The notes beneath the pieces were generated by a model that saw nothing but the letters and a program-made list of their open reading frames with translations, searched no databases and was not told the origin of the DNA. A DNA stretch of 52,097 nt from contig JAUXUN010000075.1 in the NCBI GenBank assembly GCA_030680855.1, positions 1 through 52,097 on the forward strand, in the 5' to 3' direction. The translations under genes were made by a program, and so were the position numbers. Source of the DNA: Aestuariivirga sp. GTDB lineage: Bacteria; Pseudomonadota; Alphaproteobacteria; Rhizobiales; Aestuariivirgaceae. Of the stretch, positions 1 to 52,097 are shown in pieces. Numbering within the stretch: position 1 is the first letter of the stretch; every line of letters begins with the position of its first letter.

Positions 1-2
1 CG

Positions 3-455
3 GGGAAAGTCATCGGGAAAGGTGGGGGATGTTCACTACCCTCCTTCCAGCTCTTCGATCCCCAGAAACGTGTGAAGCCCGTGCGGGCCATGAAATCCCC
101 CCGGATTGAGCCGCGCATTCGTTTCATCGAATACGATCCCCGGATTTGCGCCCTGTTTCCAGCGCCTAAGCCTGTTGTTATTTCCCCGCCGCCGCCCGAT
201 GGCCTGGCAAGCGCCGCGCGCCTCCACCGGAGACTCCAGGCCCTCAAATCCGCCCTCGAGGACCTTCCGCGCCAGGCCAAGCGTCTCGTCCGCCTGCAGC
301 AGAGGCGGAAGGCCTCGCCATGGCCGAAGTCAACGACGCCGCTTAGGACGGGCCATCCACCCGGCTACCGGAGAAAACCCATTCACGAGGTCGAGGAAGT
401 CCTCATCGCCTGCGACTGGCTGGCCTGGGAGGCCATGAAGCCGGACACGTCCTGA
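3..455 (+). CDS. Conserved hypothetical protein, 5' end outside window
   Basis: The frame is open from the left edge to a TGA at 453-455, so the gene probably begins upstream; GTG 72 is the first in-window start that could serve if it does not. The C-terminal part (HEVEEVLIACDWLAWEA, then PDTS) and the middle stretch LPRQAKRLVRLQQRR resemble a short family of unknown function that I recall from rhizobial genomes. The protein is rich in Arg and Pro and has no membrane segment. An overlapping frame at 106-438 looks like a shadow, because it lacks that conserved tail. No function can be assigned. Confidence 0.5.
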   Translation, partial: GKVIGKGGGCSLPSFQLFDPQKRVKPVRAMKSPRIEPRIRFIEYDPRICALFPAPKPVVISPPPPDGLASAARLHRRLQALKSALEDLPRQAKRLVRLQQRRKASPWPKSTTPLRTGHPPGYRRKPIHEVEEVLIACDWLAWEAMKPDTS

Positions 456-743
456 AGTGCGGCACACGTTTGCTTAAATGGAAACCGTCCATCTGTTTTA
501 TGGGCAAGTGGAAGGCCCACTGGCGGCGTGCTGTCGCCTGCATTTTCCCTACAGGGTTGAAATTCGATTGGCAGCAACAAATGTTTGCGTGGCACGCGGT
601 GAGAAGTCTCTCATCCGGCCGTTGGCCGTCTTATGTCAATCGTTGTGCTTTCGGCACGGTCGATGATTTTGCGGTTCGCCGCGGCCAATTCAGCAGCGCG
701 CTGCAAGACACAAAATACCCCAGCAACTTCCAGTTTGACCATC

Positions 744-771
744 TGGACAAGAATTGCCGCAAGTGTAGTAT
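744..771 (+). promoter_or_regulatory. Candidate sigma-70 promoter of the BMP operon
   Basis: TGGACA (744-749) and TAGTAT (766-771) are separated by 16 bases and lie about 40 bases before the first operon gene. The match is moderate. The rest of the gap (456-743) holds no gene and no riboswitch-like fold that I can recognise. Confidence 0.3.
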
Positions 772-811
772 TGGCTTAACGGGGCATAAGGCCCTTGGAG
801 GGAGCGAGACC

Positions 812-1834
812 ATGACCAATATTTTCCGCGTGAACAGGCGCAAAGTCCTGAAATTCTCCGCCGCTGGAGCCGCATTGCCCCTGGGCGCCTTGTTTCCGCA
901 ATTTGCCCTCGCCGCGGATCCAATCAAAACGGCGGCAATCTATACAGTGCCGGTCGAGCAGCAGTGGGTCAGCCGCATTCACAAGGCCGCAACCACCGCC
1001 AAGGACCGCGGCGACATCGAATACGTCTTCTCTGAAAAGGTTTCCAACACGGATTATGAGCGCGTCATGCGCGAATACTGCGAAGCCGGAAACCAACTCA
1101 TCGTCGGCGAGGCCTTCGCCGTTGAGGATGCGGCGCGCGCTGTCGCCAAGGATTATCCGGACCGCGCCTTCCTCATCGGTTCAAGCTTCAAGCCCGATGC
1201 AGCGGCGGCGCCAAATTTTGCGGTGTTCGATAATTACATCCAGGATGCATCCTATCTCAGCGGCATCGTGGCGGGCGCCATGACCAAGACCGGTAACATC
1301 GGCATGGTTGGCGGCTATCCCATCCCGGAAGTGAACCGCCTGATGAATGCCTTTATGGCAGGGGTGCGCGAAACCCGCGCCGATGCCAAGTTCCTGGTGG
1401 CCTTCATCGGCTCGTGGTTTGATCCGCCAAAGGCCAAGGAAACAGCCCTTGCCCAGATCGATGCCGGCGCTGATCTTTTGTATGCAGAGCGATTTGGTGT
1501 TTCCGATGCTGCAAAAGAAAAAGGCATTCTGGCAGTTGGTAACGTGATCGACACGCAAGCCGATTATCCCGACACGGTGGTGGCGTCCGCCCTTTGGCAT
1601 TTTGAACCCACCCTTGATGCGGCCATTGCGGCACTCAAGGCAGGGGCCTTCAAGGCCGATGACTATGGCCAATATTCCTTCATGAAGGCTGGCGGCTCGA
1701 GCCTGGCGCCCTATGGAACTTTTGAGTCCAAAATTCCTGACGACGTGAAAGCCAAGGTCGCCGCCAGGGAAGCTGAAATCAAATCAGGCGCCTTCTCTGT
1801 TGCCATTGACGACAACGAACCCAAATCCTCCTGA
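812..1834 (+). CDS. BMP-family ABC transporter substrate-binding protein
   Basis: This 340-residue periplasmic receptor belongs to the BMP/PnrA/Med family, which delivers nucleosides or nucleobases to a CUT2-like ABC importer. The start ATG 812 follows a GGAGGGAG Shine-Dalgarno at 797-804; an open frame reaching back to 470 is rejected because it would place the signal peptide inside the protein. The N-terminus carries a twin-arginine-like signal (RRKVLKFSAAG, cleavage near ALA-AD around residue 35). Typical family stretches follow, including DNYIQDASYLSGIVAG and GYPIPEVNRLMNAFMAG. The ATPase, two permeases and a cytosine-deaminase-like enzyme follow in tight order, so the ligand is probably a pyrimidine or purine base or nucleoside. 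Confidence 0.88.
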   Translation: MTNIFRVNRRKVLKFSAAGAALPLGALFPQFALAADPIKTAAIYTVPVEQQWVSRIHKAATTAKDRGDIEYVFSEKVSNTDYERVMREYCEAGNQLIVGEAFAVEDAARAVAKDYPDRAFLIGSSFKPDAAAAPNFAVFDNYIQDASYLSGIVAGAMTKTGNIGMVGGYPIPEVNRLMNAFMAGVRETRADAKFLVAFIGSWFDPPKAKETALAQIDAGADLLYAERFGVSDAAKEKGILAVGNVIDTQADYPDTVVASALWHFEPTLDAAIAALKAGAFKADDYGQYSFMKAGGSSLAPYGTFESKIPDDVKAKVAAREAEIKSGAFSVAIDDNEPKSS

Positions 1835-1839
1835 CGGGC

Positions 1840-3390
1840 ATGAGCAGGACAACAGCCGGAGAGCGTGAAACCGTTCTCCGGCTTTCCGGCATCACCAAGC
1901 GGTTTGGCGCATTGCTGGCCAATGATGGCATTTCGTTGTCCCTGCGGCGCGGCGAGATTTTGGGGCTGCTTGGTGAAAATGGCGCCGGCAAGACCACGCT
2001 CATGAACATCCTGTTCGGCCACTATGTGGCCGATGCGGGAAAGATTGAAGTGGAGGGCAAGGTTCTGCCGCCCGGCCTGCCGGCCGCGGCCCTGGCCGCC
2101 GGTATTGGCATGGTGCACCAGCATTTTACTCTCGCTGAGAATCTGACCGTGCTTGACAATATTGTGCTCGGAACGGAATCCCTGTGGTGGTTCTCCTCCA
2201 ATTCCCAAAAGGCCCGCGCCCGCATTCAGCAACTGGCGCGGGAATTTGGTTTGGAAGTAAACCCGGATGCCATTGTTGCTTCGCTTTCGGTGGGCGAGCG
2301 CCAGCGCGTTGAAATTCTCAAGGCGCTTTACCGGGAAGCCAGGATTCTGGTTCTTGATGAACCCACCGCGGTGCTCACGCCACAGGAATCTACCGCCCTG
2401 TTTGAAACCCTGAAGCGCTTTGTGGCAAAGGGCCTCTCCATAATTTTCATCTCCCACAAGCTTGGTGAAATTCTCGCCGCCTGCAGCCGGGTCAGTGTCC
2501 TGCGTGGCGGCAGCCTGGTGGCGGAACGCGGCGTTGAAGGAGTCACACGATCCGAACTTGCCGAGCTGATGATTGGTCGCAGCATTCCGCAGGCCAAGGC
2601 CGGGGTTCAAAAGGCAGGAGACGTTGTCCTGGGCTTGCATGGAATTCATGCCCGGCACAATTCCCAGCTCCTTGACGGCATCACGCTTGATATCCGCGCT
2701 GGAGAAATCTTGGGAATAGCCGGTGTCTCGGGCAATGGCCAGAGCCTGCTCGCCGATGTGGTGAGTGGCGTCGCCCTGCCGATAGCGGGAACACTGGCGC
2801 TGAAGGGAGCCATCATTTCCCGGATAAGCCCGCGCCTGATGGTCAATCTCGGGGTCGCGCGCATTCCGGAGGACCGTCATGCCGAAGGCCTGATCAGCGA
2901 CATGAGCATTACCGAAAATGTCATTTCGGAAAGCTATCGCTCAGCTGAATTCGCCCAGCAGGGGTTCATCAACTGGAAAAAAGCCCGCGGCTTCGCCCTG
3001 AAAATCATCTCGGCCTACGAGGTGAAATGCCCCTCGCCCGAAGCCCGTGTGCGGCTCCTCTCGGGCGGCAATATGCAGAAGCTCATTCTTGGCCGCGTCA
3101 TGGCCAATGATCCCTGCCTGGTCCTGGCCAACCAGCCCACCCGCGGGCTGGATGTGGGGGCCGTCAATTATGTGCATGAGCAATTGCTGGCGGCGCGCAA
3201 GCGGGGCGCCGCCATTCTGCTCATTTCGGAAGATCTTGATGAACTGTATTCTCTGTCGGACCGTGTCGCGGTCATGTTCCGTGGCCAGCTTTCAAACGCA
3301 GCCCCGCGTGAAAGCGCCAGCATCAAGGACCTCGGCCTCATGATGGCGGGGCACGGATTCAAAACCGAAGGCCAGTCCCATGCGGCTTGA
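1840..3390 (+). CDS. ABC transporter ATP-binding protein, two-domain (BMP system)
   Basis: This 516-residue protein has two fused nucleotide-binding domains and powers the BMP importer at the inner membrane. Domain 1 has a complete Walker A (GENGAGKTT), a signature-like LSVGERQR and Walker B with ARILVLDEPTAVL. Domain 2 has a divergent P-loop (GVSGNGQS), signature LSGGNMQK and a Walker B reading LVLANQPTRGLD, in which Asp and the catalytic Glu are Asn and Gln. Such a degenerate second domain is normal for this YufO-like family. The gene begins 5 bases after the receptor gene and overlaps the first permease by 11 bases, so translation is probably coupled. Confidence 0.9.
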   Translation: MSRTTAGERETVLRLSGITKRFGALLANDGISLSLRRGEILGLLGENGAGKTTLMNILFGHYVADAGKIEVEGKVLPPGLPAAALAAGIGMVHQHFTLAENLTVLDNIVLGTESLWWFSSNSQKARARIQQLAREFGLEVNPDAIVASLSVGERQRVEILKALYREARILVLDEPTAVLTPQESTALFETLKRFVAKGLSIIFISHKLGEILAACSRVSVLRGGSLVAERGVEGVTRSELAELMIGRSIPQAKAGVQKAGDVVLGLHGIHARHNSQLLDGITLDIRAGEILGIAGVSGNGQSLLADVVSGVALPIAGTLALKGAIISRISPRLMVNLGVARIPEDRHAEGLISDMSITENVISESYRSAEFAQQGFINWKKARGFALKIISAYEVKCPSPEARVRLLSGGNMQKLILGRVMANDPCLVLANQPTRGLDVGAVNYVHEQLLAARKRGAAILLISEDLDELYSLSDRVAVMFRGQLSNAAPRESASIKDLGLMMAGHGFKTEGQSHAA

Positions 3391-4429
3391 ACCGCGCGAG
3401 CAGCGCTCGCCTGCCAGTTTGCTCCTCTATCCCGTGCTGGCCCTCTTGGCTTCGGTGATTGTTTGCGCGGCTCTCGTGATGCTGTCCGGAGCCTCCCCGC
3501 TTTCGGTATTTGGATTGATGGTGAAGGGGGCGGCGGGCACGCAATTCGCCTTTCTGGAAACCCTCACCCGCGCAACGCCGCTGATTTTTACAGGCCTCGC
3601 CGCGGCCACAGCCTTTCGCGCCAAGCTTTGGAACATCGGCGGCGAAGCCCAGCTTTATATCGGCGCGGTGATGACAGTAATGCTGGGCACAGGTCTTCTG
3701 CCGTTGCCGCAATCCATTCTCATTCCCGTTCTGATGCTGGCCGCGATGCTGGGCGGCGCCATGGTTCTTTCCATACCGACCTTTCTTAAAACCCGTTTCG
3801 GGGTTGATGAAGTCGTTACCACCCTGCTCCTCAATTTCATCGCCATATTGTTTGTCAGCATGCTGCTGGAAGGTGTTTTGAAGGACCCGGCTGGTCTGGG
3901 CTGGCCCCAATCGAAGAAGGTCATCGCCGAGGCCCAATTGCCAAAGCTCATACAAGGCAAGCGCCTGCATTTTGGTTTTATTATCGCCATTGCCGCAGCA
4001 GTTGCGGTTTGGATCATCGATCGGAAATCCGCTCTGGGCTATGAAATGCGCGCCGTGGGCCACAGTCCAAAGGCCGCCTCCTTTGCAGGCATCCCCGTAA
4101 ACCGCGTGCTGGCAAAAACCGCCCTGCTCTCCGGCGGCCTGGCGGGCCTCGCCGGCATGTCGGAAGTCACCGGCCTCAAGGGCAATCTCACGCTCGATCT
4201 GTCTCCCGGCTTTGGCTACACCGGGATTGTCGTCGCTATGCTTGCGCTTATGCATCCCCTGGGGGTGATCGCGGCCGCCATTTTCGTGGCTGCGGTTTTT
4301 GTAGGCGCCGATGCCATGAGCCGGACGGCCGGCGTTCCTAGCTATATCGCCCATGTGATGGTGGCCACCTCCCTTCTCACCATGGTCACCGCTATCATGC
4401 TCACGCGCTACCGCGTCAGGTGGAGGTGA
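3380..4429 (+). CDS. BMP-type ABC transporter permease 1
   Basis: This 349-residue inner-membrane permease has a string of hydrophobic segments and belongs to the BPD_transp_2 class (YufP-like). Family marks include TRATPLIFTGLAAATAFRA near residues 55-75, the stretch NIGGEAQLYIGA and the cytoplasmic loop GYEMRAVGHSPKAASFAGI, which contacts the ATPase. It starts inside the end of the ATPase gene and is followed within two bases by the second permease, giving the usual receptor-ATPase-permease-permease order. It is expected to form the pore together with the second permease. Confidence 0.9.
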   Translation: MRLEPREQRSPASLLLYPVLALLASVIVCAALVMLSGASPLSVFGLMVKGAAGTQFAFLETLTRATPLIFTGLAAATAFRAKLWNIGGEAQLYIGAVMTVMLGTGLLPLPQSILIPVLMLAAMLGGAMVLSIPTFLKTRFGVDEVVTTLLLNFIAILFVSMLLEGVLKDPAGLGWPQSKKVIAEAQLPKLIQGKRLHFGFIIAIAAAVAVWIIDRKSALGYEMRAVGHSPKAASFAGIPVNRVLAKTALLSGGLAGLAGMSEVTGLKGNLTLDLSPGFGYTGIVVAMLALMHPLGVIAAAIFVAAVFVGADAMSRTAGVPSYIAHVMVATSLLTMVTAIMLTRYRVRWR

Positions 4430-4431
4430 AC

Positions 4432-5373
4432 ATGGAAGCGATTGAAATTCTTTTCACTGCATCGCTCTGGGCCGCGGCCATTCGCATAGCCTCGCCGCTC
4501 ATTTTCGGAACCCTCGGCGAACTCATCTGCGAGCGGGCCGGGGTTCTGAATCTCGGCATCGAGGGCATCATGACGGCGGGGGCCTTTGCCGGCTGGCTCA
4601 CCGTATTTTTGGGTGGTGACCTTTGGCTTGGTGTTGCCGTCGCAGCAATTGTTGGAGCCCTGTTCGGCCTGCTGCACGGTTTCCTGGTGGTTCCCCTGGG
4701 CCTCTCGCAACATGTAACGGGCATTGGCATCACCCTGCTTGCCACATCGCTCTCCTACTATTTTTACCGCCTGATCTTTCCATCGGTTACCTCGCCACCC
4801 AAAATTGAGCCCTTCCAGCCCTGGTCCATTCCCTTCGTCTCGGATATCCCGGTTATCGGCGAAGCGTTGTTCAGGCAAACACCGCTCACCTATCTGGCCT
4901 TTGCCGCCGTTCTCTTTGTGGCCTGGCTTCTCAACAAAACGCCCATCGGCCTTGCCATCCGCACGGTTGGGGAAAATCCTTCGGCCGCTGAAGCGCAGGG
5001 CGTTGATGTCACCCTGGTGCGCATGGGTGCCGTCATGCTGGGGAGTGCGCTTATGGGTATCGGCGGAAGCTTCATTACACTATCCGCATTCAATTCATTC
5101 TTCTTTGAAATGATGAATGGGCGAGGCTGGATTTGCGTGGCGCTGGTGGTGTTTGGTTCATGGCGTCCTGGCAAGGCCTTGGCCGGCGCACTCCTGTTCG
5201 GCGCTTTCGATGCCTATCAGCTTCGCCTGCAGCAGCTGGCAGGGGCCTATGTTCCCTATCAGGTGTTTCTGATGCTACCTTTCATCCTGTCCATCATCGC
5301 ACTCATCATCATGTCGCGCCGCGCCGCCTACCCCCGCGCCCTGATGGTGCCCTACCGGAAAGGCGAACGCTGA
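4432..5373 (+). CDS. BMP-type ABC transporter permease 2
   Basis: This 313-residue multi-spanning permease (YufQ-like) is the second half of the channel. The start ATG 4432 has a strong GGAGGTGA ribosome site at 4422-4429 that overlaps the stop of permease 1; the in-frame GTG 4420 lies upstream of that site and is less likely. Diagnostic features are AIRIASPLIFGTLGELICERAG at the N-terminus (only its pattern is used), LNLGIEGIM and the loop AIRTVGENPSAAEAQGV. The next gene starts three bases after its stop, so the deaminase belongs to the same transcript. Confidence 0.9.
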   Translation: MEAIEILFTASLWAAAIRIASPLIFGTLGELICERAGVLNLGIEGIMTAGAFAGWLTVFLGGDLWLGVAVAAIVGALFGLLHGFLVVPLGLSQHVTGIGITLLATSLSYYFYRLIFPSVTSPPKIEPFQPWSIPFVSDIPVIGEALFRQTPLTYLAFAAVLFVAWLLNKTPIGLAIRTVGENPSAAEAQGVDVTLVRMGAVMLGSALMGIGGSFITLSAFNSFFFEMMNGRGWICVALVVFGSWRPGKALAGALLFGAFDAYQLRLQQLAGAYVPYQVFLMLPFILSIIALIIMSRRAAYPRALMVPYRKGER

Positions 5374-5376
5374 ATC

Positions 5377-6675
5377 ATGATCGATCTCCTCATCACCAAT
5401 GCAACGCTGCCCGATGGGCGCACCGGCATGGACATTGCCTGCGCCTCGGGTCTCATCGCAGAAATTGCACCTGCAACAAAAGGCGAAGCGCTCAAGACAA
5501 TCGATGCCAAGGGCTATCTTGTTTCGCCGCCCTTCATCGACTCTCACTTCCATATGGATGCAACCCTTTCGCTTGGAATTCCGCGCCTCAACATGTCGGG
5601 CACCCTTCTTGAGGGTATTGCCCTGTGGGGTGAACTCAAGCCCTTGCTCACCCATGAGGCCGTAATTGAGCGGGCGCTGCGCTTTTGCGATCTCGCGGTT
5701 TCGAAGGGCATAGGCGCCATTCGCACCCATGTTGATGTCTGCGATGACCGGCTGCTGTGCGTGGAAGCCCTGCTCGAGGTGAAAAAGAAAATCGCGCCCT
5801 ATATCGAATTGCAGATCGTGGCCTTCCCGCAGGATGGCTTCTACCGCTCAAAGACCGCTAAGCAGAATCTCATTCGCGCCCTGGATCTGGGCGTCGATGT
5901 CGTCGGCGGCATTCCTCATTTTGAACGCACCATGGCAGACGGTGCCGCAAGCCTGAAGGAGCTTTGCGAGATCGCCGCCAAGCGCGGGCTGCTGGTCGAC
6001 ATTCATTGCGATGAAACCGACGATCCCCTGTCGCGCCATGTTGAGGCGCTGGCCTATGAAACCCAGCGCCTGGGCTTGCAGGGCCGCGTGGTGGGGTCAC
6101 ATCTCACGTCCATGCACTCCATGGACAACTACTACGTGTCAAAACTCATTCCGCTCATGGCCGAAGCCCAGCTTCATGCCACACCCAATCCGCTGATCAA
6201 CATTACCCTGCAGGGCCGCCATGACACCTATCCCAAACGCCGTGGCCTGACGCGCATTCCGGAACTGCGCGCCGCCGGCATCAACATTTCCTTCGGCCAT
6301 GATTGCGTGATGGACCCATGGTATCCTTTGGGCCAGGCGGACATGCTGGAGGTGGCGAGCATGGGCATTCACGCCGTCCCCATGACGTCCCGCGAAGCCA
6401 TGCGCTGGACCTTTGATGCGGTGACTGTAAACCCCGCCAAAGCCATGCACCTCGAAGGCTACGGATTGGCTAAGGGCTGCAAGGCCAATTTTGTCCTGCT
6501 TCAAGCCAAAGACCCGATTGAAGCGATCAGGCTGAAGGCAAACCGGCTTAAAGTGGTGCGCAATGGCAAGGTCATTGCGGAAACGCCGGAAATCGTTTCA
6601 ACATTGACAATTGACGGGCGCCCCCAAGCCGTTAACGGTGCAAACTATGCGCCATCGAGTAAGAATGGAGGATAA
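5377..6675 (+). CDS. codA: Cytosine deaminase-type amidohydrolase
   Basis: This 432-residue metal-dependent amidohydrolase is collinear with E. coli CodA. Metal ligands visible are H57 and H59 (DSHFHMD), H210 (HCDE, with the general acid-base E213), H242 (GSHLTSMHS) and D309 (FGHD). The substrate-side stretch QIVAFPQDG also matches CodA. It should hydrolyse cytosine, or a related amino-heterocycle, to uracil and ammonia in the cytosol. Two pocket residues differ from CodA as I remember it: the residue after the metal Asp (CodA D314) is C310, and CodA F316 is M312. Specificity may therefore have shifted, for example to isoguanine or another oxo/amino base. It lies last in the BMP importer operon, so imported base is probably deaminated directly. 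Confidence 0.85.
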   Translation: MIDLLITNATLPDGRTGMDIACASGLIAEIAPATKGEALKTIDAKGYLVSPPFIDSHFHMDATLSLGIPRLNMSGTLLEGIALWGELKPLLTHEAVIERALRFCDLAVSKGIGAIRTHVDVCDDRLLCVEALLEVKKKIAPYIELQIVAFPQDGFYRSKTAKQNLIRALDLGVDVVGGIPHFERTMADGAASLKELCEIAAKRGLLVDIHCDETDDPLSRHVEALAYETQRLGLQGRVVGSHLTSMHSMDNYYVSKLIPLMAEAQLHATPNPLINITLQGRHDTYPKRRGLTRIPELRAAGINISFGHDCVMDPWYPLGQADMLEVASMGIHAVPMTSREAMRWTFDAVTVNPAKAMHLEGYGLAKGCKANFVLLQAKDPIEAIRLKANRLKVVRNGKVIAETPEIVSTLTIDGRPQAVNGANYAPSSKNGG

Positions 6676-6678
6676 CAT

Positions 6679-7545
6679 CTACTTGTCCCCGCGCGCTTCA
6701 TCCCACACGAAAGATTGGAGCAGATAGCGAGGAGCAAGGTGTGCTTCCTGCATTTGGACCAGAAGTGCAGCTTCCGAAACATGGGTTTGCACGCCGGTCC
6801 GCACCAACACGCCGTCAATGCCAAACGTGGCGGCGCCCAGAATATCGTGATCAAGGCTGTCGCCGATTGAAACGATCCTCGCCTTGGCGGGATAGCTGCA
6901 TAATTCATGCGCGTACTGGTAGATATCCTGATGGGGCTTGCCAACGCGCGTGACCACGCCGCCCATCTCTTCATATAGCGCAGCAATCGCTCCGGCGGCG
7001 GGAAGAAGCGTTTCGCCGACGAGCTTGTAAACATCGGGATTGGTGCATATACATGGCACGCCCTTTTTTGCTGCAGGGTGCAAAATGGCGCGATAGGCCT
7101 CAAGCGGGATACGCTCGGTTTCGCTGCCGGAGATGATGATCAAATCGGCATCTTCGGCCGAAGCCACGCTGGAGAAACCCAGCTTGTCGGCAAGAGAGTG
7201 GTCATCACCGCTCGCTATCGTCAGGCTGCGGGTGAACTTGTTTCGCTCAATGTGAAGGAGGCCTGATTCCAGCAAGGCGAGAGTGACATCGCCGGAGGTG
7301 ACCAAATGATCGAACGAGCCGCTGTCGAAGCCAAGCCGCGCCAGGCGGGCGGCGTTGTACGGGCCGCTCCGGCCGGAATTGGACAGTATGACGATGGTTT
7401 TGCCTTGGGCTTTCAATCGGGCCAAAGCGAGGGCTGCGCCCGCATAGGCCGCTTCCCCGCCGCGCAGCACGCCGAACTGGTCGATGAAGAAAACATCATA
7501 GAGCGCACTGAGTTCATTCAGCGTAGCGGTGGGCGGCATTTTCAT
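6679..7545 (-). CDS. HAD superfamily IIA hydrolase (NagD-like phosphatase)
   Basis: This 288-residue cytosolic phosphatase-like protein matches the HAD-IIA group. Motif I is FFIDQFGVL, motif II is ILSNSGR, the cap region lies between, and motif IV is SIGDSLDHD, with GKPHQDIY before it. A phosphate ester of a small metabolite is the likely substrate. Its ATG overlaps the TGA of the FGGY kinase gene by four bases, so it is the last gene of the minus-strand ery arm. It ends three bases from the convergent codA stop, with no room for a terminator. A role in relieving sugar-phosphate accumulation, or in hydrolysing a by-product, is inference only. Confidence 0.75.
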   Translation of the reverse strand: MKMPPTATLNELSALYDVFFIDQFGVLRGGEAAYAGAALALARLKAQGKTIVILSNSGRSGPYNAARLARLGFDSGSFDHLVTSGDVTLALLESGLLHIERNKFTRSLTIASGDDHSLADKLGFSSVASAEDADLIIISGSETERIPLEAYRAILHPAAKKGVPCICTNPDVYKLVGETLLPAAGAIAALYEEMGGVVTRVGKPHQDIYQYAHELCSYPAKARIVSIGDSLDHDILGAATFGIDGVLVRTGVQTHVSEAALLVQMQEAHLAPRYLLQSFVWDEARGDK

Positions 7546-8822
7546 AGTGACAGGTTTCGTTTTCTGAGGGCCAAGGAGGCCGCCCCGGCAGCGGCATCCT
7601 CGGAAAATGAATCCAGGAACGGAACGCCAAGTTTCCGTTGCCGGATTTCACGCCAGGGCAAATTGCGCGCGCCGCCGCCAACCGTCCGCACGCTGCGCGG
7701 TTGCGGCGCACCGAGCGTTGCCAGTTGACGGTAGCCCAGTTCCTCGATTGCCGCGATTCCTTCGAGTACGCCCTTGAAGAAGACTGCGTCATCCGCCGGA
7801 CGGGGTTCAAGGCGCGGCGCATAGTGGGGATCGTTGATCGGAAACCTCTCTCCCGGCTTCAAGAGTGGGTAATAGTCGAGGCCCGTAGGATGGCTTGCAT
7901 CGATCTTTCGCGTCAGCTCATCCAACTGCGCGTCGCCAAAGAGACTGCGGATTACCGCGCCACCGGTATTCGATGCGCCACCGGCAAGCCACAGATTGCC
8001 CACACGGTGGCTGTAGATGCCAAACTGGGGCGCATTGATGGGACGGTCCGAAGCGATCTTCACCACCAATGTTGACCCCAATGACGTCACGGCATCGCCG
8101 ACTTGATTTGCGCCTGTTGCAAGAAATGAAGCGCAACCGTCCGTCGTGCCCGCATGGATGCGGGTGTCCGTCGCCAGGCCAACGGCGCGTCCGGCCTTTC
8201 CGACACTGCCGATCAAGGCACCGGCCCGGACAACCCTTGGCAGCAAGCGCCGGTTCATGCCGGCGCTTTCCAGCCAATCCGGCCAGCACTCCGTGACAAG
8301 ATCATAGCCGGTCTTCAGAGCATTGTTTTCGTCGGAAATGGCCTCACCATGGCCAAGCCGCATGGCAATCCAATCAGCCTGGTGGACGATCAGGTGGACG
8401 CCACTGCGCCGCGAAAGCTGAATGGCGCGGCCCAGCGCCGTGGTGGCGCCGAGCGCCGGGCTTGTTGCGGGCGCTGCAGCCGCGATGGCAGCAATAATCG
8501 CCGGATCGTCGCAGCTGTCATTGTAGAGGCTTGCGGCGCCAAGCGGGGCATTGCCGGCATCAAGGGCAACAAGCGTGCCGGATGTTCCATCGACAGCCAG
8601 GCCTTCAATGCCGCCGAGCGCGCATTTTCCCGAAAGGCCACTGATGCAATTCTCCACACCGGTCCACCAAGCGGCAGGCGTTCGTGTGTCGCTCGACGAT
8701 TTGTAAGCGGATTCGGATGCGGCGACCGGGCGGCCGTCACGATCAACGGCGACAGCGCGCGCACCGGACGTGCCGATATCGATGCCAATAGCGCGCGCCT
8801 GGCCGAAAGGCTTGAGGTTCAT
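7542..8822 (-). CDS. FGGY-family sugar kinase, D-ribulokinase-like (SePSK/XK-1 type)
   Basis: This 426-residue kinase has two actin-like domains. The N-terminal ATP/sugar loop reads GIDIGTSGARA, followed by VDGTSGTLVALD, the catalytic-region pattern AGTTDGCASFLA and the C-terminal phosphate loop TVGGGARN. Its length and stretches such as LYNDS, HQADWIAMRLG, TSLGSTLVVK and LAGGASNTGGAV resemble the cyanobacterial/plant group shown to phosphorylate D-ribulose, rather than erythritol or glycerol kinases. It lies 21 bases downstream of eryI in the minus arm. It may phosphorylate a ketose such as D-ribulose or an erythrulose that enters the pathway after the EryA/EryB steps. The substrate is not provable from sequence. 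Confidence 0.78.
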   Translation of the reverse strand: MNLKPFGQARAIGIDIGTSGARAVAVDRDGRPVAASESAYKSSSDTRTPAAWWTGVENCISGLSGKCALGGIEGLAVDGTSGTLVALDAGNAPLGAASLYNDSCDDPAIIAAIAAAAPATSPALGATTALGRAIQLSRRSGVHLIVHQADWIAMRLGHGEAISDENNALKTGYDLVTECWPDWLESAGMNRRLLPRVVRAGALIGSVGKAGRAVGLATDTRIHAGTTDGCASFLATGANQVGDAVTSLGSTLVVKIASDRPINAPQFGIYSHRVGNLWLAGGASNTGGAVIRSLFGDAQLDELTRKIDASHPTGLDYYPLLKPGERFPINDPHYAPRLEPRPADDAVFFKGVLEGIAAIEELGYRQLATLGAPQPRSVRTVGGGARNLPWREIRQRKLGVPFLDSFSEDAAAGAASLALRKRNLSL

Positions 8823-8843
8823 TCCAGGGTCCTCTCCTTAAGA

Positions 8844-9290
8844 TCAAGATTTGCCAGCGACTTCGTCCAGCCGGTTGATGGCCTCGACATTGGCGGCGGA
8901 GGCGCCTTTGGGGTCAAATTCCGAGGCCAGCCAGGTGTCGACGATGGCCTTGGCAAGTTCCGGGCCGATGACGCGGGCCCCCATGGTGATGATCTGGGCA
9001 TTGTTGGATTTGGCGGCCCGTTCGGCCGAATAGGTGTCATGGGTGAGCGCGGCCCGGATGCCGGCCACCTTGTTGGCGGAAATGGAAACGCCGATGCCGG
9101 TGCCGCAGCACAGGATGGCGCGCTCGTAGGTGCCGGACTTCACCGCCTTGGCGATGGTGGCGGAAAGATCGGCGTAGAAGCCTGGCTGGCTGAGATTGGT
9201 CACCTCATGGCCGGCCTTCGATTTGAGGTGAGCCTCGATCACATCGATAAGGGGCTTTCCGGCGCTGTCGCCGCCCAAGGCTATTTTCAT
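8844..9290 (-). CDS. eryI: RpiB-family isomerase, probable D-erythrose-4-phosphate isomerase
   Basis: This 148-residue RpiB/LacAB-fold isomerase has the catalytic cysteine in [14 protein letters not shown], near residue 66, and the following GIRAALTHD loop. In Brucella the RpiB-like EryI interconverts a tetrulose phosphate and D-erythrose 4-phosphate as the last step of erythritol breakdown (established for that pathway). Here its ATG overlaps the stop of eryH by four bases, which is the same pairing as in Brucella. Ribose-5-phosphate isomerase activity is an alternative for the fold. The presence of eryA, eryB, eryC, eryD and eryH nearby makes the erythrose role more likely. Confidence 0.85.
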
Positions 9291-10066
9291 GAGTGTTCTC
9301 CCAGATTTGCGATGACGGCTTCAACAATGCCGATGAAGCCCGCAGCATTCCACGCGGCGCGGCCAATGAAAAGCCCATCGATGTGGGACTGGCGCGCCAG
9401 GGCGCAGCAGTTCTGCTGGTTCACGCTGCCGCCGTAAAGCACGGGCAACTCAACGCCGATTTCGCCGGCGGTCACCGCCTTGATGCGCTTGTGCTGTTCA
9501 TTGGCAAAATCCGGATCGGCGGGAACGCCGCCTTCACCGATGGACCAGACAGGCTCATAGGCGAGGATGACGTTGCCAGCGGCTGATTTGCCCACCTGGC
9601 TCAGGGCGGCGCGGGTTTGGCGCTCCAGGACATCGGCCGTCTGGCCCGCATCGTATTCAGCTTTGGTGTCACCAATGCAGACCAGCGCCAGAAGGCCATG
9701 CTTCAATGCCGCCTTCACCTTGAGGGCCACGGTCTCGTCGGTCTCGTTGAAGAAGGTGCGGCGTTCGCTATGGCCGAGTTCCACCATGGTGGCCCCGCAA
9801 TCCTTCACCATCGGGGCGGAGATTTCACCGGTCCAGGCGCCCTGCTCTTCCCAATGCATGTTCTGCGCCCCGGCTTTCACGCGCGTGTCCTTCAGGATAT
9901 CGAACACTTCAGCGATGTAGGGAAAGGGCGGGAGAACAAAGGTCTGGGCCAACGCGGTGTTGGCAACAGCTGAACCTTTAAGCGTATTGGCATAGCCAAC
10001 CGCATCGGCGCGGAGCTTGTTCATTTTCCAGCCAGTGCCGATCCAGGGAATTTTCCTTGCCATCAA
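9287..10066 (-). CDS. eryH: Triosephosphate isomerase-like D-3-tetrulose-4-phosphate isomerase
   Basis: This 259-residue TIM-barrel isomerase retains the catalytic Lys14 (WKMN), His99 (ELGHSERR) and Glu171 (AYEPVW). The canonical Asn two residues before the Lys (GNWKMN in housekeeping enzymes) is Gly12 here. To my memory, deviation at this site is shared by the TpiA2/EryH/LerI branch that handles four-carbon phosphates. The phosphate loop reads YGGSVN. It overlaps both neighbours (eryC upstream, eryI downstream) by four bases, so the three isomerases are translationally coupled. It is unlikely to be the glycolytic enzyme. Confidence 0.85.
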
Positions 10067-10995
10067 TTATAACCTGTCCTGGTGTAGGGAGCCCAATAGG
10101 CTACCGATTCCTTGAGTGCCGCGACCACACTGCGGTCGCTGGGTTCACGTTCGCGGAAGGCTAGCTCAAGGCACAGTTCATTGTCGATGCCACCGCCTGC
10201 ATTGATTGCCGCCAGAAGTTTTTCCGGCGTAATCCGGCCATCCCTGTTGTAGCGAGAGGTGAAGGGCCAGTGGCCACCCTTGTTCATGGTGCTTTGCTTG
10301 ATGTGGATGATGGGGGAGCGCGCCGCAAAATCCTTCGCCCATGCATAGGGATCAGTGTCGGCGGGATCAGGCGAGGTCACGTCGCCGTGGTCAATATCAA
10401 TCATGGGCTTCAAGGAGATTGGAAGCCCGCCCGCCTCGATCCAATTCTGCAGCGCTTGGCACTCCTTGATCGTGTGGCCGAGTTCGCGGCCCACCGACAT
10501 GGGTTCCCAAAACAGATATGAAATCCCGCGCGCCTTCGCGTGCCTTGCCACGTCTCGCCAGCATTCGAGAGCTATTCGCATCAGGCCCTCCCGCCGCACC
10601 GGATCGTCGTAATCACGGAAGGTGAAAATGCCGAATTGCGTGCCGATGGCGGGAGCTCCAAGGTCGGCGGCGATGTCCACCATGCCCTTGAACCAATCGA
10701 CGTAATAGTCGCGCACCTCTGCATCCGGATGCGCGAAATGATTGAGCCGGCCATAGGGTCCGGTCATGATCGAGGTGATCTTCGCACGGTGCTTCGCGCA
10801 GGCCTTCGCCATGCGATCCGTCAAACGTTTTACTGTCGGTGCGGCCCATGATGGATTGATGAATTCATGGACGAGTTGAAAGTGCCCGATGCCAATTTCA
10901 TCGGTCAAAACACTGACCACATCCTCCGGTTCGGCGAAGCGGTTTACCAACGGATTCGTGTTCACCGAAAGCGAAAATCCCATGCACAGACCCAT
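10063..10995 (-). CDS. eryC: Xylose-isomerase-superfamily enzyme, probable tetrulose-4-phosphate racemase
   Basis: This 310-residue TIM-barrel protein of the sugar phosphate isomerase/epimerase (AP endonuclease 2) superfamily has metal-site-like segments FWEPMSVG, MIDIDHGD and IIHIKQST. In Brucella, EryC epimerises L-3-tetrulose 4-phosphate to the D form (established). Here it leads the minus arm and is followed by eryH and eryI with four-base overlaps. Two starts are possible, ATG 10995 and ATG 10983 (MGFSLSVN); neither has a clear ribosome site. The gene is divergent from eryD across about 96 bases, which fits control by EryD. Confidence 0.8.
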   Translation of the reverse strand: MGLCMGFSLSVNTNPLVNRFAEPEDVVSVLTDEIGIGHFQLVHEFINPSWAAPTVKRLTDRMAKACAKHRAKITSIMTGPYGRLNHFAHPDAEVRDYYVDWFKGMVDIAADLGAPAIGTQFGIFTFRDYDDPVRREGLMRIALECWRDVARHAKARGISYLFWEPMSVGRELGHTIKECQALQNWIEAGGLPISLKPMIDIDHGDVTSPDPADTDPYAWAKDFAARSPIIHIKQSTMNKGGHWPFTSRYNRDGRITPEKLLAAINAGGGIDNELCLELAFREREPSDRSVVAALKESVAYWAPYTRTGYN

Positions 10996-11091
10996 GCTGT
11001 ATTGCGTTGCAGCGTCGATTTTTGTTGACTTCCAAGCATATATGAAAAATATTGCAGCTCAAGCAAAAAAATTCAAACGGGTGAAGACGGG
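10996..11091. promoter_or_regulatory. eryC/eryD divergent control region
   Basis: This 96-base AT-rich gap separates divergent operons. On the plus strand TTGACT (11025-11030) and AATATT (11048-11053) sit 17 bases apart. On the minus strand TTGAGC and TATGCT are spaced by 16 bases within about 11037-11064. Between and over them lies the imperfect inverted repeat GCATATATGAAAAATATTGC (11036-11055), a plausible EryD operator. Promoter and operator are predictions from pattern only. Confidence 0.4.
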
Positions 11092-12102
11092 TTGGAACAC
11101 CAGCGCACAGCACTGCAATTCGACGAGGAAGCGGCCCTTGCGGCGCGCGCCGCGTGGTTGCATTTCGCCGGCGGCAAGACGCAGGGTGAAGTGGCGGAAA
11201 TTCTCGGCGTTCCCAATACCAAGGCGCATCGCCTCATCGCCAAGGCACGCAGCGAAGGGCTGATCCGGGTCTTTGTCGAAGGGCCTATCGCCGGCTGCAT
11301 CGAACTCGAGGAAAAACTGAAGTTCATGTATGGCCTCGGGCATTGCGAAGTGGTTCCTAACATCGACGAAGGAGCGCTTCCGCTGCGCACCCTGGGAACG
11401 GCGGGTGCGCGTTACATCCGTCACCTGATTGAAAACGCCACGTTTGATCTCATCGGAATCGGTCATGGGCGGACCCTGGCCGCGGCGATCGACATGCTGC
11501 CAAGCGTGCCCGCAAATGACGTCAAGTTCGTTTCGCTGCTCGGCGGCCTCACACGGCGATTTGCGGCAAGCCCCTTCGACGTGATCCACCGGCTTGCCGA
11601 GCGCACTGGCGTTGAAGCTTATGTCATGCCAGTGCCGTTCTTTGCCAACACGATGAAGGACAAGCAGGTGCTGGAGTCCCAATACGGCGTTTCCGACGTG
11701 ATCGAAATGGCGCGGCGCGCCAAGCTCTATGTGGCGGGCATCGGTGAAGTGGACCGCAAGAGTTTCATCGCCACGGCCCAAATGGTTGATGACCAGGATA
11801 CGGAAGCTGTCATCAAATCCGGCGCCTGCGCCGAAATCCTTGGTCATTTCTTCAAGTCCGATGGGGCGCATATGCCGAACGCGGTGTCCGACCGCGCCAT
11901 GGGCCCGCGCATTGAAGACCTGCAATCACACAAGATCGTCGCCCTTGCGGGCGGCACGTCCAAGACTCAGGCCGTCCGCGCCATCCTGGCGAGCGGACTT
12001 CTTTTCGGCTTGATCACCGACGAGGCGACTGCACGTCGCCTCGCCAGCGAAAAACCGGGACACGAGCCCGGCAGGAAGAACGGGAAAACCGCATCGGGCT
12101 AA
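11092..12102 (+). CDS. eryD: SorC-family sugar-responsive transcriptional regulator
   Basis: This 336-residue regulator has an N-terminal helix-turn-helix (KTQGEVAEILGVPNTKAHRL, residues about 29-48) and a C-terminal NagB-like sugar-phosphate-binding domain (FDLIGIGHGRTLAAAI, LLGGLTRRF, VAGIGEVD, LAGGTSKTQAVRA). EryD of Brucella and Rhizobium is a SorC repressor of erythritol genes that is relieved by the substrate, and this protein has the same build. The only start that fits the family length is TTG 11092; no ATG or GTG lies in frame before the upstream stop at 11026. The non-ATG start would keep expression low. It probably controls both divergent arms, including the ABC importer that follows 48 bases later. 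Confidence 0.85.
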   Translation: MEHQRTALQFDEEAALAARAAWLHFAGGKTQGEVAEILGVPNTKAHRLIAKARSEGLIRVFVEGPIAGCIELEEKLKFMYGLGHCEVVPNIDEGALPLRTLGTAGARYIRHLIENATFDLIGIGHGRTLAAAIDMLPSVPANDVKFVSLLGGLTRRFAASPFDVIHRLAERTGVEAYVMPVPFFANTMKDKQVLESQYGVSDVIEMARRAKLYVAGIGEVDRKSFIATAQMVDDQDTEAVIKSGACAEILGHFFKSDGAHMPNAVSDRAMGPRIEDLQSHKIVALAGGTSKTQAVRAILASGLLFGLITDEATARRLASEKPGHEPGRKNGKTASG

Positions 12103-12150
12103 CCTAAAAAAAGAAACGTGCTTTTGTTCAATGCAACGGAGGAATGGGAA

Positions 12151-13590
12151 ATGTATGACAAGGAAAAGGGACTCTTTGATGCTTTCGTGAAGCAGCAAAT
12201 GAGCCGCCGCGAACTGATCCGGGCAACTGGCAAGCTCGGCCTCGGCGCCGCCGCAACCGGGATTCTGCTCAATCAGGCGCAGACCAGGGCTATGGCCGCC
12301 GATTTCGACTGGATGAAGTTCAAGGGCTCGAAGCTGAAGCTTCTGCTCAACAAGCATCCTTACGCCGACGCAATGATCGCCAACATCGACACTTTCAAAA
12401 CCATGACCGGCATGGAGGTCAGCTATGACATCTTCGCCGAAGACGTCTATTTCGACAAGGTCACGGCGGCGCTGTCGTCTGGCTCAACCGAATATGATGC
12501 CTTCATGACCGGCGCCTACATGACCTGGACCTATGGCCCGGCCGGCTGGATCACCGACCTCAACGAGTACATCAAGGATCCGGCCAAAACGCACCCCACC
12601 TACAACTGGGATGACATGCTTCCCGGACTTCGTGCCTCAACGGCATGGAATGGCGTTCCCGGCGGCGAACTGGGTTCGGCTGACGCCAAGCAATGGTGCA
12701 TTCCGTGGGGCTACGAGCTCAACAACATCTCCTATAACCAGAAGATGTTCGACAAGGTTGGCGTGCAGGTGCCGAAGAATATCGGTGAAATGGTCGAGGT
12801 CGCGGCCAAGCTCAAAGCGGACCTGGGCGGACCTTACGGCATTGGCGTGCGCGGCTCGCGTTCATGGGCTTCAATCCACCCGGGCTTCCTTTCGGGCTAC
12901 GCCAACTTTGGCGAAAAAGACTTCAATGTCGCCGACGGCAAGCTGAAAGCCGCAATGAATACGGCGGGCTCAAAGGCCTTCCATGCGGACTGGGTGAAGA
13001 TGATCCAGGACTCAGGCGCCAAGGACTGGTCCACCCACACCTGGTATCAGGTTGGCACCGATCTCGGCGCCGGAGCATCCGCCATGATTTTCGACGCCGA
13101 TATTCTCGGCTACTTCATGAACGGCGGCGACAACAAGGAGAAGGGCAACATCGGATATGCGCCGTTCTCCGCCAATCCTGCCGCCTCGGCGCCAACGCCG
13201 AACGTCTGGATTTGGTCGCTAGGCATGAACAACGCCGGCATCCAGAAAGATGCCGCCTGGTACTTCATGCAGTGGGCTTCCTCGACCGAGCATGGCCTGT
13301 TCGGGGCGCAGAAAATGGACTTCGTCAATCCGGTCCGGGCCTCGGTCTGGAAAGATGAAATCTTCAGGAAGCGGATTGACACGGCCTATCCGGGCTACCT
13401 CAATCAGCATGACGTATCGGCTCCGGGCGCGAAAATCTACTTTACCGCCCAGCCGCTGTTCTTCGACCTCACCACCCAGTGGTCGGAGACGCTCCAGAAA
13501 ATGGTGGCCAGGGAACTCCCGGTCGATGAAGGCCTCGACAAGATGGCGGAAGATATCGACTCCAAATTGAAAGAAGCCGGCCTCGGCTAA
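12151..13590 (+). CDS. CUT1-type ABC transporter substrate-binding protein
   Basis: This 479-residue family-1 extracellular solute-binding protein starts at ATG 12151 behind GGAGGA (12138-12143). A twin-arginine signal (SRRELIRATGKLG) precedes an Ala-rich stretch and likely cleavage near residue 49. Body motifs include AEDVYFDKVTAALSSGS, the aromatic-rich MTWTYGPAGW and GYELNNISYNQKMFD, typical of polyol/glycerol-phosphate/maltose receptors. It is the first transport gene after eryD. Classic rhizobial erythritol uptake (EryEFG) is a ribose-type system, so this MalE-like receptor is a different solution. Erythritol or a related tetritol is the expected ligand from context. Confidence 0.85.
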   Translation: MYDKEKGLFDAFVKQQMSRRELIRATGKLGLGAAATGILLNQAQTRAMAADFDWMKFKGSKLKLLLNKHPYADAMIANIDTFKTMTGMEVSYDIFAEDVYFDKVTAALSSGSTEYDAFMTGAYMTWTYGPAGWITDLNEYIKDPAKTHPTYNWDDMLPGLRASTAWNGVPGGELGSADAKQWCIPWGYELNNISYNQKMFDKVGVQVPKNIGEMVEVAAKLKADLGGPYGIGVRGSRSWASIHPGFLSGYANFGEKDFNVADGKLKAAMNTAGSKAFHADWVKMIQDSGAKDWSTHTWYQVGTDLGAGASAMIFDADILGYFMNGGDNKEKGNIGYAPFSANPAASAPTPNVWIWSLGMNNAGIQKDAAWYFMQWASSTEHGLFGAQKMDFVNPVRASVWKDEIFRKRIDTAYPGYLNQHDVSAPGAKIYFTAQPLFFDLTTQWSETLQKMVARELPVDEGLDKMAEDIDSKLKEAGLG

Positions 13591-13605
13591 TTTCTGGCAC
13601 GCCGC

Positions 13606-13646
13606 GCGCGGGTCCTGGGGGATAGTCCTCCTTTCGGGACCCGCGC
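13606..13646 (+). terminator. Intercistronic hairpin after the binding-protein gene
   Basis: GCGCGGGTCC (13606-13615) pairs perfectly with GGACCCGCGC (13637-13646) around a 21-base loop that could form a further short stem. No T-tract follows. It lies between the receptor and permease genes, where such hairpins usually reduce read-through or protect the receptor mRNA, so that receptor outnumbers permease. Confidence 0.6.
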
Positions 13647-13691
13647 CCCACTTGTTCGTGAATGTAAATCTCCGTTAGAGTATACGGTCCC

Positions 13692-14618
13692 ATGACCGCA
13701 AACACCGCAAATTCCAGCCGCCACGTGAAGCAGAGCCGCTTCATGCGCAAGGCCTTGCCCTATATCCTCAGCCTGCCCGCGCTGCTCATGTGCATCGGCA
13801 TTCTTATTCCCTTTTTTACCGCGGTCTATTATTCAATGCTGCGCTACCGGCTGAACCTGCCGCAGATGAAGGGCTTCATCTGGTTTGGCAACTACGTAAA
13901 TTTTTTTTATGACCCGTCATTTTGGAACACGGTTTACATTTCTCTGCTCTATGCGTTCCTGACGGTAAGTCTTGAGCTTATGCTCGGCCTTGCCATAGCG
14001 CTCCTGCTGCAAAAGCCGACGCGCTTCAACAACATTGCCTCGATTCTCTTGCTGCTTCCCCTGATGACTGCACCGGCACTGGCATCTCTCATGTGGAAGC
14101 TGATGACCAATCCGAACTTCGGCATCCTCAGCTATTTTGCTGGCCTCCTTGGATTCCATGATTTCAGGTGGGCGTCCGACCCTTCGACGGCGTTGTTCAC
14201 GGTCGTGCTCGTCGACATCTGGGTTTATACGCCATTCATCATGATCCTCCTGTTGGCGGGGTTGAGATCGCTGCCACAAGCACCATTTGAGGCCGCAGCC
14301 CTCGATGGGGTGCCGCGCTCATTCGTGTTCTTCCGTATTACTTTGCCCATGCTGATGCCCTACATCATCACGGCAAGCCTGTTCCGCCTGCTCGACTCCA
14401 TCCAGCAGTTCGACATCATCTATTCGATGACGCAAGGCGGGCCCGGCGACAAGCTGCTCGTGTTTCAGGTCCAGGCCTATCTGGATTTCTTCCAGTCCAC
14501 CAATGTGGGCCGTTCGGCGGCGCTGATGATCATTCTCTGGGCTATCACCTATTTCCTTTCCAACATCTTCATCAAGCAATGGCTCAAGCTGCGCGAACGC
14601 GCCCATGGGGCGGGCTAG
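13692..14618 (+). CDS. CUT1 ABC transporter permease (MalF/UgpA type)
   Basis: This 308-residue permease has six hydrophobic segments, the first near residues 20-45. The ATPase-contacting EAA loop reads EAAALDGVPRSFVFFRITLP near residues 200-219. Stretches such as LMTAPALASLMWKL and SMTQGGPGD are typical of the MalF-like subunit. It starts 102 bases after the receptor gene, past a hairpin, and is followed three bases later by the MalG-type partner. It forms half of the polyol channel. Confidence 0.9.
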   Translation: MTANTANSSRHVKQSRFMRKALPYILSLPALLMCIGILIPFFTAVYYSMLRYRLNLPQMKGFIWFGNYVNFFYDPSFWNTVYISLLYAFLTVSLELMLGLAIALLLQKPTRFNNIASILLLLPLMTAPALASLMWKLMTNPNFGILSYFAGLLGFHDFRWASDPSTALFTVVLVDIWVYTPFIMILLLAGLRSLPQAPFEAAALDGVPRSFVFFRITLPMLMPYIITASLFRLLDSIQQFDIIYSMTQGGPGDKLLVFQVQAYLDFFQSTNVGRSAALMIILWAITYFLSNIFIKQWLKLRERAHGAG

Positions 14619-14621
14619 GCC

Positions 14622-15479
14622 ATGGATCACAGCTCCACCTTCGAGAAAGCCTTGCGCAGCGCGCTGATCACCCTGGTGCTGATCTTCTTTCTCTTTCCGA
14701 TTCTTTGGATATTTCTCATGTCGCTCCAGACGAATGAGACAATCCTGCGCATTCCACCTTCAATCCTCTTCGAACCAAACCTCGACAATTACCGGGCCCT
14801 GATCACCGGCAAACTGCAGACCACGGCCGGCAATCTCGACATTGCCTTCATGCGTAACCTGTGGAACTCGGTCCTCTTGTCGACGTTTTCGGTGGCCCTG
14901 TCCTTGCTGCTAGGCGTACCTGCGGCTTACGCCTTTGCCCGATTCAAATTCCGGCTGGGTGAAGACATCGCCTTCACGCTCCTGTCTTTCCGCTTTGCAC
15001 CGCCCCTGCTGGTGCTGCTGCCGCTCAGCCTCTATTTCAAGACATTGGGCCTGACCAACACCTATATTGGCCTTATCTGGGTCTATCAGCTTATCTGCCT
15101 GCCGCTTATCCTGTGGATCGTGCGCGGCTATTTCGAAGACATCAGCCCTGACATCGAACACGCCTACCGTATCGCCGGAAACAGCTGGTGGAAAACCTTT
15201 ACCAGAGTCGCCATCCCATTGGCGCGGCCCGGCATTGCGGCGGCTGGCTTGCTGGCGTTTATTTTCGCGTGGAATAATTTCGTTTTCGCCCTGATCCTCG
15301 CCTCGGCCGACAAGCAACCGGTGACAGTGGGAGCACTTGCCTTTGTCACGGCATCGGGCATCCAGTATGGACAGATTGCGGCGGCCATTGTGCTATCGGT
15401 CACGCCGACACTGGCGCTGGCGCTCTATGCCCAGCGCTATCTGGTGGAGGGTCTTTCCATGGGCGCGGTGAAGGGATGA
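14622..15479 (+). CDS. CUT1 ABC transporter permease (MalG/UgpE type)
   Basis: This 285-residue inner-membrane protein has an N-terminal anchor (ALITLVLIFFLFPILWIFLM), a short periplasmic part, further spans and an EAA-like loop (EHAYRIAGNSWWKTFTRVAI) near residues 175-195. The motif RFAPPLLVLLPLSLYF is typical of the MalG partner. Its TGA overlaps the ATG of the first ATPase gene by four bases (15476-15479), so translation of permease and ATPase is probably coupled. Confidence 0.9.
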   Translation: MDHSSTFEKALRSALITLVLIFFLFPILWIFLMSLQTNETILRIPPSILFEPNLDNYRALITGKLQTTAGNLDIAFMRNLWNSVLLSTFSVALSLLLGVPAAYAFARFKFRLGEDIAFTLLSFRFAPPLLVLLPLSLYFKTLGLTNTYIGLIWVYQLICLPLILWIVRGYFEDISPDIEHAYRIAGNSWWKTFTRVAIPLARPGIAAAGLLAFIFAWNNFVFALILASADKQPVTVGALAFVTASGIQYGQIAAAIVLSVTPTLALALYAQRYLVEGLSMGAVKG

Positions 15480-16561
15480 CGCAACTTGAACTCAAGTCCC
15501 TGACCAAGAGTTATGGTGCCTACAAGGTATTCGACGGCCTGAACCTTGCGGCGGAGCCCGGGGAGATCGTGGTGATCTTTGGTGGCTCCGGCACTGGCAA
15601 GACAATCCTGCTGCGCCTCATCGCCGGCGTTGAGGAGCCCACTTCAGGCCTTATCGAGATCGAAGGCAACGATGTTGCTGACATCGCCCCAGAGCATCGC
15701 AATATCGGCATGGCCTTCCAGAACTTCGCGCTCTTTCCACATTTGTCGGCCTTTGAAAACATCGCCACACCATTGCGTGCGCAAAATGCCTCGGCCGAGT
15801 TGGTCAGGTCAGGCGTGGACAAGGTGGCGAAGCTCCTCAAGATTGATCACGTGCTGGGCCATGCGCCGCGTGAACTGTCGAATGGCCAGAAGCAACGCAC
15901 CGCCCTTGCCCGCGCGCTGGCAGCAGGGCCCCGCATTCTTCTGCTGGATGATCCCCTGCGCAACGTTGATGCCAAGCTCCGCTTTGAAATGCGTCTCGAA
16001 CTGCCACGGCTGTTGCGCCAGACGGGAGCCGCAGTGCTTTATGTGACGCAGGATTACAAGGAAGCCATGGCACTGGCCGACCGCATTGCGGTGATAGCCA
16101 ATGGGAAGTTCATCCAAACGGCGGCACCGGAAGATATTTATCTTAAGCCCGCAACACTGGGCGTGGCCCAGCTTTTTGGCGACCCCTCAATCAATACTGC
16201 CGATACAAAAGTTGAATTGGCGGGCAAGACAGTCAACGTCACGCTTGGCGGGGCGAAGGTGCCAATCGTTAGCAGCTATTCATCCTATGCTGGCCGCCTC
16301 GTGACATTTGGCGTACGGCCGGAAGCAGTCGAGATCAATGCATCGAAGGGCGCAGGACTGGCGGCCAATGTCATGGCGGTCACGCCACTCAATGAACGCA
16401 CGGTGCTTCTGCTGCATTCGGAAGGCGGCTGGGAATTCCTGGCGTCGCTTCCCTCTTCCGCGACAAATATACCGGAACCCGGCGCCAAGGTGAAAGCTTC
16501 CTTCGCAGCGAGCGGGACTCATCTCTTCGACAAGACAACGGCCGAGCGGCTTCATGGGTGA
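15476..16561 (+). CDS. ABC transporter ATP-binding protein with degenerate catalytic residues
   Basis: This 361-residue MalK/UgpC-like protein has an ABC domain (residues 1-230) and a C-terminal OB/TOBE-like regulatory part. Walker A (GGSGTGKT, 36-43) and the Q-loop Q82 are intact. The catalytic Glu after Walker B is Asp159 (LLLDDP), the switch His is Gln192 (VTQDY), and the signature reads LSNGQ (134-138) instead of LSGGQ. It should therefore hydrolyse ATP poorly by itself and work with the second ATPase next door. Its end overlaps that gene by eight bases. The two-ATPase arrangement recalls the rhizobial glycerol importer GlpS/GlpT. Confidence 0.88.
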   Translation: MTQLELKSLTKSYGAYKVFDGLNLAAEPGEIVVIFGGSGTGKTILLRLIAGVEEPTSGLIEIEGNDVADIAPEHRNIGMAFQNFALFPHLSAFENIATPLRAQNASAELVRSGVDKVAKLLKIDHVLGHAPRELSNGQKQRTALARALAAGPRILLLDDPLRNVDAKLRFEMRLELPRLLRQTGAAVLYVTQDYKEAMALADRIAVIANGKFIQTAAPEDIYLKPATLGVAQLFGDPSINTADTKVELAGKTVNVTLGGAKVPIVSSYSSYAGRLVTFGVRPEAVEINASKGAGLAANVMAVTPLNERTVLLLHSEGGWEFLASLPSSATNIPEPGAKVKASFAASGTHLFDKTTAERLHG

Positions 16562-17675
16562 GCTTGTCATAAGCAATGTGGACAAGATTTACCGCCCGCG
16601 CCGCAAGGCGCCGGTCCACGCGGTGCAGTCGCTGAGCCTTACGGTCAAGCCCGGTGAAATCACGGCACTGCTCGGTTCCTCGGGTTGCGGCAAGACCTCG
16701 ACGCTTCGCATGATCGCGGGCTTCGAGGACGTAAGCCATGGCACGATCTCGCTTGACGGCCGGGACATCCATACGCTTGCGCCGTCGGCGCGTGGAGTTG
16801 CCATGGCATTTGAGGCCTATTCGCTCTATCCGCCCCTGACCATTGCCGAGAACATGGCTTTTGCCCTCAAGGCGGCCAAGCTTTCGACTGCGGAATCAGA
16901 CGCGAAGGTCAAGGCGATGGCGGAGATGCTTGAAATCTCCGATATCCTGAACAAATATCCGACGTCGGTTTCGGGCGGGCAGCAGCAGCGCGCCGGCCTT
17001 GGCCGCGCCCTTGTGCGCAAGGCCGGCCTCTATCTGCTCGACGAACCCATGGGCCAGCTCGAGCCGCAACTCCGCGCCATCCTGCGGGGCCGAATCAAGC
17101 ATTATTTGCGCGAGCACAAGTGCACCACCATTCTTGTCACCCATGACCAAACGGAAGCCAACGCGCTCGCCGATCGGATTGCCGTGATGGAAGGCGGTAT
17201 CCTGCAGCAATATGCAACGCCTGCCGAATTGAAGCTCCGTCCCGCCAATCTTTTCACCGGCACCTTTATTGGCGAGCCGCCGATGAACGTGTTCAATGCC
17301 GGCGTCAGGACTGATGGGAAAACCGTCAGCTTCGCAATTGATGGCGGCGTCACCCTAGACTATCCCGCAAATGAACTCTCCGCCCCGGTAAGCAACCTGC
17401 TGTCGAAGCAACAGCGTGTCGCCATCGGCATTCGCCCCCATGCGCTGCATCTGGGCAAGGGTCCGATCAAGGGCAAGGTAGTGTCATGCCAGTGGTTGGG
17501 CGATCAAACCCATGTGGCTGTAGAAGTGGCCGGCCGCACCATTGTATCCGTGGCCCAAGAACGCGTCTCGCAAAAAACCGGCAGCGATATCGAACTGAAT
17601 GTCGCCGCGGGCGATTTGCATCTCTTCGATGCAGCCTCCGGCGGCGCCCTCGCTCACGGGGGTGACCTCGCATGA
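16554..17675 (+). CDS. ABC transporter ATP-binding protein, partner subunit
   Basis: This 373-residue MalK-like ATPase has Walker A (GSSGCGKT, 41-48), a canonical signature VSGGQ (139-143), Walker B with catalytic E164 (LYLLDEP) and the switch His in VTHDQT. The Q-loop glutamine is replaced by E87 (MAFEAYSLYP). The C-terminal third is a TOBE-like domain (RVAIGIRPHALHLG). With the preceding ATPase it would form a heterodimer having two unequal ATP sites. Its TGA overlaps the start of eryA by four bases, tying transporter and kinase expression together. Confidence 0.88.
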   Translation: MGELVISNVDKIYRPRRKAPVHAVQSLSLTVKPGEITALLGSSGCGKTSTLRMIAGFEDVSHGTISLDGRDIHTLAPSARGVAMAFEAYSLYPPLTIAENMAFALKAAKLSTAESDAKVKAMAEMLEISDILNKYPTSVSGGQQQRAGLGRALVRKAGLYLLDEPMGQLEPQLRAILRGRIKHYLREHKCTTILVTHDQTEANALADRIAVMEGGILQQYATPAELKLRPANLFTGTFIGEPPMNVFNAGVRTDGKTVSFAIDGGVTLDYPANELSAPVSNLLSKQQRVAIGIRPHALHLGKGPIKGKVVSCQWLGDQTHVAVEVAGRTIVSVAQERVSQKTGSDIELNVAAGDLHLFDAASGGALAHGGDLA

Positions 17676-19243
17676 AGGATGGCATTCTTATCGGCATTGA
17701 TGCCGGCACATCGGTTATCAAGTCGGTGGCCTTCACCACCGCTGGCGAACAGATTGCCATCGCGGCGATCTCCAATGTGTATGAGACACTCGCCGGTGGC
17801 GGCGTTGAACAGGACATGGCCCGCACCTGGCGTGATACAGCCCAGGCCTTAAAGCGGCTCTCGGAGAATATTCCGAACCTCGCGTCGCGCCTCATTGCCA
17901 TATCGGTGACGGGTCAGGGCGATGGCATGTGGCTTATCGATCGAGACGGCGAGCCCGTGGCTCCCGCCTGGCTCTGGCTCGATGCGCGCGCCGCCTCAAT
18001 CGCGGAGGAGTTTATCCGCCACTCCGATTATCCCGCCCACTATAAGCGCACCGGCACCGGCATAAACGCCTGCCAGATGAGCATTCATCTCGCCTGGATG
18101 GCGCGGCACAGGCCTGAAGTGCTGGCGCGGGCGAGTTCCGCCTTCCATTGCAAGGATTGGCTCTATTTCAAGCTTACGGGTGAACGCGCCGAAGATCCTT
18201 CCGAAGCCAATTTCACTCTTGGCCAATATGCAACACGCACCTATGCACCGCATGTGCTCGACACGCTGGGAGCATCCGACGCGAAACGCCTGCTGCCGCC
18301 CATTGTTGAGGGAACGGAAGTGGCTGGCGCGCTTTCGGCAGGAGCGGCGAAACTTGCCGGGCTGAAAGCGGGCACGCCCATCACCCTCGGCTATGTCGAC
18401 GTGATCTGCACGGGTCTCGGCGGCGGGCTTTTCGATCCCTTGGGCAAAACAGGATGCACCATTATAGGCTCGACCGGCATGCACATGCGCGTGGCGCCTA
18501 CGGCAGCCGATGTGAAGCTCAATGCTGAAATGTCAGGTTACACCATGTGTTTTCCAGTCCCAGGCATGTATGCACAAATGCAGTCCAACATGGCCTCCAC
18601 CCTCAACATCGATTGGCTGCTCGACATGGCACGCGATTTGTTGAAAAGCGAAGGTGTGGAGCGATCACGCGGCGATCTGTTGAAAGGCATGGATGAAAAG
18701 ATCATGGCGCGGCCCGCAGGTCGCGTCATGTATCATCCCTATATCAGCCACGCCGGCGAACGCGGCCCTTTCATGGAGCCGTCGGCGCGCGCCATGTTTA
18801 CCGGCCTGGAGATCGGCCAGGGTTTTTCTGACCTGATGCGCGGTGTGTATGAGGGCCTTTGTCTTGCGTCACGCGATTGCTATGCGGCGATGGGTGACAT
18901 TCCGGAAGAAATCCGCGTGACTGGCGGAGCCGCGCGCTCCAATGCGCTGCGCCTGATTCTGGCGAGCACGTTGAAAGCCCGGGTTCGCAGCGTTGCCCGC
19001 GAGGAAGCAGGTGCTGCCGGCGCTGCCATGATGGCGGCGGTCCAACAGAAGCTCTATCCCGACATGGCGGCGTGTGCGGCCCAATGGGTCGATCCGTTGC
19101 TCGGTGACAGCACCACGCCTGACGCGGATCTTGCTGCCATTTATGAGAAGAGCTTTTCCGTTTACAAGGAAACTCGCGAAAAAATGCAACCGATTTGGCG
19201 CGCCATGATGGCCAACCGCAGGGAGGCTACGCATGCCTCGTAA
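17672..19243 (+). CDS. eryA: Erythritol kinase (FGGY family)
   Basis: This 523-residue FGGY kinase begins ILIGIDAGTSVIKSVAF and has the sugar/ATP motifs VTGQGDGMWL, LWLDARA, HCKDWLYFKLTGE, GYVDVICTGLG and the C-terminal VTGGAARSNALR and EEAGAAGAAMM. These agree in order and wording with Brucella EryA as I remember it. The reaction is ATP-dependent phosphorylation of erythritol to L-erythritol 4-phosphate in the cytosol. It follows the second ATPase with a four-base overlap and overlaps the next gene by eleven bases. Other tetritols or pentitols are possible substrates. Confidence 0.87.
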   Translation: MKDGILIGIDAGTSVIKSVAFTTAGEQIAIAAISNVYETLAGGGVEQDMARTWRDTAQALKRLSENIPNLASRLIAISVTGQGDGMWLIDRDGEPVAPAWLWLDARAASIAEEFIRHSDYPAHYKRTGTGINACQMSIHLAWMARHRPEVLARASSAFHCKDWLYFKLTGERAEDPSEANFTLGQYATRTYAPHVLDTLGASDAKRLLPPIVEGTEVAGALSAGAAKLAGLKAGTPITLGYVDVICTGLGGGLFDPLGKTGCTIIGSTGMHMRVAPTAADVKLNAEMSGYTMCFPVPGMYAQMQSNMASTLNIDWLLDMARDLLKSEGVERSRGDLLKGMDEKIMARPAGRVMYHPYISHAGERGPFMEPSARAMFTGLEIGQGFSDLMRGVYEGLCLASRDCYAAMGDIPEEIRVTGGAARSNALRLILASTLKARVRSVAREEAGAAGAAMMAAVQQKLYPDMAACAAQWVDPLLGDSTTPDADLAAIYEKSFSVYKETREKMQPIWRAMMANRREATHAS

Positions 19244-20276
19244 GCTTTCGATCATTGGCGATCTCTTCATGCTGTCCGATATGTTCGAGCAGGCGATCCG
19301 CGAACGCTGCCGCCTCTTCGACATCGATATCCGCAAACATGATTTGCGGTGGCCTGACGTGCCCATGGAGCATGGCTATGCGGTCGCCGGCATGGATGGC
19401 CTCAAGGAATATGTGGGAACGGCGGATGAAGCCGTAGCCCTTGTCGGGGATGCGGAAATTCTGGTGACGCATCTCACGCCGCTTTCGGCGGGCATCATGG
19501 ACCGCTTGCCAAACTTGAAATTTGTCGCCGTTTCGCGCGGCGGCCCGGTGAACATCGACATGAAGGCGGCAAGTGAACGCGGCGTCACGGTCGTCAATAC
19601 GCCGGGGCGCAATGCCTCCGCGGTTGCCGAGTTCACCATCGGCGCCATCCTGGCCGAGACCCGGAACATCACCAGGGGCCATGATGCGTTGCGCCGGGGC
19701 GAGTGGCGCGGCGATCTCTACCGCGCCGATCTGACTGGCGAGGAGTTGTCCGAAATGACGGTAGGCCTCATCGGCTATGGCGAGGTGGGCCGGCGGGTGG
19801 TGAAACTGCTGAAAGCTTTCGGCTGCCGCATTCTGGTGAGCGATCCCTATGTTCAACTTTCGGTGGAAGACCTGCGCGACGGCGTGATCCAGACCTCGCT
19901 TGCCCGCCTGCTTGCGGAGTCTGACGTTGTGTCGCTGCATCCGCGCGTGACGCCCGAGACGACGAAAATGCTCAACCGGGATACGCTTGCCCAGATGAAA
20001 AAAGGGGCTTACGTCATCAACACGTCGCGGGGGCCCCTGCTTGATTATGATGCGCTTTATGAGGCGCTGAAAAGCAACCACCTGCGTGGCGCCATGCTGG
20101 AAACCTTCTCGATTGAGCCCACGCCGCCGGACTGGCCCCTGCTGCAGCTTCCCAATGTGACGCTGACGCCGCACATTGCGGGCGCATCGGTGAAAACCGT
20201 GCGGTACGCGGCGAGCCTTGCGGCGGAAGAAGTGCGGCGCTATCTCGCGGGCGAGCCCGCCATCAACCGGTGCTGA
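19233..20276 (+). CDS. D-isomer-specific 2-hydroxyacid dehydrogenase family protein
   Basis: This 347-residue NAD(P)-dependent dehydrogenase has a Rossmann motif VGLIGYGEVGRRV and the three catalytic residues of the family: Arg in INTSRGPLLD, Glu in ETFSIEP and His in TPHIAGAS. The substrate domain (N-terminal 110 residues plus C-terminus) has no close relative I can name. It starts eleven bases inside eryA and ends one base before the ATG of eryB, so it is firmly in the ery operon. A 2-hydroxy- or 2-keto-acid of three to four carbons, such as an erythronate-type by-product, is a guess. It is not part of the described erythritol route. Confidence 0.82.
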   Translation: MPRKLSIIGDLFMLSDMFEQAIRERCRLFDIDIRKHDLRWPDVPMEHGYAVAGMDGLKEYVGTADEAVALVGDAEILVTHLTPLSAGIMDRLPNLKFVAVSRGGPVNIDMKAASERGVTVVNTPGRNASAVAEFTIGAILAETRNITRGHDALRRGEWRGDLYRADLTGEELSEMTVGLIGYGEVGRRVVKLLKAFGCRILVSDPYVQLSVEDLRDGVIQTSLARLLAESDVVSLHPRVTPETTKMLNRDTLAQMKKGAYVINTSRGPLLDYDALYEALKSNHLRGAMLETFSIEPTPPDWPLLQLPNVTLTPHIAGASVKTVRYAASLAAEEVRRYLAGEPAINRC

Positions 20277-20277
20277 C

Positions 20278-21762
20278 ATGCAGGACCGGGGCACAGTCGA
20301 TCTTGTTGTCATTGGCGGCGGCATCAATGGTGCAGGAATTTCCCGGGATGCGGCGGGCCGTGGGCTTTCTGTCATTCTCTGCGAAAAAGACGATCTTGCC
20401 GAGGGCACCTCGTCACGCTCAGGAAAGCTGATCCACGGCGGTCTGCGCTACCTTGAATACTTCGAATTCCGCCTCGTGCGCGAAGCGTTGATCGAGCGCG
20501 AGGTTTTGCTTAAGGCCGCACCCCACATCGTTTGGCCGATGCGTTTTGTGCTGCCCCACTCGCCGGAACAGCGCCCCGCCTGGTTGGTGCGGCTTGGGCT
20601 CTTTCTCTATGACCATCTCGGCGGCCGGGAGAAGCTCCCGCCATGCCGCCGCATCAATCTTAGAAACCACCTGGAAGGCCAGGCCATCAAAGACAGTTAC
20701 AGGCTCGCCTTTGAGTATTCCGATTGCTGGGTGGATGATGCGCGCCTCGTGGTTCTCAACGCGCTTGATGCCAAAGAGCGGGGCGCCACCATTCTTACCC
20801 GCACATCCGCCGCCTCGGCGCGGCGAAAGGATGGAACCTGGGATATTGAGTTTCGCGGCAGTGACGGTACGCAATCGCGTGCGCGCGCCAAGGCCCTGGT
20901 CAATGCCGCCGGCCCCTGGGTGGAAGATGTCATCAGCGGCGTTGTCGGTGTCAACTCCACGCGCCGGGTCCGGCTGGTGAAGGGCAGCCACATCATTGTC
21001 CGCAAATTCTGGGACGGCCCCCACGCCTATCTCCTGCAGAACCACGACAAACGTGTAATCTTTGTCAACCCTTACGAGAATGATCTCTGCCTTATCGGCA
21101 CCACGGATATTCCTTATGAAGGCCGGGCCGAGGATGTGAGCATAGATAACCACGAGATTGACTATCTGCTAGCTGCCGTAAACCGCTATACGAAAAAGCA
21201 ACTCACCCGGACTGATGTCATCGGCAGCTTCTCCGGCGTTCGTCCGCTTTCCGATGACAATGCGGCCAACCCGTCGGCGGTGACGCGCGATTATGTCTTC
21301 GACTGCGATGGCGAACCGCCCCTGCTCTCGGTTTTCGGCGGCAAGATCACGACCTATCGCAAACTCGCCGAGCATGCGCTGCAAAAACTGAAACCTTTCT
21401 TCCCCGCAATGCAGGAAAATTGGACAGCGAAGGCAGCCCTCCCTGGCGGCAACATTCCCAATGCCGATTTTGGCGCTTTCGTATCGGATCTGCAACGCGA
21501 GTTTTCCTGGGCGCCAGAGGATGTTACCCGCCATTATGCAAGGCTCTACGGCTCACGCGCGGAGAAGGTCATCAATGGCGCCAGTAACTTGAAGGGCCTT
21601 GGCCAGCATTTCGGCGGAACGTTTTACGAAGCGGAAGCAGCCTATCTTCGCGCCCATGAGTGGGCGCAGACGGCAGAAGACATTCTTGACCGGCGCACCA
21701 AGCATGGCCTTCATCTTTCACAACGACAGCGCGAAAGCCTTGCGAGTTATCTCAATGACTGA
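20278..21762 (+). CDS. eryB: FAD-dependent erythritol-4-phosphate dehydrogenase (GlpD-like)
   Basis: This 494-residue GlpD-family flavoprotein starts at ATG 20278, directly after the previous stop. The N-terminal FAD motif is DLVVIGGGINGAGISRDAAG; GTSSRSGKLIHGGLRYLE, the VNAAGPWVEDV stretch, FSGVRPL and FGGKITTYRKLAE are GlpD hallmarks. In the ery pathway EryB oxidises L-erythritol 4-phosphate to L-3-tetrulose 4-phosphate and passes electrons to the quinone pool at the membrane. An aerobic glycerol-3-phosphate dehydrogenase would look similar. The kinase, racemase and isomerases in the same region favour EryB. Confidence 0.85.
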   Translation: MQDRGTVDLVVIGGGINGAGISRDAAGRGLSVILCEKDDLAEGTSSRSGKLIHGGLRYLEYFEFRLVREALIEREVLLKAAPHIVWPMRFVLPHSPEQRPAWLVRLGLFLYDHLGGREKLPPCRRINLRNHLEGQAIKDSYRLAFEYSDCWVDDARLVVLNALDAKERGATILTRTSAASARRKDGTWDIEFRGSDGTQSRARAKALVNAAGPWVEDVISGVVGVNSTRRVRLVKGSHIIVRKFWDGPHAYLLQNHDKRVIFVNPYENDLCLIGTTDIPYEGRAEDVSIDNHEIDYLLAAVNRYTKKQLTRTDVIGSFSGVRPLSDDNAANPSAVTRDYVFDCDGEPPLLSVFGGKITTYRKLAEHALQKLKPFFPAMQENWTAKAALPGGNIPNADFGAFVSDLQREFSWAPEDVTRHYARLYGSRAEKVINGASNLKGLGQHFGGTFYEAEAAYLRAHEWAQTAEDILDRRTKHGLHLSQRQRESLASYLND

Positions 21763-22741
21763 ATTCCCGGCCCTGAAAAACCTTTCGGCCCGCGTGGGAA
21801 GCGATCCCCTGCTCGTGCAGGCGGCGGGCGGCAATACTTCATTGAAGCAAAATGGCGTGATGTGGATCAAGGCGTCAGGCACATGGCTCAGGGACGCCGC
21901 TTCCCGGGACATCTTCGTCCCGGTCCGTCACGAGGCATTGCTGGCAGCACTTGCAAGGAATGACCCGGCTTGCGAGGCCTGCACGGATTTCGTGCTGGCT
22001 GATCTCAATGCAACTGGATTGCGGCCATCGATTGAAACCACGGTGCATGCGTTGATGCCGCAGCGGGTTGTCGTTCATGTTCATTGTGTCAATACCATCG
22101 CGTGGGCCATCCGCTGCGATGCGGAACAGCGGCTTGCGGAAAAACTGAGGGACTTCGATTGGGCTTTCATACCTTACGCGAGGCCGGGGCTGCCGCTTGC
22201 CAAGGCCATCGCCGCCCGCCTCAGACCCAGCACCGACGTTCTTGTTCTTGGTAATCATGGACTGGTTGTCGCCGCCGAAACCGTAGCCGAGGCGCAGGCA
22301 CTTCTGGACCGTGTGGTAAGTGTGCTCGTTAGACCGGTCCGGGCGTTGGTTCCACCGGACCTGGCGGCCCTCTTCCTGCTTTGCAAAGGCACGGATTATG
22401 CTCCGGCCGGCAATAATGAAACCCATGCGCTGGCCACAGACGGGCTGGCACTGGATAGAGGCAAAGATGCCGTCTTCTATCCTGACCACGTGGTGTTCCT
22501 CGGTGCCGGTGTTGCCACGGAAATTGGAAGCGGTGCTCCGCTCGTCGCAGTCCCCGGCAAGGGCGTTCTGATCCGGGAGAATGCGAAACCCGCAGTAGAA
22601 CCCATGGGACGTTGCCTGGCAGACGTCATGCGGAGGATTGCGGCAGATGACCACCTCATCGCGCTAGATACGGAGGCCATAGACCGCCTGGTCAATTGGG
22701 ACGCGGAAAAATACCGGCAAGGCCTTAATGCAGGGACGTGA
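21755..22741 (+). CDS. Class II aldolase/adducin-family protein
   Basis: This 328-residue protein starts at ATG 21755, overlapping eryB by eight bases; a longer frame from 21599 would run inside eryB and is rejected. The aldolase fold shows in QAAGGNTSLK, the metal-binding VVVHVHCVN (two His) and GNHGLVVAAE (third His). It resembles the N-terminal half of RhaD-type aldolase/dehydrogenase fusions, but the short-chain dehydrogenase half is absent. Retro-aldol cleavage or epimerisation of a ketose phosphate is the family reaction. It is the last gene of the plus arm and has no assigned place in the known erythritol route, so it may open a side branch. Confidence 0.8.
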   Translation: MTEFPALKNLSARVGSDPLLVQAAGGNTSLKQNGVMWIKASGTWLRDAASRDIFVPVRHEALLAALARNDPACEACTDFVLADLNATGLRPSIETTVHALMPQRVVVHVHCVNTIAWAIRCDAEQRLAEKLRDFDWAFIPYARPGLPLAKAIAARLRPSTDVLVLGNHGLVVAAETVAEAQALLDRVVSVLVRPVRALVPPDLAALFLLCKGTDYAPAGNNETHALATDGLALDRGKDAVFYPDHVVFLGAGVATEIGSGAPLVAVPGKGVLIRENAKPAVEPMGRCLADVMRRIAADDHLIALDTEAIDRLVNWDAEKYRQGLNAGT

Positions 22742-23168
22742 GGCTGGTTGGCCTTGTCCAGGTACTTTTATTCCTGCGATTTGCTTCCCCGCTGAGCCTA
22801 AGATGGATGCCGGGGAACGAGGGGAGCCAAATGGCAAGGCAATCACGGGGGTTTGGGAGAACTCCAGTTTCATCAACAATCCGCATATCGGCGCAATTCC
22901 AATAACTTAATGAACAGCAAAGCAAACACCGGGTTCCCCCAGAAGCATTCCTTCGAATTTCGTAACGATGGGGTCAGGTGTTTGGGTTATCCAAGTGGCA
23001 CCAGTTTTCCATTCATTCTTAACTTTCTCCAAGCAAGAACGGCCGGAACGCATCCCGGAGAAAACCTTTCTTAACATCTTGATAACATCAAGCTTGTAGG
23101 ATTTTGCCTGGAACAAAGTCTTTCGCTCCTAACCCGGTTTTTTGGTCATCTCAAGTTTGAATTGCCCT
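22742..23168. other. Gene-free gap after the ery plus arm
   Basis: About 430 bases contain no credible gene on either strand. The only structure noted is a small perfect inverted repeat CTTGAT/ATCAAG at 23078-23092, 77 bases before the cyclase start, which could be an operator. No strong terminator for the ery transcript was recognised. Confidence 0.4.
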
Positions 23169-24212
23169 ATGCATCTCACGACTGACTCCGCCCTGCACAA
23201 ATCGTCCTACGCTGATGTAAGGCTGGATGCACTTCTCAGCATAACCGGACGCATGGACGGCTTTCTCTATCGCTGCCGCAACGACCAGTCCTATACCATG
23301 CTTTACATCAGCGACGGAATTTCGAACATCAGCGGCTATCCACCAGGCGATTTCATTCAGAACAAAGTCCTCGAATATGTTTCGGTGATCCATCCAGATG
23401 ACCTGGAGAGAGTGTTTGCCGCCGTCAACACGGCCTTGGAGGCCAAGCGCAACTGGAATGTTGATTATCGCATCGTGCCCAATTTCGGGCGCGCCGTTTG
23501 GGTGCGCGAGATTGGCGGCGGGGTGTTTGATGATGCCGGGGATCTCGCATTCCTTGAGGGTTTTGTGATCGACATCAGTGATCGCAAAATGATCGAGGAC
23601 AGCAATGCTTATTTGATGACTCAGCTGAAGGACCTCAATGAATTGCTCTCCGCCCAAAAACAAGAGCTTCAGCTGGCCAAGCAGAAAAGTGATCACTCCG
23701 CAAACCATGACGCGCTGACAGGGTTGCCCAACCGGCGCGCCTTTCACAATCAGCTTAAATTGGCGATGGACGGCAGCCATGCCTCGAATTCCGCAGTCGG
23801 GCTACTGTTCATCGATCTCGACCGGTTTAAAGAGGTGAACGACACCCTTGGCCATGAGAGCGGTGACGCTCTCCTTCAGCACGTTTCAAGTCAGCTGCAA
23901 ACTTTGCTTCGGAGCACCGACTATGTTGCTCGGCTTGGCGGGGACGAATTCGCCTTCCTGCTGTTTGGAGATCCGGAACTGTCGCGCGAAACGGCAGTCG
24001 CGGCGGCCCAGCGGGTTGTGGAAAAATTGCGGATCGACGTTCCTTCACCGGCCGGAGTTATCAGGGTCGGCTGCACGGTGGGCGTCGCCATGTACCCGGC
24101 AGATGCCAGCGATCCCAAAGGGCTCCTGGCACTGGCTGACCGCCTGATGTACGTCGGTAAAAAGGGCGGCCGCAACCGCCTGATGACGGTGAATGAATTG
24201 GAAGCCGCCTGA
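23169..24212 (+). CDS. PAS-GGDEF diguanylate cyclase
   Basis: This 347-residue cytosolic signalling protein has an N-terminal PAS/PAC sensor (residues about 20-150, PAC-like RAVWVREIGGGV and GFVIDISDRK), a short coiled linker (about 155-185) and a GGDEF domain (about 190-340). The active site GGDEF at 257-261 is intact and NHDALTGLPNRRAF opens the domain. An inhibitory site RSTD (248-251) sits five residues before GGDEF, so c-di-GMP feedback is expected. No signal peptide or membrane span is seen, so the PAS domain probably senses an intracellular cue. ATG 23169 is chosen over TTG 23142; neither has a good ribosome site. It appears monocistronic. Confidence 0.88.
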   Translation: MHLTTDSALHKSSYADVRLDALLSITGRMDGFLYRCRNDQSYTMLYISDGISNISGYPPGDFIQNKVLEYVSVIHPDDLERVFAAVNTALEAKRNWNVDYRIVPNFGRAVWVREIGGGVFDDAGDLAFLEGFVIDISDRKMIEDSNAYLMTQLKDLNELLSAQKQELQLAKQKSDHSANHDALTGLPNRRAFHNQLKLAMDGSHASNSAVGLLFIDLDRFKEVNDTLGHESGDALLQHVSSQLQTLLRSTDYVARLGGDEFAFLLFGDPELSRETAVAAAQRVVEKLRIDVPSPAGVIRVGCTVGVAMYPADASDPKGLLALADRLMYVGKKGGRNRLMTVNELEAA

Positions 24213-24336
24213 TTGCTGCGGCAGAAAAACCCTCGACATTCACCCAAAATAAGAACAAACCCCGGCCAAACCCAAACATCCCCTCGGCCTATGCAAGCAG
24301 GCTTGCCTGGCGGGTGGGGAAAGAGAAGCAGACATT

Positions 24337-24561
24337 ATGGCCAAGAAAAAAACCCGCATCGACGACAGCATTATTCTCTTCGATGTGATCTATGAAGATG
24401 GCACGAGGAGTTCCCGCCGGAAGGTTGCGGCAAGCGATCTGGCCGACTTCGATGGCGACGATCATGCCAAGACCCTGATCATGGCGCAGGACCGCGAGAT
24501 TGCTAAGATGTCGGGCAATCAGCGTGGAACGGTCAAAACCATCACGCGTTCGCCCACCTAA
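24337..24561 (+). CDS. Small conserved hypothetical protein
   Basis: This 74-residue acidic/basic protein has no signal or membrane span. The core reads SIILFDVIYEDGTRSSRRKV followed by a short AQDREIA helix. I recall similar small proteins in rhizobia, without function. It lies alone between the cyclase and the cold-shock gene, with a weak GAGAAG ribosome site. The codon pattern and conserved core support it as real. Confidence 0.7.
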   Translation: MAKKKTRIDDSIILFDVIYEDGTRSSRRKVAASDLADFDGDDHAKTLIMAQDREIAKMSGNQRGTVKTITRSPT

Positions 24562-24760
24562 AAGCATTAACCACTAGGGGCTTGTAATCCGGCTCGAAAG
24601 CGCCCATATGACCCTTATCGAGTTTAGGCCGACTGGCTCGGCTTCGCGCTTTTCAAGTCAAAGTGCTTCAGCCCTCCCCTTATATCCAAAACATCGACAC
24701 GCCACACCACGCATAGTGCATGGGTGGGGCACTAAGCATTTCGTCTTGAAAGGAAGAATT

Positions 24761-24973
24761 ATGCAAACAGGTACAGTAAAGTGGTTTAACGCGCAAAAGG
24801 GCTTCGGCTTCATTCAGCCAACCACCGGTTCAACCGACGTTTTCGTGCACATCAGTGCCGTTGAACGCGCCGGCTTGAGCGGTCTCAATGAAGGCCAGAA
24901 GGTCTCCTACGAGATTGCCACCGACAAGCGCACCGGCAAGGCATCAGCCGATCGCCTGCAGGTAACCAACTAA
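24761..24973 (+). CDS. Cold-shock domain protein (CspA family)
   Basis: This 70-residue single OB-fold RNA chaperone carries both RNA-binding motifs, KGFGFI (RNP1) and VFVHIS (RNP2). The start ATG 24761 follows AAAGGAAG; an upstream open frame from 24608 is leader, not protein, because the family begins at MQTGTVKWF. The leader of about 190 bases contains AGTGC/GCACT arms near 24715-24733, and csp leaders are commonly temperature-responsive. It binds single-stranded RNA and prevents misfolding in the cold or in stationary phase. Confidence 0.95.
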
Positions 24974-25143
24974 CAAAATCTCGTTCAAGCCCGTCGACCG
25001 CGGATGTACCGGCGGCGGGTGAGAACAGGATGGGTCGGCACTCCTCGACGTTAACCGTCGGGTTGCAAGCATCGATCCACAGGGGCCGTGTTCTTCGCAA
25101 GGGGAGCGCGGCTTTATTTTCATTTGTGTAAAGGAAAGCCGCC

Positions 25144-25371
25144 ATGACAGCCAAGTCCAACCTATTCATGTTTCGCTCGGAAAAGTCAGCCGCCTTGCAC
25201 GGTTTTGCAATGGAATCGGCAGGCGTCAGCCTTCCGCAGAAATTTGGCCCCTGGGCCGGCGTTGGCGTGGTGCGCCCCGATCAGGTTCCGCCACATGGCC
25301 TGCGCCGCGAGGCCATTGAATCGGGCATTGCCGCAAATGGCTATCAGCTCTGGCGGAAGAAAACTTCCTGA
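25144..25371 (+). CDS. Small conserved alphaproteobacterial protein
   Basis: This 75-residue soluble protein starts at ATG 25144 after an AAGGAAAG ribosome site. The ordered core LPQKFGPWAGVGVVRPDQ then PPHGLRREAIE and the terminal YQLWRKK resemble a small family I recall from rhizobia and relatives. No known domain was recognised. It may be stress-linked, since it sits next to a cold-shock gene, but that is only position. No clear terminator was seen in the 200 bases before the convergent amidotransferase gene. Confidence 0.75.
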   Translation: MTAKSNLFMFRSEKSAALHGFAMESAGVSLPQKFGPWAGVGVVRPDQVPPHGLRREAIESGIAANGYQLWRKKTS

Positions 25372-25585
25372 TCTGCAAAAAAACGAGGAGCCTCGACTGG
25401 AGACTCCCCGCAAACACACTGGGGTCCAGGTACGCATTACCAAAATCCCGGACTGGCCCTGACACATCCCCCGCAAAGGTTCCGCGTGTCATGGCTTCAT
25501 CATGGGGCAACAGGGTTTCGAAAGCGTTTCCAAGATTGCTAAAAGTGCTTAACAGCCGGTTTATCCGCTGTGCCGCTTCGACCGA

Positions 25586-26320
25586 TTAGGCCGTTTCCTT
25601 TGATTTCTTTGGAGCCAGCGTGAGCCAGCGATCCAAAAATTGCGAAAGCCAAAGTTTCACCGAAGCATCATGGATCAGGTTCCCTGCCAGATGATGCTGC
25701 GCCGGCTGCGCGTGCGGCAGCGAAAACCGGTGCGCTCCCGTAACAACCCAGCGGTGCATGGACAGGCGTGTTACCTCTGGGTGAAACTGAATGCCATAGG
25801 CGGCAGGTCCATAGCGGAAGGCCTGGTTCTCAAAATGCTCCCCTCTGGCAAAAAGCTTTGCCCCGCGCGGCAGCGTGAAACTTTCGCGGTGCCACTGGTA
25901 AACTTCCTGCGGCCAGTCTCTGATTCCGCCGCCGCCGTTCACCGGATAAATCGGATAGTAGCCGATCTCAACGCGCTCCTCCGCATGGCCGCCAACAGTT
26001 CCGCCCAAATGCTTCGCCAGCAGCTGCGCCCCCAGGCACACGCCAAGAAACGGCTTCTCCTCTTTCAGCGGAACGCCAATCCAGCCGATCTCGCGGGCAA
26101 TCCACGGCTCCGGATCATTGGCGCTCATCGGCCCGCCGAAGACAACGGCGCCCGCATGCTCCTCCATCGTTTCGGGCAAGGCCTCGCCCAAGCAGGGCCT
26201 GCGGATATCCAGCGCAAAACCCCTGGCCTTCAGCATCATGCCAATGCGCCCCGGTGTTGACGTCTCCTGATGCACAACGATCAGGATAATTTTATTTTTC
26301 GAACCTTCCATAATTTCCAT
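25586..26320 (-). CDS. Class I glutamine amidotransferase-like protein
   Basis: This 244-residue protein of the GMP-synthase-like amidotransferase group has the nucleophile Cys in LGVCLGAQLLA and the His-Glu pair in GIQFHPEVT, completing the triad. FGGPMSAND is the oxyanion-side loop. No synthetase domain is attached, so it is a stand-alone amidase-type enzyme such as those handling gamma-glutamyl compounds. It lies directly after the SDR gene (stop and start codons abut), so both are one transcript. ATG 26320 or ATG 26311 may be the start. Confidence 0.85.
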   Translation of the reverse strand: MEIMEGSKNKIILIVVHQETSTPGRIGMMLKARGFALDIRRPCLGEALPETMEEHAGAVVFGGPMSANDPEPWIAREIGWIGVPLKEEKPFLGVCLGAQLLAKHLGGTVGGHAEERVEIGYYPIYPVNGGGGIRDWPQEVYQWHRESFTLPRGAKLFARGEHFENQAFRYGPAAYGIQFHPEVTRLSMHRWVVTGAHRFSLPHAQPAQHHLAGNLIHDASVKLWLSQFLDRWLTLAPKKSKETA

Positions 26321-27097
26321 TCATGTCGCCCGGCGTCTGCCCATGACCTGCTTTATAAACGGCAATGATATGCGCCGTGGCGTAAGGCGCAGGCCATAGG
26401 CCATTAACTGATTGAGGAAACCAGGGACAACAACCCGGCGCTTGGCTTTGAATCCCGCCCAACCCTGGCTCGCCACATCAAATGCAGACAGGGTGGAACC
26501 CCGCTCGCTTTGCCCGGCGCGCGCCTGGAAGCCTGTTTTCACCGTGCCGGGGCAAAGCGTGGTCAGCGTGACGCCGCTTCCCCTCAGTTCCGAGCTCAAG
26601 GCATCGCTGAAACTCAACACATAATTCTTCGTGGCAAAATAAACCGCCATCATCGGCCCGGGCATGAACCCTGCAATAGACGCCACATTGATAACTCCGC
26701 CGGATTTTCTGGCAACCATAGCGGGAAGAAAGCGCAGGGTAAGGTCGGTTAACACCCGCACATTGAGATCAACCATTCGCAATTGCTCGTCCCGCGAAAG
26801 TTCCACCGATGGGCCGGTGAGGCCAAATCCGGCATTGTTGACGACAATGGCCGGAACCAGGCTGCGGCCGGCCATTTCCGCCATCAGGGCTTCAACCGCG
26901 CCAGCCTCGTTCAGGTCAAGCGCAATCACATGGACGGAAACCGGATGCTTGGACGTGATCACCCCCTTGACCCGGTGCAGCTCCTGGTCCCTCCGTGCAA
27001 CCAGGACCAGATCATGGCCGTCAGCGGCCAGAACATGCCCAAAGGCTTCGCCAATGCCTCCCGAAGCGCCGGTGATGAGAGCGACTTTGTTTTCCAT
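26321..27097 (-). CDS. Short-chain dehydrogenase/reductase
   Basis: This 258-residue NAD(P)-binding oxidoreductase has the cofactor motif TGASGGIG, the structural NNAG, a catalytic Ser in NVASIAG and YFATK as the Tyr-x-x-x-Lys pair. The ARRDQ stretch after the second strand suggests NADP preference. The C-terminal tail (residues about 215-258) is basic and resembles the YqjQ/DltE-like SDR group. The substrate is unknown. It is the first gene of a two-gene unit with the amidotransferase. Confidence 0.88.
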   Translation of the reverse strand: MENKVALITGASGGIGEAFGHVLAADGHDLVLVARRDQELHRVKGVITSKHPVSVHVIALDLNEAGAVEALMAEMAGRSLVPAIVVNNAGFGLTGPSVELSRDEQLRMVDLNVRVLTDLTLRFLPAMVARKSGGVINVASIAGFMPGPMMAVYFATKNYVLSFSDALSSELRGSGVTLTTLCPGTVKTGFQARAGQSERGSTLSAFDVASQGWAGFKAKRRVVVPGFLNQLMAYGLRLTPRRISLPFIKQVMGRRRAT

Positions 27098-27252
27098 GCC
27101 TTGTCCTTGAACACTGGGAATGCCGCCCCAAAACGATCAGAATCGCACCCACCTTGCGTCAAATTTTGTGTTTTGTCATGGAATCGCAAATAAACCCGCC
27201 TAAGGGGTTCCCAAAGGCCCGGCAGGTTGCTACACACCGCCAGCGTCAGTGA

Positions 27253-27329
<77 letters not shown>

Positions 27330-27331
27330 AC

Positions 27332-27373
27332 AAGCCCTTGAAATCGCAAGCCGATTTTGAGGGCTTTCCTTTT
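27332..27373 (+). terminator. Rho-independent terminator of tRNA-fMet
   Basis: AAGCCCT (27332-27338) pairs with AGGGCTT (27360-27366), and the inner AAATCG/CGATTT extends the stem; TTCCTTTT follows. It begins two bases after the tRNA CCA. Confidence 0.75.
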
Positions 27374-27430
27374 GGCACTCATAAATTTGGGACTATTACC
27401 CTATTACAATTGGAATACGCGTGAAATCGC

Positions 27431-27742
27431 ATGCAGTTCCATGACGAGTTCAAGAGCCAGCTCAATCGCTTGTGTGAAGCCCCGCGCACGCAGACGAACG
27501 TCCATGTATTGGCGACCTTCAGGTAAATTATCTTTGGGTCTGCACAATTAATTTTAGACGGGATAGAGGAAAAATCTTACGATCATAATGGGTTAGACAT
27601 TTCAGAAACACATTATATTCACGAAACATATTCTGTACTGAGTAACATATGGGTAGCAACTGGACGAAATATTATTTGTCCGCAGGTTGTAATGGGCTAT
27701 CTCGCTTGCGGCATTCTCGGTACAGCAAACGCGGTGCGGTAA
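27431..27742 (+). pseudogene. Unidentified coding remnants downstream of tRNA-fMet
   Basis: Two consecutive segments stay open in the same frame: 27431-27526 (31 codons from an ATG, ending TAA) and 27527-27742 (71 codons, no start, ending TAA). The second contains ISETHYIHETYSVLSNIW and MGYLACGILG, which look protein-like but match nothing I know. Base composition is clearly more AT-rich than the flanking genes. I read this as a decayed gene, possibly of foreign origin next to a tRNA. It may equally be chance. Confidence 0.25.
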
Positions 27743-27921
27743 GCCCACCGTCATCGTAGCTAGCATGATTAGACGAATTCAGGGGCGAGCCAATATGTCC
27801 ACATTCCATAACGCCTCATTATACGAATTCTAACGCAGTTTATCGTTAGACTTTCAGATTTCATCCCTGAGGCAAGTCTGAAAGGATTGCCGATCTATGA
27901 ATAAAACAGAAGATTACCAAG
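27743..27921. other. Tandem hairpins in the AT-rich gap
   Basis: Two inverted repeats stand side by side: TCTAACG/CGTTAGA (27829-27835 and 27844-27850) and CTTTCAGA/TCTGAAAG (27851-27858 and 27877-27884). Neither has a T-tract. They could be a small RNA, an attenuator or remains of a recombination site. No gene was recognised in this stretch. Confidence 0.3.
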
Positions 27922-28041
27922 TTATGGCTCCTCCATATTGTTTCGTTTTGCCCAGTCGATTGGGCACAGCGAATAGAAATACTCGCAACGCCTGCCGGTC
28001 ATGTCATAGTCGAGGGTCACGCCCTCGGGCAGCCAGACCAA
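27922..28041 (-). CDS. Possible 39-codon ORF or detached gene tail
   Basis: Directly after the porin stop (28051-28053), and in the same frame, the minus strand stays open for 42 codons to TAA 27922. A TTG at 28039-28041 could start a 39-residue peptide. Its middle (EGVTLDYDMTGRRCEYFYSL, then CPIDWAKRNN) looks like genuine coding sequence, with two Cys and aromatic residues. It may be the C-terminus of a lost gene, a tiny gene coupled to the porin, or an extension reached by stop read-through. No family was recognised. Confidence 0.3.
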   Translation of the reverse strand: MVWLPEGVTLDYDMTGRRCEYFYSLCPIDWAKRNNMEEP

Positions 28042-28050
28042 AATCCCAGC

Positions 28051-28905
28051 CTACTTCGAAAGATTGCTGAGTTTGCCGCTGAGCGTCAGCGTCGCAAAGA
28101 CGGAGTCGTCGCAATCCGTCCAGGCTTGCGACACGCAATCCGCCCCTGATGAAAGGTCATTGCCGTGATAAGCAATGCCGAACTTGACGTGGTCATTGAA
28201 GCTGTAATTCAGCCTGGCCTCGTACCAGAGATAGGACGCATATGAACTGTCTTCATAGCCTTCGTACCCTACCTTGCCGATTGCTTCGAATTTTTCCAGG
28301 AACGGAACGCCAAGAGTTCCGATCGGTTCGTAATAGGCGTTGTTTGCCCCATCGGGGTCAGGCTCCCAATAGAACTCGCTGGTGAAATAGGCGCCATTAT
28401 CCAGCGTCACCGTTGAACCGACGTAGAGCTCCCAGAAATCCACAGCATCATCATAGATGTAGTAGCCCCCGCCCAGCGAGGCACTGAAGTTGTCGCTGAA
28501 GGTGTAAGTTCCGGTTACATAAGGGAGCCAGCGGTCCGCCGACGGATCATCAAACTTGATGCGCCGCGCCAGGTTAAAGTCGACTGCAAGGCTGCCAAAT
28601 TCCGGCGTGGCCCCAAAGGCAAACTTACTCTCGATCTTGGGCTCTGGCGCGCCGTAATCGATGGTAGCTCCGTAAATCGTGCCATAGAAAATACCGTAGC
28701 TCGGTGAAATCGTAATGCTTCCCGAGGGGTTGTGGTCTGAATTCGTAAGGCCAGAATCCATGTAGTCCGTGGATCCGGTGATCTCGACGCCCACATCAAA
28801 GACAGGTGCGTCCGGCGTTGCAGCTGAAGCATCCGCGGCCATGGCCGGACCTGATGCCACCGCCAATCCGGCCAATGCGCTAAACGCCAAAATAAATGTT
28901 TTCAT
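28051..28905 (-). CDS. TorF-like putative outer-membrane porin
   Basis: This 284-residue exported protein has a Sec signal peptide (cleavage near AMA-AD, residue 24). The mature part is built of alternating aromatic/Gly beta-strand segments with acidic turns and begins FDVGVEITGSTDYMDSGLTN, the opening typical of the TorF porin family. It ends in a beta-strand-like TLTLSGKLSNLSK. The ribosome site GAGGGG precedes ATG 28905. It probably forms an outer-membrane pore or acts as a surface protein. It stands alone. Confidence 0.7.
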   Translation of the reverse strand: MKTFILAFSALAGLAVASGPAMAADASAATPDAPVFDVGVEITGSTDYMDSGLTNSDHNPSGSITISPSYGIFYGTIYGATIDYGAPEPKIESKFAFGATPEFGSLAVDFNLARRIKFDDPSADRWLPYVTGTYTFSDNFSASLGGGYYIYDDAVDFWELYVGSTVTLDNGAYFTSEFYWEPDPDGANNAYYEPIGTLGVPFLEKFEAIGKVGYEGYEDSSYASYLWYEARLNYSFNDHVKFGIAYHGNDLSSGADCVSQAWTDCDDSVFATLTLSGKLSNLSK

Positions 28906-28938
28906 CGTTTTCCCCTCATAGCATGATGCAACTGATTT

Positions 28939-29279
28939 TCACGGGTTAATCGTAAAAGCTGCAACTGCCAGGGTTGCGCAATGATCATCGTGCATTTGCC
29001 GCACTTCGTAATCGCCCGACGCCAATTCCTCGTAAAGCATGGAAGACCGGGCCCCTAGCCAGGCAACCGCGATTTCGCCACCGGTATTCACCGCCGCCTG
29101 GGTTGCGCTGATCGATGCCTTGCATCGGCGGGAATGATGGAGAAGCGGCTCCGCGCCAATTCTATGCCCTCGCCATACCAGGTGTTGAAACTCATGAGCA
29201 TGACTTGAACGGGCTCGGTCGCGGGTGAAGCCATGGCGAAAAAAACGGCAAGGAATGAATAGAGTATGATGCGCAGCAT
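28939..29279 (-). pseudogene. Broken exported protein, possible endonuclease/phosphatase-family remnant
   Basis: From ATG 29279, with a good GGAGG ribosome site, the frame gives a signal peptide (IILYSFLAVFFAMA) and then VMLMSFNTWYGEG, which resembles the first strand of endonuclease/exonuclease/phosphatase proteins. This frame stops at 29088. A second frame, open to 28939, carries a plausible C-terminus (GGEIAVAWLGARS, HDDHCATLAVAAF). A frameshift near 29100 plus loss of the central catalytic region would explain it. No catalytic His or Asp set remains, so the product is probably inactive. Family identity is tentative. Confidence 0.4.
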
Positions 29280-29360
29280 GATGATCCTCCATCTCCCCGT
29301 CTAATGCATTTTTTGTGAAGCTCTCACGAAATTGAACGGTTGTAAAGTAAGGCCTCCGCA

Positions 29361-30896
29361 TCAATGCTGTTTCCCCGCCAGTTCCCGCTTGCGCCACGCC
29401 ATGTAATCCTTCAGTGCCTCGTCAATGGCCGGATCAGTTGCCGGCTGCTCGTATTCCCGCAGCATCTGCTTCCAGATCGTGTTGGCCCGCGCGCAAGCAT
29501 CGATCTTGCCCTTCTCAACCCAAGTGTCGTGATTGTCCCAGTTCGAAAGCAGTGGCGCATAGAAGGCGTGTTCGTAACGTTCAATGGTATGGGCCGTGCC
29601 GAAGAAATGCCCGGCCGGGCCCACATCCCGGATGGCGTCCAGGGCAAGGGTAGCGGTGGAAACTTCAAACGGTTCAAAATAGGCCGCCATCATCTGCAGC
29701 ATTTCCGCATCGACGATCAACTTCTCAAACGAAGCCGTAAGACCACCCCCAAGCCAGCCCGCCGCATGCAGCACAAGATTGGCCCCGCCCATAAGGCAGC
29801 CCCATAGCGACATGGCACTTTCGTAAGCGGCTTGTGCGTCTACATCATTGGCCGCCGTCACATTGCTGGAGCGGAACGGCACGCCGATATGCCGGGCAAG
29901 CTGGCCGGAAGCCTGCGCCGCCTGTGCATATTCCGGCGTGCCGAAAGCTGGCGCACCGGATTTCATGTCCACATTGGAGGTAAAGCCGCCATACATCACA
30001 GGAACGCCGGGGCGGATGATCTGGCACAGCGCAATGCCGGCCATCGCTTCTGCATGCTGCTGCGTAAGGGCACCGGCAATTGTCACTGGTGACATGGCGC
30101 CAGCAAGCGTGAAGGGCGTGATCACGTTGCACTGGCCATGTTCGGCAAAGGTCATCAGTCCCTCCGCCATGGGAACATCGAGCTGCAATGGCGAATTGGT
30201 ATTGATGATGCAGGTGTGAACCGGCGTATCAATGAGCTGTTCGCGGGTCTTGCCCAGCGCAATGGCCGCCATCTCCAGCCCGTCAATGGCGCGCTCGCGA
30301 CCCAGGCCCTGCGGCTGCCAGTTCTTATCGGTAAGCGTGATCTCCGCATAGTGCAGATCGAGATGGCGCGTTTCGGCCGGAAGATCGAGCGCCTCGAAGG
30401 GGCCGCCGCCTTCCTGATGAATGATGTTGAGCGACTGGATGAGCTTGATGTAGTCGCACATCTCCGCATAGGTGCCGGCTCGCCTGCCCTTGTCGCGGTC
30501 CATGACATAGGCGGGGCCGCCCACCGACGAGAAGATGAAGTCGCGGCCGCCAACCTTGAGATTGTGGGCGGGATTGCGCGCCGCCAGCGTGAAGGCGGAA
30601 GGGGCCTTGGCCAGCAGTCCGGCAATCATCGCACGGTCAAAGCGCACCCGCATATCGCTTTCATCGATGGCGGCACCGGCAGATTTGTAGAAGGCCCGGG
30701 CCCGCGGTTCCAGAACCCGCATGCCGATTTCTTCAAGCACGGTGAGCGCCGCATTGTGTATGGCAGCCACATTATCAGCGCTCAGGATTTCAATCGGCGC
30801 ATAGGGACGCGACAATTGCTTCCACGGGCTCTGGATGATGCCGCCCACCTGCCGCTGGGGGCGGCCAACTCGGCGGCGTTCGCGTGGCTCAGTCAT
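29361..30896 (-). CDS. MttB-family (trimethylamine methyltransferase-like) protein, non-pyrrolysine
   Basis: This 511-residue TIM-barrel protein belongs to the MttB superfamily, whose members move a methyl group from tri- or quaternary methylamines to a corrinoid protein. Family segments include VLEEIGMRVLEPRARAF, the central HQEGGGPFEALDLP and ITPFTLAGAMSPVTIAGAL. No in-frame amber codon interrupts it, so it is a non-pyrrolysine member like the glycine-betaine enzyme MtgB. ATG 30896 is preferred (ATG 30902 is possible); ATGACTGA overlaps the stop of the flavoprotein gene, so translation is coupled. No corrinoid protein or reactivase lies in the window. The substrate is unknown. Confidence 0.82.
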   Translation of the reverse strand: MTEPRERRRVGRPQRQVGGIIQSPWKQLSRPYAPIEILSADNVAAIHNAALTVLEEIGMRVLEPRARAFYKSAGAAIDESDMRVRFDRAMIAGLLAKAPSAFTLAARNPAHNLKVGGRDFIFSSVGGPAYVMDRDKGRRAGTYAEMCDYIKLIQSLNIIHQEGGGPFEALDLPAETRHLDLHYAEITLTDKNWQPQGLGRERAIDGLEMAAIALGKTREQLIDTPVHTCIINTNSPLQLDVPMAEGLMTFAEHGQCNVITPFTLAGAMSPVTIAGALTQQHAEAMAGIALCQIIRPGVPVMYGGFTSNVDMKSGAPAFGTPEYAQAAQASGQLARHIGVPFRSSNVTAANDVDAQAAYESAMSLWGCLMGGANLVLHAAGWLGGGLTASFEKLIVDAEMLQMMAAYFEPFEVSTATLALDAIRDVGPAGHFFGTAHTIERYEHAFYAPLLSNWDNHDTWVEKGKIDACARANTIWKQMLREYEQPATDPAIDEALKDYMAWRKRELAGKQH

Positions 30897-32925
30897 AAAC
30901 ATGGCTCCCAACCAGAGGACGTTCGCGCCGCAGCGCAGCGCCGGCATTGTTGTCGCCGAATTCACGGGCAAAGCGATGCCCGCTGTATACCGCATCGGCA
31001 ATCGAAGACGGCGCCAGACAATCGCCAATGCGGGTGACCGGGTGCCGCCCCTCAAGTTCGGTGAAGAGATCATCAGCAGCAAGACGGCCCGTAACAAGAA
31101 CCAGCGTTTCGCAAGGCACAACAATTTCGCGCTCCGTGTAAACGCAGGCCAGCCGGGCCTCATGAGGCGTGGCGGATTTCAAGCCATGCAGCAGAACCAA
31201 CTTAATGCCCTGCTCCAGCAGCCGTTTCTGCACGAAAAATTGTTCGTCGGTCAGCGCTGTCCATGATGAGGCAGTGGCCATTGGCGTCACCAGTGTAACC
31301 TTATGGCCCGCCTGCTGCAGCTTTTCAGCCAACGCCCCGCCCATGAAATAATTGTCATCGTCATAAATGACAACCGGGCCTGTGATAGCAGCACCGTTCA
31401 AAATATCGTCAGGCGTAAGCGCCGTAGGAAACTCCGCCGGGTCTTCCTGCGCCACACCGATACCGTCCCTTCGCCATGAACTTCCCGTCGCCAGAACCAC
31501 ATGGTCAGCGCCAAAATCCAAAATATCCTTCGCGCCCATGGCGCTGCCACGAAATACTTCCACATTCGACAATTTTGAAATCATGTGTTCACGGTAATCG
31601 CGCACCCGTATCCAATTGCCCAAGCCTGGCAATGCGGACTCGTTCAACAAACGGCCACCCAGCGCATTGCTCTTTTCCGCAAGGGTGATCTCATATCCCC
31701 GCTGGCCCAAGGCGAGTGCCGCCTCTAGCCCCGCTGGCCCTGCCCCGACAACCAGCACTTTTTGCTCCTGATGCTTGGCGGGAATGCGCACCGGATGCCA
31801 GCCGCGCCGCCATTCCTCACCCATGGTGGGATTCTGCGTGCAGCGCAGATGCACCGCTTCGTTGTTCGCCGCCCGGCACATGTTGCAGCCGATGCATTCG
31901 CGGATTTCGTCTTCCCGGCCTTCATTGATCTTGGCAGGCAGGAACGGATCGGCAATCGATGGCCGCGCCGCACCGACAAAATCCTGAATGCCGCGCTTGA
32001 TCTGTCTCACCATGATATCGGGCGAGGTGAAGCGGCCCACGCTGACAACCGGCTTGCTGGTAAGGCCCTTCACGAAAGCCACATGGGATTCCTGAAAACC
32101 CTCGGGGCTGAAACGCGACGATTTGGAATCATTGCCAAGGCTTCCCGAAACATTCACGTCCCAGAGGTCGGGAAGCTCCGCCAGCATGGTGACCACATCG
32201 CGGCCCTCCCCTTCCGAAGTAATGCCCTGCGGCCCGTGCAACTCATCAACGGAAAGACGCAGCGCCACGGCGCAGCTTTCACCCACCGCCTCCTTCGTGT
32301 CCTCGAGCATTTCACGGAGCAGCCGCGCCCGATTTTCAAGTGCTCCGCCATATTCATCACTGCGGTCATTGCTCCGTCGCGAAAGGAACTGAAACGGCAG
32401 GTAATCATGGCCCGCATAGACATAAACGATGTCAAAACCAGCCTGTTTTGCCCGCACAGCCGCCGCGCGCTGCCAGCCCCTGAGATCGCGGATATCCTGC
32501 TTGTCCATGGCCCGCGCCGTAGCCGGCAGATGGAATTTTCCCGGCCGCGATGAAGGCCCGATCAGCGGCAGCCGTGTCATGCGGTTGCCGCTGTGCGTGC
32601 CGCCATGCCAGAGCTCAACCGCAGCCAGGCTGCCATGGGCATGAATGGCATCCGCCGTAAGCGCCAGCCCCTTCACATCCTCTTCATCCCACAGGGAGAC
32701 AAAACCGTGCGGACTGTCGTCCGAACTGGGATGGATCGAGCAGTATTCCGTGCAAACCACGCCCCAGCCGCCTTCCGCCTTGACGCCGCGCAGCGCCGCC
32801 GAGCTTTGCGGCATCATATAGCCCATGCCGGTGGCATGGGGCGTCTGGTAGAAACGGTTCGGCGCCATAACCGGGCCAATGCGCACCGGTTCGAACAGAA
32901 TATCGTAGCGCGGGTTCCTTTGCAT
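30889..32925 (-). CDS. Trimethylamine-dehydrogenase-like Fe-S/FMN flavoprotein, probable N-demethylase
   Basis: This 678-residue protein is collinear with trimethylamine dehydrogenase. It has an old-yellow-enzyme barrel (1-340), a [4Fe-4S] site C344/C347/C350/C362 (CIGCNMC) and a nucleotide-binding part with VLVVGAGPAGLEAAL. Against Methylophilus TMADH as I remember it, the catalytic Tyr169, His172 and Asp267 are kept (Y170, H173, D266) and cage Tyr60 is kept (Y61). The FMN-linking Cys30 is Ala31, and cage residues Trp264 and Trp355 are Leu263 and Asn354. It should oxidatively demethylate an N-methyl compound other than trimethylamine, such as an N-methylated amino acid as in StcD-type enzymes. 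It is divergent from the hydrolase gene across 60 bases. Confidence 0.82.
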   Translation of the reverse strand: MQRNPRYDILFEPVRIGPVMAPNRFYQTPHATGMGYMMPQSSAALRGVKAEGGWGVVCTEYCSIHPSSDDSPHGFVSLWDEEDVKGLALTADAIHAHGSLAAVELWHGGTHSGNRMTRLPLIGPSSRPGKFHLPATARAMDKQDIRDLRGWQRAAAVRAKQAGFDIVYVYAGHDYLPFQFLSRRSNDRSDEYGGALENRARLLREMLEDTKEAVGESCAVALRLSVDELHGPQGITSEGEGRDVVTMLAELPDLWDVNVSGSLGNDSKSSRFSPEGFQESHVAFVKGLTSKPVVSVGRFTSPDIMVRQIKRGIQDFVGAARPSIADPFLPAKINEGREDEIRECIGCNMCRAANNEAVHLRCTQNPTMGEEWRRGWHPVRIPAKHQEQKVLVVGAGPAGLEAALALGQRGYEITLAEKSNALGGRLLNESALPGLGNWIRVRDYREHMISKLSNVEVFRGSAMGAKDILDFGADHVVLATGSSWRRDGIGVAQEDPAEFPTALTPDDILNGAAITGPVVIYDDDNYFMGGALAEKLQQAGHKVTLVTPMATASSWTALTDEQFFVQKRLLEQGIKLVLLHGLKSATPHEARLACVYTEREIVVPCETLVLVTGRLAADDLFTELEGRHPVTRIGDCLAPSSIADAVYSGHRFAREFGDNNAGAALRRERPLVGSHVYD

Positions 32926-32985
32926 GTTGCCAAGAGCCTATACGTTATTATATGGTAGTTCAATAAGGAATGGGGATTACTGGCA
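32926..32985. promoter_or_regulatory. Divergent control region of the demethylase and hydrolase/importer units
   Basis: Only 60 bases separate the two divergent start codons, so the promoters must overlap. The sequence is AT-rich around TTATTATATGGTAGTT and contains the half-site ATGGTA (32952-32957), which recurs at 34999-35013 and, as TACCAT/ATGGT palindromes, at 41078-41104. It is a plausible operator for the TetR-family protein encoded at 40404. Confidence 0.4.
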
Positions 32986-35007
32986 ATGAAAATCGTAACG
33001 AAGTTTCCGCGCAGCGTTAAAACCGTGGAAAACTTCTTCATTCCCCTGAACGACGGCACCCGGCTTGCCGCCAAAATGTGGTTGCCCGAAGACAGCGAAC
33101 AGAAGCCGGTTCCGGTTATCCTCGAATACATTCCCTACCGCAAGCGCGACGGCACCCGGACCCGGGACCAGGGCCTGCACATGTATTTCGCCGGCCACGG
33201 CTATGCCTGCGTGCGCCTTGATATCCGCGGTACCGGCGATAGCGAAGGCCTGATCGACGACGAATACACGGTCCAGGAACAACTCGACGGCTGCGAAGCC
33301 ATTGCCTGGCTGGCAAAGCAAAGCTGGTGCGATGGCCAGGTGGCGATGATTGGCATTTCCTGGGGCGGCTTCAACGGCCTGCAGATTGCCGCGCGCCAGC
33401 CGCCCGCCCTCAAGACTATTATCACCGTGGGCTCAACGGATGATCGCTACGCCACCGACATTCACTGGGTCGGCGGCTGCATCTCGAAAGACAATTTCGA
33501 CTGGTCTTCCACCATGTTCGCCCATAATGACTTGCCGCCCGATCCGGCAATCGTCGGTGAAAAATGGCGCGACATGTGGAAGGCCCGCATCGCACACAAT
33601 CAGCCATGGATTCTCACCTGGCTGAAACACCAACGCCGCGATGCCTATTGGAAGCAGGGTTCGGTCTGCGAGGATTTCTCAAAAATCAAGATTCCGGTCT
33701 ATGCCGTCAACGGCTGGGCCGATAACTATTCCGAAAGCATCCCGCGCCTGCTGGCCCCACTCAAAGGCCCGCGACTCGGGCTCATTGGCCCCTGGGCCCA
33801 TTCCTATCCCTTCGACGCGACCGTGGCCCCCGCCATCGGATGGCTGCAGGAAGCTGTCCGCTGGTTTGATCATTGGTTGAAAAATATTGACACCGGCATC
33901 ATGAAGGAACCGCTGTACCGGATCTGGATGCAGGATTCCGTGCCGCCCCAAACCAATTACCGCGAAAGGCCCGGCCGCTGGGTGGGCGAAAGCCAATGGC
34001 CCTCGCCGCGCATCGTAAATGAAAAACACTACCTCAATTTCGGCGGCCATCTCGACCGCAAGAAAACCGCGCCGAAAAAGACCAGCATCCGCTCGCCCCT
34101 CTGGGTGGGGCTCGGGGCCGGCGAAGTGGGCCGCTATGGCGAGGATGCCGAATGGGCCCTCGACCAGCGCGAGGACGATGGCGGATCGCTGGTTTTCACC
34201 AGCCAGCCGATCACAAGGCCATTCGAGATTCTCGGCGCCCCGCAAGTCCATCTCGAGTTTTCGTCGGACAAACCCCAGGCCCTGGTCTGCGTGCGCCTCA
34301 ATGACGTAGCCCCGGACGGCAGTTCAACCCGCGTCACCGTTGGCTTGCTTAACCTTACTCACCGCGACAGCCACGAACACGCCAAGCCGCTGACGCCGGG
34401 TAAATTCTACAAGGCCGTGGTCGATCTCGATGACATCGCCCATTCATTTCCCAAGGGCCACCGTATCGCCGTTTCAGTATCCACGGTCTATTGGCCCATT
34501 GCGTGGCCCTCGCCCGAGCTTGCCACGCTCACCATCACCGCAGGCAAGAGCTTTATGGATTTGCCCGTGCGCCCGAAGAGCCTCAAGGACGCAAAACTCC
34601 GGAAATTCGGCCCGCCGGTCCAGGCCCAGGAAACGCCCGCCATCTATCACCCCAGCGAATCCACCCTTCGCCGCAAGGTCACTCGCGACCTGCTGAGCGG
34701 GCTGATGACGGTGGATTTCCCGCGCTGGACCTCGAAGAAGGAAATGCCCGACATCGGCCAAACCCATATCTCGAAGGGCCTCGCCCGCTATGAAATCATC
34801 GACGGCGACCCCCTGTCCGCAAAAATCATTACCGACTTCCGCGTCGAGCTGGCGCGGAAAGACACCACCATCACCCATCACAGCCGCGGCAGCATGACCT
34901 GTGATGCAAAAAATTTCCTGATCGAGATGGATCTTGAGATTTTCGAGAACGGCGTGAGCCAGTTTCAACGCAAATGGCGCGAGAGGATCAAACGTGACAT
35001 GGTATAG
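32986..35007 (+). CDS. CocE/NonD-family serine hydrolase (X-Pro dipeptidyl-peptidase-like)
   Basis: This 673-residue protein has an alpha/beta-hydrolase domain (about 15-300) and a jelly-roll C-terminal domain (from about 370). The nucleophile is S125 (IGISWGGFN), with D246 (NGWADNYSE) and H272 (GPWAHSYP) completing the triad. DIRGTGDSEG is the usual loop before the nucleophile. Members cleave esters or amide bonds such as X-Pro peptides, cocaine ester or acylated antibiotics. No signal peptide is seen, so it acts in the cytosol on imported substrate. It opens the plus unit, 35 bases before the importer genes. I infer that it releases the methylated amine from an ester or peptide-like precursor. 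Confidence 0.85.
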   Translation: MKIVTKFPRSVKTVENFFIPLNDGTRLAAKMWLPEDSEQKPVPVILEYIPYRKRDGTRTRDQGLHMYFAGHGYACVRLDIRGTGDSEGLIDDEYTVQEQLDGCEAIAWLAKQSWCDGQVAMIGISWGGFNGLQIAARQPPALKTIITVGSTDDRYATDIHWVGGCISKDNFDWSSTMFAHNDLPPDPAIVGEKWRDMWKARIAHNQPWILTWLKHQRRDAYWKQGSVCEDFSKIKIPVYAVNGWADNYSESIPRLLAPLKGPRLGLIGPWAHSYPFDATVAPAIGWLQEAVRWFDHWLKNIDTGIMKEPLYRIWMQDSVPPQTNYRERPGRWVGESQWPSPRIVNEKHYLNFGGHLDRKKTAPKKTSIRSPLWVGLGAGEVGRYGEDAEWALDQREDDGGSLVFTSQPITRPFEILGAPQVHLEFSSDKPQALVCVRLNDVAPDGSSTRVTVGLLNLTHRDSHEHAKPLTPGKFYKAVVDLDDIAHSFPKGHRIAVSVSTVYWPIAWPSPELATLTITAGKSFMDLPVRPKSLKDAKLRKFGPPVQAQETPAIYHPSESTLRRKVTRDLLSGLMTVDFPRWTSKKEMPDIGQTHISKGLARYEIIDGDPLSAKIITDFRVELARKDTTITHHSRGSMTCDAKNFLIEMDLEIFENGVSQFQRKWRERIKRDMV

Positions 35008-35013
35008 TACCAT
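34999..35013. promoter_or_regulatory. Palindrome ATGGTA-N3-TACCAT over the hydrolase stop codon
   Basis: A perfect six-base inverted repeat is centred on the TAG stop (35005-35007), 30 bases before the importer permease start. It shares the ATGGTA half-site with the divergent promoter at 32952. It could be a TetR operator or part of a small hairpin. Confidence 0.3.
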
Positions 35014-35042
35014 CGCCCATATTCGGGAGGCCAGTTGAGCCC

Positions 35043-35993
35043 GTGCTGAACTACGCGATCAAGCGCATACTCCTCGCAGTGCTGATCCTGTTTGTGGTCA
35101 TGCTGGCGATGTACGCCATGGTCTTTCTGGTGCCGGGTGATCCTGCCACTGTCGCACTGGGCCCGCGCGCCACGCCCGAACTCAAGCGCCAGTTGATTGA
35201 ACGCATGGGCCTTGACCAGCCCATCCTCCAGCAAATCTACAATTTCTTCCGCAACGCCGTGACCGGCGATCTTGGCTATGACGTATGGTCCAAACGCCCG
35301 GTTCTCGAAGTCATTCTGGAAGTTCTCCCCAACACGCTCCTGCTCGGCGTTGTGGCACTGGCCTGGGCCCTGATCCTCGGCGTTGCCCTCGGCTGTGCCG
35401 CCGTCGTCTATCGTGGCACCACGATGGACCGCATCCTCGGCATCCTCTCCGTCAGCATGATCTCGGTTCCCTCCTTCGTCGTGGCAATTTATGCGCTGCT
35501 GATTTTCGCCGTCTGGCTGCAATGGCTGCCTGCCATCGGCGCCGGCCAGGCCGGGGACTTCTGGAACCAGTTCCGCGCCGTTCTCATGCCTGCCTTTGCC
35601 GTGGGCATCAGTTGGGTGGGTTACCTCGCCCGCATGGTGCGCGCCTCCATGCTGGAAGTGATGGGCGCCAACCATATCCGCACCGCCCGCGCCTTTGGCT
35701 TGCCCGAACGCCGCGTCGTGTTCAAATACGCGCTGCGCATCGCCATCATCCCCACAATCTCGATCATCGCCGTGGGGCTCGGCAGCATTCTGTCCAGCGC
35801 CGTCTTTGTCGAATCCGTTTTCACCAGGCCCGGTATCGGAACGCTGATCACCGCCGCGGTCCAGAAACGCAACTATCCCGTGGTGATGGGCACCGTGCTG
35901 GTGATGACTGCCTTCTATCTCATGGTCGTTACGATGGCTGACCTGCTCATTGCCAGGCTTGATCCGAGGGTGCGCGATGTCCTCAAGGGCTGA
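35043..35993 (+). CDS. Dipeptide/oligopeptide ABC transporter permease (DppB type)
   Basis: This 316-residue inner-membrane permease starts at GTG 35043, the only in-frame start giving the family N-terminus MLNYAIKRILLAV; GGGAGG lies 12 bases upstream. The DppB motif GDPATVALGPRATPE follows the first span, GDLGYDVWSKRPV the next loop, and the ATPase-contacting loop is ANHIRTARAFGLPERRVVFK. About six membrane spans are expected. It overlaps the DppC-type gene by 17 bases. Confidence 0.92.
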   Translation: MLNYAIKRILLAVLILFVVMLAMYAMVFLVPGDPATVALGPRATPELKRQLIERMGLDQPILQQIYNFFRNAVTGDLGYDVWSKRPVLEVILEVLPNTLLLGVVALAWALILGVALGCAAVVYRGTTMDRILGILSVSMISVPSFVVAIYALLIFAVWLQWLPAIGAGQAGDFWNQFRAVLMPAFAVGISWVGYLARMVRASMLEVMGANHIRTARAFGLPERRVVFKYALRIAIIPTISIIAVGLGSILSSAVFVESVFTRPGIGTLITAAVQKRNYPVVMGTVLVMTAFYLMVVTMADLLIARLDPRVRDVLKG

Positions 35994-36849
35994 AAGCGCC
36001 ACAGGCATCATGCGCAGCATCCGGTCGCTGGCCCGCGATCCCATGGGGCTTTTGGGCGTCACTCTTGTGATGATATTTCTCCTGATGGCGCTTCTGGCAC
36101 CAATCATCTCGCCCTATGATCCCCTGAAGATCAGCGTCATGAGTAAATTCCAGAGTCCCAACCTGTCGCATTGGCTGGGAACTGATCACCTCGGCCGCGA
36201 TACCCTGTCGCGCATCATCTACGGTTCGCGCACTGCCCTTTCGATTGCGCTGACCGCCACCGGCTTGGCCGGGCTCTTCGGCCTTCTCCTCGGCCTTATC
36301 GCAGGCTTCGGTCCCCGCTGGCTCGATGGCATCCTGGTCCTGCTCTTCGACTCCATGAGCTCGCTGCCCATGATCCTCTTCGCTCTTGCCGTCATCACCG
36401 TGCTCGGGCCGGGCACGGCGACGCTCATCCTGGTCATCGTGCTTGTCTCGATCCCAAGCTATGCCCGCCTCATCCGGGCCCAGACACTGACCCTCAAGAA
36501 CAGTGATTTCGTTGTTGCCGAACGCTCCATCGGCGCTTCCAGCCCGCGCATCATCCTGCGCCATCTCCTGCCCAATGTGGTGGGTCCGTTGGTAATCATT
36601 CTCAGCATGGATATTCCCGTGGTCATCATGCTGGAAGCGGGATTGAGCTATCTCAATCTCGGGGTGCGCCCGCCCACGCCGTCCTGGGGAAATATTCTTT
36701 ATGACGGCTACACCTCGCTTCGCTATGCCCCGACCCTGGTGATCACCGCAGGCGTGCCGCTGGTTCTGGCAACACTTGGCTTCACCTTTCTGGGCGAAGG
36801 CCTGCGCGACGCGCTTGATCCCAAACTGCAAGTGCGGGGTCTGCGATGA
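35977..36849 (+). CDS. Dipeptide/oligopeptide ABC transporter permease (DppC type)
   Basis: This 290-residue partner permease starts at ATG 35977 with GAGGG six bases upstream. Family marks are SPYDP, HWLGTDHLGRDTLSRIIYG, SLPMILFALA and the ATPase loop ERSIGASSPRIILRHLLPN. Its stop overlaps the next ATG (ATGA at 36846-36849). An upstream in-frame start at 35950 lies inside the previous gene and is less likely. Confidence 0.92.
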   Translation: MSSRAESATGIMRSIRSLARDPMGLLGVTLVMIFLLMALLAPIISPYDPLKISVMSKFQSPNLSHWLGTDHLGRDTLSRIIYGSRTALSIALTATGLAGLFGLLLGLIAGFGPRWLDGILVLLFDSMSSLPMILFALAVITVLGPGTATLILVIVLVSIPSYARLIRAQTLTLKNSDFVVAERSIGASSPRIILRHLLPNVVGPLVIILSMDIPVVIMLEAGLSYLNLGVRPPTPSWGNILYDGYTSLRYAPTLVITAGVPLVLATLGFTFLGEGLRDALDPKLQVRGLR

Positions 36850-37817
36850 GTGAAGCCCTGCTCCGCGTGGAAAATCTCTCGATCGGCTATGATGCCGGCA
36901 TCGGCCAGATCCAGGCCCTGCGCGCCGCAAACCTTGAAGCCCACGGCGGCGAGGTAATCGGTATTGTCGGCGAAAGCGGCTGCGGCAAATCCACCCTGGC
37001 CGCAGCCCTCATCAATCTGCTGGCTCCCAATGCCCACGTGAATTCCGGCGCCATCTATTACAAGGGCGCCGACATCCTCACCATGGACAAGGAAAGCCAG
37101 CGCCACCTGCGCGGGCCGGAAATCGCCATGGTGTTCCAGGATCCCATGACCACATTCAATCCGGTGATCACCATGGGCGATCAACTGGTTGATTTCCAAC
37201 ATCACATAGAGGGCGTCTCGAATACGGAAAAACGCAGGCGCGCCGGAGAATTGCTCGCCCGCGTCGGCATTCCCGATCCTGAACTTTGCCTCAGGCGCTA
37301 TCCCCATGAACTGTCCGGCGGCATGCGCCAGCGCGCTTCGATTGCTGCTGCCCTTCTGATGACTCCCAATGTCCTGGTAGCGGACGAGCCCACCACGGCG
37401 CTGGATGTCACCATGGAAGCCCAGATCATTCATCTGCTGCGCGAACTCCGCACCGATTACCAGGGCGCCATTATCGTGGTGACCCACCATCTCGGCGTGG
37501 TGGCCGAACTCTGCGACCGTGTCTATGTCATGTATGCGGGCCAGGTGGTCGAGCAAGGCCTGGTGGATGATATCTACCACGCGCCAAAACATCCCTATAC
37601 CCGCGCTCTCATCGCCTGCGATCCCGCCCACTTCGAAGAACACACGCCCATCTTGCCGACCATCACTGGTAGGGTTCCCAGTCTTCTGCATCCACCCGTG
37701 GGCTGCAGTTTTGCTGACCGCTGCGATCTAGCCATAAGCCGCTGCCGGGAAATGGCGCCACCCTGGGTGAGGATTTCCGAAACCCAATTCGCCCTGTGCC
37801 ATGAGGCACGGCCATGA
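36846..37817 (+). CDS. Oligopeptide ABC transporter ATP-binding protein (DppD type)
   Basis: This 323-residue ATPase has Walker A (GESGCGKST), signature LSGGMRQR, Walker B ([12 protein letters not shown]) and switch His (VVTHHLG). The C-terminal oligopeptide-transporter domain contains the cysteine pattern [15 protein letters not shown]. All catalytic residues are canonical. The gene overlaps its neighbours by four bases on both sides, consistent with a stoichiometric transporter complex. Confidence 0.93.
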
Positions 37818-38779
37818 CGGCGCTTCTGGATATTGCCGGCCTCTCGGTGAATTTTCCCGCGGGCGGCGGATTGCTCGACGCACTCATTCCCGGCCGCAAG
37901 CGCTACATCGATATCCTCGATGGCATTTCACTGTCGCTCAAATCCGGTGAAACCCTGGGCCTTGTTGGCGAGTCGGGCTCCGGCAAAACCACGCTCGCCC
38001 GCGCCATTCTTGGCCTGTCACCCATCAGCGCCGGCACCATTACCTTCAACGGCGCGGAACTGCGCACCAGACAATCCTTCACCAACATGCGCCGTTCATC
38101 GGCCATGATGTTTCAGGATCCGGTGGCGTCATTGAGCCCGCGCATGAGCGTTGGCGCTTTGCTCACCGAACCCTTCATCATTCATGGTGTGGCGATGCAG
38201 AACCGCAAGGTGAAAGCCGAAGAGCTTCTCTCCCGCGTGGGCCTGAGCAAGGACATGGCAAGCCGCTATCCGCACGAACTGTCTGGCGGCCAGGCCCGCC
38301 GGGTTGGCGTGGCCCGTGCCCTTGCCCTTCATCCCAAGCTCGTTATTGCTGATGAACCGACCGCCGGCCTCGACGTTTCGGTTCAGGGTGAAATCCTGAA
38401 CCTGATGACCGAGCTCAAGACCGTCATGGGCCTGAGCTACATGATCATCACCCACAATCTCGCCATGGTGCGCCATGTCTCTGACCGCATCGCTGTCATG
38501 TATCTCGGCCGCCTTATCGAAGTGGGCCCAACCCGCGAAGTGTTCAAAATGCCGCTGCACCCCTATGCCAAAAGCCTTATTGCCTCCGAGCCGCAGCCGG
38601 ATCCGCGCAAGCGCCGCGCCGACCTCGCCATCAAGGGAGAAATTCCAAGCGTGCTGAACCGGCCCAGGGGCTGCGAATTCCACACCCGATGTTCAATTGC
38701 CCAGGACCGCTGCCGCAGTGAAGCGCCTGAGCTGCAGGCGATCGGAATAGATCGAATCGTACGCTGTCATTTTGCCTGA
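37814..38779 (+). CDS. Oligopeptide ABC transporter ATP-binding protein (DppF type)
   Basis: This 321-residue ATPase has Walker A (GESGSGKTT), the Q-loop in MMFQDPVASLSPRM, signature LSGGQARR, Walker B (LVIADEPTAGLD) and His in ITHNLAM. The C-terminal domain carries GCEFHTRCSIAQDRC. It pairs with the DppD-type subunit. The binding-protein gene follows 26 bases later. Confidence 0.93.
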   Translation: MTALLDIAGLSVNFPAGGGLLDALIPGRKRYIDILDGISLSLKSGETLGLVGESGSGKTTLARAILGLSPISAGTITFNGAELRTRQSFTNMRRSSAMMFQDPVASLSPRMSVGALLTEPFIIHGVAMQNRKVKAEELLSRVGLSKDMASRYPHELSGGQARRVGVARALALHPKLVIADEPTAGLDVSVQGEILNLMTELKTVMGLSYMIITHNLAMVRHVSDRIAVMYLGRLIEVGPTREVFKMPLHPYAKSLIASEPQPDPRKRRADLAIKGEIPSVLNRPRGCEFHTRCSIAQDRCRSEAPELQAIGIDRIVRCHFA

Positions 38780-38805
38780 ACTGAAAAACTGAAAGGGAGA
38801 CGACC

Positions 38806-40362
38806 ATGACAATGCATTGGAGAACCGACAGACGGGAACTTTTGAAAATGGGTGGCGGCGCTTTGGCTGGGCTGCTGGCAGCGCCAAAAATGGCCTGGTC
38901 GGCGGAAGGCGACACGCTTCGCCTGCGCATCGATGCGGACCTGCAGGTGCTTGACCCCAAGGGCATCATCGGCGGGCTTGACGAGATCATCCCGCGCTGC
39001 ACGCAGATTTCCCTGATCCGCCTTGGTGACACCCGTGACGGCAATCAGGCCATGAACTGGGGGGCGGAGAAGATCGAATGGACCTCGCCCACCACCATCG
39101 CCTTCACCCTGATTGAAGGCCTGAAATGGACCAACGGCTTTGGCCCGGTAACCGCAGAGGACGTGAAGTTCTCCTATGAACGCATCGCCGGAAACGATTC
39201 CGCCTGGGCCTACCAGTTCGAGAAATTCGATCATGTCGAAGTCATCGACGCCCGCTCCGGCATCATTCACTTGAAGCAACCCTTCAAGCCCTTCTGGGTC
39301 ATCACCCTGCCCTATTACGGCGGCCACATCGTCTGCAAGGCGGCAGTGGAAAAAGTGGGCGGCAGCTACACCACGGAAATTCCGGCTCAGTGCGGCCCCT
39401 TCCTGATGGAGAAATGGGAGCAGAACCAGAAGGTGACCCTCGTGGCCAATCCCGATTGGCCCGGGCCGAAATCCGACTTCTCAAAAATAGAGATCTATAT
39501 CGTCACCGACGATCAGGCCGCCCAACTCGCCTATGAGGCCGATGCCTTTGACTTCACCCGGCTCGCGGTCAGCGCCGCAAAGCAGGTGAAATCCAATCTG
39601 CCCAAGGGTGCCAAGCTGATTGAAGCCCAGTCCACGCGCTATGCCTGGCTCACCATCAACATGAATAGTCCGCTGCTGTCTGACATCCGCGTGCGCCAGG
39701 CCATTCAATATGCCTATGACGGCGATGCAGTCCTGCAGGGAGCCTATGACGGCCTCACGGGCCGTGCCGCCGGCGTTGTCCAGCCCGGCACCGCCTTTAC
39801 CCGCGAAAAAAACCACATCGCCGTGCGCGATGTGGAAAAGGCCAAAGCGCTGCTTGCCGAGGCAGGCGTCAGCGGCCTCAGCCTCAAGCTTGTGGCACTG
39901 ACCGATTCAACCACGCAAGCCATCGCCCAGATCATCCAGTCAAGCTTGGGCGAGGCCGGGATCACGGTTGAAATCCAGCCCACCGAGGAAGCGGCCTATT
40001 GGGCCCTTGGCGACAAGACCCAGGGTGACACCTACAAGACCCTGGAACTTGTGCTGATGAACTTTGCCGGCGGCATTGATCCCACGGAAAATCTCGTCTG
40101 GTTCCGCCCGGACCAGATCGGGGTCTACAACTGGTCGTTCTTCGACAGCAAGGAGTTCGAGGATCTCTACCAGCAGGGTGTTGTCGAGCAGGATGACGCA
40201 AAGCGGAAGGCGATCTTCAACCACATGGAGGACCTGATGGAAGATTCGGGCGGCTTTATTTTCATCTGCTTTGAGCCCTATGTAGCCATCCATGATGAAA
40301 ACCTGCAACCAGTCATCCTGGCCGATGGCCACCCCAATCCCACCATGTTCAAGAAGGTATAG
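38806..40362 (+). CDS. Family-5 extracellular solute-binding protein (dipeptide-type)
   Basis: This 518-residue periplasmic receptor starts at ATG 38806 behind AAAGGGAG. A twin-arginine signal (DRRELLKMGGGALAG) leads to cleavage near SA-EG (residue about 34). SBP_bac_5 marks are EGLKWTNGFGPVTAEDVKFS, the mid-region TINMNSPLLSDIRVRQAIQ and KALLAEAG. It is unusual that the receptor gene is last in the transporter unit. The family binds peptides, but also opines, glutathione and quaternary-amine derivatives. The neighbours suggest an N-methylated, amide- or ester-linked ligand. Confidence 0.9.
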   Translation: MTMHWRTDRRELLKMGGGALAGLLAAPKMAWSAEGDTLRLRIDADLQVLDPKGIIGGLDEIIPRCTQISLIRLGDTRDGNQAMNWGAEKIEWTSPTTIAFTLIEGLKWTNGFGPVTAEDVKFSYERIAGNDSAWAYQFEKFDHVEVIDARSGIIHLKQPFKPFWVITLPYYGGHIVCKAAVEKVGGSYTTEIPAQCGPFLMEKWEQNQKVTLVANPDWPGPKSDFSKIEIYIVTDDQAAQLAYEADAFDFTRLAVSAAKQVKSNLPKGAKLIEAQSTRYAWLTINMNSPLLSDIRVRQAIQYAYDGDAVLQGAYDGLTGRAAGVVQPGTAFTREKNHIAVRDVEKAKALLAEAGVSGLSLKLVALTDSTTQAIAQIIQSSLGEAGITVEIQPTEEAAYWALGDKTQGDTYKTLELVLMNFAGGIDPTENLVWFRPDQIGVYNWSFFDSKEFEDLYQQGVVEQDDAKRKAIFNHMEDLMEDSGGFIFICFEPYVAIHDENLQPVILADGHPNPTMFKKV

Positions 40363-40368
40363 CCATGG

Positions 40369-40395
40369 GGCGGCGCTATCCTGTATAGCGCCGCC
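40369..40395 (+). terminator. Strong hairpin between receptor and TetR genes
   Basis: GGCGGCGCTAT (40369-40379) and ATAGCGCCGCC (40385-40395) form a perfect 11-bp stem with a five-base loop, without a T-tract. It sits in the 41-base gap between the two genes and may partly end transcription or stabilise the receptor mRNA. Confidence 0.6.
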
Positions 40396-40403
40396 AACCC
40401 GCC

Positions 40404-41039
40404 ATGCCCAAAGCGCCAAAAAAATCTCCTTCCGCCCCCAAGTTCAGCCGCCATACGGTCGAAGCGCGCCGCGAAATGCTGGTCGACGCCGGCCTCGCCT
40501 GCCTGGCAAGGCACGGCATCCTGGGCTTCACCATCGACCGTATCTGCACCGAGGCAAAAGTCTCGCGCGGCCTCATCACCCACCATTTCCAATCCATCGA
40601 TGGCCTGCTGGCCGCCGTCTATGGCGCCATGTATGGCAAGGCGCTGGTGGCAATCGAAAACCCCCGTGTGCCGCTGAATGCAACCCCTGAAGCGCGCCTC
40701 GCCTCCATCATTGACGCCATGTTTTCGAAGGAATTTTTCAACCGCGAAAGCCTCAATATCTGGCTGGCGCTGTGGGGCGAGATCGCCAACAATCCGGAAC
40801 TGCTGAAAGAACACCGCAAGCAGTATGCGCGTTATCGCCGGGGTATTGAGCGCACCCTGGAAGCCGTAGCCCTTGCCCGCGGCAAGAAAATTGATACGGC
40901 CCTTGTGGCGATGATGTTTGTATCCCTCGTAGACGGCCTAGGACTGGAATGGTGCATCGAGCCAAAACTGCTCTCGGCAAGAGAGGCGCGCCAGGCCTGC
41001 TTCAAATTGCTGGAGCCAATTCTGGGCCCGCTCCAATGA
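40404..41039 (+). CDS. TetR-family regulator, BetI-like
   Basis: This 211-residue repressor-type protein has a basic N-terminal arm, a TetR helix-turn-helix (FTIDRICTEAKVSRGLITHHF, residues about 42-62, used here as a pattern) and a ligand-binding domain. LNIWLALWGEIANNPEL and the late DGLGLEWCIEPK segment resemble BetI, the choline-responsive repressor. It closes the plus unit, following the receptor gene. It is the natural candidate to control the divergent demethylase and hydrolase/importer units, sensing a quaternary or methylated amine. That link is inferred from resemblance and position. Confidence 0.82.
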   Translation: MPKAPKKSPSAPKFSRHTVEARREMLVDAGLACLARHGILGFTIDRICTEAKVSRGLITHHFQSIDGLLAAVYGAMYGKALVAIENPRVPLNATPEARLASIIDAMFSKEFFNRESLNIWLALWGEIANNPELLKEHRKQYARYRRGIERTLEAVALARGKKIDTALVAMMFVSLVDGLGLEWCIEPKLLSAREARQACFKLLEPILGPLQ

Positions 41040-42187
41040 ATCTTTCATCGCCCTGAAATACAAAAAATCCTGGCTGTAGGACCATATGGTCCTCGTACCA
41101 TGGTCCCCATCCTGCATCAGGACCCGGATGCCGATTCCGATTTCACCCATGGCAAAGACCAAATTTATTGCTGCCTCGATTGCGTTGCGCTTGCTGGCCT
41201 AGGGGCCATGGTATTTCCCTTTGAAGCTAGAGCAGATCCCATTTAGATGTTCAGTCCAGGCATTTGATGGACACAGAGCTAAGGCAATTCTGAATGTAGT
41301 GTCTCAGTATCACGCGAATGTGTGGTCATTTTGCTGGGAGCTGTTCACCATACTACACGCAACACACTGTCGCTTACTGCACACGTAGCGCACAAGGCGG
41401 TTTATAACCTATTGATTTCATTTAATTGTCGTTCCCATCCATCATGGGCGCACAACAGAATCTGTGCGCGGAAAACTGTGTTTTCGCGGTCATCAAGCCT
41501 ACTTTCCCGGTTCAGTGCACACATATTGCACACGAAACGGGTCACTGCACACGCCCTTTATGGCCCCTCCCCTCCTCGCATCTCAATTGGAAAAGCCGTA
41601 AATATGCGGGATCGGGAATCTGGCAGCCGCCGTTGATCGCGGGGTGTCCGTTTGATCTCCAGGAGTAAAAATCAAGAATGCTATCCATCACCTCTCAAAC
41701 AACCCAGAAGGCAAGAAGTCTGCCAGCCAGGCAGATCGTGACTAGTTGTTGGAGGAAACTTCCAAGGTAGATCAGACACATATGGTTCAGCCGAATGATA
41801 GAATTCTGTAATTGCTTCCAGCGGCAGAAGCCAACCTGAGACCGCCAAGCAATCTCAAACAAAAGAAGCAGGTGTGAACGTGAATGGCAAGAGACTCAGG
41901 GTCTTCCGCTCGATTTCAAATCCAGGCGCTAGCTCTCATCAGTATTTGCTCAGGTCCGTTCGGACGTGAAACGTGAGGTTGAATGTAGATGAACACAGAC
42001 CTCCATCGAATAATCTCAATTTGTTTTTTTCCCTTAAAAAACAATTTGCCTTGTCGAGAGATGTGCTTTTTATGGACAAGATACTGGTTTCAGCAATTGA
42101 CTGAAGCCAGTTCCACATGACAGCAGGCGGAAACCAATACAACAATACACTGTTTGCATAGCGCAATCATTCGGGAGGACAGCCAAC
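41040..42187. other. 1.1-kb gene-free, structured intergenic region
   Basis: No credible gene on either strand; the codon pattern breaks off after the TetR stop. Visible structure: a perfect 16-base palindrome AGGACCATATGGTCCT (41078-41093) followed by ACCATGGT (41097-41104); an inverted repeat GCGCACA/TGTGCGC (41448-41454 and 41463-41469) with a second stem GAAAAC/GTTTTC (41471-41485) next to it; four TGCACAC copies (41378, 41516, 41527, 41546); and TTGTTTTTT/AAAAAACAA (42021-42044) about 145 bases before the next gene. It may hold an RNA, operators or decayed foreign DNA. Confidence 0.45.
42021..42044 (+). promoter_or_regulatory. Inverted repeat TTGTTTTTT/AAAAAACAA upstream of sugar operon
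   Basis: A perfect nine-base inverted repeat with a six-base spacer. It could be an operator for the following CUT2 operon or a weak bidirectional terminator. Confidence 0.3.
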
Positions 42188-43219
42188 ATGAATTCACAGA
42201 AAGTTATCAACGCGAAACGCCGCAACCTCATCAAGGCTTCTATGCTCGGTACGGCAGCACTGGCCGGTGCAGCTGGCGTCCTGTTCGGCAACTTCGGTCC
42301 GCAGTCCACCGGTCTTGGCATCAGCCAGGCCAAGGCACAGGGAACGAGATACAAGATGGCATTCATCCAGTGGCAACCCCACACGGTTCCTGCCGCCTGG
42401 TCCAAGGGAATTGAGGAAGTCCTCAAGCCGCAACAGGTCATCGACTACGAATTGCTCGACGGCCAGAACAAGGTCGAGGTCCAGGCGAGCCTCATGGATA
42501 CCCTCATCAACCAAGGTGCTTCCGTGATTTTCCTGCAGCCAATCGACTCGGTGGCCCTCGCGCCCTCCATTGCCAAGGCAAAGCGCGCAGGCATTTCTGT
42601 CATCACCCTCAACATCGACGCCACCGAGGCCCATGCGGCCCATGTGGAAATGAACCACTATTTCGGCGCCATGGACATTGCCAAGGCCATGGGAGATGTG
42701 ATGGGCGGCAAAGGCAAGGTGGCAATTCTCAACGCGCCGCCCGGCATCATCATCCGCGACCAGCGCACCAATGGATTTGTCGAAGGAATGAAACAGCATC
42801 ACCCTGACATTCAGGTTGTTTCAGATCAAGTCGCGGACTGGGACCGCAAGAAAGCCCAAGACGTGCTGAACACAATCCTTGCGGCCAATCCTGATCTCGG
42901 GGGCGTCTATGGCGTCAACGACTCCATGGCGCTGGGCGCCGTTGATGTCGCCAAGGAAAAGGGCCTCATCGGCAAGCTGGCCATATTCGGCAATGATGGT
43001 GAAATCGCCGCCCTTGAATCAATTGAGGCCGGCGAACTGACAGGTACCCAGTACACCGACGTCTATCAGCAGGGAAGGCTCGCTGCAGCGGCTGCCACCG
43101 TTCTGGCAACCGGTGGTGTTGCCGCCACAGCATTCACACAACAGTCTCATCTACTGATGCCCTATGTGATTGCCACCAAAGAAAACGTAGGTTCTATCCA
43201 ACCTGCACAAAGGTGGTAG
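42188..43219 (+). CDS. CUT2 sugar ABC transporter substrate-binding protein (1)
   Basis: This 343-residue ribose-type periplasmic receptor starts at ATG 42188 behind GGGAGGA. A twin-arginine-like signal (KRRNLIKASMLG) is followed by cleavage near AKA-QG (residue about 47). The fold marks are GQNKVEVQASLMDTLINQGA, ITLNIDATEAH and GVYGVNDSMALGAVDVAKE. It leads an operon with permease, two-domain ATPase and second permease. The ligand is a sugar or polyol that cannot be read from sequence. Confidence 0.9.
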   Translation: MNSQKVINAKRRNLIKASMLGTAALAGAAGVLFGNFGPQSTGLGISQAKAQGTRYKMAFIQWQPHTVPAAWSKGIEEVLKPQQVIDYELLDGQNKVEVQASLMDTLINQGASVIFLQPIDSVALAPSIAKAKRAGISVITLNIDATEAHAAHVEMNHYFGAMDIAKAMGDVMGGKGKVAILNAPPGIIIRDQRTNGFVEGMKQHHPDIQVVSDQVADWDRKKAQDVLNTILAANPDLGGVYGVNDSMALGAVDVAKEKGLIGKLAIFGNDGEIAALESIEAGELTGTQYTDVYQQGRLAAAAATVLATGGVAATAFTQQSHLLMPYVIATKENVGSIQPAQRW

Positions 43220-43233
43220 GGTCTCCCTGACCC

Positions 43234-43266
43234 GGGCCGCGGCGGCTGACGCTGCGGCCCTATTTT
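43234..43266 (+). terminator. Hairpin between receptor and permease genes
   Basis: GGGCCGC (43234-43240) pairs with GCGGCCC (43254-43260), followed by TATTTT. It is a likely partial terminator that keeps receptor expression above permease expression. Confidence 0.6.
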
Positions 43267-43282
43267 GGGAGAAAAGGCCGCC

Positions 43283-44305
43283 GTGAAATTACGCCCAGCA
43301 ACATCCGCACTTCTGTTCTTTACGGCTCTGGTTTTTGCTGCCTTCAGCGTGTGGGCTCCCCGTTTTGCCACCGCCACCAACATTGAGAACCTGATGTCGG
43401 GCTTCTCCTTCATCGCCATCCTTGCAATGGGCCAGGCCTTCCCCATACTCGTGCGCGGCATTGACTTGTCCATTGGTGCCATTGTCGGCTTGGCCGGCAT
43501 GGTTGTGTTCGATCTTGCACTGATTTTTCACCTTCCCGGATACCTGATCCTTCCGCTGGCACTGCTTGCCGGCTCCCTCGCCGGGGCACTGAATGGATTT
43601 CTTGTGGCCTATCTCAGGCTTCAGCCTTTTATCGCCACGCTAGCGACGCTGGCGGCCTATCGTGGACTAACATACACAATTTCAGGGCGGCAACTTGTGC
43701 CCGGCCTCACAACCACAGCGATCACCGACCCGTGGATCATGGGCATCGAGGCATATTTTGATGTTGGCGGCTGGCTGGGCTTGACGAAGTGGGTGAACAT
43801 GCCTTGGATTCCCCTGTCCTTCTTTCTCATGCTGCTCGTGTTTGCGCTCTTCCAAGTCCTGCTGCTGATGACGAGGTTCGGCCGCGATATCTATGCAGTC
43901 GGCGGCAATGAGGAAGCTGCGCGTCTGGCGGGAATAAGGACAAACGTGGTGATCGTGCTGGCCTACACACTGTCGGGGTTTGCAGCCGCCATTGCCGCAC
44001 TCATCATGGTGGCTCGGTTCACCACGTCCACCGAGGCATTGGGTACGGGCATGGAACTGACCACCATCGCCGCGGCGGTGATTGGCGGCGTCAGCCTCGC
44101 CGGAGGCACGGGCTCGATGTTCGGGCCCTTAATCGGTGCATTCCTGATGGGCGGCATCCTGCTCGGCCTCACCTTGCTCGGCATCAGCCAATTCGTTCAG
44201 CAAATCATCACGGGCATGATACTTCTCGCAGCCATCAGCAATGACAGGCTGCTCGCCATCAGGCGACGGCCGAAGCTTCTAGCCATCTCTTCCGGAGCAA
44301 GCTGA
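43283..44305 (+). CDS. CUT2 sugar ABC transporter permease (1a)
   Basis: This 340-residue RbsC-like permease starts at GTG 43283, with GGGAGAAAAGG just upstream; the in-frame TTG 43265 lies before that ribosome site. Family marks are ILAMGQAFPILVRGIDLSIG, LRLQPFIATLATLAAYRG, the loop GRDIYAVGGNEEAARLAGI and IGGVSLAGGTGS. About ten hydrophobic segments are expected. Its stop is directly followed by the ATPase start. Confidence 0.88.
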   Translation: MKLRPATSALLFFTALVFAAFSVWAPRFATATNIENLMSGFSFIAILAMGQAFPILVRGIDLSIGAIVGLAGMVVFDLALIFHLPGYLILPLALLAGSLAGALNGFLVAYLRLQPFIATLATLAAYRGLTYTISGRQLVPGLTTTAITDPWIMGIEAYFDVGGWLGLTKWVNMPWIPLSFFLMLLVFALFQVLLLMTRFGRDIYAVGGNEEAARLAGIRTNVVIVLAYTLSGFAAAIAALIMVARFTTSTEALGTGMELTTIAAAVIGGVSLAGGTGSMFGPLIGAFLMGGILLGLTLLGISQFVQQIITGMILLAAISNDRLLAIRRRPKLLAISSGAS

Positions 44306-45820
44306 ATGGCTGCCCCACCCCTCATTCGAGGCACGGACCTGAGCAAGGTCTATGGGACCTTAACAGCACTGAACAACACCAACTTCACACTTATGCCAAG
44401 TGAGGTGCGGGCTTTGATTGGCGCGAATGGTGCTGGCAAATCCACTCTCATCAAGATTCTGACCGGAGCCATCGCCCCCACTTCGGGCACCGTCGAAATT
44501 TCCGGCACTCCTGTGGCGCTGGGCGACCCAAGAGCCATGATCCGGAATGGCCTGGCCTGCATCTATCAACACGCAAATCTGGCACCGGATTTGTCGGTGC
44601 TCGACAATATCTTTCTTGGACGCCAGCCCACATCCCGGTTTGGGTTGGTGAATACCAAAGCTCAGCGCAGCGAAGCCCAAGCACTCATGGCACGCCATGG
44701 CATTGAAGTGGACGTTGACGTGCCTGTCGGCAACCTGCCAACGGTGAAGCAGAAGGAAGTGGAGATCCTCAAAGCCCTGGCGCTGAATGCACGGATCATT
44801 CTCATGGACGAGCCCACAGCCTGGCTCTCGGCATCGGAAGTCACCAAGCTGCATGAAACGGTTCGGGCCCTTAAGTCCACTGGTGTCGGCATAGTCTATA
44901 TCAGTCACGTGCTCGACGAGATTTTTGCCGTGTGCGACACGCTAACAATCCTGCGTGATGGCAAGGTTGTCGCTGAAACTGATGTAGCCAAAATCAACCG
45001 CCCCAGCGTGGTGGAACTCATGGTGGGCGAGAAACTCGCCCGCGATTCAGCGCAGGCCTCCTCGAAGAACCGTCATCCCCGGGGAACTGGCGAGATCGGT
45101 CTCAGTGTCCGGAACCTCACAAAGCATGGAGTCTACAGGGATATCAGCTTTGACCTTTACGCCGGGGAGATCCTTTGCATCACGGGTCTCATCGGCTCCA
45201 AGCGCACTGAACTCCTGCAAACCCTGTTTGGCACAGTAAAATCCGACAGCGGTACAGTTTCGGTCACAGGGGCGCCTGCAGTCTTCCGCAAGCCCTCCCA
45301 CGCCATGGCGCGCGGCATCGGCCTAGTGCCCGAAGACAGGCACCGCGACGGCCTCATGCTCGGCATGACAGTGACTGAAAATCTCGCTTTGGCCACACTG
45401 GCGAAATTCCTACATGGACTGTTTTTAAGCAGCAAGGGCATGGCAGAAGCTGCCAGGGCTTCAATTGCAGACCTATCCATTCGTCCACCTGACGGCCGGC
45501 ACGAAGTTGGCCTCCTGTCCGGGGGAAACCAGCAGAAAGTGCTGGTTGGTAAATGGCTCAACCTCGCACCCAAAGTGCTCATCCTTGATGAACCAACGGT
45601 GGGCGTTGATGTCGGTGCCAAGGCCGAAATCTACGGCATTCTCCGCCGGGAACGCGAACGCGGGAAAGCAATTCTGGTCGTCTCTTCCGACCTTGAAGAG
45701 GTGCTGACCATCGCCGACCGCATCGCAGTCATGGTGTCGGGAAGCTTGGTGGCGCTGCATGATGCCGGAGCAATTGGAAGCAAGGAACTCGTGCGGGAGA
45801 TTGGCGGGATTGCTGCATGA
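44306..45820 (+). CDS. CUT2 sugar ABC transporter ATP-binding protein, two-domain
   Basis: This 504-residue RbsA-type ATPase has N-domain Walker A GANGAGKST and Walker B IILMDEPTAWL. The N-domain signature region reads LPTVKQKEVEI. The C-domain has a degenerate P-loop (GLIGSKRTE), signature LSGGNQQK and intact Walker B VLILDEPTVGVD. The RbsA-family trademark PEDRHRDGL is present. One strong ATP site per half is the family norm. It overlaps the next permease by four bases. Confidence 0.92.
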   Translation: MAAPPLIRGTDLSKVYGTLTALNNTNFTLMPSEVRALIGANGAGKSTLIKILTGAIAPTSGTVEISGTPVALGDPRAMIRNGLACIYQHANLAPDLSVLDNIFLGRQPTSRFGLVNTKAQRSEAQALMARHGIEVDVDVPVGNLPTVKQKEVEILKALALNARIILMDEPTAWLSASEVTKLHETVRALKSTGVGIVYISHVLDEIFAVCDTLTILRDGKVVAETDVAKINRPSVVELMVGEKLARDSAQASSKNRHPRGTGEIGLSVRNLTKHGVYRDISFDLYAGEILCITGLIGSKRTELLQTLFGTVKSDSGTVSVTGAPAVFRKPSHAMARGIGLVPEDRHRDGLMLGMTVTENLALATLAKFLHGLFLSSKGMAEAARASIADLSIRPPDGRHEVGLLSGGNQQKVLVGKWLNLAPKVLILDEPTVGVDVGAKAEIYGILRRERERGKAILVVSSDLEEVLTIADRIAVMVSGSLVALHDAGAIGSKELVREIGGIAA

Positions 45821-46770
45821 ACGCTGATACCGCAAGCCGCGCCTCAAACGTTGAGCGGATAAAGGCGAATGCCCTGCCGCTGGCGATCCTTGTCATCATG
45901 GCCATATTTTCGTTGACCGAACCGGCCTTCCTCACGCCCGGTAATCTCGTCGGCATTGCACGCCAGGTGGCACTCATTGGCATCATGGCTGTTTGCACCA
46001 CCTTTGTGATCATGACTGGTGGCATTGACCTTTCGGTCGGACCGGTGCTGGCGATTGCCGGACTTGTCGCATATTTTGCACTGCAAGCCGATTTGCCCCT
46101 GGTCATGGTAATCTTCGCTGGGCTTTTTGCGGGCGCATTGGTGGGTTTCGTCAATGGCGCAATCATTGCATTGCTGCAATTGCCGCCCATCATTGTCACG
46201 CTTGCAACCTTAAGCATCACCCGGGGCGCCGCCCTCATCCTGGGTGGGCCAGAGCAGCATCTCATCCGGGATGAGCCTGCTTACAGTTTCATCGGAGCTG
46301 GCAACTTTCTTGGACTACCCTCCTCCATCTGGATCTTTGCTGTCGTCGCGGCTGCCATGATCATGGTCCAGCGGGCGACGCCTCTCGGCGTGCTTGTAGC
46401 AGCAATTGGCAACAATGAACGCGCAGCATATCTCAGTGGACACAGCACCTGGGCTACAAAAGTCCTGGTCTATACGATTTCCGGAACCGGAGCAGCGCTG
46501 GCCGGCATCATCCAATCGTCACAAGTGCACACGGCACTTGCGACCTATGGCCCCTTCGGTACAGAGCTGGACGTCATTGCTGCCGTAGTTCTCGGCGGAA
46601 CCAGCATCATGGGCGGCAATGGTTCCATAGCCCGCACCGTACTCGGCGTCTTCTTTCTGGGCGTCATTAGCAATGGCATGAACATCCTGAACGTGCCAAT
46701 CGACGTGCAACTCATCGCCAAAGGCACAATCATTGCCCTCGCCCTCGCCCTGGCTTCACGTCGCCAATAG
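45817..46770 (+). CDS. CUT2 sugar ABC transporter permease (1b)
   Basis: This 317-residue RbsC-like permease is a second, different channel subunit of the same importer. Marks are VIMTGGIDLSVGPVLAIAG, LPPIIVTLATLSITRGAA, GVLVAAIGNNERAAYLSG and VLGGTSIMGGNGS. Its last 41 bases overlap the 3' end of the convergent GntR gene. Two distinct permeases in one CUT2 operon suggest a heterodimeric channel. Confidence 0.9.
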   Translation: MNADTASRASNVERIKANALPLAILVIMAIFSLTEPAFLTPGNLVGIARQVALIGIMAVCTTFVIMTGGIDLSVGPVLAIAGLVAYFALQADLPLVMVIFAGLFAGALVGFVNGAIIALLQLPPIIVTLATLSITRGAALILGGPEQHLIRDEPAYSFIGAGNFLGLPSSIWIFAVVAAAMIMVQRATPLGVLVAAIGNNERAAYLSGHSTWATKVLVYTISGTGAALAGIIQSSQVHTALATYGPFGTELDVIAAVVLGGTSIMGGNGSIARTVLGVFFLGVISNGMNILNVPIDVQLIAKGTIIALALALASRRQ

Positions 46771-47668
46771 CGGCGACAGCATAGCCGGATGTCGAGCGCA
46801 ACAACGTCAACTTCGCGGACACAAGATGGGCGCGGCAAGCGTATTCGACAGTTGAGCTGTCTCTACCTACAAGTGCGTCGATGTAGGCTAGGTGCTCCTG
46901 GATCGCCACTTCGTTGCGCTGCCGTTCGTCGTGCTTGTTCCACTGATAGTGGTAGTGGAAGATAAGGGTTATCAAGTCGTAAAAGCTGGCAATGAACCGG
47001 TTTGGTATGGAGGAATTGATCAAATCGTGGAACCGGCTGTCGAGATCCGAGAAGTCGTGAAACCGGGTGTCTATATCCTTGAGCAGCGAGGTATGCTCCT
47101 TGCGCAGGCTTTCCAGACTGCGCCACAGCGGCGAATCTCCGGGCAAGGCAGCAAATGCCCTGGCCGACCGCAACTCGAACATTTCCCGAATCTCAAACAG
47201 CTCGACCGCAAATGCCGTCGTGAAGCCCTTGAACAGCCACCCGGCATTCGGCTTCTTTTCGATCAAGCCGAAATGCTGAAACCTGTTGAGAAATTCTCGA
47301 ATTACGGTAGTCGCCACGCCGAAGCGCCGCGCCAGATCCAGTTCATTGATGATGGTTCCCGGGACCAAATTGTCACGCAACATCCACTCCATGAACCTCC
47401 TTTCAACCTGGTCGGCAACCGAAATGGTCTGAGCCAGCGGATATTTCTTGAGCGCCTTGACCTTCGCCGTGACTGACCGTTCACGACCGGATCCTGAAAC
47501 CATCTTCTGCTGAGTTAGTGCTGACAGCACTTTCCGCACCGTCGTCCGGCTCACACCCAGTTGCTCGCTGAGTTCGTTCTCGGACGGCAATGCACCTCCG
47601 CTGCCAATGCCCACCACAATGTCCCGCGCATCGTTGAACGCCCGCTTGAACACGCTGTCCGTTTTCAT
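46730..47668 (-). CDS. GntR-family regulator with two winged-helix domains and FCD-like ligand domain
   Basis: This 312-residue protein reads as three parts. The first winged helix (about 5-68) has LPSENELSEQLGVSRTTVRK. A second GntR-like winged helix (about 84-147) has INELDLARRFGVATTVIREF and the wing KKPNAGWLF. A C-terminal all-helical FCD-like domain (about 155-295) carries ELFEIREMFELRSARAFA. FadR-type GntR proteins normally have a single winged helix. ATG 47668 has GGAG seven bases upstream and is preferred over GTG 47680. It lies between two sugar importer operons, is divergent from the second, and probably regulates one or both. Confidence 0.8.
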   Translation of the reverse strand: MKTDSVFKRAFNDARDIVVGIGSGGALPSENELSEQLGVSRTTVRKVLSALTQQKMVSGSGRERSVTAKVKALKKYPLAQTISVADQVERRFMEWMLRDNLVPGTIINELDLARRFGVATTVIREFLNRFQHFGLIEKKPNAGWLFKGFTTAFAVELFEIREMFELRSARAFAALPGDSPLWRSLESLRKEHTSLLKDIDTRFHDFSDLDSRFHDLINSSIPNRFIASFYDLITLIFHYHYQWNKHDERQRNEVAIQEHLAYIDALVGRDSSTVEYACRAHLVSAKLTLLRSTSGYAVAAIGDVKPGRGRGQ

Positions 47669-47768
47669 TTCACGCTCCACAACTGTATTTTAATGTATAA
47701 AAAACACATTGACTTCATTGGCGTTTAGCTTTTTCAACATAATATACAGAACTTATGAAATATGACCA
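47669..47768. promoter_or_regulatory. GntR/permease divergent control region
   Basis: AT-rich gap. CTGTATTTTAATGTATA (47683-47699) and ACATAATATACAG (47737-47749) are near-inverted copies flanking a possible plus-strand promoter (TTGGCG 47718-47723, TAATAT 47740-47745). AATGT/ACATT adds a smaller repeat. These are probable operators of the adjacent GntR protein. Confidence 0.4.
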
Positions 47769-48818
47769 ATGGCCATTAAACCGATGCCGGATGCAACACT
47801 CCGGGACAGCTTCAGAGAAAGCGTGATCGCCCGGGCTTCGGTCTTGCCATGGGTATTGCGGCTGCTGAACATCGGCCCCATCCTCATTCTCATATTGCTC
47901 GCAATAGTTGTGAGCATTTTGACACCTAACTTCCTGAAGCCGATAAACCTCGGGAATATCCTCGCGCAAATTGCGGTCATTGCAACCGTCGCCATTGGCC
48001 AGCACGTCGTTATCCTCACTCGTGGCATTGACTTATCTGTTGGCTCCAACCTCGCGCTTGCAACCGTCATGGGAGGCCTGGTCTTCAGGATGACTGACTC
48101 GAGCACCGCCGTAATGCTCGCGATGCTCCTGTCCGGCACAGCAATTGGCGCAGTCAACGGGCTAGTCTACGTTTTCGGCCGGCTGCCGCACCCGTTCATC
48201 ATCACCCTCGCAACTCTCAGCATATGCCGCGGGCTGGCGCTTGAATTTTCAGTCGGCCACACGACGATGCGCGGAATGCCGGATGCAATCGCTGCACTTG
48301 GAGGATATTCCTATTTTGGCATACCCAATTCCTTTTTTGTGGTGTTGGCAGTCGTGCTCGTGGCGGCGGTCTTTACCCGGTACATGGTATGGGGCCGATG
48401 GCTCTACGCCGTTGGCGGCGACCCACAGGCCGCACGAGGTATGGGTATTCCCGTCAGAGGTGTCCTGGTTTCGGCCTATGTTATCTCGGGCCTGTGTGCC
48501 GGGATCGGGGCGATCCTGTTGTCGGGCCGCACTGGAGCAAGTTCACCACTCTATGGTGACCTGCTTGAACTCGACACCATTGCTGCCGTCATCATCGGAG
48601 GTGCAAGTTTTTTGGGCGGTCGTGGCCACATCGGGCACGCCTTGGTGGGTGCGCTGATGATCGGCGTGATCCGCAACGCACTCAACCTGCTCAACGTGGA
48701 TGTCTTCTTCCAGATGATCGCTATTGGCGTCATCATTGTCGTCGCAGTTGAAGCAGATGTTCTGCGCAACCGGCTGGAAGCGCAGGCGCGGGCTTTGCAG
48801 TCAACGAGGCTCCAATGA
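47769..48818 (+). CDS. CUT2 sugar ABC transporter permease (2, FrcC-like)
   Basis: This 349-residue RbsC/FrcC-like permease has IGQHVVILTRGIDLSVGSNL, LPHPFIITLATLSICRGLA, the loop GRWLYAVGGDPQAARGMGI and IGGASFLGGRG. ATG 47769 lacks a visible ribosome site (ATG 47784 is an alternative), so translation may start on a short leader. It opens the second sugar-importer operon and overlaps the ATPase gene by four bases. Confidence 0.88.
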   Translation: MAIKPMPDATLRDSFRESVIARASVLPWVLRLLNIGPILILILLAIVVSILTPNFLKPINLGNILAQIAVIATVAIGQHVVILTRGIDLSVGSNLALATVMGGLVFRMTDSSTAVMLAMLLSGTAIGAVNGLVYVFGRLPHPFIITLATLSICRGLALEFSVGHTTMRGMPDAIAALGGYSYFGIPNSFFVVLAVVLVAAVFTRYMVWGRWLYAVGGDPQAARGMGIPVRGVLVSAYVISGLCAGIGAILLSGRTGASSPLYGDLLELDTIAAVIIGGASFLGGRGHIGHALVGALMIGVIRNALNLLNVDVFFQMIAIGVIIVVAVEADVLRNRLEAQARALQSTRLQ

Positions 48819-49579
48819 AGAAGCCTAGCGCCGCGCCCGTCCTTTCTGTGCACCGTGCCCAAAAGCGTTTCGGCGCAATCGAGGCGCTCAAGGATGTTTC
48901 GCTTGAGATATTCAAGGGCGAAGTGCTTGCCTTGCTGGGCGACAATGGCGCTGGAAAATCAACACTCGTCAAATGCATCAGCGGGCTGCACGCGCTTGAT
49001 GGTGGGGAAATCACCATAGACGGCAAACGCGCTGCATTGAGCTCACCTGCCGCGGCGAGGCGGGCAGGTATTGAAACCGTCTACCAGGACCTCGCGCTTT
49101 TCGACAATCTGACACCTGCGCAGAATTTCTACTGCGGCCGTGAAATCGCCTATCCAAGCTGGCTGCCGCAGGCGCTGCGCTTTCTCGACCGGCAGACCAT
49201 GGACCGCGAAGCAGCAGCAGTAATTGAACGGCTCAAGGTGAAGTTGCCGAAGTTCGATGCCCCAGTGGCACTCATGTCCGGTGGACAACGCCAGGCCATT
49301 GCCGTCGCGAGAGCCACTGTCTTTGCGCGCAAGGTGGTCATCCTCGATGAACCGACCGCAGCGCTTGGCGTCCGCGAATCGCGGAAGGTCCTTGACCTGA
49401 TCCTTCAACTGAAAGCTGAAGGTAACGCCGTCATTCTGATCACGCACAACATGGAACAAGTCGTCGAACTGGCCGACCGGGCTATTGTTCTGCGCCAGGG
49501 GCGCAAGGTTGGCGAACTCAAACCTAGCCGCAGCAACCAGCAGAAGCTCGTTTCAATGATTGTTGGCGCTGAGGCCTGA
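48815..49579 (+). CDS. CUT2 sugar ABC transporter ATP-binding protein, single-domain (FrcA-like)
   Basis: This 254-residue single-domain ATPase has Walker A GDNGAGKST, the Q-loop in ETVYQDLALFDNLT, signature MSGGQRQA, Walker B VVILDEPTAALGV and switch His in ITHNMEQV. Most CUT2 ATPases are double-domain; the short type is known from the fructose system FrcBCA. The D-loop Asp position reads ALGV instead of the usual ALD-V. It is followed by the receptor gene after 80 bases. Confidence 0.9.
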   Translation: MKKPSAAPVLSVHRAQKRFGAIEALKDVSLEIFKGEVLALLGDNGAGKSTLVKCISGLHALDGGEITIDGKRAALSSPAAARRAGIETVYQDLALFDNLTPAQNFYCGREIAYPSWLPQALRFLDRQTMDREAAAVIERLKVKLPKFDAPVALMSGGQRQAIAVARATVFARKVVILDEPTAALGVRESRKVLDLILQLKAEGNAVILITHNMEQVVELADRAIVLRQGRKVGELKPSRSNQQKLVSMIVGAEA

Positions 49580-49659
49580 TGGAATTCGTTGTCCAATCCT
49601 GGGTGACGAAACTGGATCGGTTCGCATAGGACCGATCAACAACGAAGAAAGGTGAGGAA

Positions 49660-50577
49660 ATGAAACTAGCAAAACTCTTAGGAGGGCTGACCATCCTTGC
49701 ATTGACAGCCAGTCCTGCCTTGGCAGAGGACAAGATCAAGATCGGGTTCATTACCAAGTTCCCCGTTCCCTTCTTTGCCACGATGGAAGACGCAGCCAAG
49801 GCCTACGCTGCCGCGCACCCGGAAGTCGAGATCACTTTTGGGCAGGGCAAGTCGGCCACAGACATTGAAGGCCAGATTGCACTCATTGAATCGATGGTGA
49901 CCCAAGGTGTCAAAGGCATTGCCTTAACTCCAGTCGACCCGACGGTTGCCGCCGCCTTGGACAAGGCGGTCGCAGCAGGGGTAAAGGTCGTTCTTATGGA
50001 CAACAACATTCCAGATTGGAACGGACGTACTGCCCTTGCTACCACTGACAACTATGCCGCCGGCAAGATTGCAGGCGAGTACCTCAAGACGAAATTGAAG
50101 GACGGCGACACGCTTGGCATTCTTGAGGGCGTTCCAGGCGTGCCGGCGCTTGATGATCGCGTGAACGGAATGCTCGAAGGGCTCAAAGGTGTCGATGTCA
50201 AAATTGTCGGCAAAGGCACTACAAAATGCACGGAGGAACTGGGTATCAGTGTTGCAGAGGACTTGCTGACGTCCAATGCCCACCTGAAGTCCATCTATGC
50301 GGCCTGCGGTCCGCCAGCAGCCGGCGCAGCCCAAGCAATCAAGAATGCCGGTATCTCGCCAGACGACATCGTCCTGGTTGGGTTTGACTTCTGCTGCGGC
50401 GAAAAGGAAGCTCTTGAGTCCGGGATTGAAGACGCCACGGTTGCCCAGTTTCCAACCAAGATGTCAGAGCTCGGCGTTGATGCCCTGGTCAAAGCCATCA
50501 AGGGCGAGAAGGTTGAATCGCTCATTGATTCCGGCGCGGCCCTTGTCACCAAGGAAAATATGGCAGAATTCAACTGA
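49660..50577 (+). CDS. CUT2 sugar ABC transporter substrate-binding protein (2)
   Basis: This 305-residue ribose/fructose-type receptor has a classical Sec signal (LLGGLTILALTASPALA, cleavage near residue 22), unlike the twin-arginine-like signals of the other four receptors in the window. The ribosome site is AAAGGTGAGG. Fold marks are FFATMEDAAKAYAA, GKSATDIEGQIALIESMVTQ and VLMDNNIP. The mature protein has four Cys (KCTEE, AACGPP, FCCGE), which could form disulfides in the periplasm. Ligand unknown. Confidence 0.9.
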   Translation: MKLAKLLGGLTILALTASPALAEDKIKIGFITKFPVPFFATMEDAAKAYAAAHPEVEITFGQGKSATDIEGQIALIESMVTQGVKGIALTPVDPTVAAALDKAVAAGVKVVLMDNNIPDWNGRTALATTDNYAAGKIAGEYLKTKLKDGDTLGILEGVPGVPALDDRVNGMLEGLKGVDVKIVGKGTTKCTEELGISVAEDLLTSNAHLKSIYAACGPPAAGAAQAIKNAGISPDDIVLVGFDFCCGEKEALESGIEDATVAQFPTKMSELGVDALVKAIKGEKVESLIDSGAALVTKENMAEFN

Positions 50578-50654
50578 CGCTATAAGAAGAACGGTGGAAT
50601 CGGACTATTCACCGGTTCCACCACTTGATTTCCTTACAGAGGCAGGTCACCTTC

Positions 50655-51674
50655 GTGAATCACATTGATGCTCTTGTCTGCACTTCTCCCGGCCAGCTGC
50701 GGATAGAACAGCGGCCCACCCCACGGTTGCAACCGGGTCAGGCGCTGGTGAAGCCGCGGCGTATCGGCATCTGTGGCACGGACTATCACATCCTTGAGGG
50801 TAAACACCCATTCTTGCAGTATCCCCGCGTGATGGGCCATGAACTGGCTGTTGAGGTTGTTAATGCACCCTCTGGCTCCGGCTTTTCACCTGGCGACATG
50901 TGCGTGGTCAATCCCTATATTTCCTGCGGAATCTGCCATGCTTGCAGCAAGGGAAAACCCAATTGCTGCGTCAAGATCTCGGTGCTCGGAGTACACCAGG
51001 ATGGCGGCATGCAGCAGCTCATCGCCATGCCGACTGGAAATCTCATAAAGTCGGATGGCCTGACGGCTGACGAATGCGCCACAGTTGAGTTTCTTGCAAT
51101 TGGCGCCCACGCGGTGAGGCGTGGAATGGTGGCGAAGGAAGACCGGGTGGCAGTTGTTGGTGCAGGCCCCATCGGCCTGGGTGTTGCGCTTTTCGCCAGC
51201 CTTTCAGGAGCCAAGGTTGCCGTACTTGACCGAGATCCTGAGCGTGTTTCAGCGGCCAAATCCATCACGGGTGCAGAGCCGATTGTAACCGATGACGGCT
51301 ATCAGAAGAAGGCGGCACGTTTCACCAGTGACTGTGGATTCGACGTAGTGTTCGATGCCACGGGCAGTGCGACGGCCATGCAGGCAGGCTTCGATCTGGT
51401 CGCCCATGGCGGACGCTATGTGCTTGTCAGCGTCGTGAAGGACAACATCATGTTTGCCGATCCGGATTTCCACCGCAAGGAAATGACGCTGTTCGGCAGC
51501 CGTAACGCAACGTCGCAGGACTTCGAACTTGTGATGGCCGCAATCCGCGACCGCAAGGTCCCCATCGACAAGATCATTACCCACCGCACGAGCCTTTTGG
51601 AAGCTGTGAACAAGATGCCGCAATGGGCGCAGCAGAAGTCCGGCCTGATTAAGGCGCTGGTTGAAATTGACTGA
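50655..51674 (+). CDS. Zinc-dependent alcohol dehydrogenase family, L-galactonate/L-idonate dehydrogenase-like
   Basis: This 339-residue medium-chain dehydrogenase starts at GTG 50655 with AGAGGCAGG upstream. Catalytic zinc residues are C40 (GICGTDYH) and H62-E63 (MGHE). The structural zinc cysteines are C91, C94, C97 and C105. The NAD motif is VVGAGPIGLGVAL. ISVLGVHQDGG, HAVRRG, DPDFHRKEMTLFGSRNAT and the overall length match E. coli LgoD and RspB as I remember them. Expected reaction: NAD-linked oxidation of an aldonate (L-galactonate to D-tagaturonate) or a polyol. The importer upstream probably brings in its substrate. Confidence 0.82.
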   Translation: MNHIDALVCTSPGQLRIEQRPTPRLQPGQALVKPRRIGICGTDYHILEGKHPFLQYPRVMGHELAVEVVNAPSGSGFSPGDMCVVNPYISCGICHACSKGKPNCCVKISVLGVHQDGGMQQLIAMPTGNLIKSDGLTADECATVEFLAIGAHAVRRGMVAKEDRVAVVGAGPIGLGVALFASLSGAKVAVLDRDPERVSAAKSITGAEPIVTDDGYQKKAARFTSDCGFDVVFDATGSATAMQAGFDLVAHGGRYVLVSVVKDNIMFADPDFHRKEMTLFGSRNATSQDFELVMAAIRDRKVPIDKIITHRTSLLEAVNKMPQWAQQKSGLIKALVEID

Positions 51675-51684
51675 GCGACCCACG

Positions 51685-52097
51685 GTGCAGAAACTTTCCA
51701 ACGCAACTGCCGCCCAGCTGCTTCCGTATGACAGGGCGAGCGTGACTGCGGGGATTGTACATCTTGGCATCGGGGCCTTTTGCCGGGCCCATGTGCTGGA
51801 GTACGTGCACAACCTGCTTGCACGTGATCCAAGCTGGGGTGTCATTGGCGCTTCGCTCAAACGGCCCGACACCCGCAACGCTCTTGCTCCGCAAGACTTT
51901 CTTTACACGCTGCTTGTGCGAAGCGCCGGCAAAACTTCACCAAGGATGATCGGAAGCCTGCTCGATGTTCTTGATGCGACAACACAGAGGGATCAGTTGA
52001 TCGAAACAATGGCTGATCCCAAGATCCGTATTGTTTCCCTGACTATCACGGAGAAAGGCTATTGCCACGATCCCGCTACTGGCGAACTTGATGCCCG
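51685..52097 (+). CDS. Mannitol dehydrogenase family protein (tagaturonate/fructuronate reductase-like), 3' end outside window
   Basis: 137 codons are open to the right edge from GTG 51685; TTG 51667, inside the previous gene, is an alternative start. The N-terminal Rossmann region reads SVTAGIVHLGIGAFCRAH, followed by DFLYTLLVRS and VSLTITEKGYC, all characteristic of the polyol/hexuronate dehydrogenase family (UxuB, UxaB, MtlD). Positioned after an LgoD-like enzyme, reduction of tagaturonate or fructuronate to an aldonate is a natural next step. The catalytic Lys motif lies beyond the window. Confidence 0.82.
   Translation, partial: MQKLSNATAAQLLPYDRASVTAGIVHLGIGAFCRAHVLEYVHNLLARDPSWGVIGASLKRPDTRNALAPQDFLYTLLVRSAGKTSPRMIGSLLDVLDATTQRDQLIETMADPKIRIVSLTITEKGYCHDPATGELDA

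Follow-up and report, generated by a model that had tools for sequence, protein, structure and literature searches.

A candidate mobile regulon for the import, hydrolysis and N-demethylation of conjugated quaternary amines in Aestuariivirga sp.

Several described systems remove methyl groups from quaternary amines. The MtgBCD module of Ruegeria pomeroyi, an aerobic alphaproteobacterium, contains an MttB-family (pfam06253) demethylase, acts on free glycine betaine and has a predicted BCCT transporter (PMC12478193). The GbcAB-DgcAB-SoxBDAG pathway proceeds from the quaternary to the tertiary amine, and its DgcA carries an NADH:flavin oxidoreductase domain (PMC12093977). Stachydrine catabolism in Sinorhizobium combines the Rieske oxygenase Stc2 with StcD, an N-methylproline demethylase (PMC12239276), and in the MthK/MthB choline pathway of the anaerobe Eubacterium limosum a kinase acts as preparatory enzyme, converting the compound to an acidic quaternary amine usable by a member of the MttB family (PMC12155760). 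For only six members of the MttB superfamily has a physiological substrate been identified (PMC12155760). The window, the whole stretch of 52,097 nucleotides of Aestuariivirga sp. that was analysed (contig JAUXUN010000075.1), contains nine genes and a candidate regulatory site that combine elements of these systems with an importer and a hydrolase:

29361..30902, minus strand: MttB-superfamily methyltransferase, non-pyrrolysine (PF06253); start at 30902 or 30896
30889..32925, minus strand: TMADH/histamine-dehydrogenase-family iron-sulphur flavoprotein with Ala at TMADH position 30 (PF00724, PDB matches, residues, tree)
32945..32966, no strand: operator-like 22-bp palindrome, presumed site of the cassette TetR (motif search)
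32986..35007, plus strand: CocE/NonD (S15) serine hydrolase (TIGR00976; Ser125-Asp246-His272, Tyr51)
35043..35993, plus strand: DppB-type permease (profile matches)
35950..36849, plus strand: DppC-type permease; start at 35950 or 35977 (profile matches)
36846..37817, plus strand: DppD-type ATPase (profile matches)
37814..38779, plus strand: DppF-type ATPase (profile matches)
38806..40362, plus strand: family-5 substrate-binding protein (PF00496, alignment)
40404..41039, plus strand: TetR regulator with a BetI-type C-terminal domain (below the BetI cut-offs)

Profile searches recovered all genes named by the initial annotation, in the order and on the strands given there: the MttB-family protein (PF06253, 649 bits against a cut-off of 25, with the domain over its full length), the CocE-type hydrolase (TIGR00976, 252 bits against 66), DppBCDF and the family-5 receptor (SBP_bac_5, PF00496, 214 bits). 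The gap between the divergent units is indeed exactly 60 bases (32926-32985). The MttB frame is open, without an in-frame TAG, and scores 292 bits with the trimeth_pyl model, under the cut-off of 525. As listed, the frame extends to 31163, 275 bases into the flavoprotein gene; its start is likely the ATG at 30902 (or 30896), overlapping the flavoprotein stop. The hydrolase contains both an S15 and a PepX_C domain, all 51 sequences of its alignment (the window and a few duplicates included) retain the Ser, Asp, His and Tyr, and no export signal was evident by eye, while the receptor has a twin arginine near its N-terminus (R9 and R10, the same in all 10 sequences aligned). Scans for promoters (6 observed, 5.3 expected) and terminators (13 observed, 12.4 expected) stayed close to expectation. 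A porin, an SDR, a glutamine amidotransferase and the downstream sugar transporters were rejected as members of the set, as these flanks are common to no other compared locus.

Both units recur together in other genomes, the check that had been proposed for this locus: all nine genes were found in 11 whole loci, which show three gene arrangements, and one further locus is truncated at the end of its contig. The MttB protein is 64-75% identical to its counterparts in the other whole sets. Carriers of the nine-gene set are soil and water bacteria, among them the culturable Cypionkella psychrotolerans and Mesorhizobium sp. B2-1-8. Across 9 compared cassette loci the flanks are common only within the genus and between two Cypionkella, and since the same nine genes thus recur with unshared flanks, the linkage is far beyond chance.

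We also found an operator-like site. The palindrome in the divergent gap (one match, 0.00 expected by chance) scores highest in the window under a matrix from which it had been left out (16.6, with 7.7 for the runner-up), and genome-wide it is the single match of the degenerate pattern with 0 mismatches, next to five others with 2 mismatches. The two units converge in Mesorhizobium, and each is preceded by a copy of the palindrome, the copies lying 11.8 kb apart (chance 0.00). In genome G004 it precedes the MttB gene and, on another contig, the CocE-importer operon, and these are the only both-strand palindrome matches with at most 1 mismatch in 5.6 Mb. Common to both units, the site links them even where they are separated. 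A candidate site at soxB in genome G085 carries little weight, as its 3.8 bits fall short of the 6.8 reached by shuffled sequence.

Parts of the set are exchanged between loci. Fuscovulum has a different flavoprotein subtype and Mesorhizobium a different CocE subtype, and a single Rieske-type sister system is the exchange partner for both the hydrolase and the flavoprotein. In G085, which has 0 PF06253 matches, a Rieske oxygenase resembling GbcA, CntA and Stc2 occupies the MttB slot, after the receptor gene; the presence of an oxygenase of the quaternary-amine type in this position supports a quaternary amine as the substrate.

Two of the original labels did not hold. The flavoprotein is a member of the family to which it had been assigned (PF00724, 230 bits), but it was rejected as a TMADH on the basis of Cys30 and the pocket residues. 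Its closest solved relatives are histamine dehydrogenases (688 bits for 3k30, and 671), followed by 6l6j (643) and only then TMADH (552-554). Position 30, in TMADH the FMN-linking cysteine, is occupied by Ala in L058 and in each of the 11 whole sets (among 122 aligned family members: A 24, C 97, gap 1), and of Tyr60, Trp264 and Trp355, the aromatic bowl of TMADH, only the first is kept, the window protein having Tyr, Leu and a gap. The equivalents of the 4Fe-4S cysteines 345, 348, 351 and 364 and of Tyr169, His172 and Asp267 are all present, with His172 replaced by Met in the second flavoprotein subtype. The protein, which has no flavin-linking cysteine, is presumed to be a tertiary-amine demethylase. 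Similarly, the TetR regulator, described before as BetI-like, does have a BetI-type C-terminal domain, but the BetI/choline label was rejected, as its scores with two BetI models (90 and 84 bits) are below the cut-offs (201 and 118) and the site TTATTATATGGTAGTTCAATAA, compared by eye, is a related but wider palindrome than the betI box ATTGACG-CGTCAAT (PMC12442346).

Taken together, linkage, shared site and exchange of parts support the earlier proposal of import, hydrolysis and stepwise N-demethylation, without its TMADH and BetI/choline labels. From the sequences we consider it probable that all nine genes belong to a single mobile regulon that catabolises a quaternary amine in conjugated form; an ester- or amide-linked betaine is the most likely candidate, and we infer the reactions, their order, the role of the regulator and the substrate as follows. 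The family-5 ABC importer would take up a conjugate of a betaine (a trimethylammonio-carboxylate), which the cytoplasmic CocE hydrolase would cleave to the free carboxylate. MttB would then move one methyl group from the quaternary nitrogen to a corrinoid protein, and the flavoprotein would remove a further methyl group from the tertiary amine as formaldehyde. TetR would repress both units from the single palindrome in the divergent gap, with the substrate or a product acting as inducer. Hydrolysis is placed first because an esterase or amidase acting on a betaine conjugate would free the carboxylate, which one of the cited papers takes as a likely key binding determinant.

The nine cassette genes include neither a corrinoid protein gene nor an activase gene. 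The corrinoid partner may be supplied in trans by the one PF02607 protein of the genome, on contig C18, which resembles MtgC with 200 bits (short of the 370 of the cut-off) and is encoded in a locus (L040) where whole-genome profile searches found MtgC-like, DUF1638 and homocysteine methyltransferase genes (4980-5684, 6994-7644, 8010-8927). The methyl sink is uncertain, because neither a RACo/RamA-type activase (no PF14574 match in the whole genome) nor a pterin-binding MtgD was found; the sole whole-genome PF00809 match at E 0.001, flanked by an FtsH-like and a GlmM-like gene, is FolP-like by eye.

As to the substrate, a glycine-betaine-type head is our best single guess, though a tentative one. 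What favours it is the neighbourhood of the sister flavoproteins: L084 and L091, two of three sister A30 flavoproteins (not L086), are divergent from sarcosine oxidase genes. An MttB relative in L142 (66% identical) likewise adjoins a sarcosine oxidase and a DMGDH-like enzyme. The solved structures closest to MttB are 4yyc (368 bits) and the glycine betaine methyltransferase 9yce/2qne (324 bits). PF06253 proteins are numerous (3 to 10 matches per genome in 8 genomes), and another MttB of this genome, of the 4yyc clade and about 3.5 kb from soxB, is a better candidate for the demethylation of free glycine betaine, which leaves the cassette enzyme with possibly a different substrate. With the order of steps unchanged, the system could instead serve a conjugate of an N-methylated cyclic or aromatic amino acid (proline betaine, hydroxyproline betaine or an N-methyl alkaloid ester), which we regard as unlikely, if the more serious of two alternatives. 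The Rieske oxygenase of G085 is nearly equally similar to CntA (136 bits) and 3vca (132 bits), the stachydrine demethylase Stc2, StcD belongs to the TMADH-like flavoprotein family and acts on N-methylproline, and S15 enzymes include X-Pro peptidases. Against it, the sarcosine oxidases beside two sister flavoproteins and the MttB relative point to an N-methylglycine product, and beyond the nine no gene is common to all compared sets, so the cassette is not accompanied by genes for proline catabolism.

It is rather improbable that the units are two modules with a common inducer, the demethylases serving a free betaine and the CocE-importer unit some ordinary ester or peptide, both from one source such as a plant or algal exudate. 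In its favour, CocE-importer pairs are widespread without demethylases (as in all 8 plasmid regions read, chosen from 60 listed), and MttB and flavoprotein occur beside an importer in stretches that have no CocE (L063, G442) or as a pair without CocE nearby (G753 and L041, the latter a second MttB-flavoprotein pair of the host genome, without importer), but in the 11 whole sets the demethylases are always accompanied by the same type of importer and hydrolase, and the exchange of both hydrolase and flavoprotein with one Rieske-type system suggests that they handle one compound. The CocE-importer pairs do indicate that hydrolases of this family are not dedicated to methylated amines, and no operator was found in two of these plasmid stretches (L048, L052). 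The units co-occur and share an operator-like site, as the one-system claim implied, but are also found apart: G462 has a CocE of the cassette clade with a different importer, away from MttB and without operator (no MttB of the cassette clade was found there, and none of its other MttB genes matched that of the window at 1e-150), and in G738 CocE, beside a different importer, and MttB are on different contigs, again without operator.

Parts of the cassette are known individually; their combination was not found among the matches listed in the literature searched (titles and abstract starts, partly the best 20 of 29, 140 and 110, with few subscription journals). It may, with somewhat less than even confidence, represent an aerobic alphaproteobacterial mobile regulon for conjugated betaines, in which importer and hydrolase free an acidic quaternary amine, MttB (or Rieske oxygenase in the sister form) removes the first methyl group, a flavoprotein of a subclass that lost its flavin-linking cysteine removes the next, and one TetR palindrome controls all. 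If so, environmental betaines would be partly locked in conjugates opened only by such systems, and, should these conjugates prove a true source of nutrients, descriptions of how methylated amines turn over in soil and sea ought to include them.

Compared with Ruegeria MtgBCD, the cassette is likewise an MttB-family module in an aerobic alphaproteobacterium whose genome has MtgC-like, DUF1638 and homocysteine methyltransferase genes, whereas MtgD and a RACo-type activase were not found, and a dedicated family-5 importer, serine hydrolase and TMADH-family flavoprotein accompany the MttB; Ruegeria has free glycine betaine as substrate and a predicted BCCT transporter. Sinorhizobium stachydrine catabolism also involves a Rieske oxygenase, related to that of the sister system, in betaine N-demethylation; to our knowledge it has no CocE, MttB or shared operator. 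The CocE/NonD and Dpp-type importer pairs of the 8 plasmid regions have the same hydrolase family and importer type adjacent but, unlike the cassette, no MttB or TMADH-like gene. The Eubacterium pathway shares the preparatory step, by a kinase instead of a hydrolase, and its cluster includes dedicated genes for a corrinoid protein and a THF methyltransferase. Because the conserved cassette brings along an importer, a hydrolase and an operator-like site, it narrows the substrate class of its MttB and makes it testable. No CocE or family-5 importer is described for GbcAB-DgcAB-SoxBDAG in the available part of the source (PMC12093977), and no DgcB-like gene is among the nine. The order of demethylation would be the same, and the MttB-less sister system, like that pathway, uses a GbcA-like Rieske oxygenase; its presence in the slot of a corrinoid enzyme would mean that one step can be served by two chemistries that are unrelated.

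The nine genes that the initial annotation had grouped as a cassette proved to be a real gene set that recurs in other genomes, and in the window they form two divergent units:

32925-30889, leftward unit: flavoprotein of the TMADH family
30902-29361, leftward unit: methyltransferase of the MttB superfamily
32926-32985: gap of 60 bases between the two units
32945-32966, within this gap: single site related to the Mesorhizobium palindrome
rightward unit, in order: CocE/NonD hydrolase, DppB, DppC, DppD, DppF, family-5 receptor and TetR regulator

The stop of the flavoprotein gene is overlapped by the start of the MttB gene. The nearest solved structures of MttB are 4yyc (from S. meliloti) and the glycine betaine methyltransferases 2qne and 9yce, and the receptor carries twin arginines at residues 9-10 that are invariant in all ten aligned sequences. 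A tRNA-Met gene (window positions 27253-27329), a possible insertion site, lies about 2 kb off the MttB end.

We judge the logic proposed for the cassette (import, hydrolysis, demethylation) well inferred; the labels TMADH and BetI need correcting. In TMADH numbering the flavoprotein has Ala30, Tyr60, Tyr169, His172, Arg222, Leu264, Asp267 and the four cluster cysteines, and among solved relatives it is nearer to histamine dehydrogenase than to TMADH. Position 30 in 122 aligned family members is Cys in 97, Ala in 24 and a gap in one. Of the Ala30 proteins, 21 come from loci of this analysis; the other three belong to further proteobacterial loci, two of them with Gammaproteobacteria in the title, and are in the tree the nearest sister clade of a second flavoprotein subtype, that of Fuscovulum and of locus L056. 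Two of these three genes (L084 and L091) are divergent from genes for sarcosine oxidase subunits (at L091, SoxB with 613 bits, above 529, and SoxA with 1146 and 1142 bits, just below 1164), which suggests that the Ala30 flavoprotein is a demethylase acting upstream of sarcosine; no sarcosine oxidase genes were found near the flavoprotein gene of L086.

The check for co-occurrence of both units elsewhere found them together in other genomes, including Mesorhizobium and Fuscovulum. In a sample of 297 genomes of the window's order, with at most four CocE candidates scored per genome, a CocE match at 1e-50 occurred in 55, and one of at least 72% identity in only four: the window's genome and those of three congeners, all four with the nine genes (in G208 the TetR gene is cut by the end of the stretch examined). 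A scan for relatives of the flavoprotein, its reach restricted by the peptide patterns used, yielded 309; among the best 80, MttB immediately adjoined the flavoprotein in six, exactly the six with at least 65% identity, and a profile search found one further MttB 6 kb off (L078), making seven of these 80. Annotated plasmids contributed the sets of Mesorhizobium sp. B2-1-8 and Fuscovulum ytuae. At an identity line of at least 62%, chosen post hoc with the list already in view, a sample of 390 genomes of the Cypionkella order, in each of which no more than three candidates were scored, had MttB in 6, CocE in 5, both in 4 and a single cassette in 3 (joint occurrence, hypergeometric 8e-8); leaving out G297, a genome already known and the centre of this draw, the counts were 5, 4, 3 and 2 of 389 (4e-6). 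Matches to PF06253 numbered 3 to 10 per genome in all eight genomes checked; MttB genes as such are thus frequent, so that the argument for linkage rests on the MttB clade and on adjacency. That the linkage of the nine genes is more than chance we consider near certain.

The strongest evidence that a single regulator controls both the hydrolase-importer and the demethylases is a shared palindrome. In Mesorhizobium, a near-perfect 22-bp palindrome lies upstream of each of the separated units (at 12960 and 24750; 100 shuffles gave a chance value of 0.00). Eighteen stretches were scored with a matrix derived from the Mesorhizobium and Cypionkella sites only. In 11 of them (the window, L058, L043, L044, L061, L141, L056, L174, L169, L170 and L053) the best site of the whole stretch fell in the gap where it was expected; in L168, L063, L142, L048, L052, L145 and L146 it did not. 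The target gap had been fixed for several loci only after the first matrix run. Because several of the eleven scores were below or near the shuffled maxima (e.g. L043, L141 and L056), it is position and not score that carries weight. A broader matrix gave a gap site in L168 of 14.7 bits (shuffled maximum 11.4). Genome-wide, G004 had two matches on both strands, upstream of MttB on C1 (exact) and of the CocE-importer operon on C8 (one mismatch), beside two further single-strand matches and two control matches; in the other genomes searched, control counts sometimes equalled the matches, and single matches there carry little weight. G442 had a site of 28.2 bits upstream of flavoprotein-MttB and a weaker one (11.7 bits, below the shuffled maximum of 14.5) upstream of an importer receptor gene. 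In G085, the genome of L056, a site (L177, 9268-9289; 24.9 bits, shuffled maximum 9.7) lies 47 bases upstream of a lone 2Fe-2S ferredoxin gene, possibly encoding the electron donor of that genome's Rieske oxygenase, and a weak one (3.8 bits) upstream of soxBDAG-sdaA. We infer that the cassette TetR binds the palindrome and, likewise, senses a ligand.

Elsewhere in the window's genome, a palindrome resembling that of the cassette (L179 on C1, 7885-7906; 17.9 bits, shuffled maximum 15.8) directly precedes a CntA/GbcA-like Rieske gene (7909-9141); the gene could also belong to the regulon, or the site could be that of a paralogue of BetI type. In two genomes of the genus, a gene that by eye looks like an aminotransferase gene has a similar palindrome at its start (L185 on C31 of the window's genome, 5426; L180 on G135:C1, 8053).

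Whole nine-gene loci number eleven (the window, L043, L044, L045, which is on the same contig as L061, L059, L060, L062, L138, L141, L197 and L198); L058, a 93-97% relative of the window, has five genes and then the contig end. Seven whole loci and L058 are divergent as in the window, Mesorhizobium (Hyphomicrobiales by database records) has convergent units with TetR adjoining MttB, and Fuscovulum (Rhodobacterales), G611 and G775 have all nine genes on one strand. A flank comparison of 11 loci (nine cassettes, L063 and L056, with L141, L197 and L198 set aside) found genes outside the nine to be shared only among members of the genus and by two Cypionkella; some of its matches are reverse-strand frames of cassette genes. 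In both the MttB and the flavoprotein tree the own-genus sets group with Rhodobacterales sets and not as sister to the window's set, which indicates horizontal transfer.

Parts have also been exchanged. In eight whole sets compared with the window, near-identical L058 set aside, genes were 60-78% identical and TetR 45-62%, with two outliers (the 35% DppF of L059 is another copy in the same stretch; the cassette copy has 66%). The Fuscovulum flavoprotein is 47% identical to the window's vs 63% to that of L056, and the Mesorhizobium CocE 44% vs 56%; the G611 and G775 sets have the second flavoprotein subtype too (49% to the window). In the CocE tree, nine of the ten cassette proteins are united in one clade (100, starred), and the remaining one groups with L056 and L174. 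In the flavoprotein tree, ten proteins, that of L063 included, share a clade (100, starred), and the Fuscovulum protein falls among the L056 type. The cassette and L056 are thus sister systems that exchange parts. In L056 a TetR gene is divergent from genes for flavoprotein, MFS transporter, CocE, DppBCDF, receptor and Rieske oxygenase, in this order, and PF06253 had no match in genome G085. The top scores of the oxygenase were 136 bits with the carnitine monooxygenase CntA, 132 bits with 3vca (Stc2) and, short of the cut-off of 670, 187 bits with the GbcA model. Since L168, on a plasmid of Rhizobium sp. RCAM05350, shares this order, with a 54% identical Rieske protein, the MttB slot is occupied by a Rieske oxygenase of the quaternary-amine group in two loci; the MttB search at L168 covered the plasmid copy. 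At L168 (17392-28182) the genes for CocE, DppC, DppD and a second flavoprotein are split over several frames, and this copy is either decaying or poorly sequenced. In Ensifer L174 about 14 kb separate the CocE side from a second-subtype flavoprotein, and there is no Rieske match within 34 kb.

Several observations speak against a single system. CocE-importer pairs without demethylases are common (all eight plasmid regions examined, out of 60 listed). In G462, a CocE of this clade lies with another importer and no operator site, in a 20-kb stretch devoid of MttB; the genome has other MttB genes, none matching the window's at 1e-150. In G738, CocE, again with another importer, is on a different contig from MttB and flavoprotein, with no site upstream of either part. 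L063 combines MttB and flavoprotein with another importer, and its stretch has no CocE. In G009 the same operator precedes MttB and a receptor gene adjoining a DddP-like M24 enzyme (376 bits, below 600), a Rieske gene and a BetI-type TetR (126 bits, above 118, on one model; 129, below 201, on the other); CocE is thus not the invariable occupant of the hydrolase slot. Finally, there are five other MttB genes in the window's genome; one, close to soxB and belonging to the 4yyc clade, may already handle free glycine betaine.

Other MttB sets were seen alongside. L041 (C24 of the window's genome, 9018-12645) is a second divergent MttB/TMADH-family pair (27% and 55% to the window's) with no importer or hydrolase beside it and, by eye, denitrification and anaerobic-respiration genes as neighbours. 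On a roseobacter plasmid (L142, 13935-19232; MttB 66%) and a Sinorhizobium plasmid (L145, 4179-11878; MttB 50%), an MttB relative is accompanied by an M24 hydrolase of creatinase/prolidase fold and a DMGDH-like flavoprotein with a GcvT domain, which together make a predicted parallel hydrolase-plus-demethylase set.

The cassette probably demethylates a quaternary amine. Hydrolysis as the first step is plausible, the balance tilting slightly towards it: as CocE has no export signal evident by eye, cleavage is assumed to be cytoplasmic, and by freeing a carboxylate the hydrolase would act ahead of MttB. A glycine-betaine-type head would be the best single guess for the substrate, and a tentative one. 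The methyl group from MttB would need a corrinoid protein, and genome-wide there is one PF02607 protein, MtgC-like (200 bits, below the cut-off of 370), on C18. Its cluster (L040, 4980-15717) holds DUF1638, homocysteine methyltransferase and two MttB genes, one followed, by eye, by a PfkB-type kinase and a pseudouridine-phosphate-glycosidase-like gene.

As far as literature searches reach, the cassette is undescribed. Unlike the aerobic Ruegeria system (PMC12478193), the window's genome gave no detected MtgD or RACo-type activase when searched; the cluster of MtgC-like protein, DUF1638 and homocysteine methyltransferase on C18 nevertheless resembles that system.
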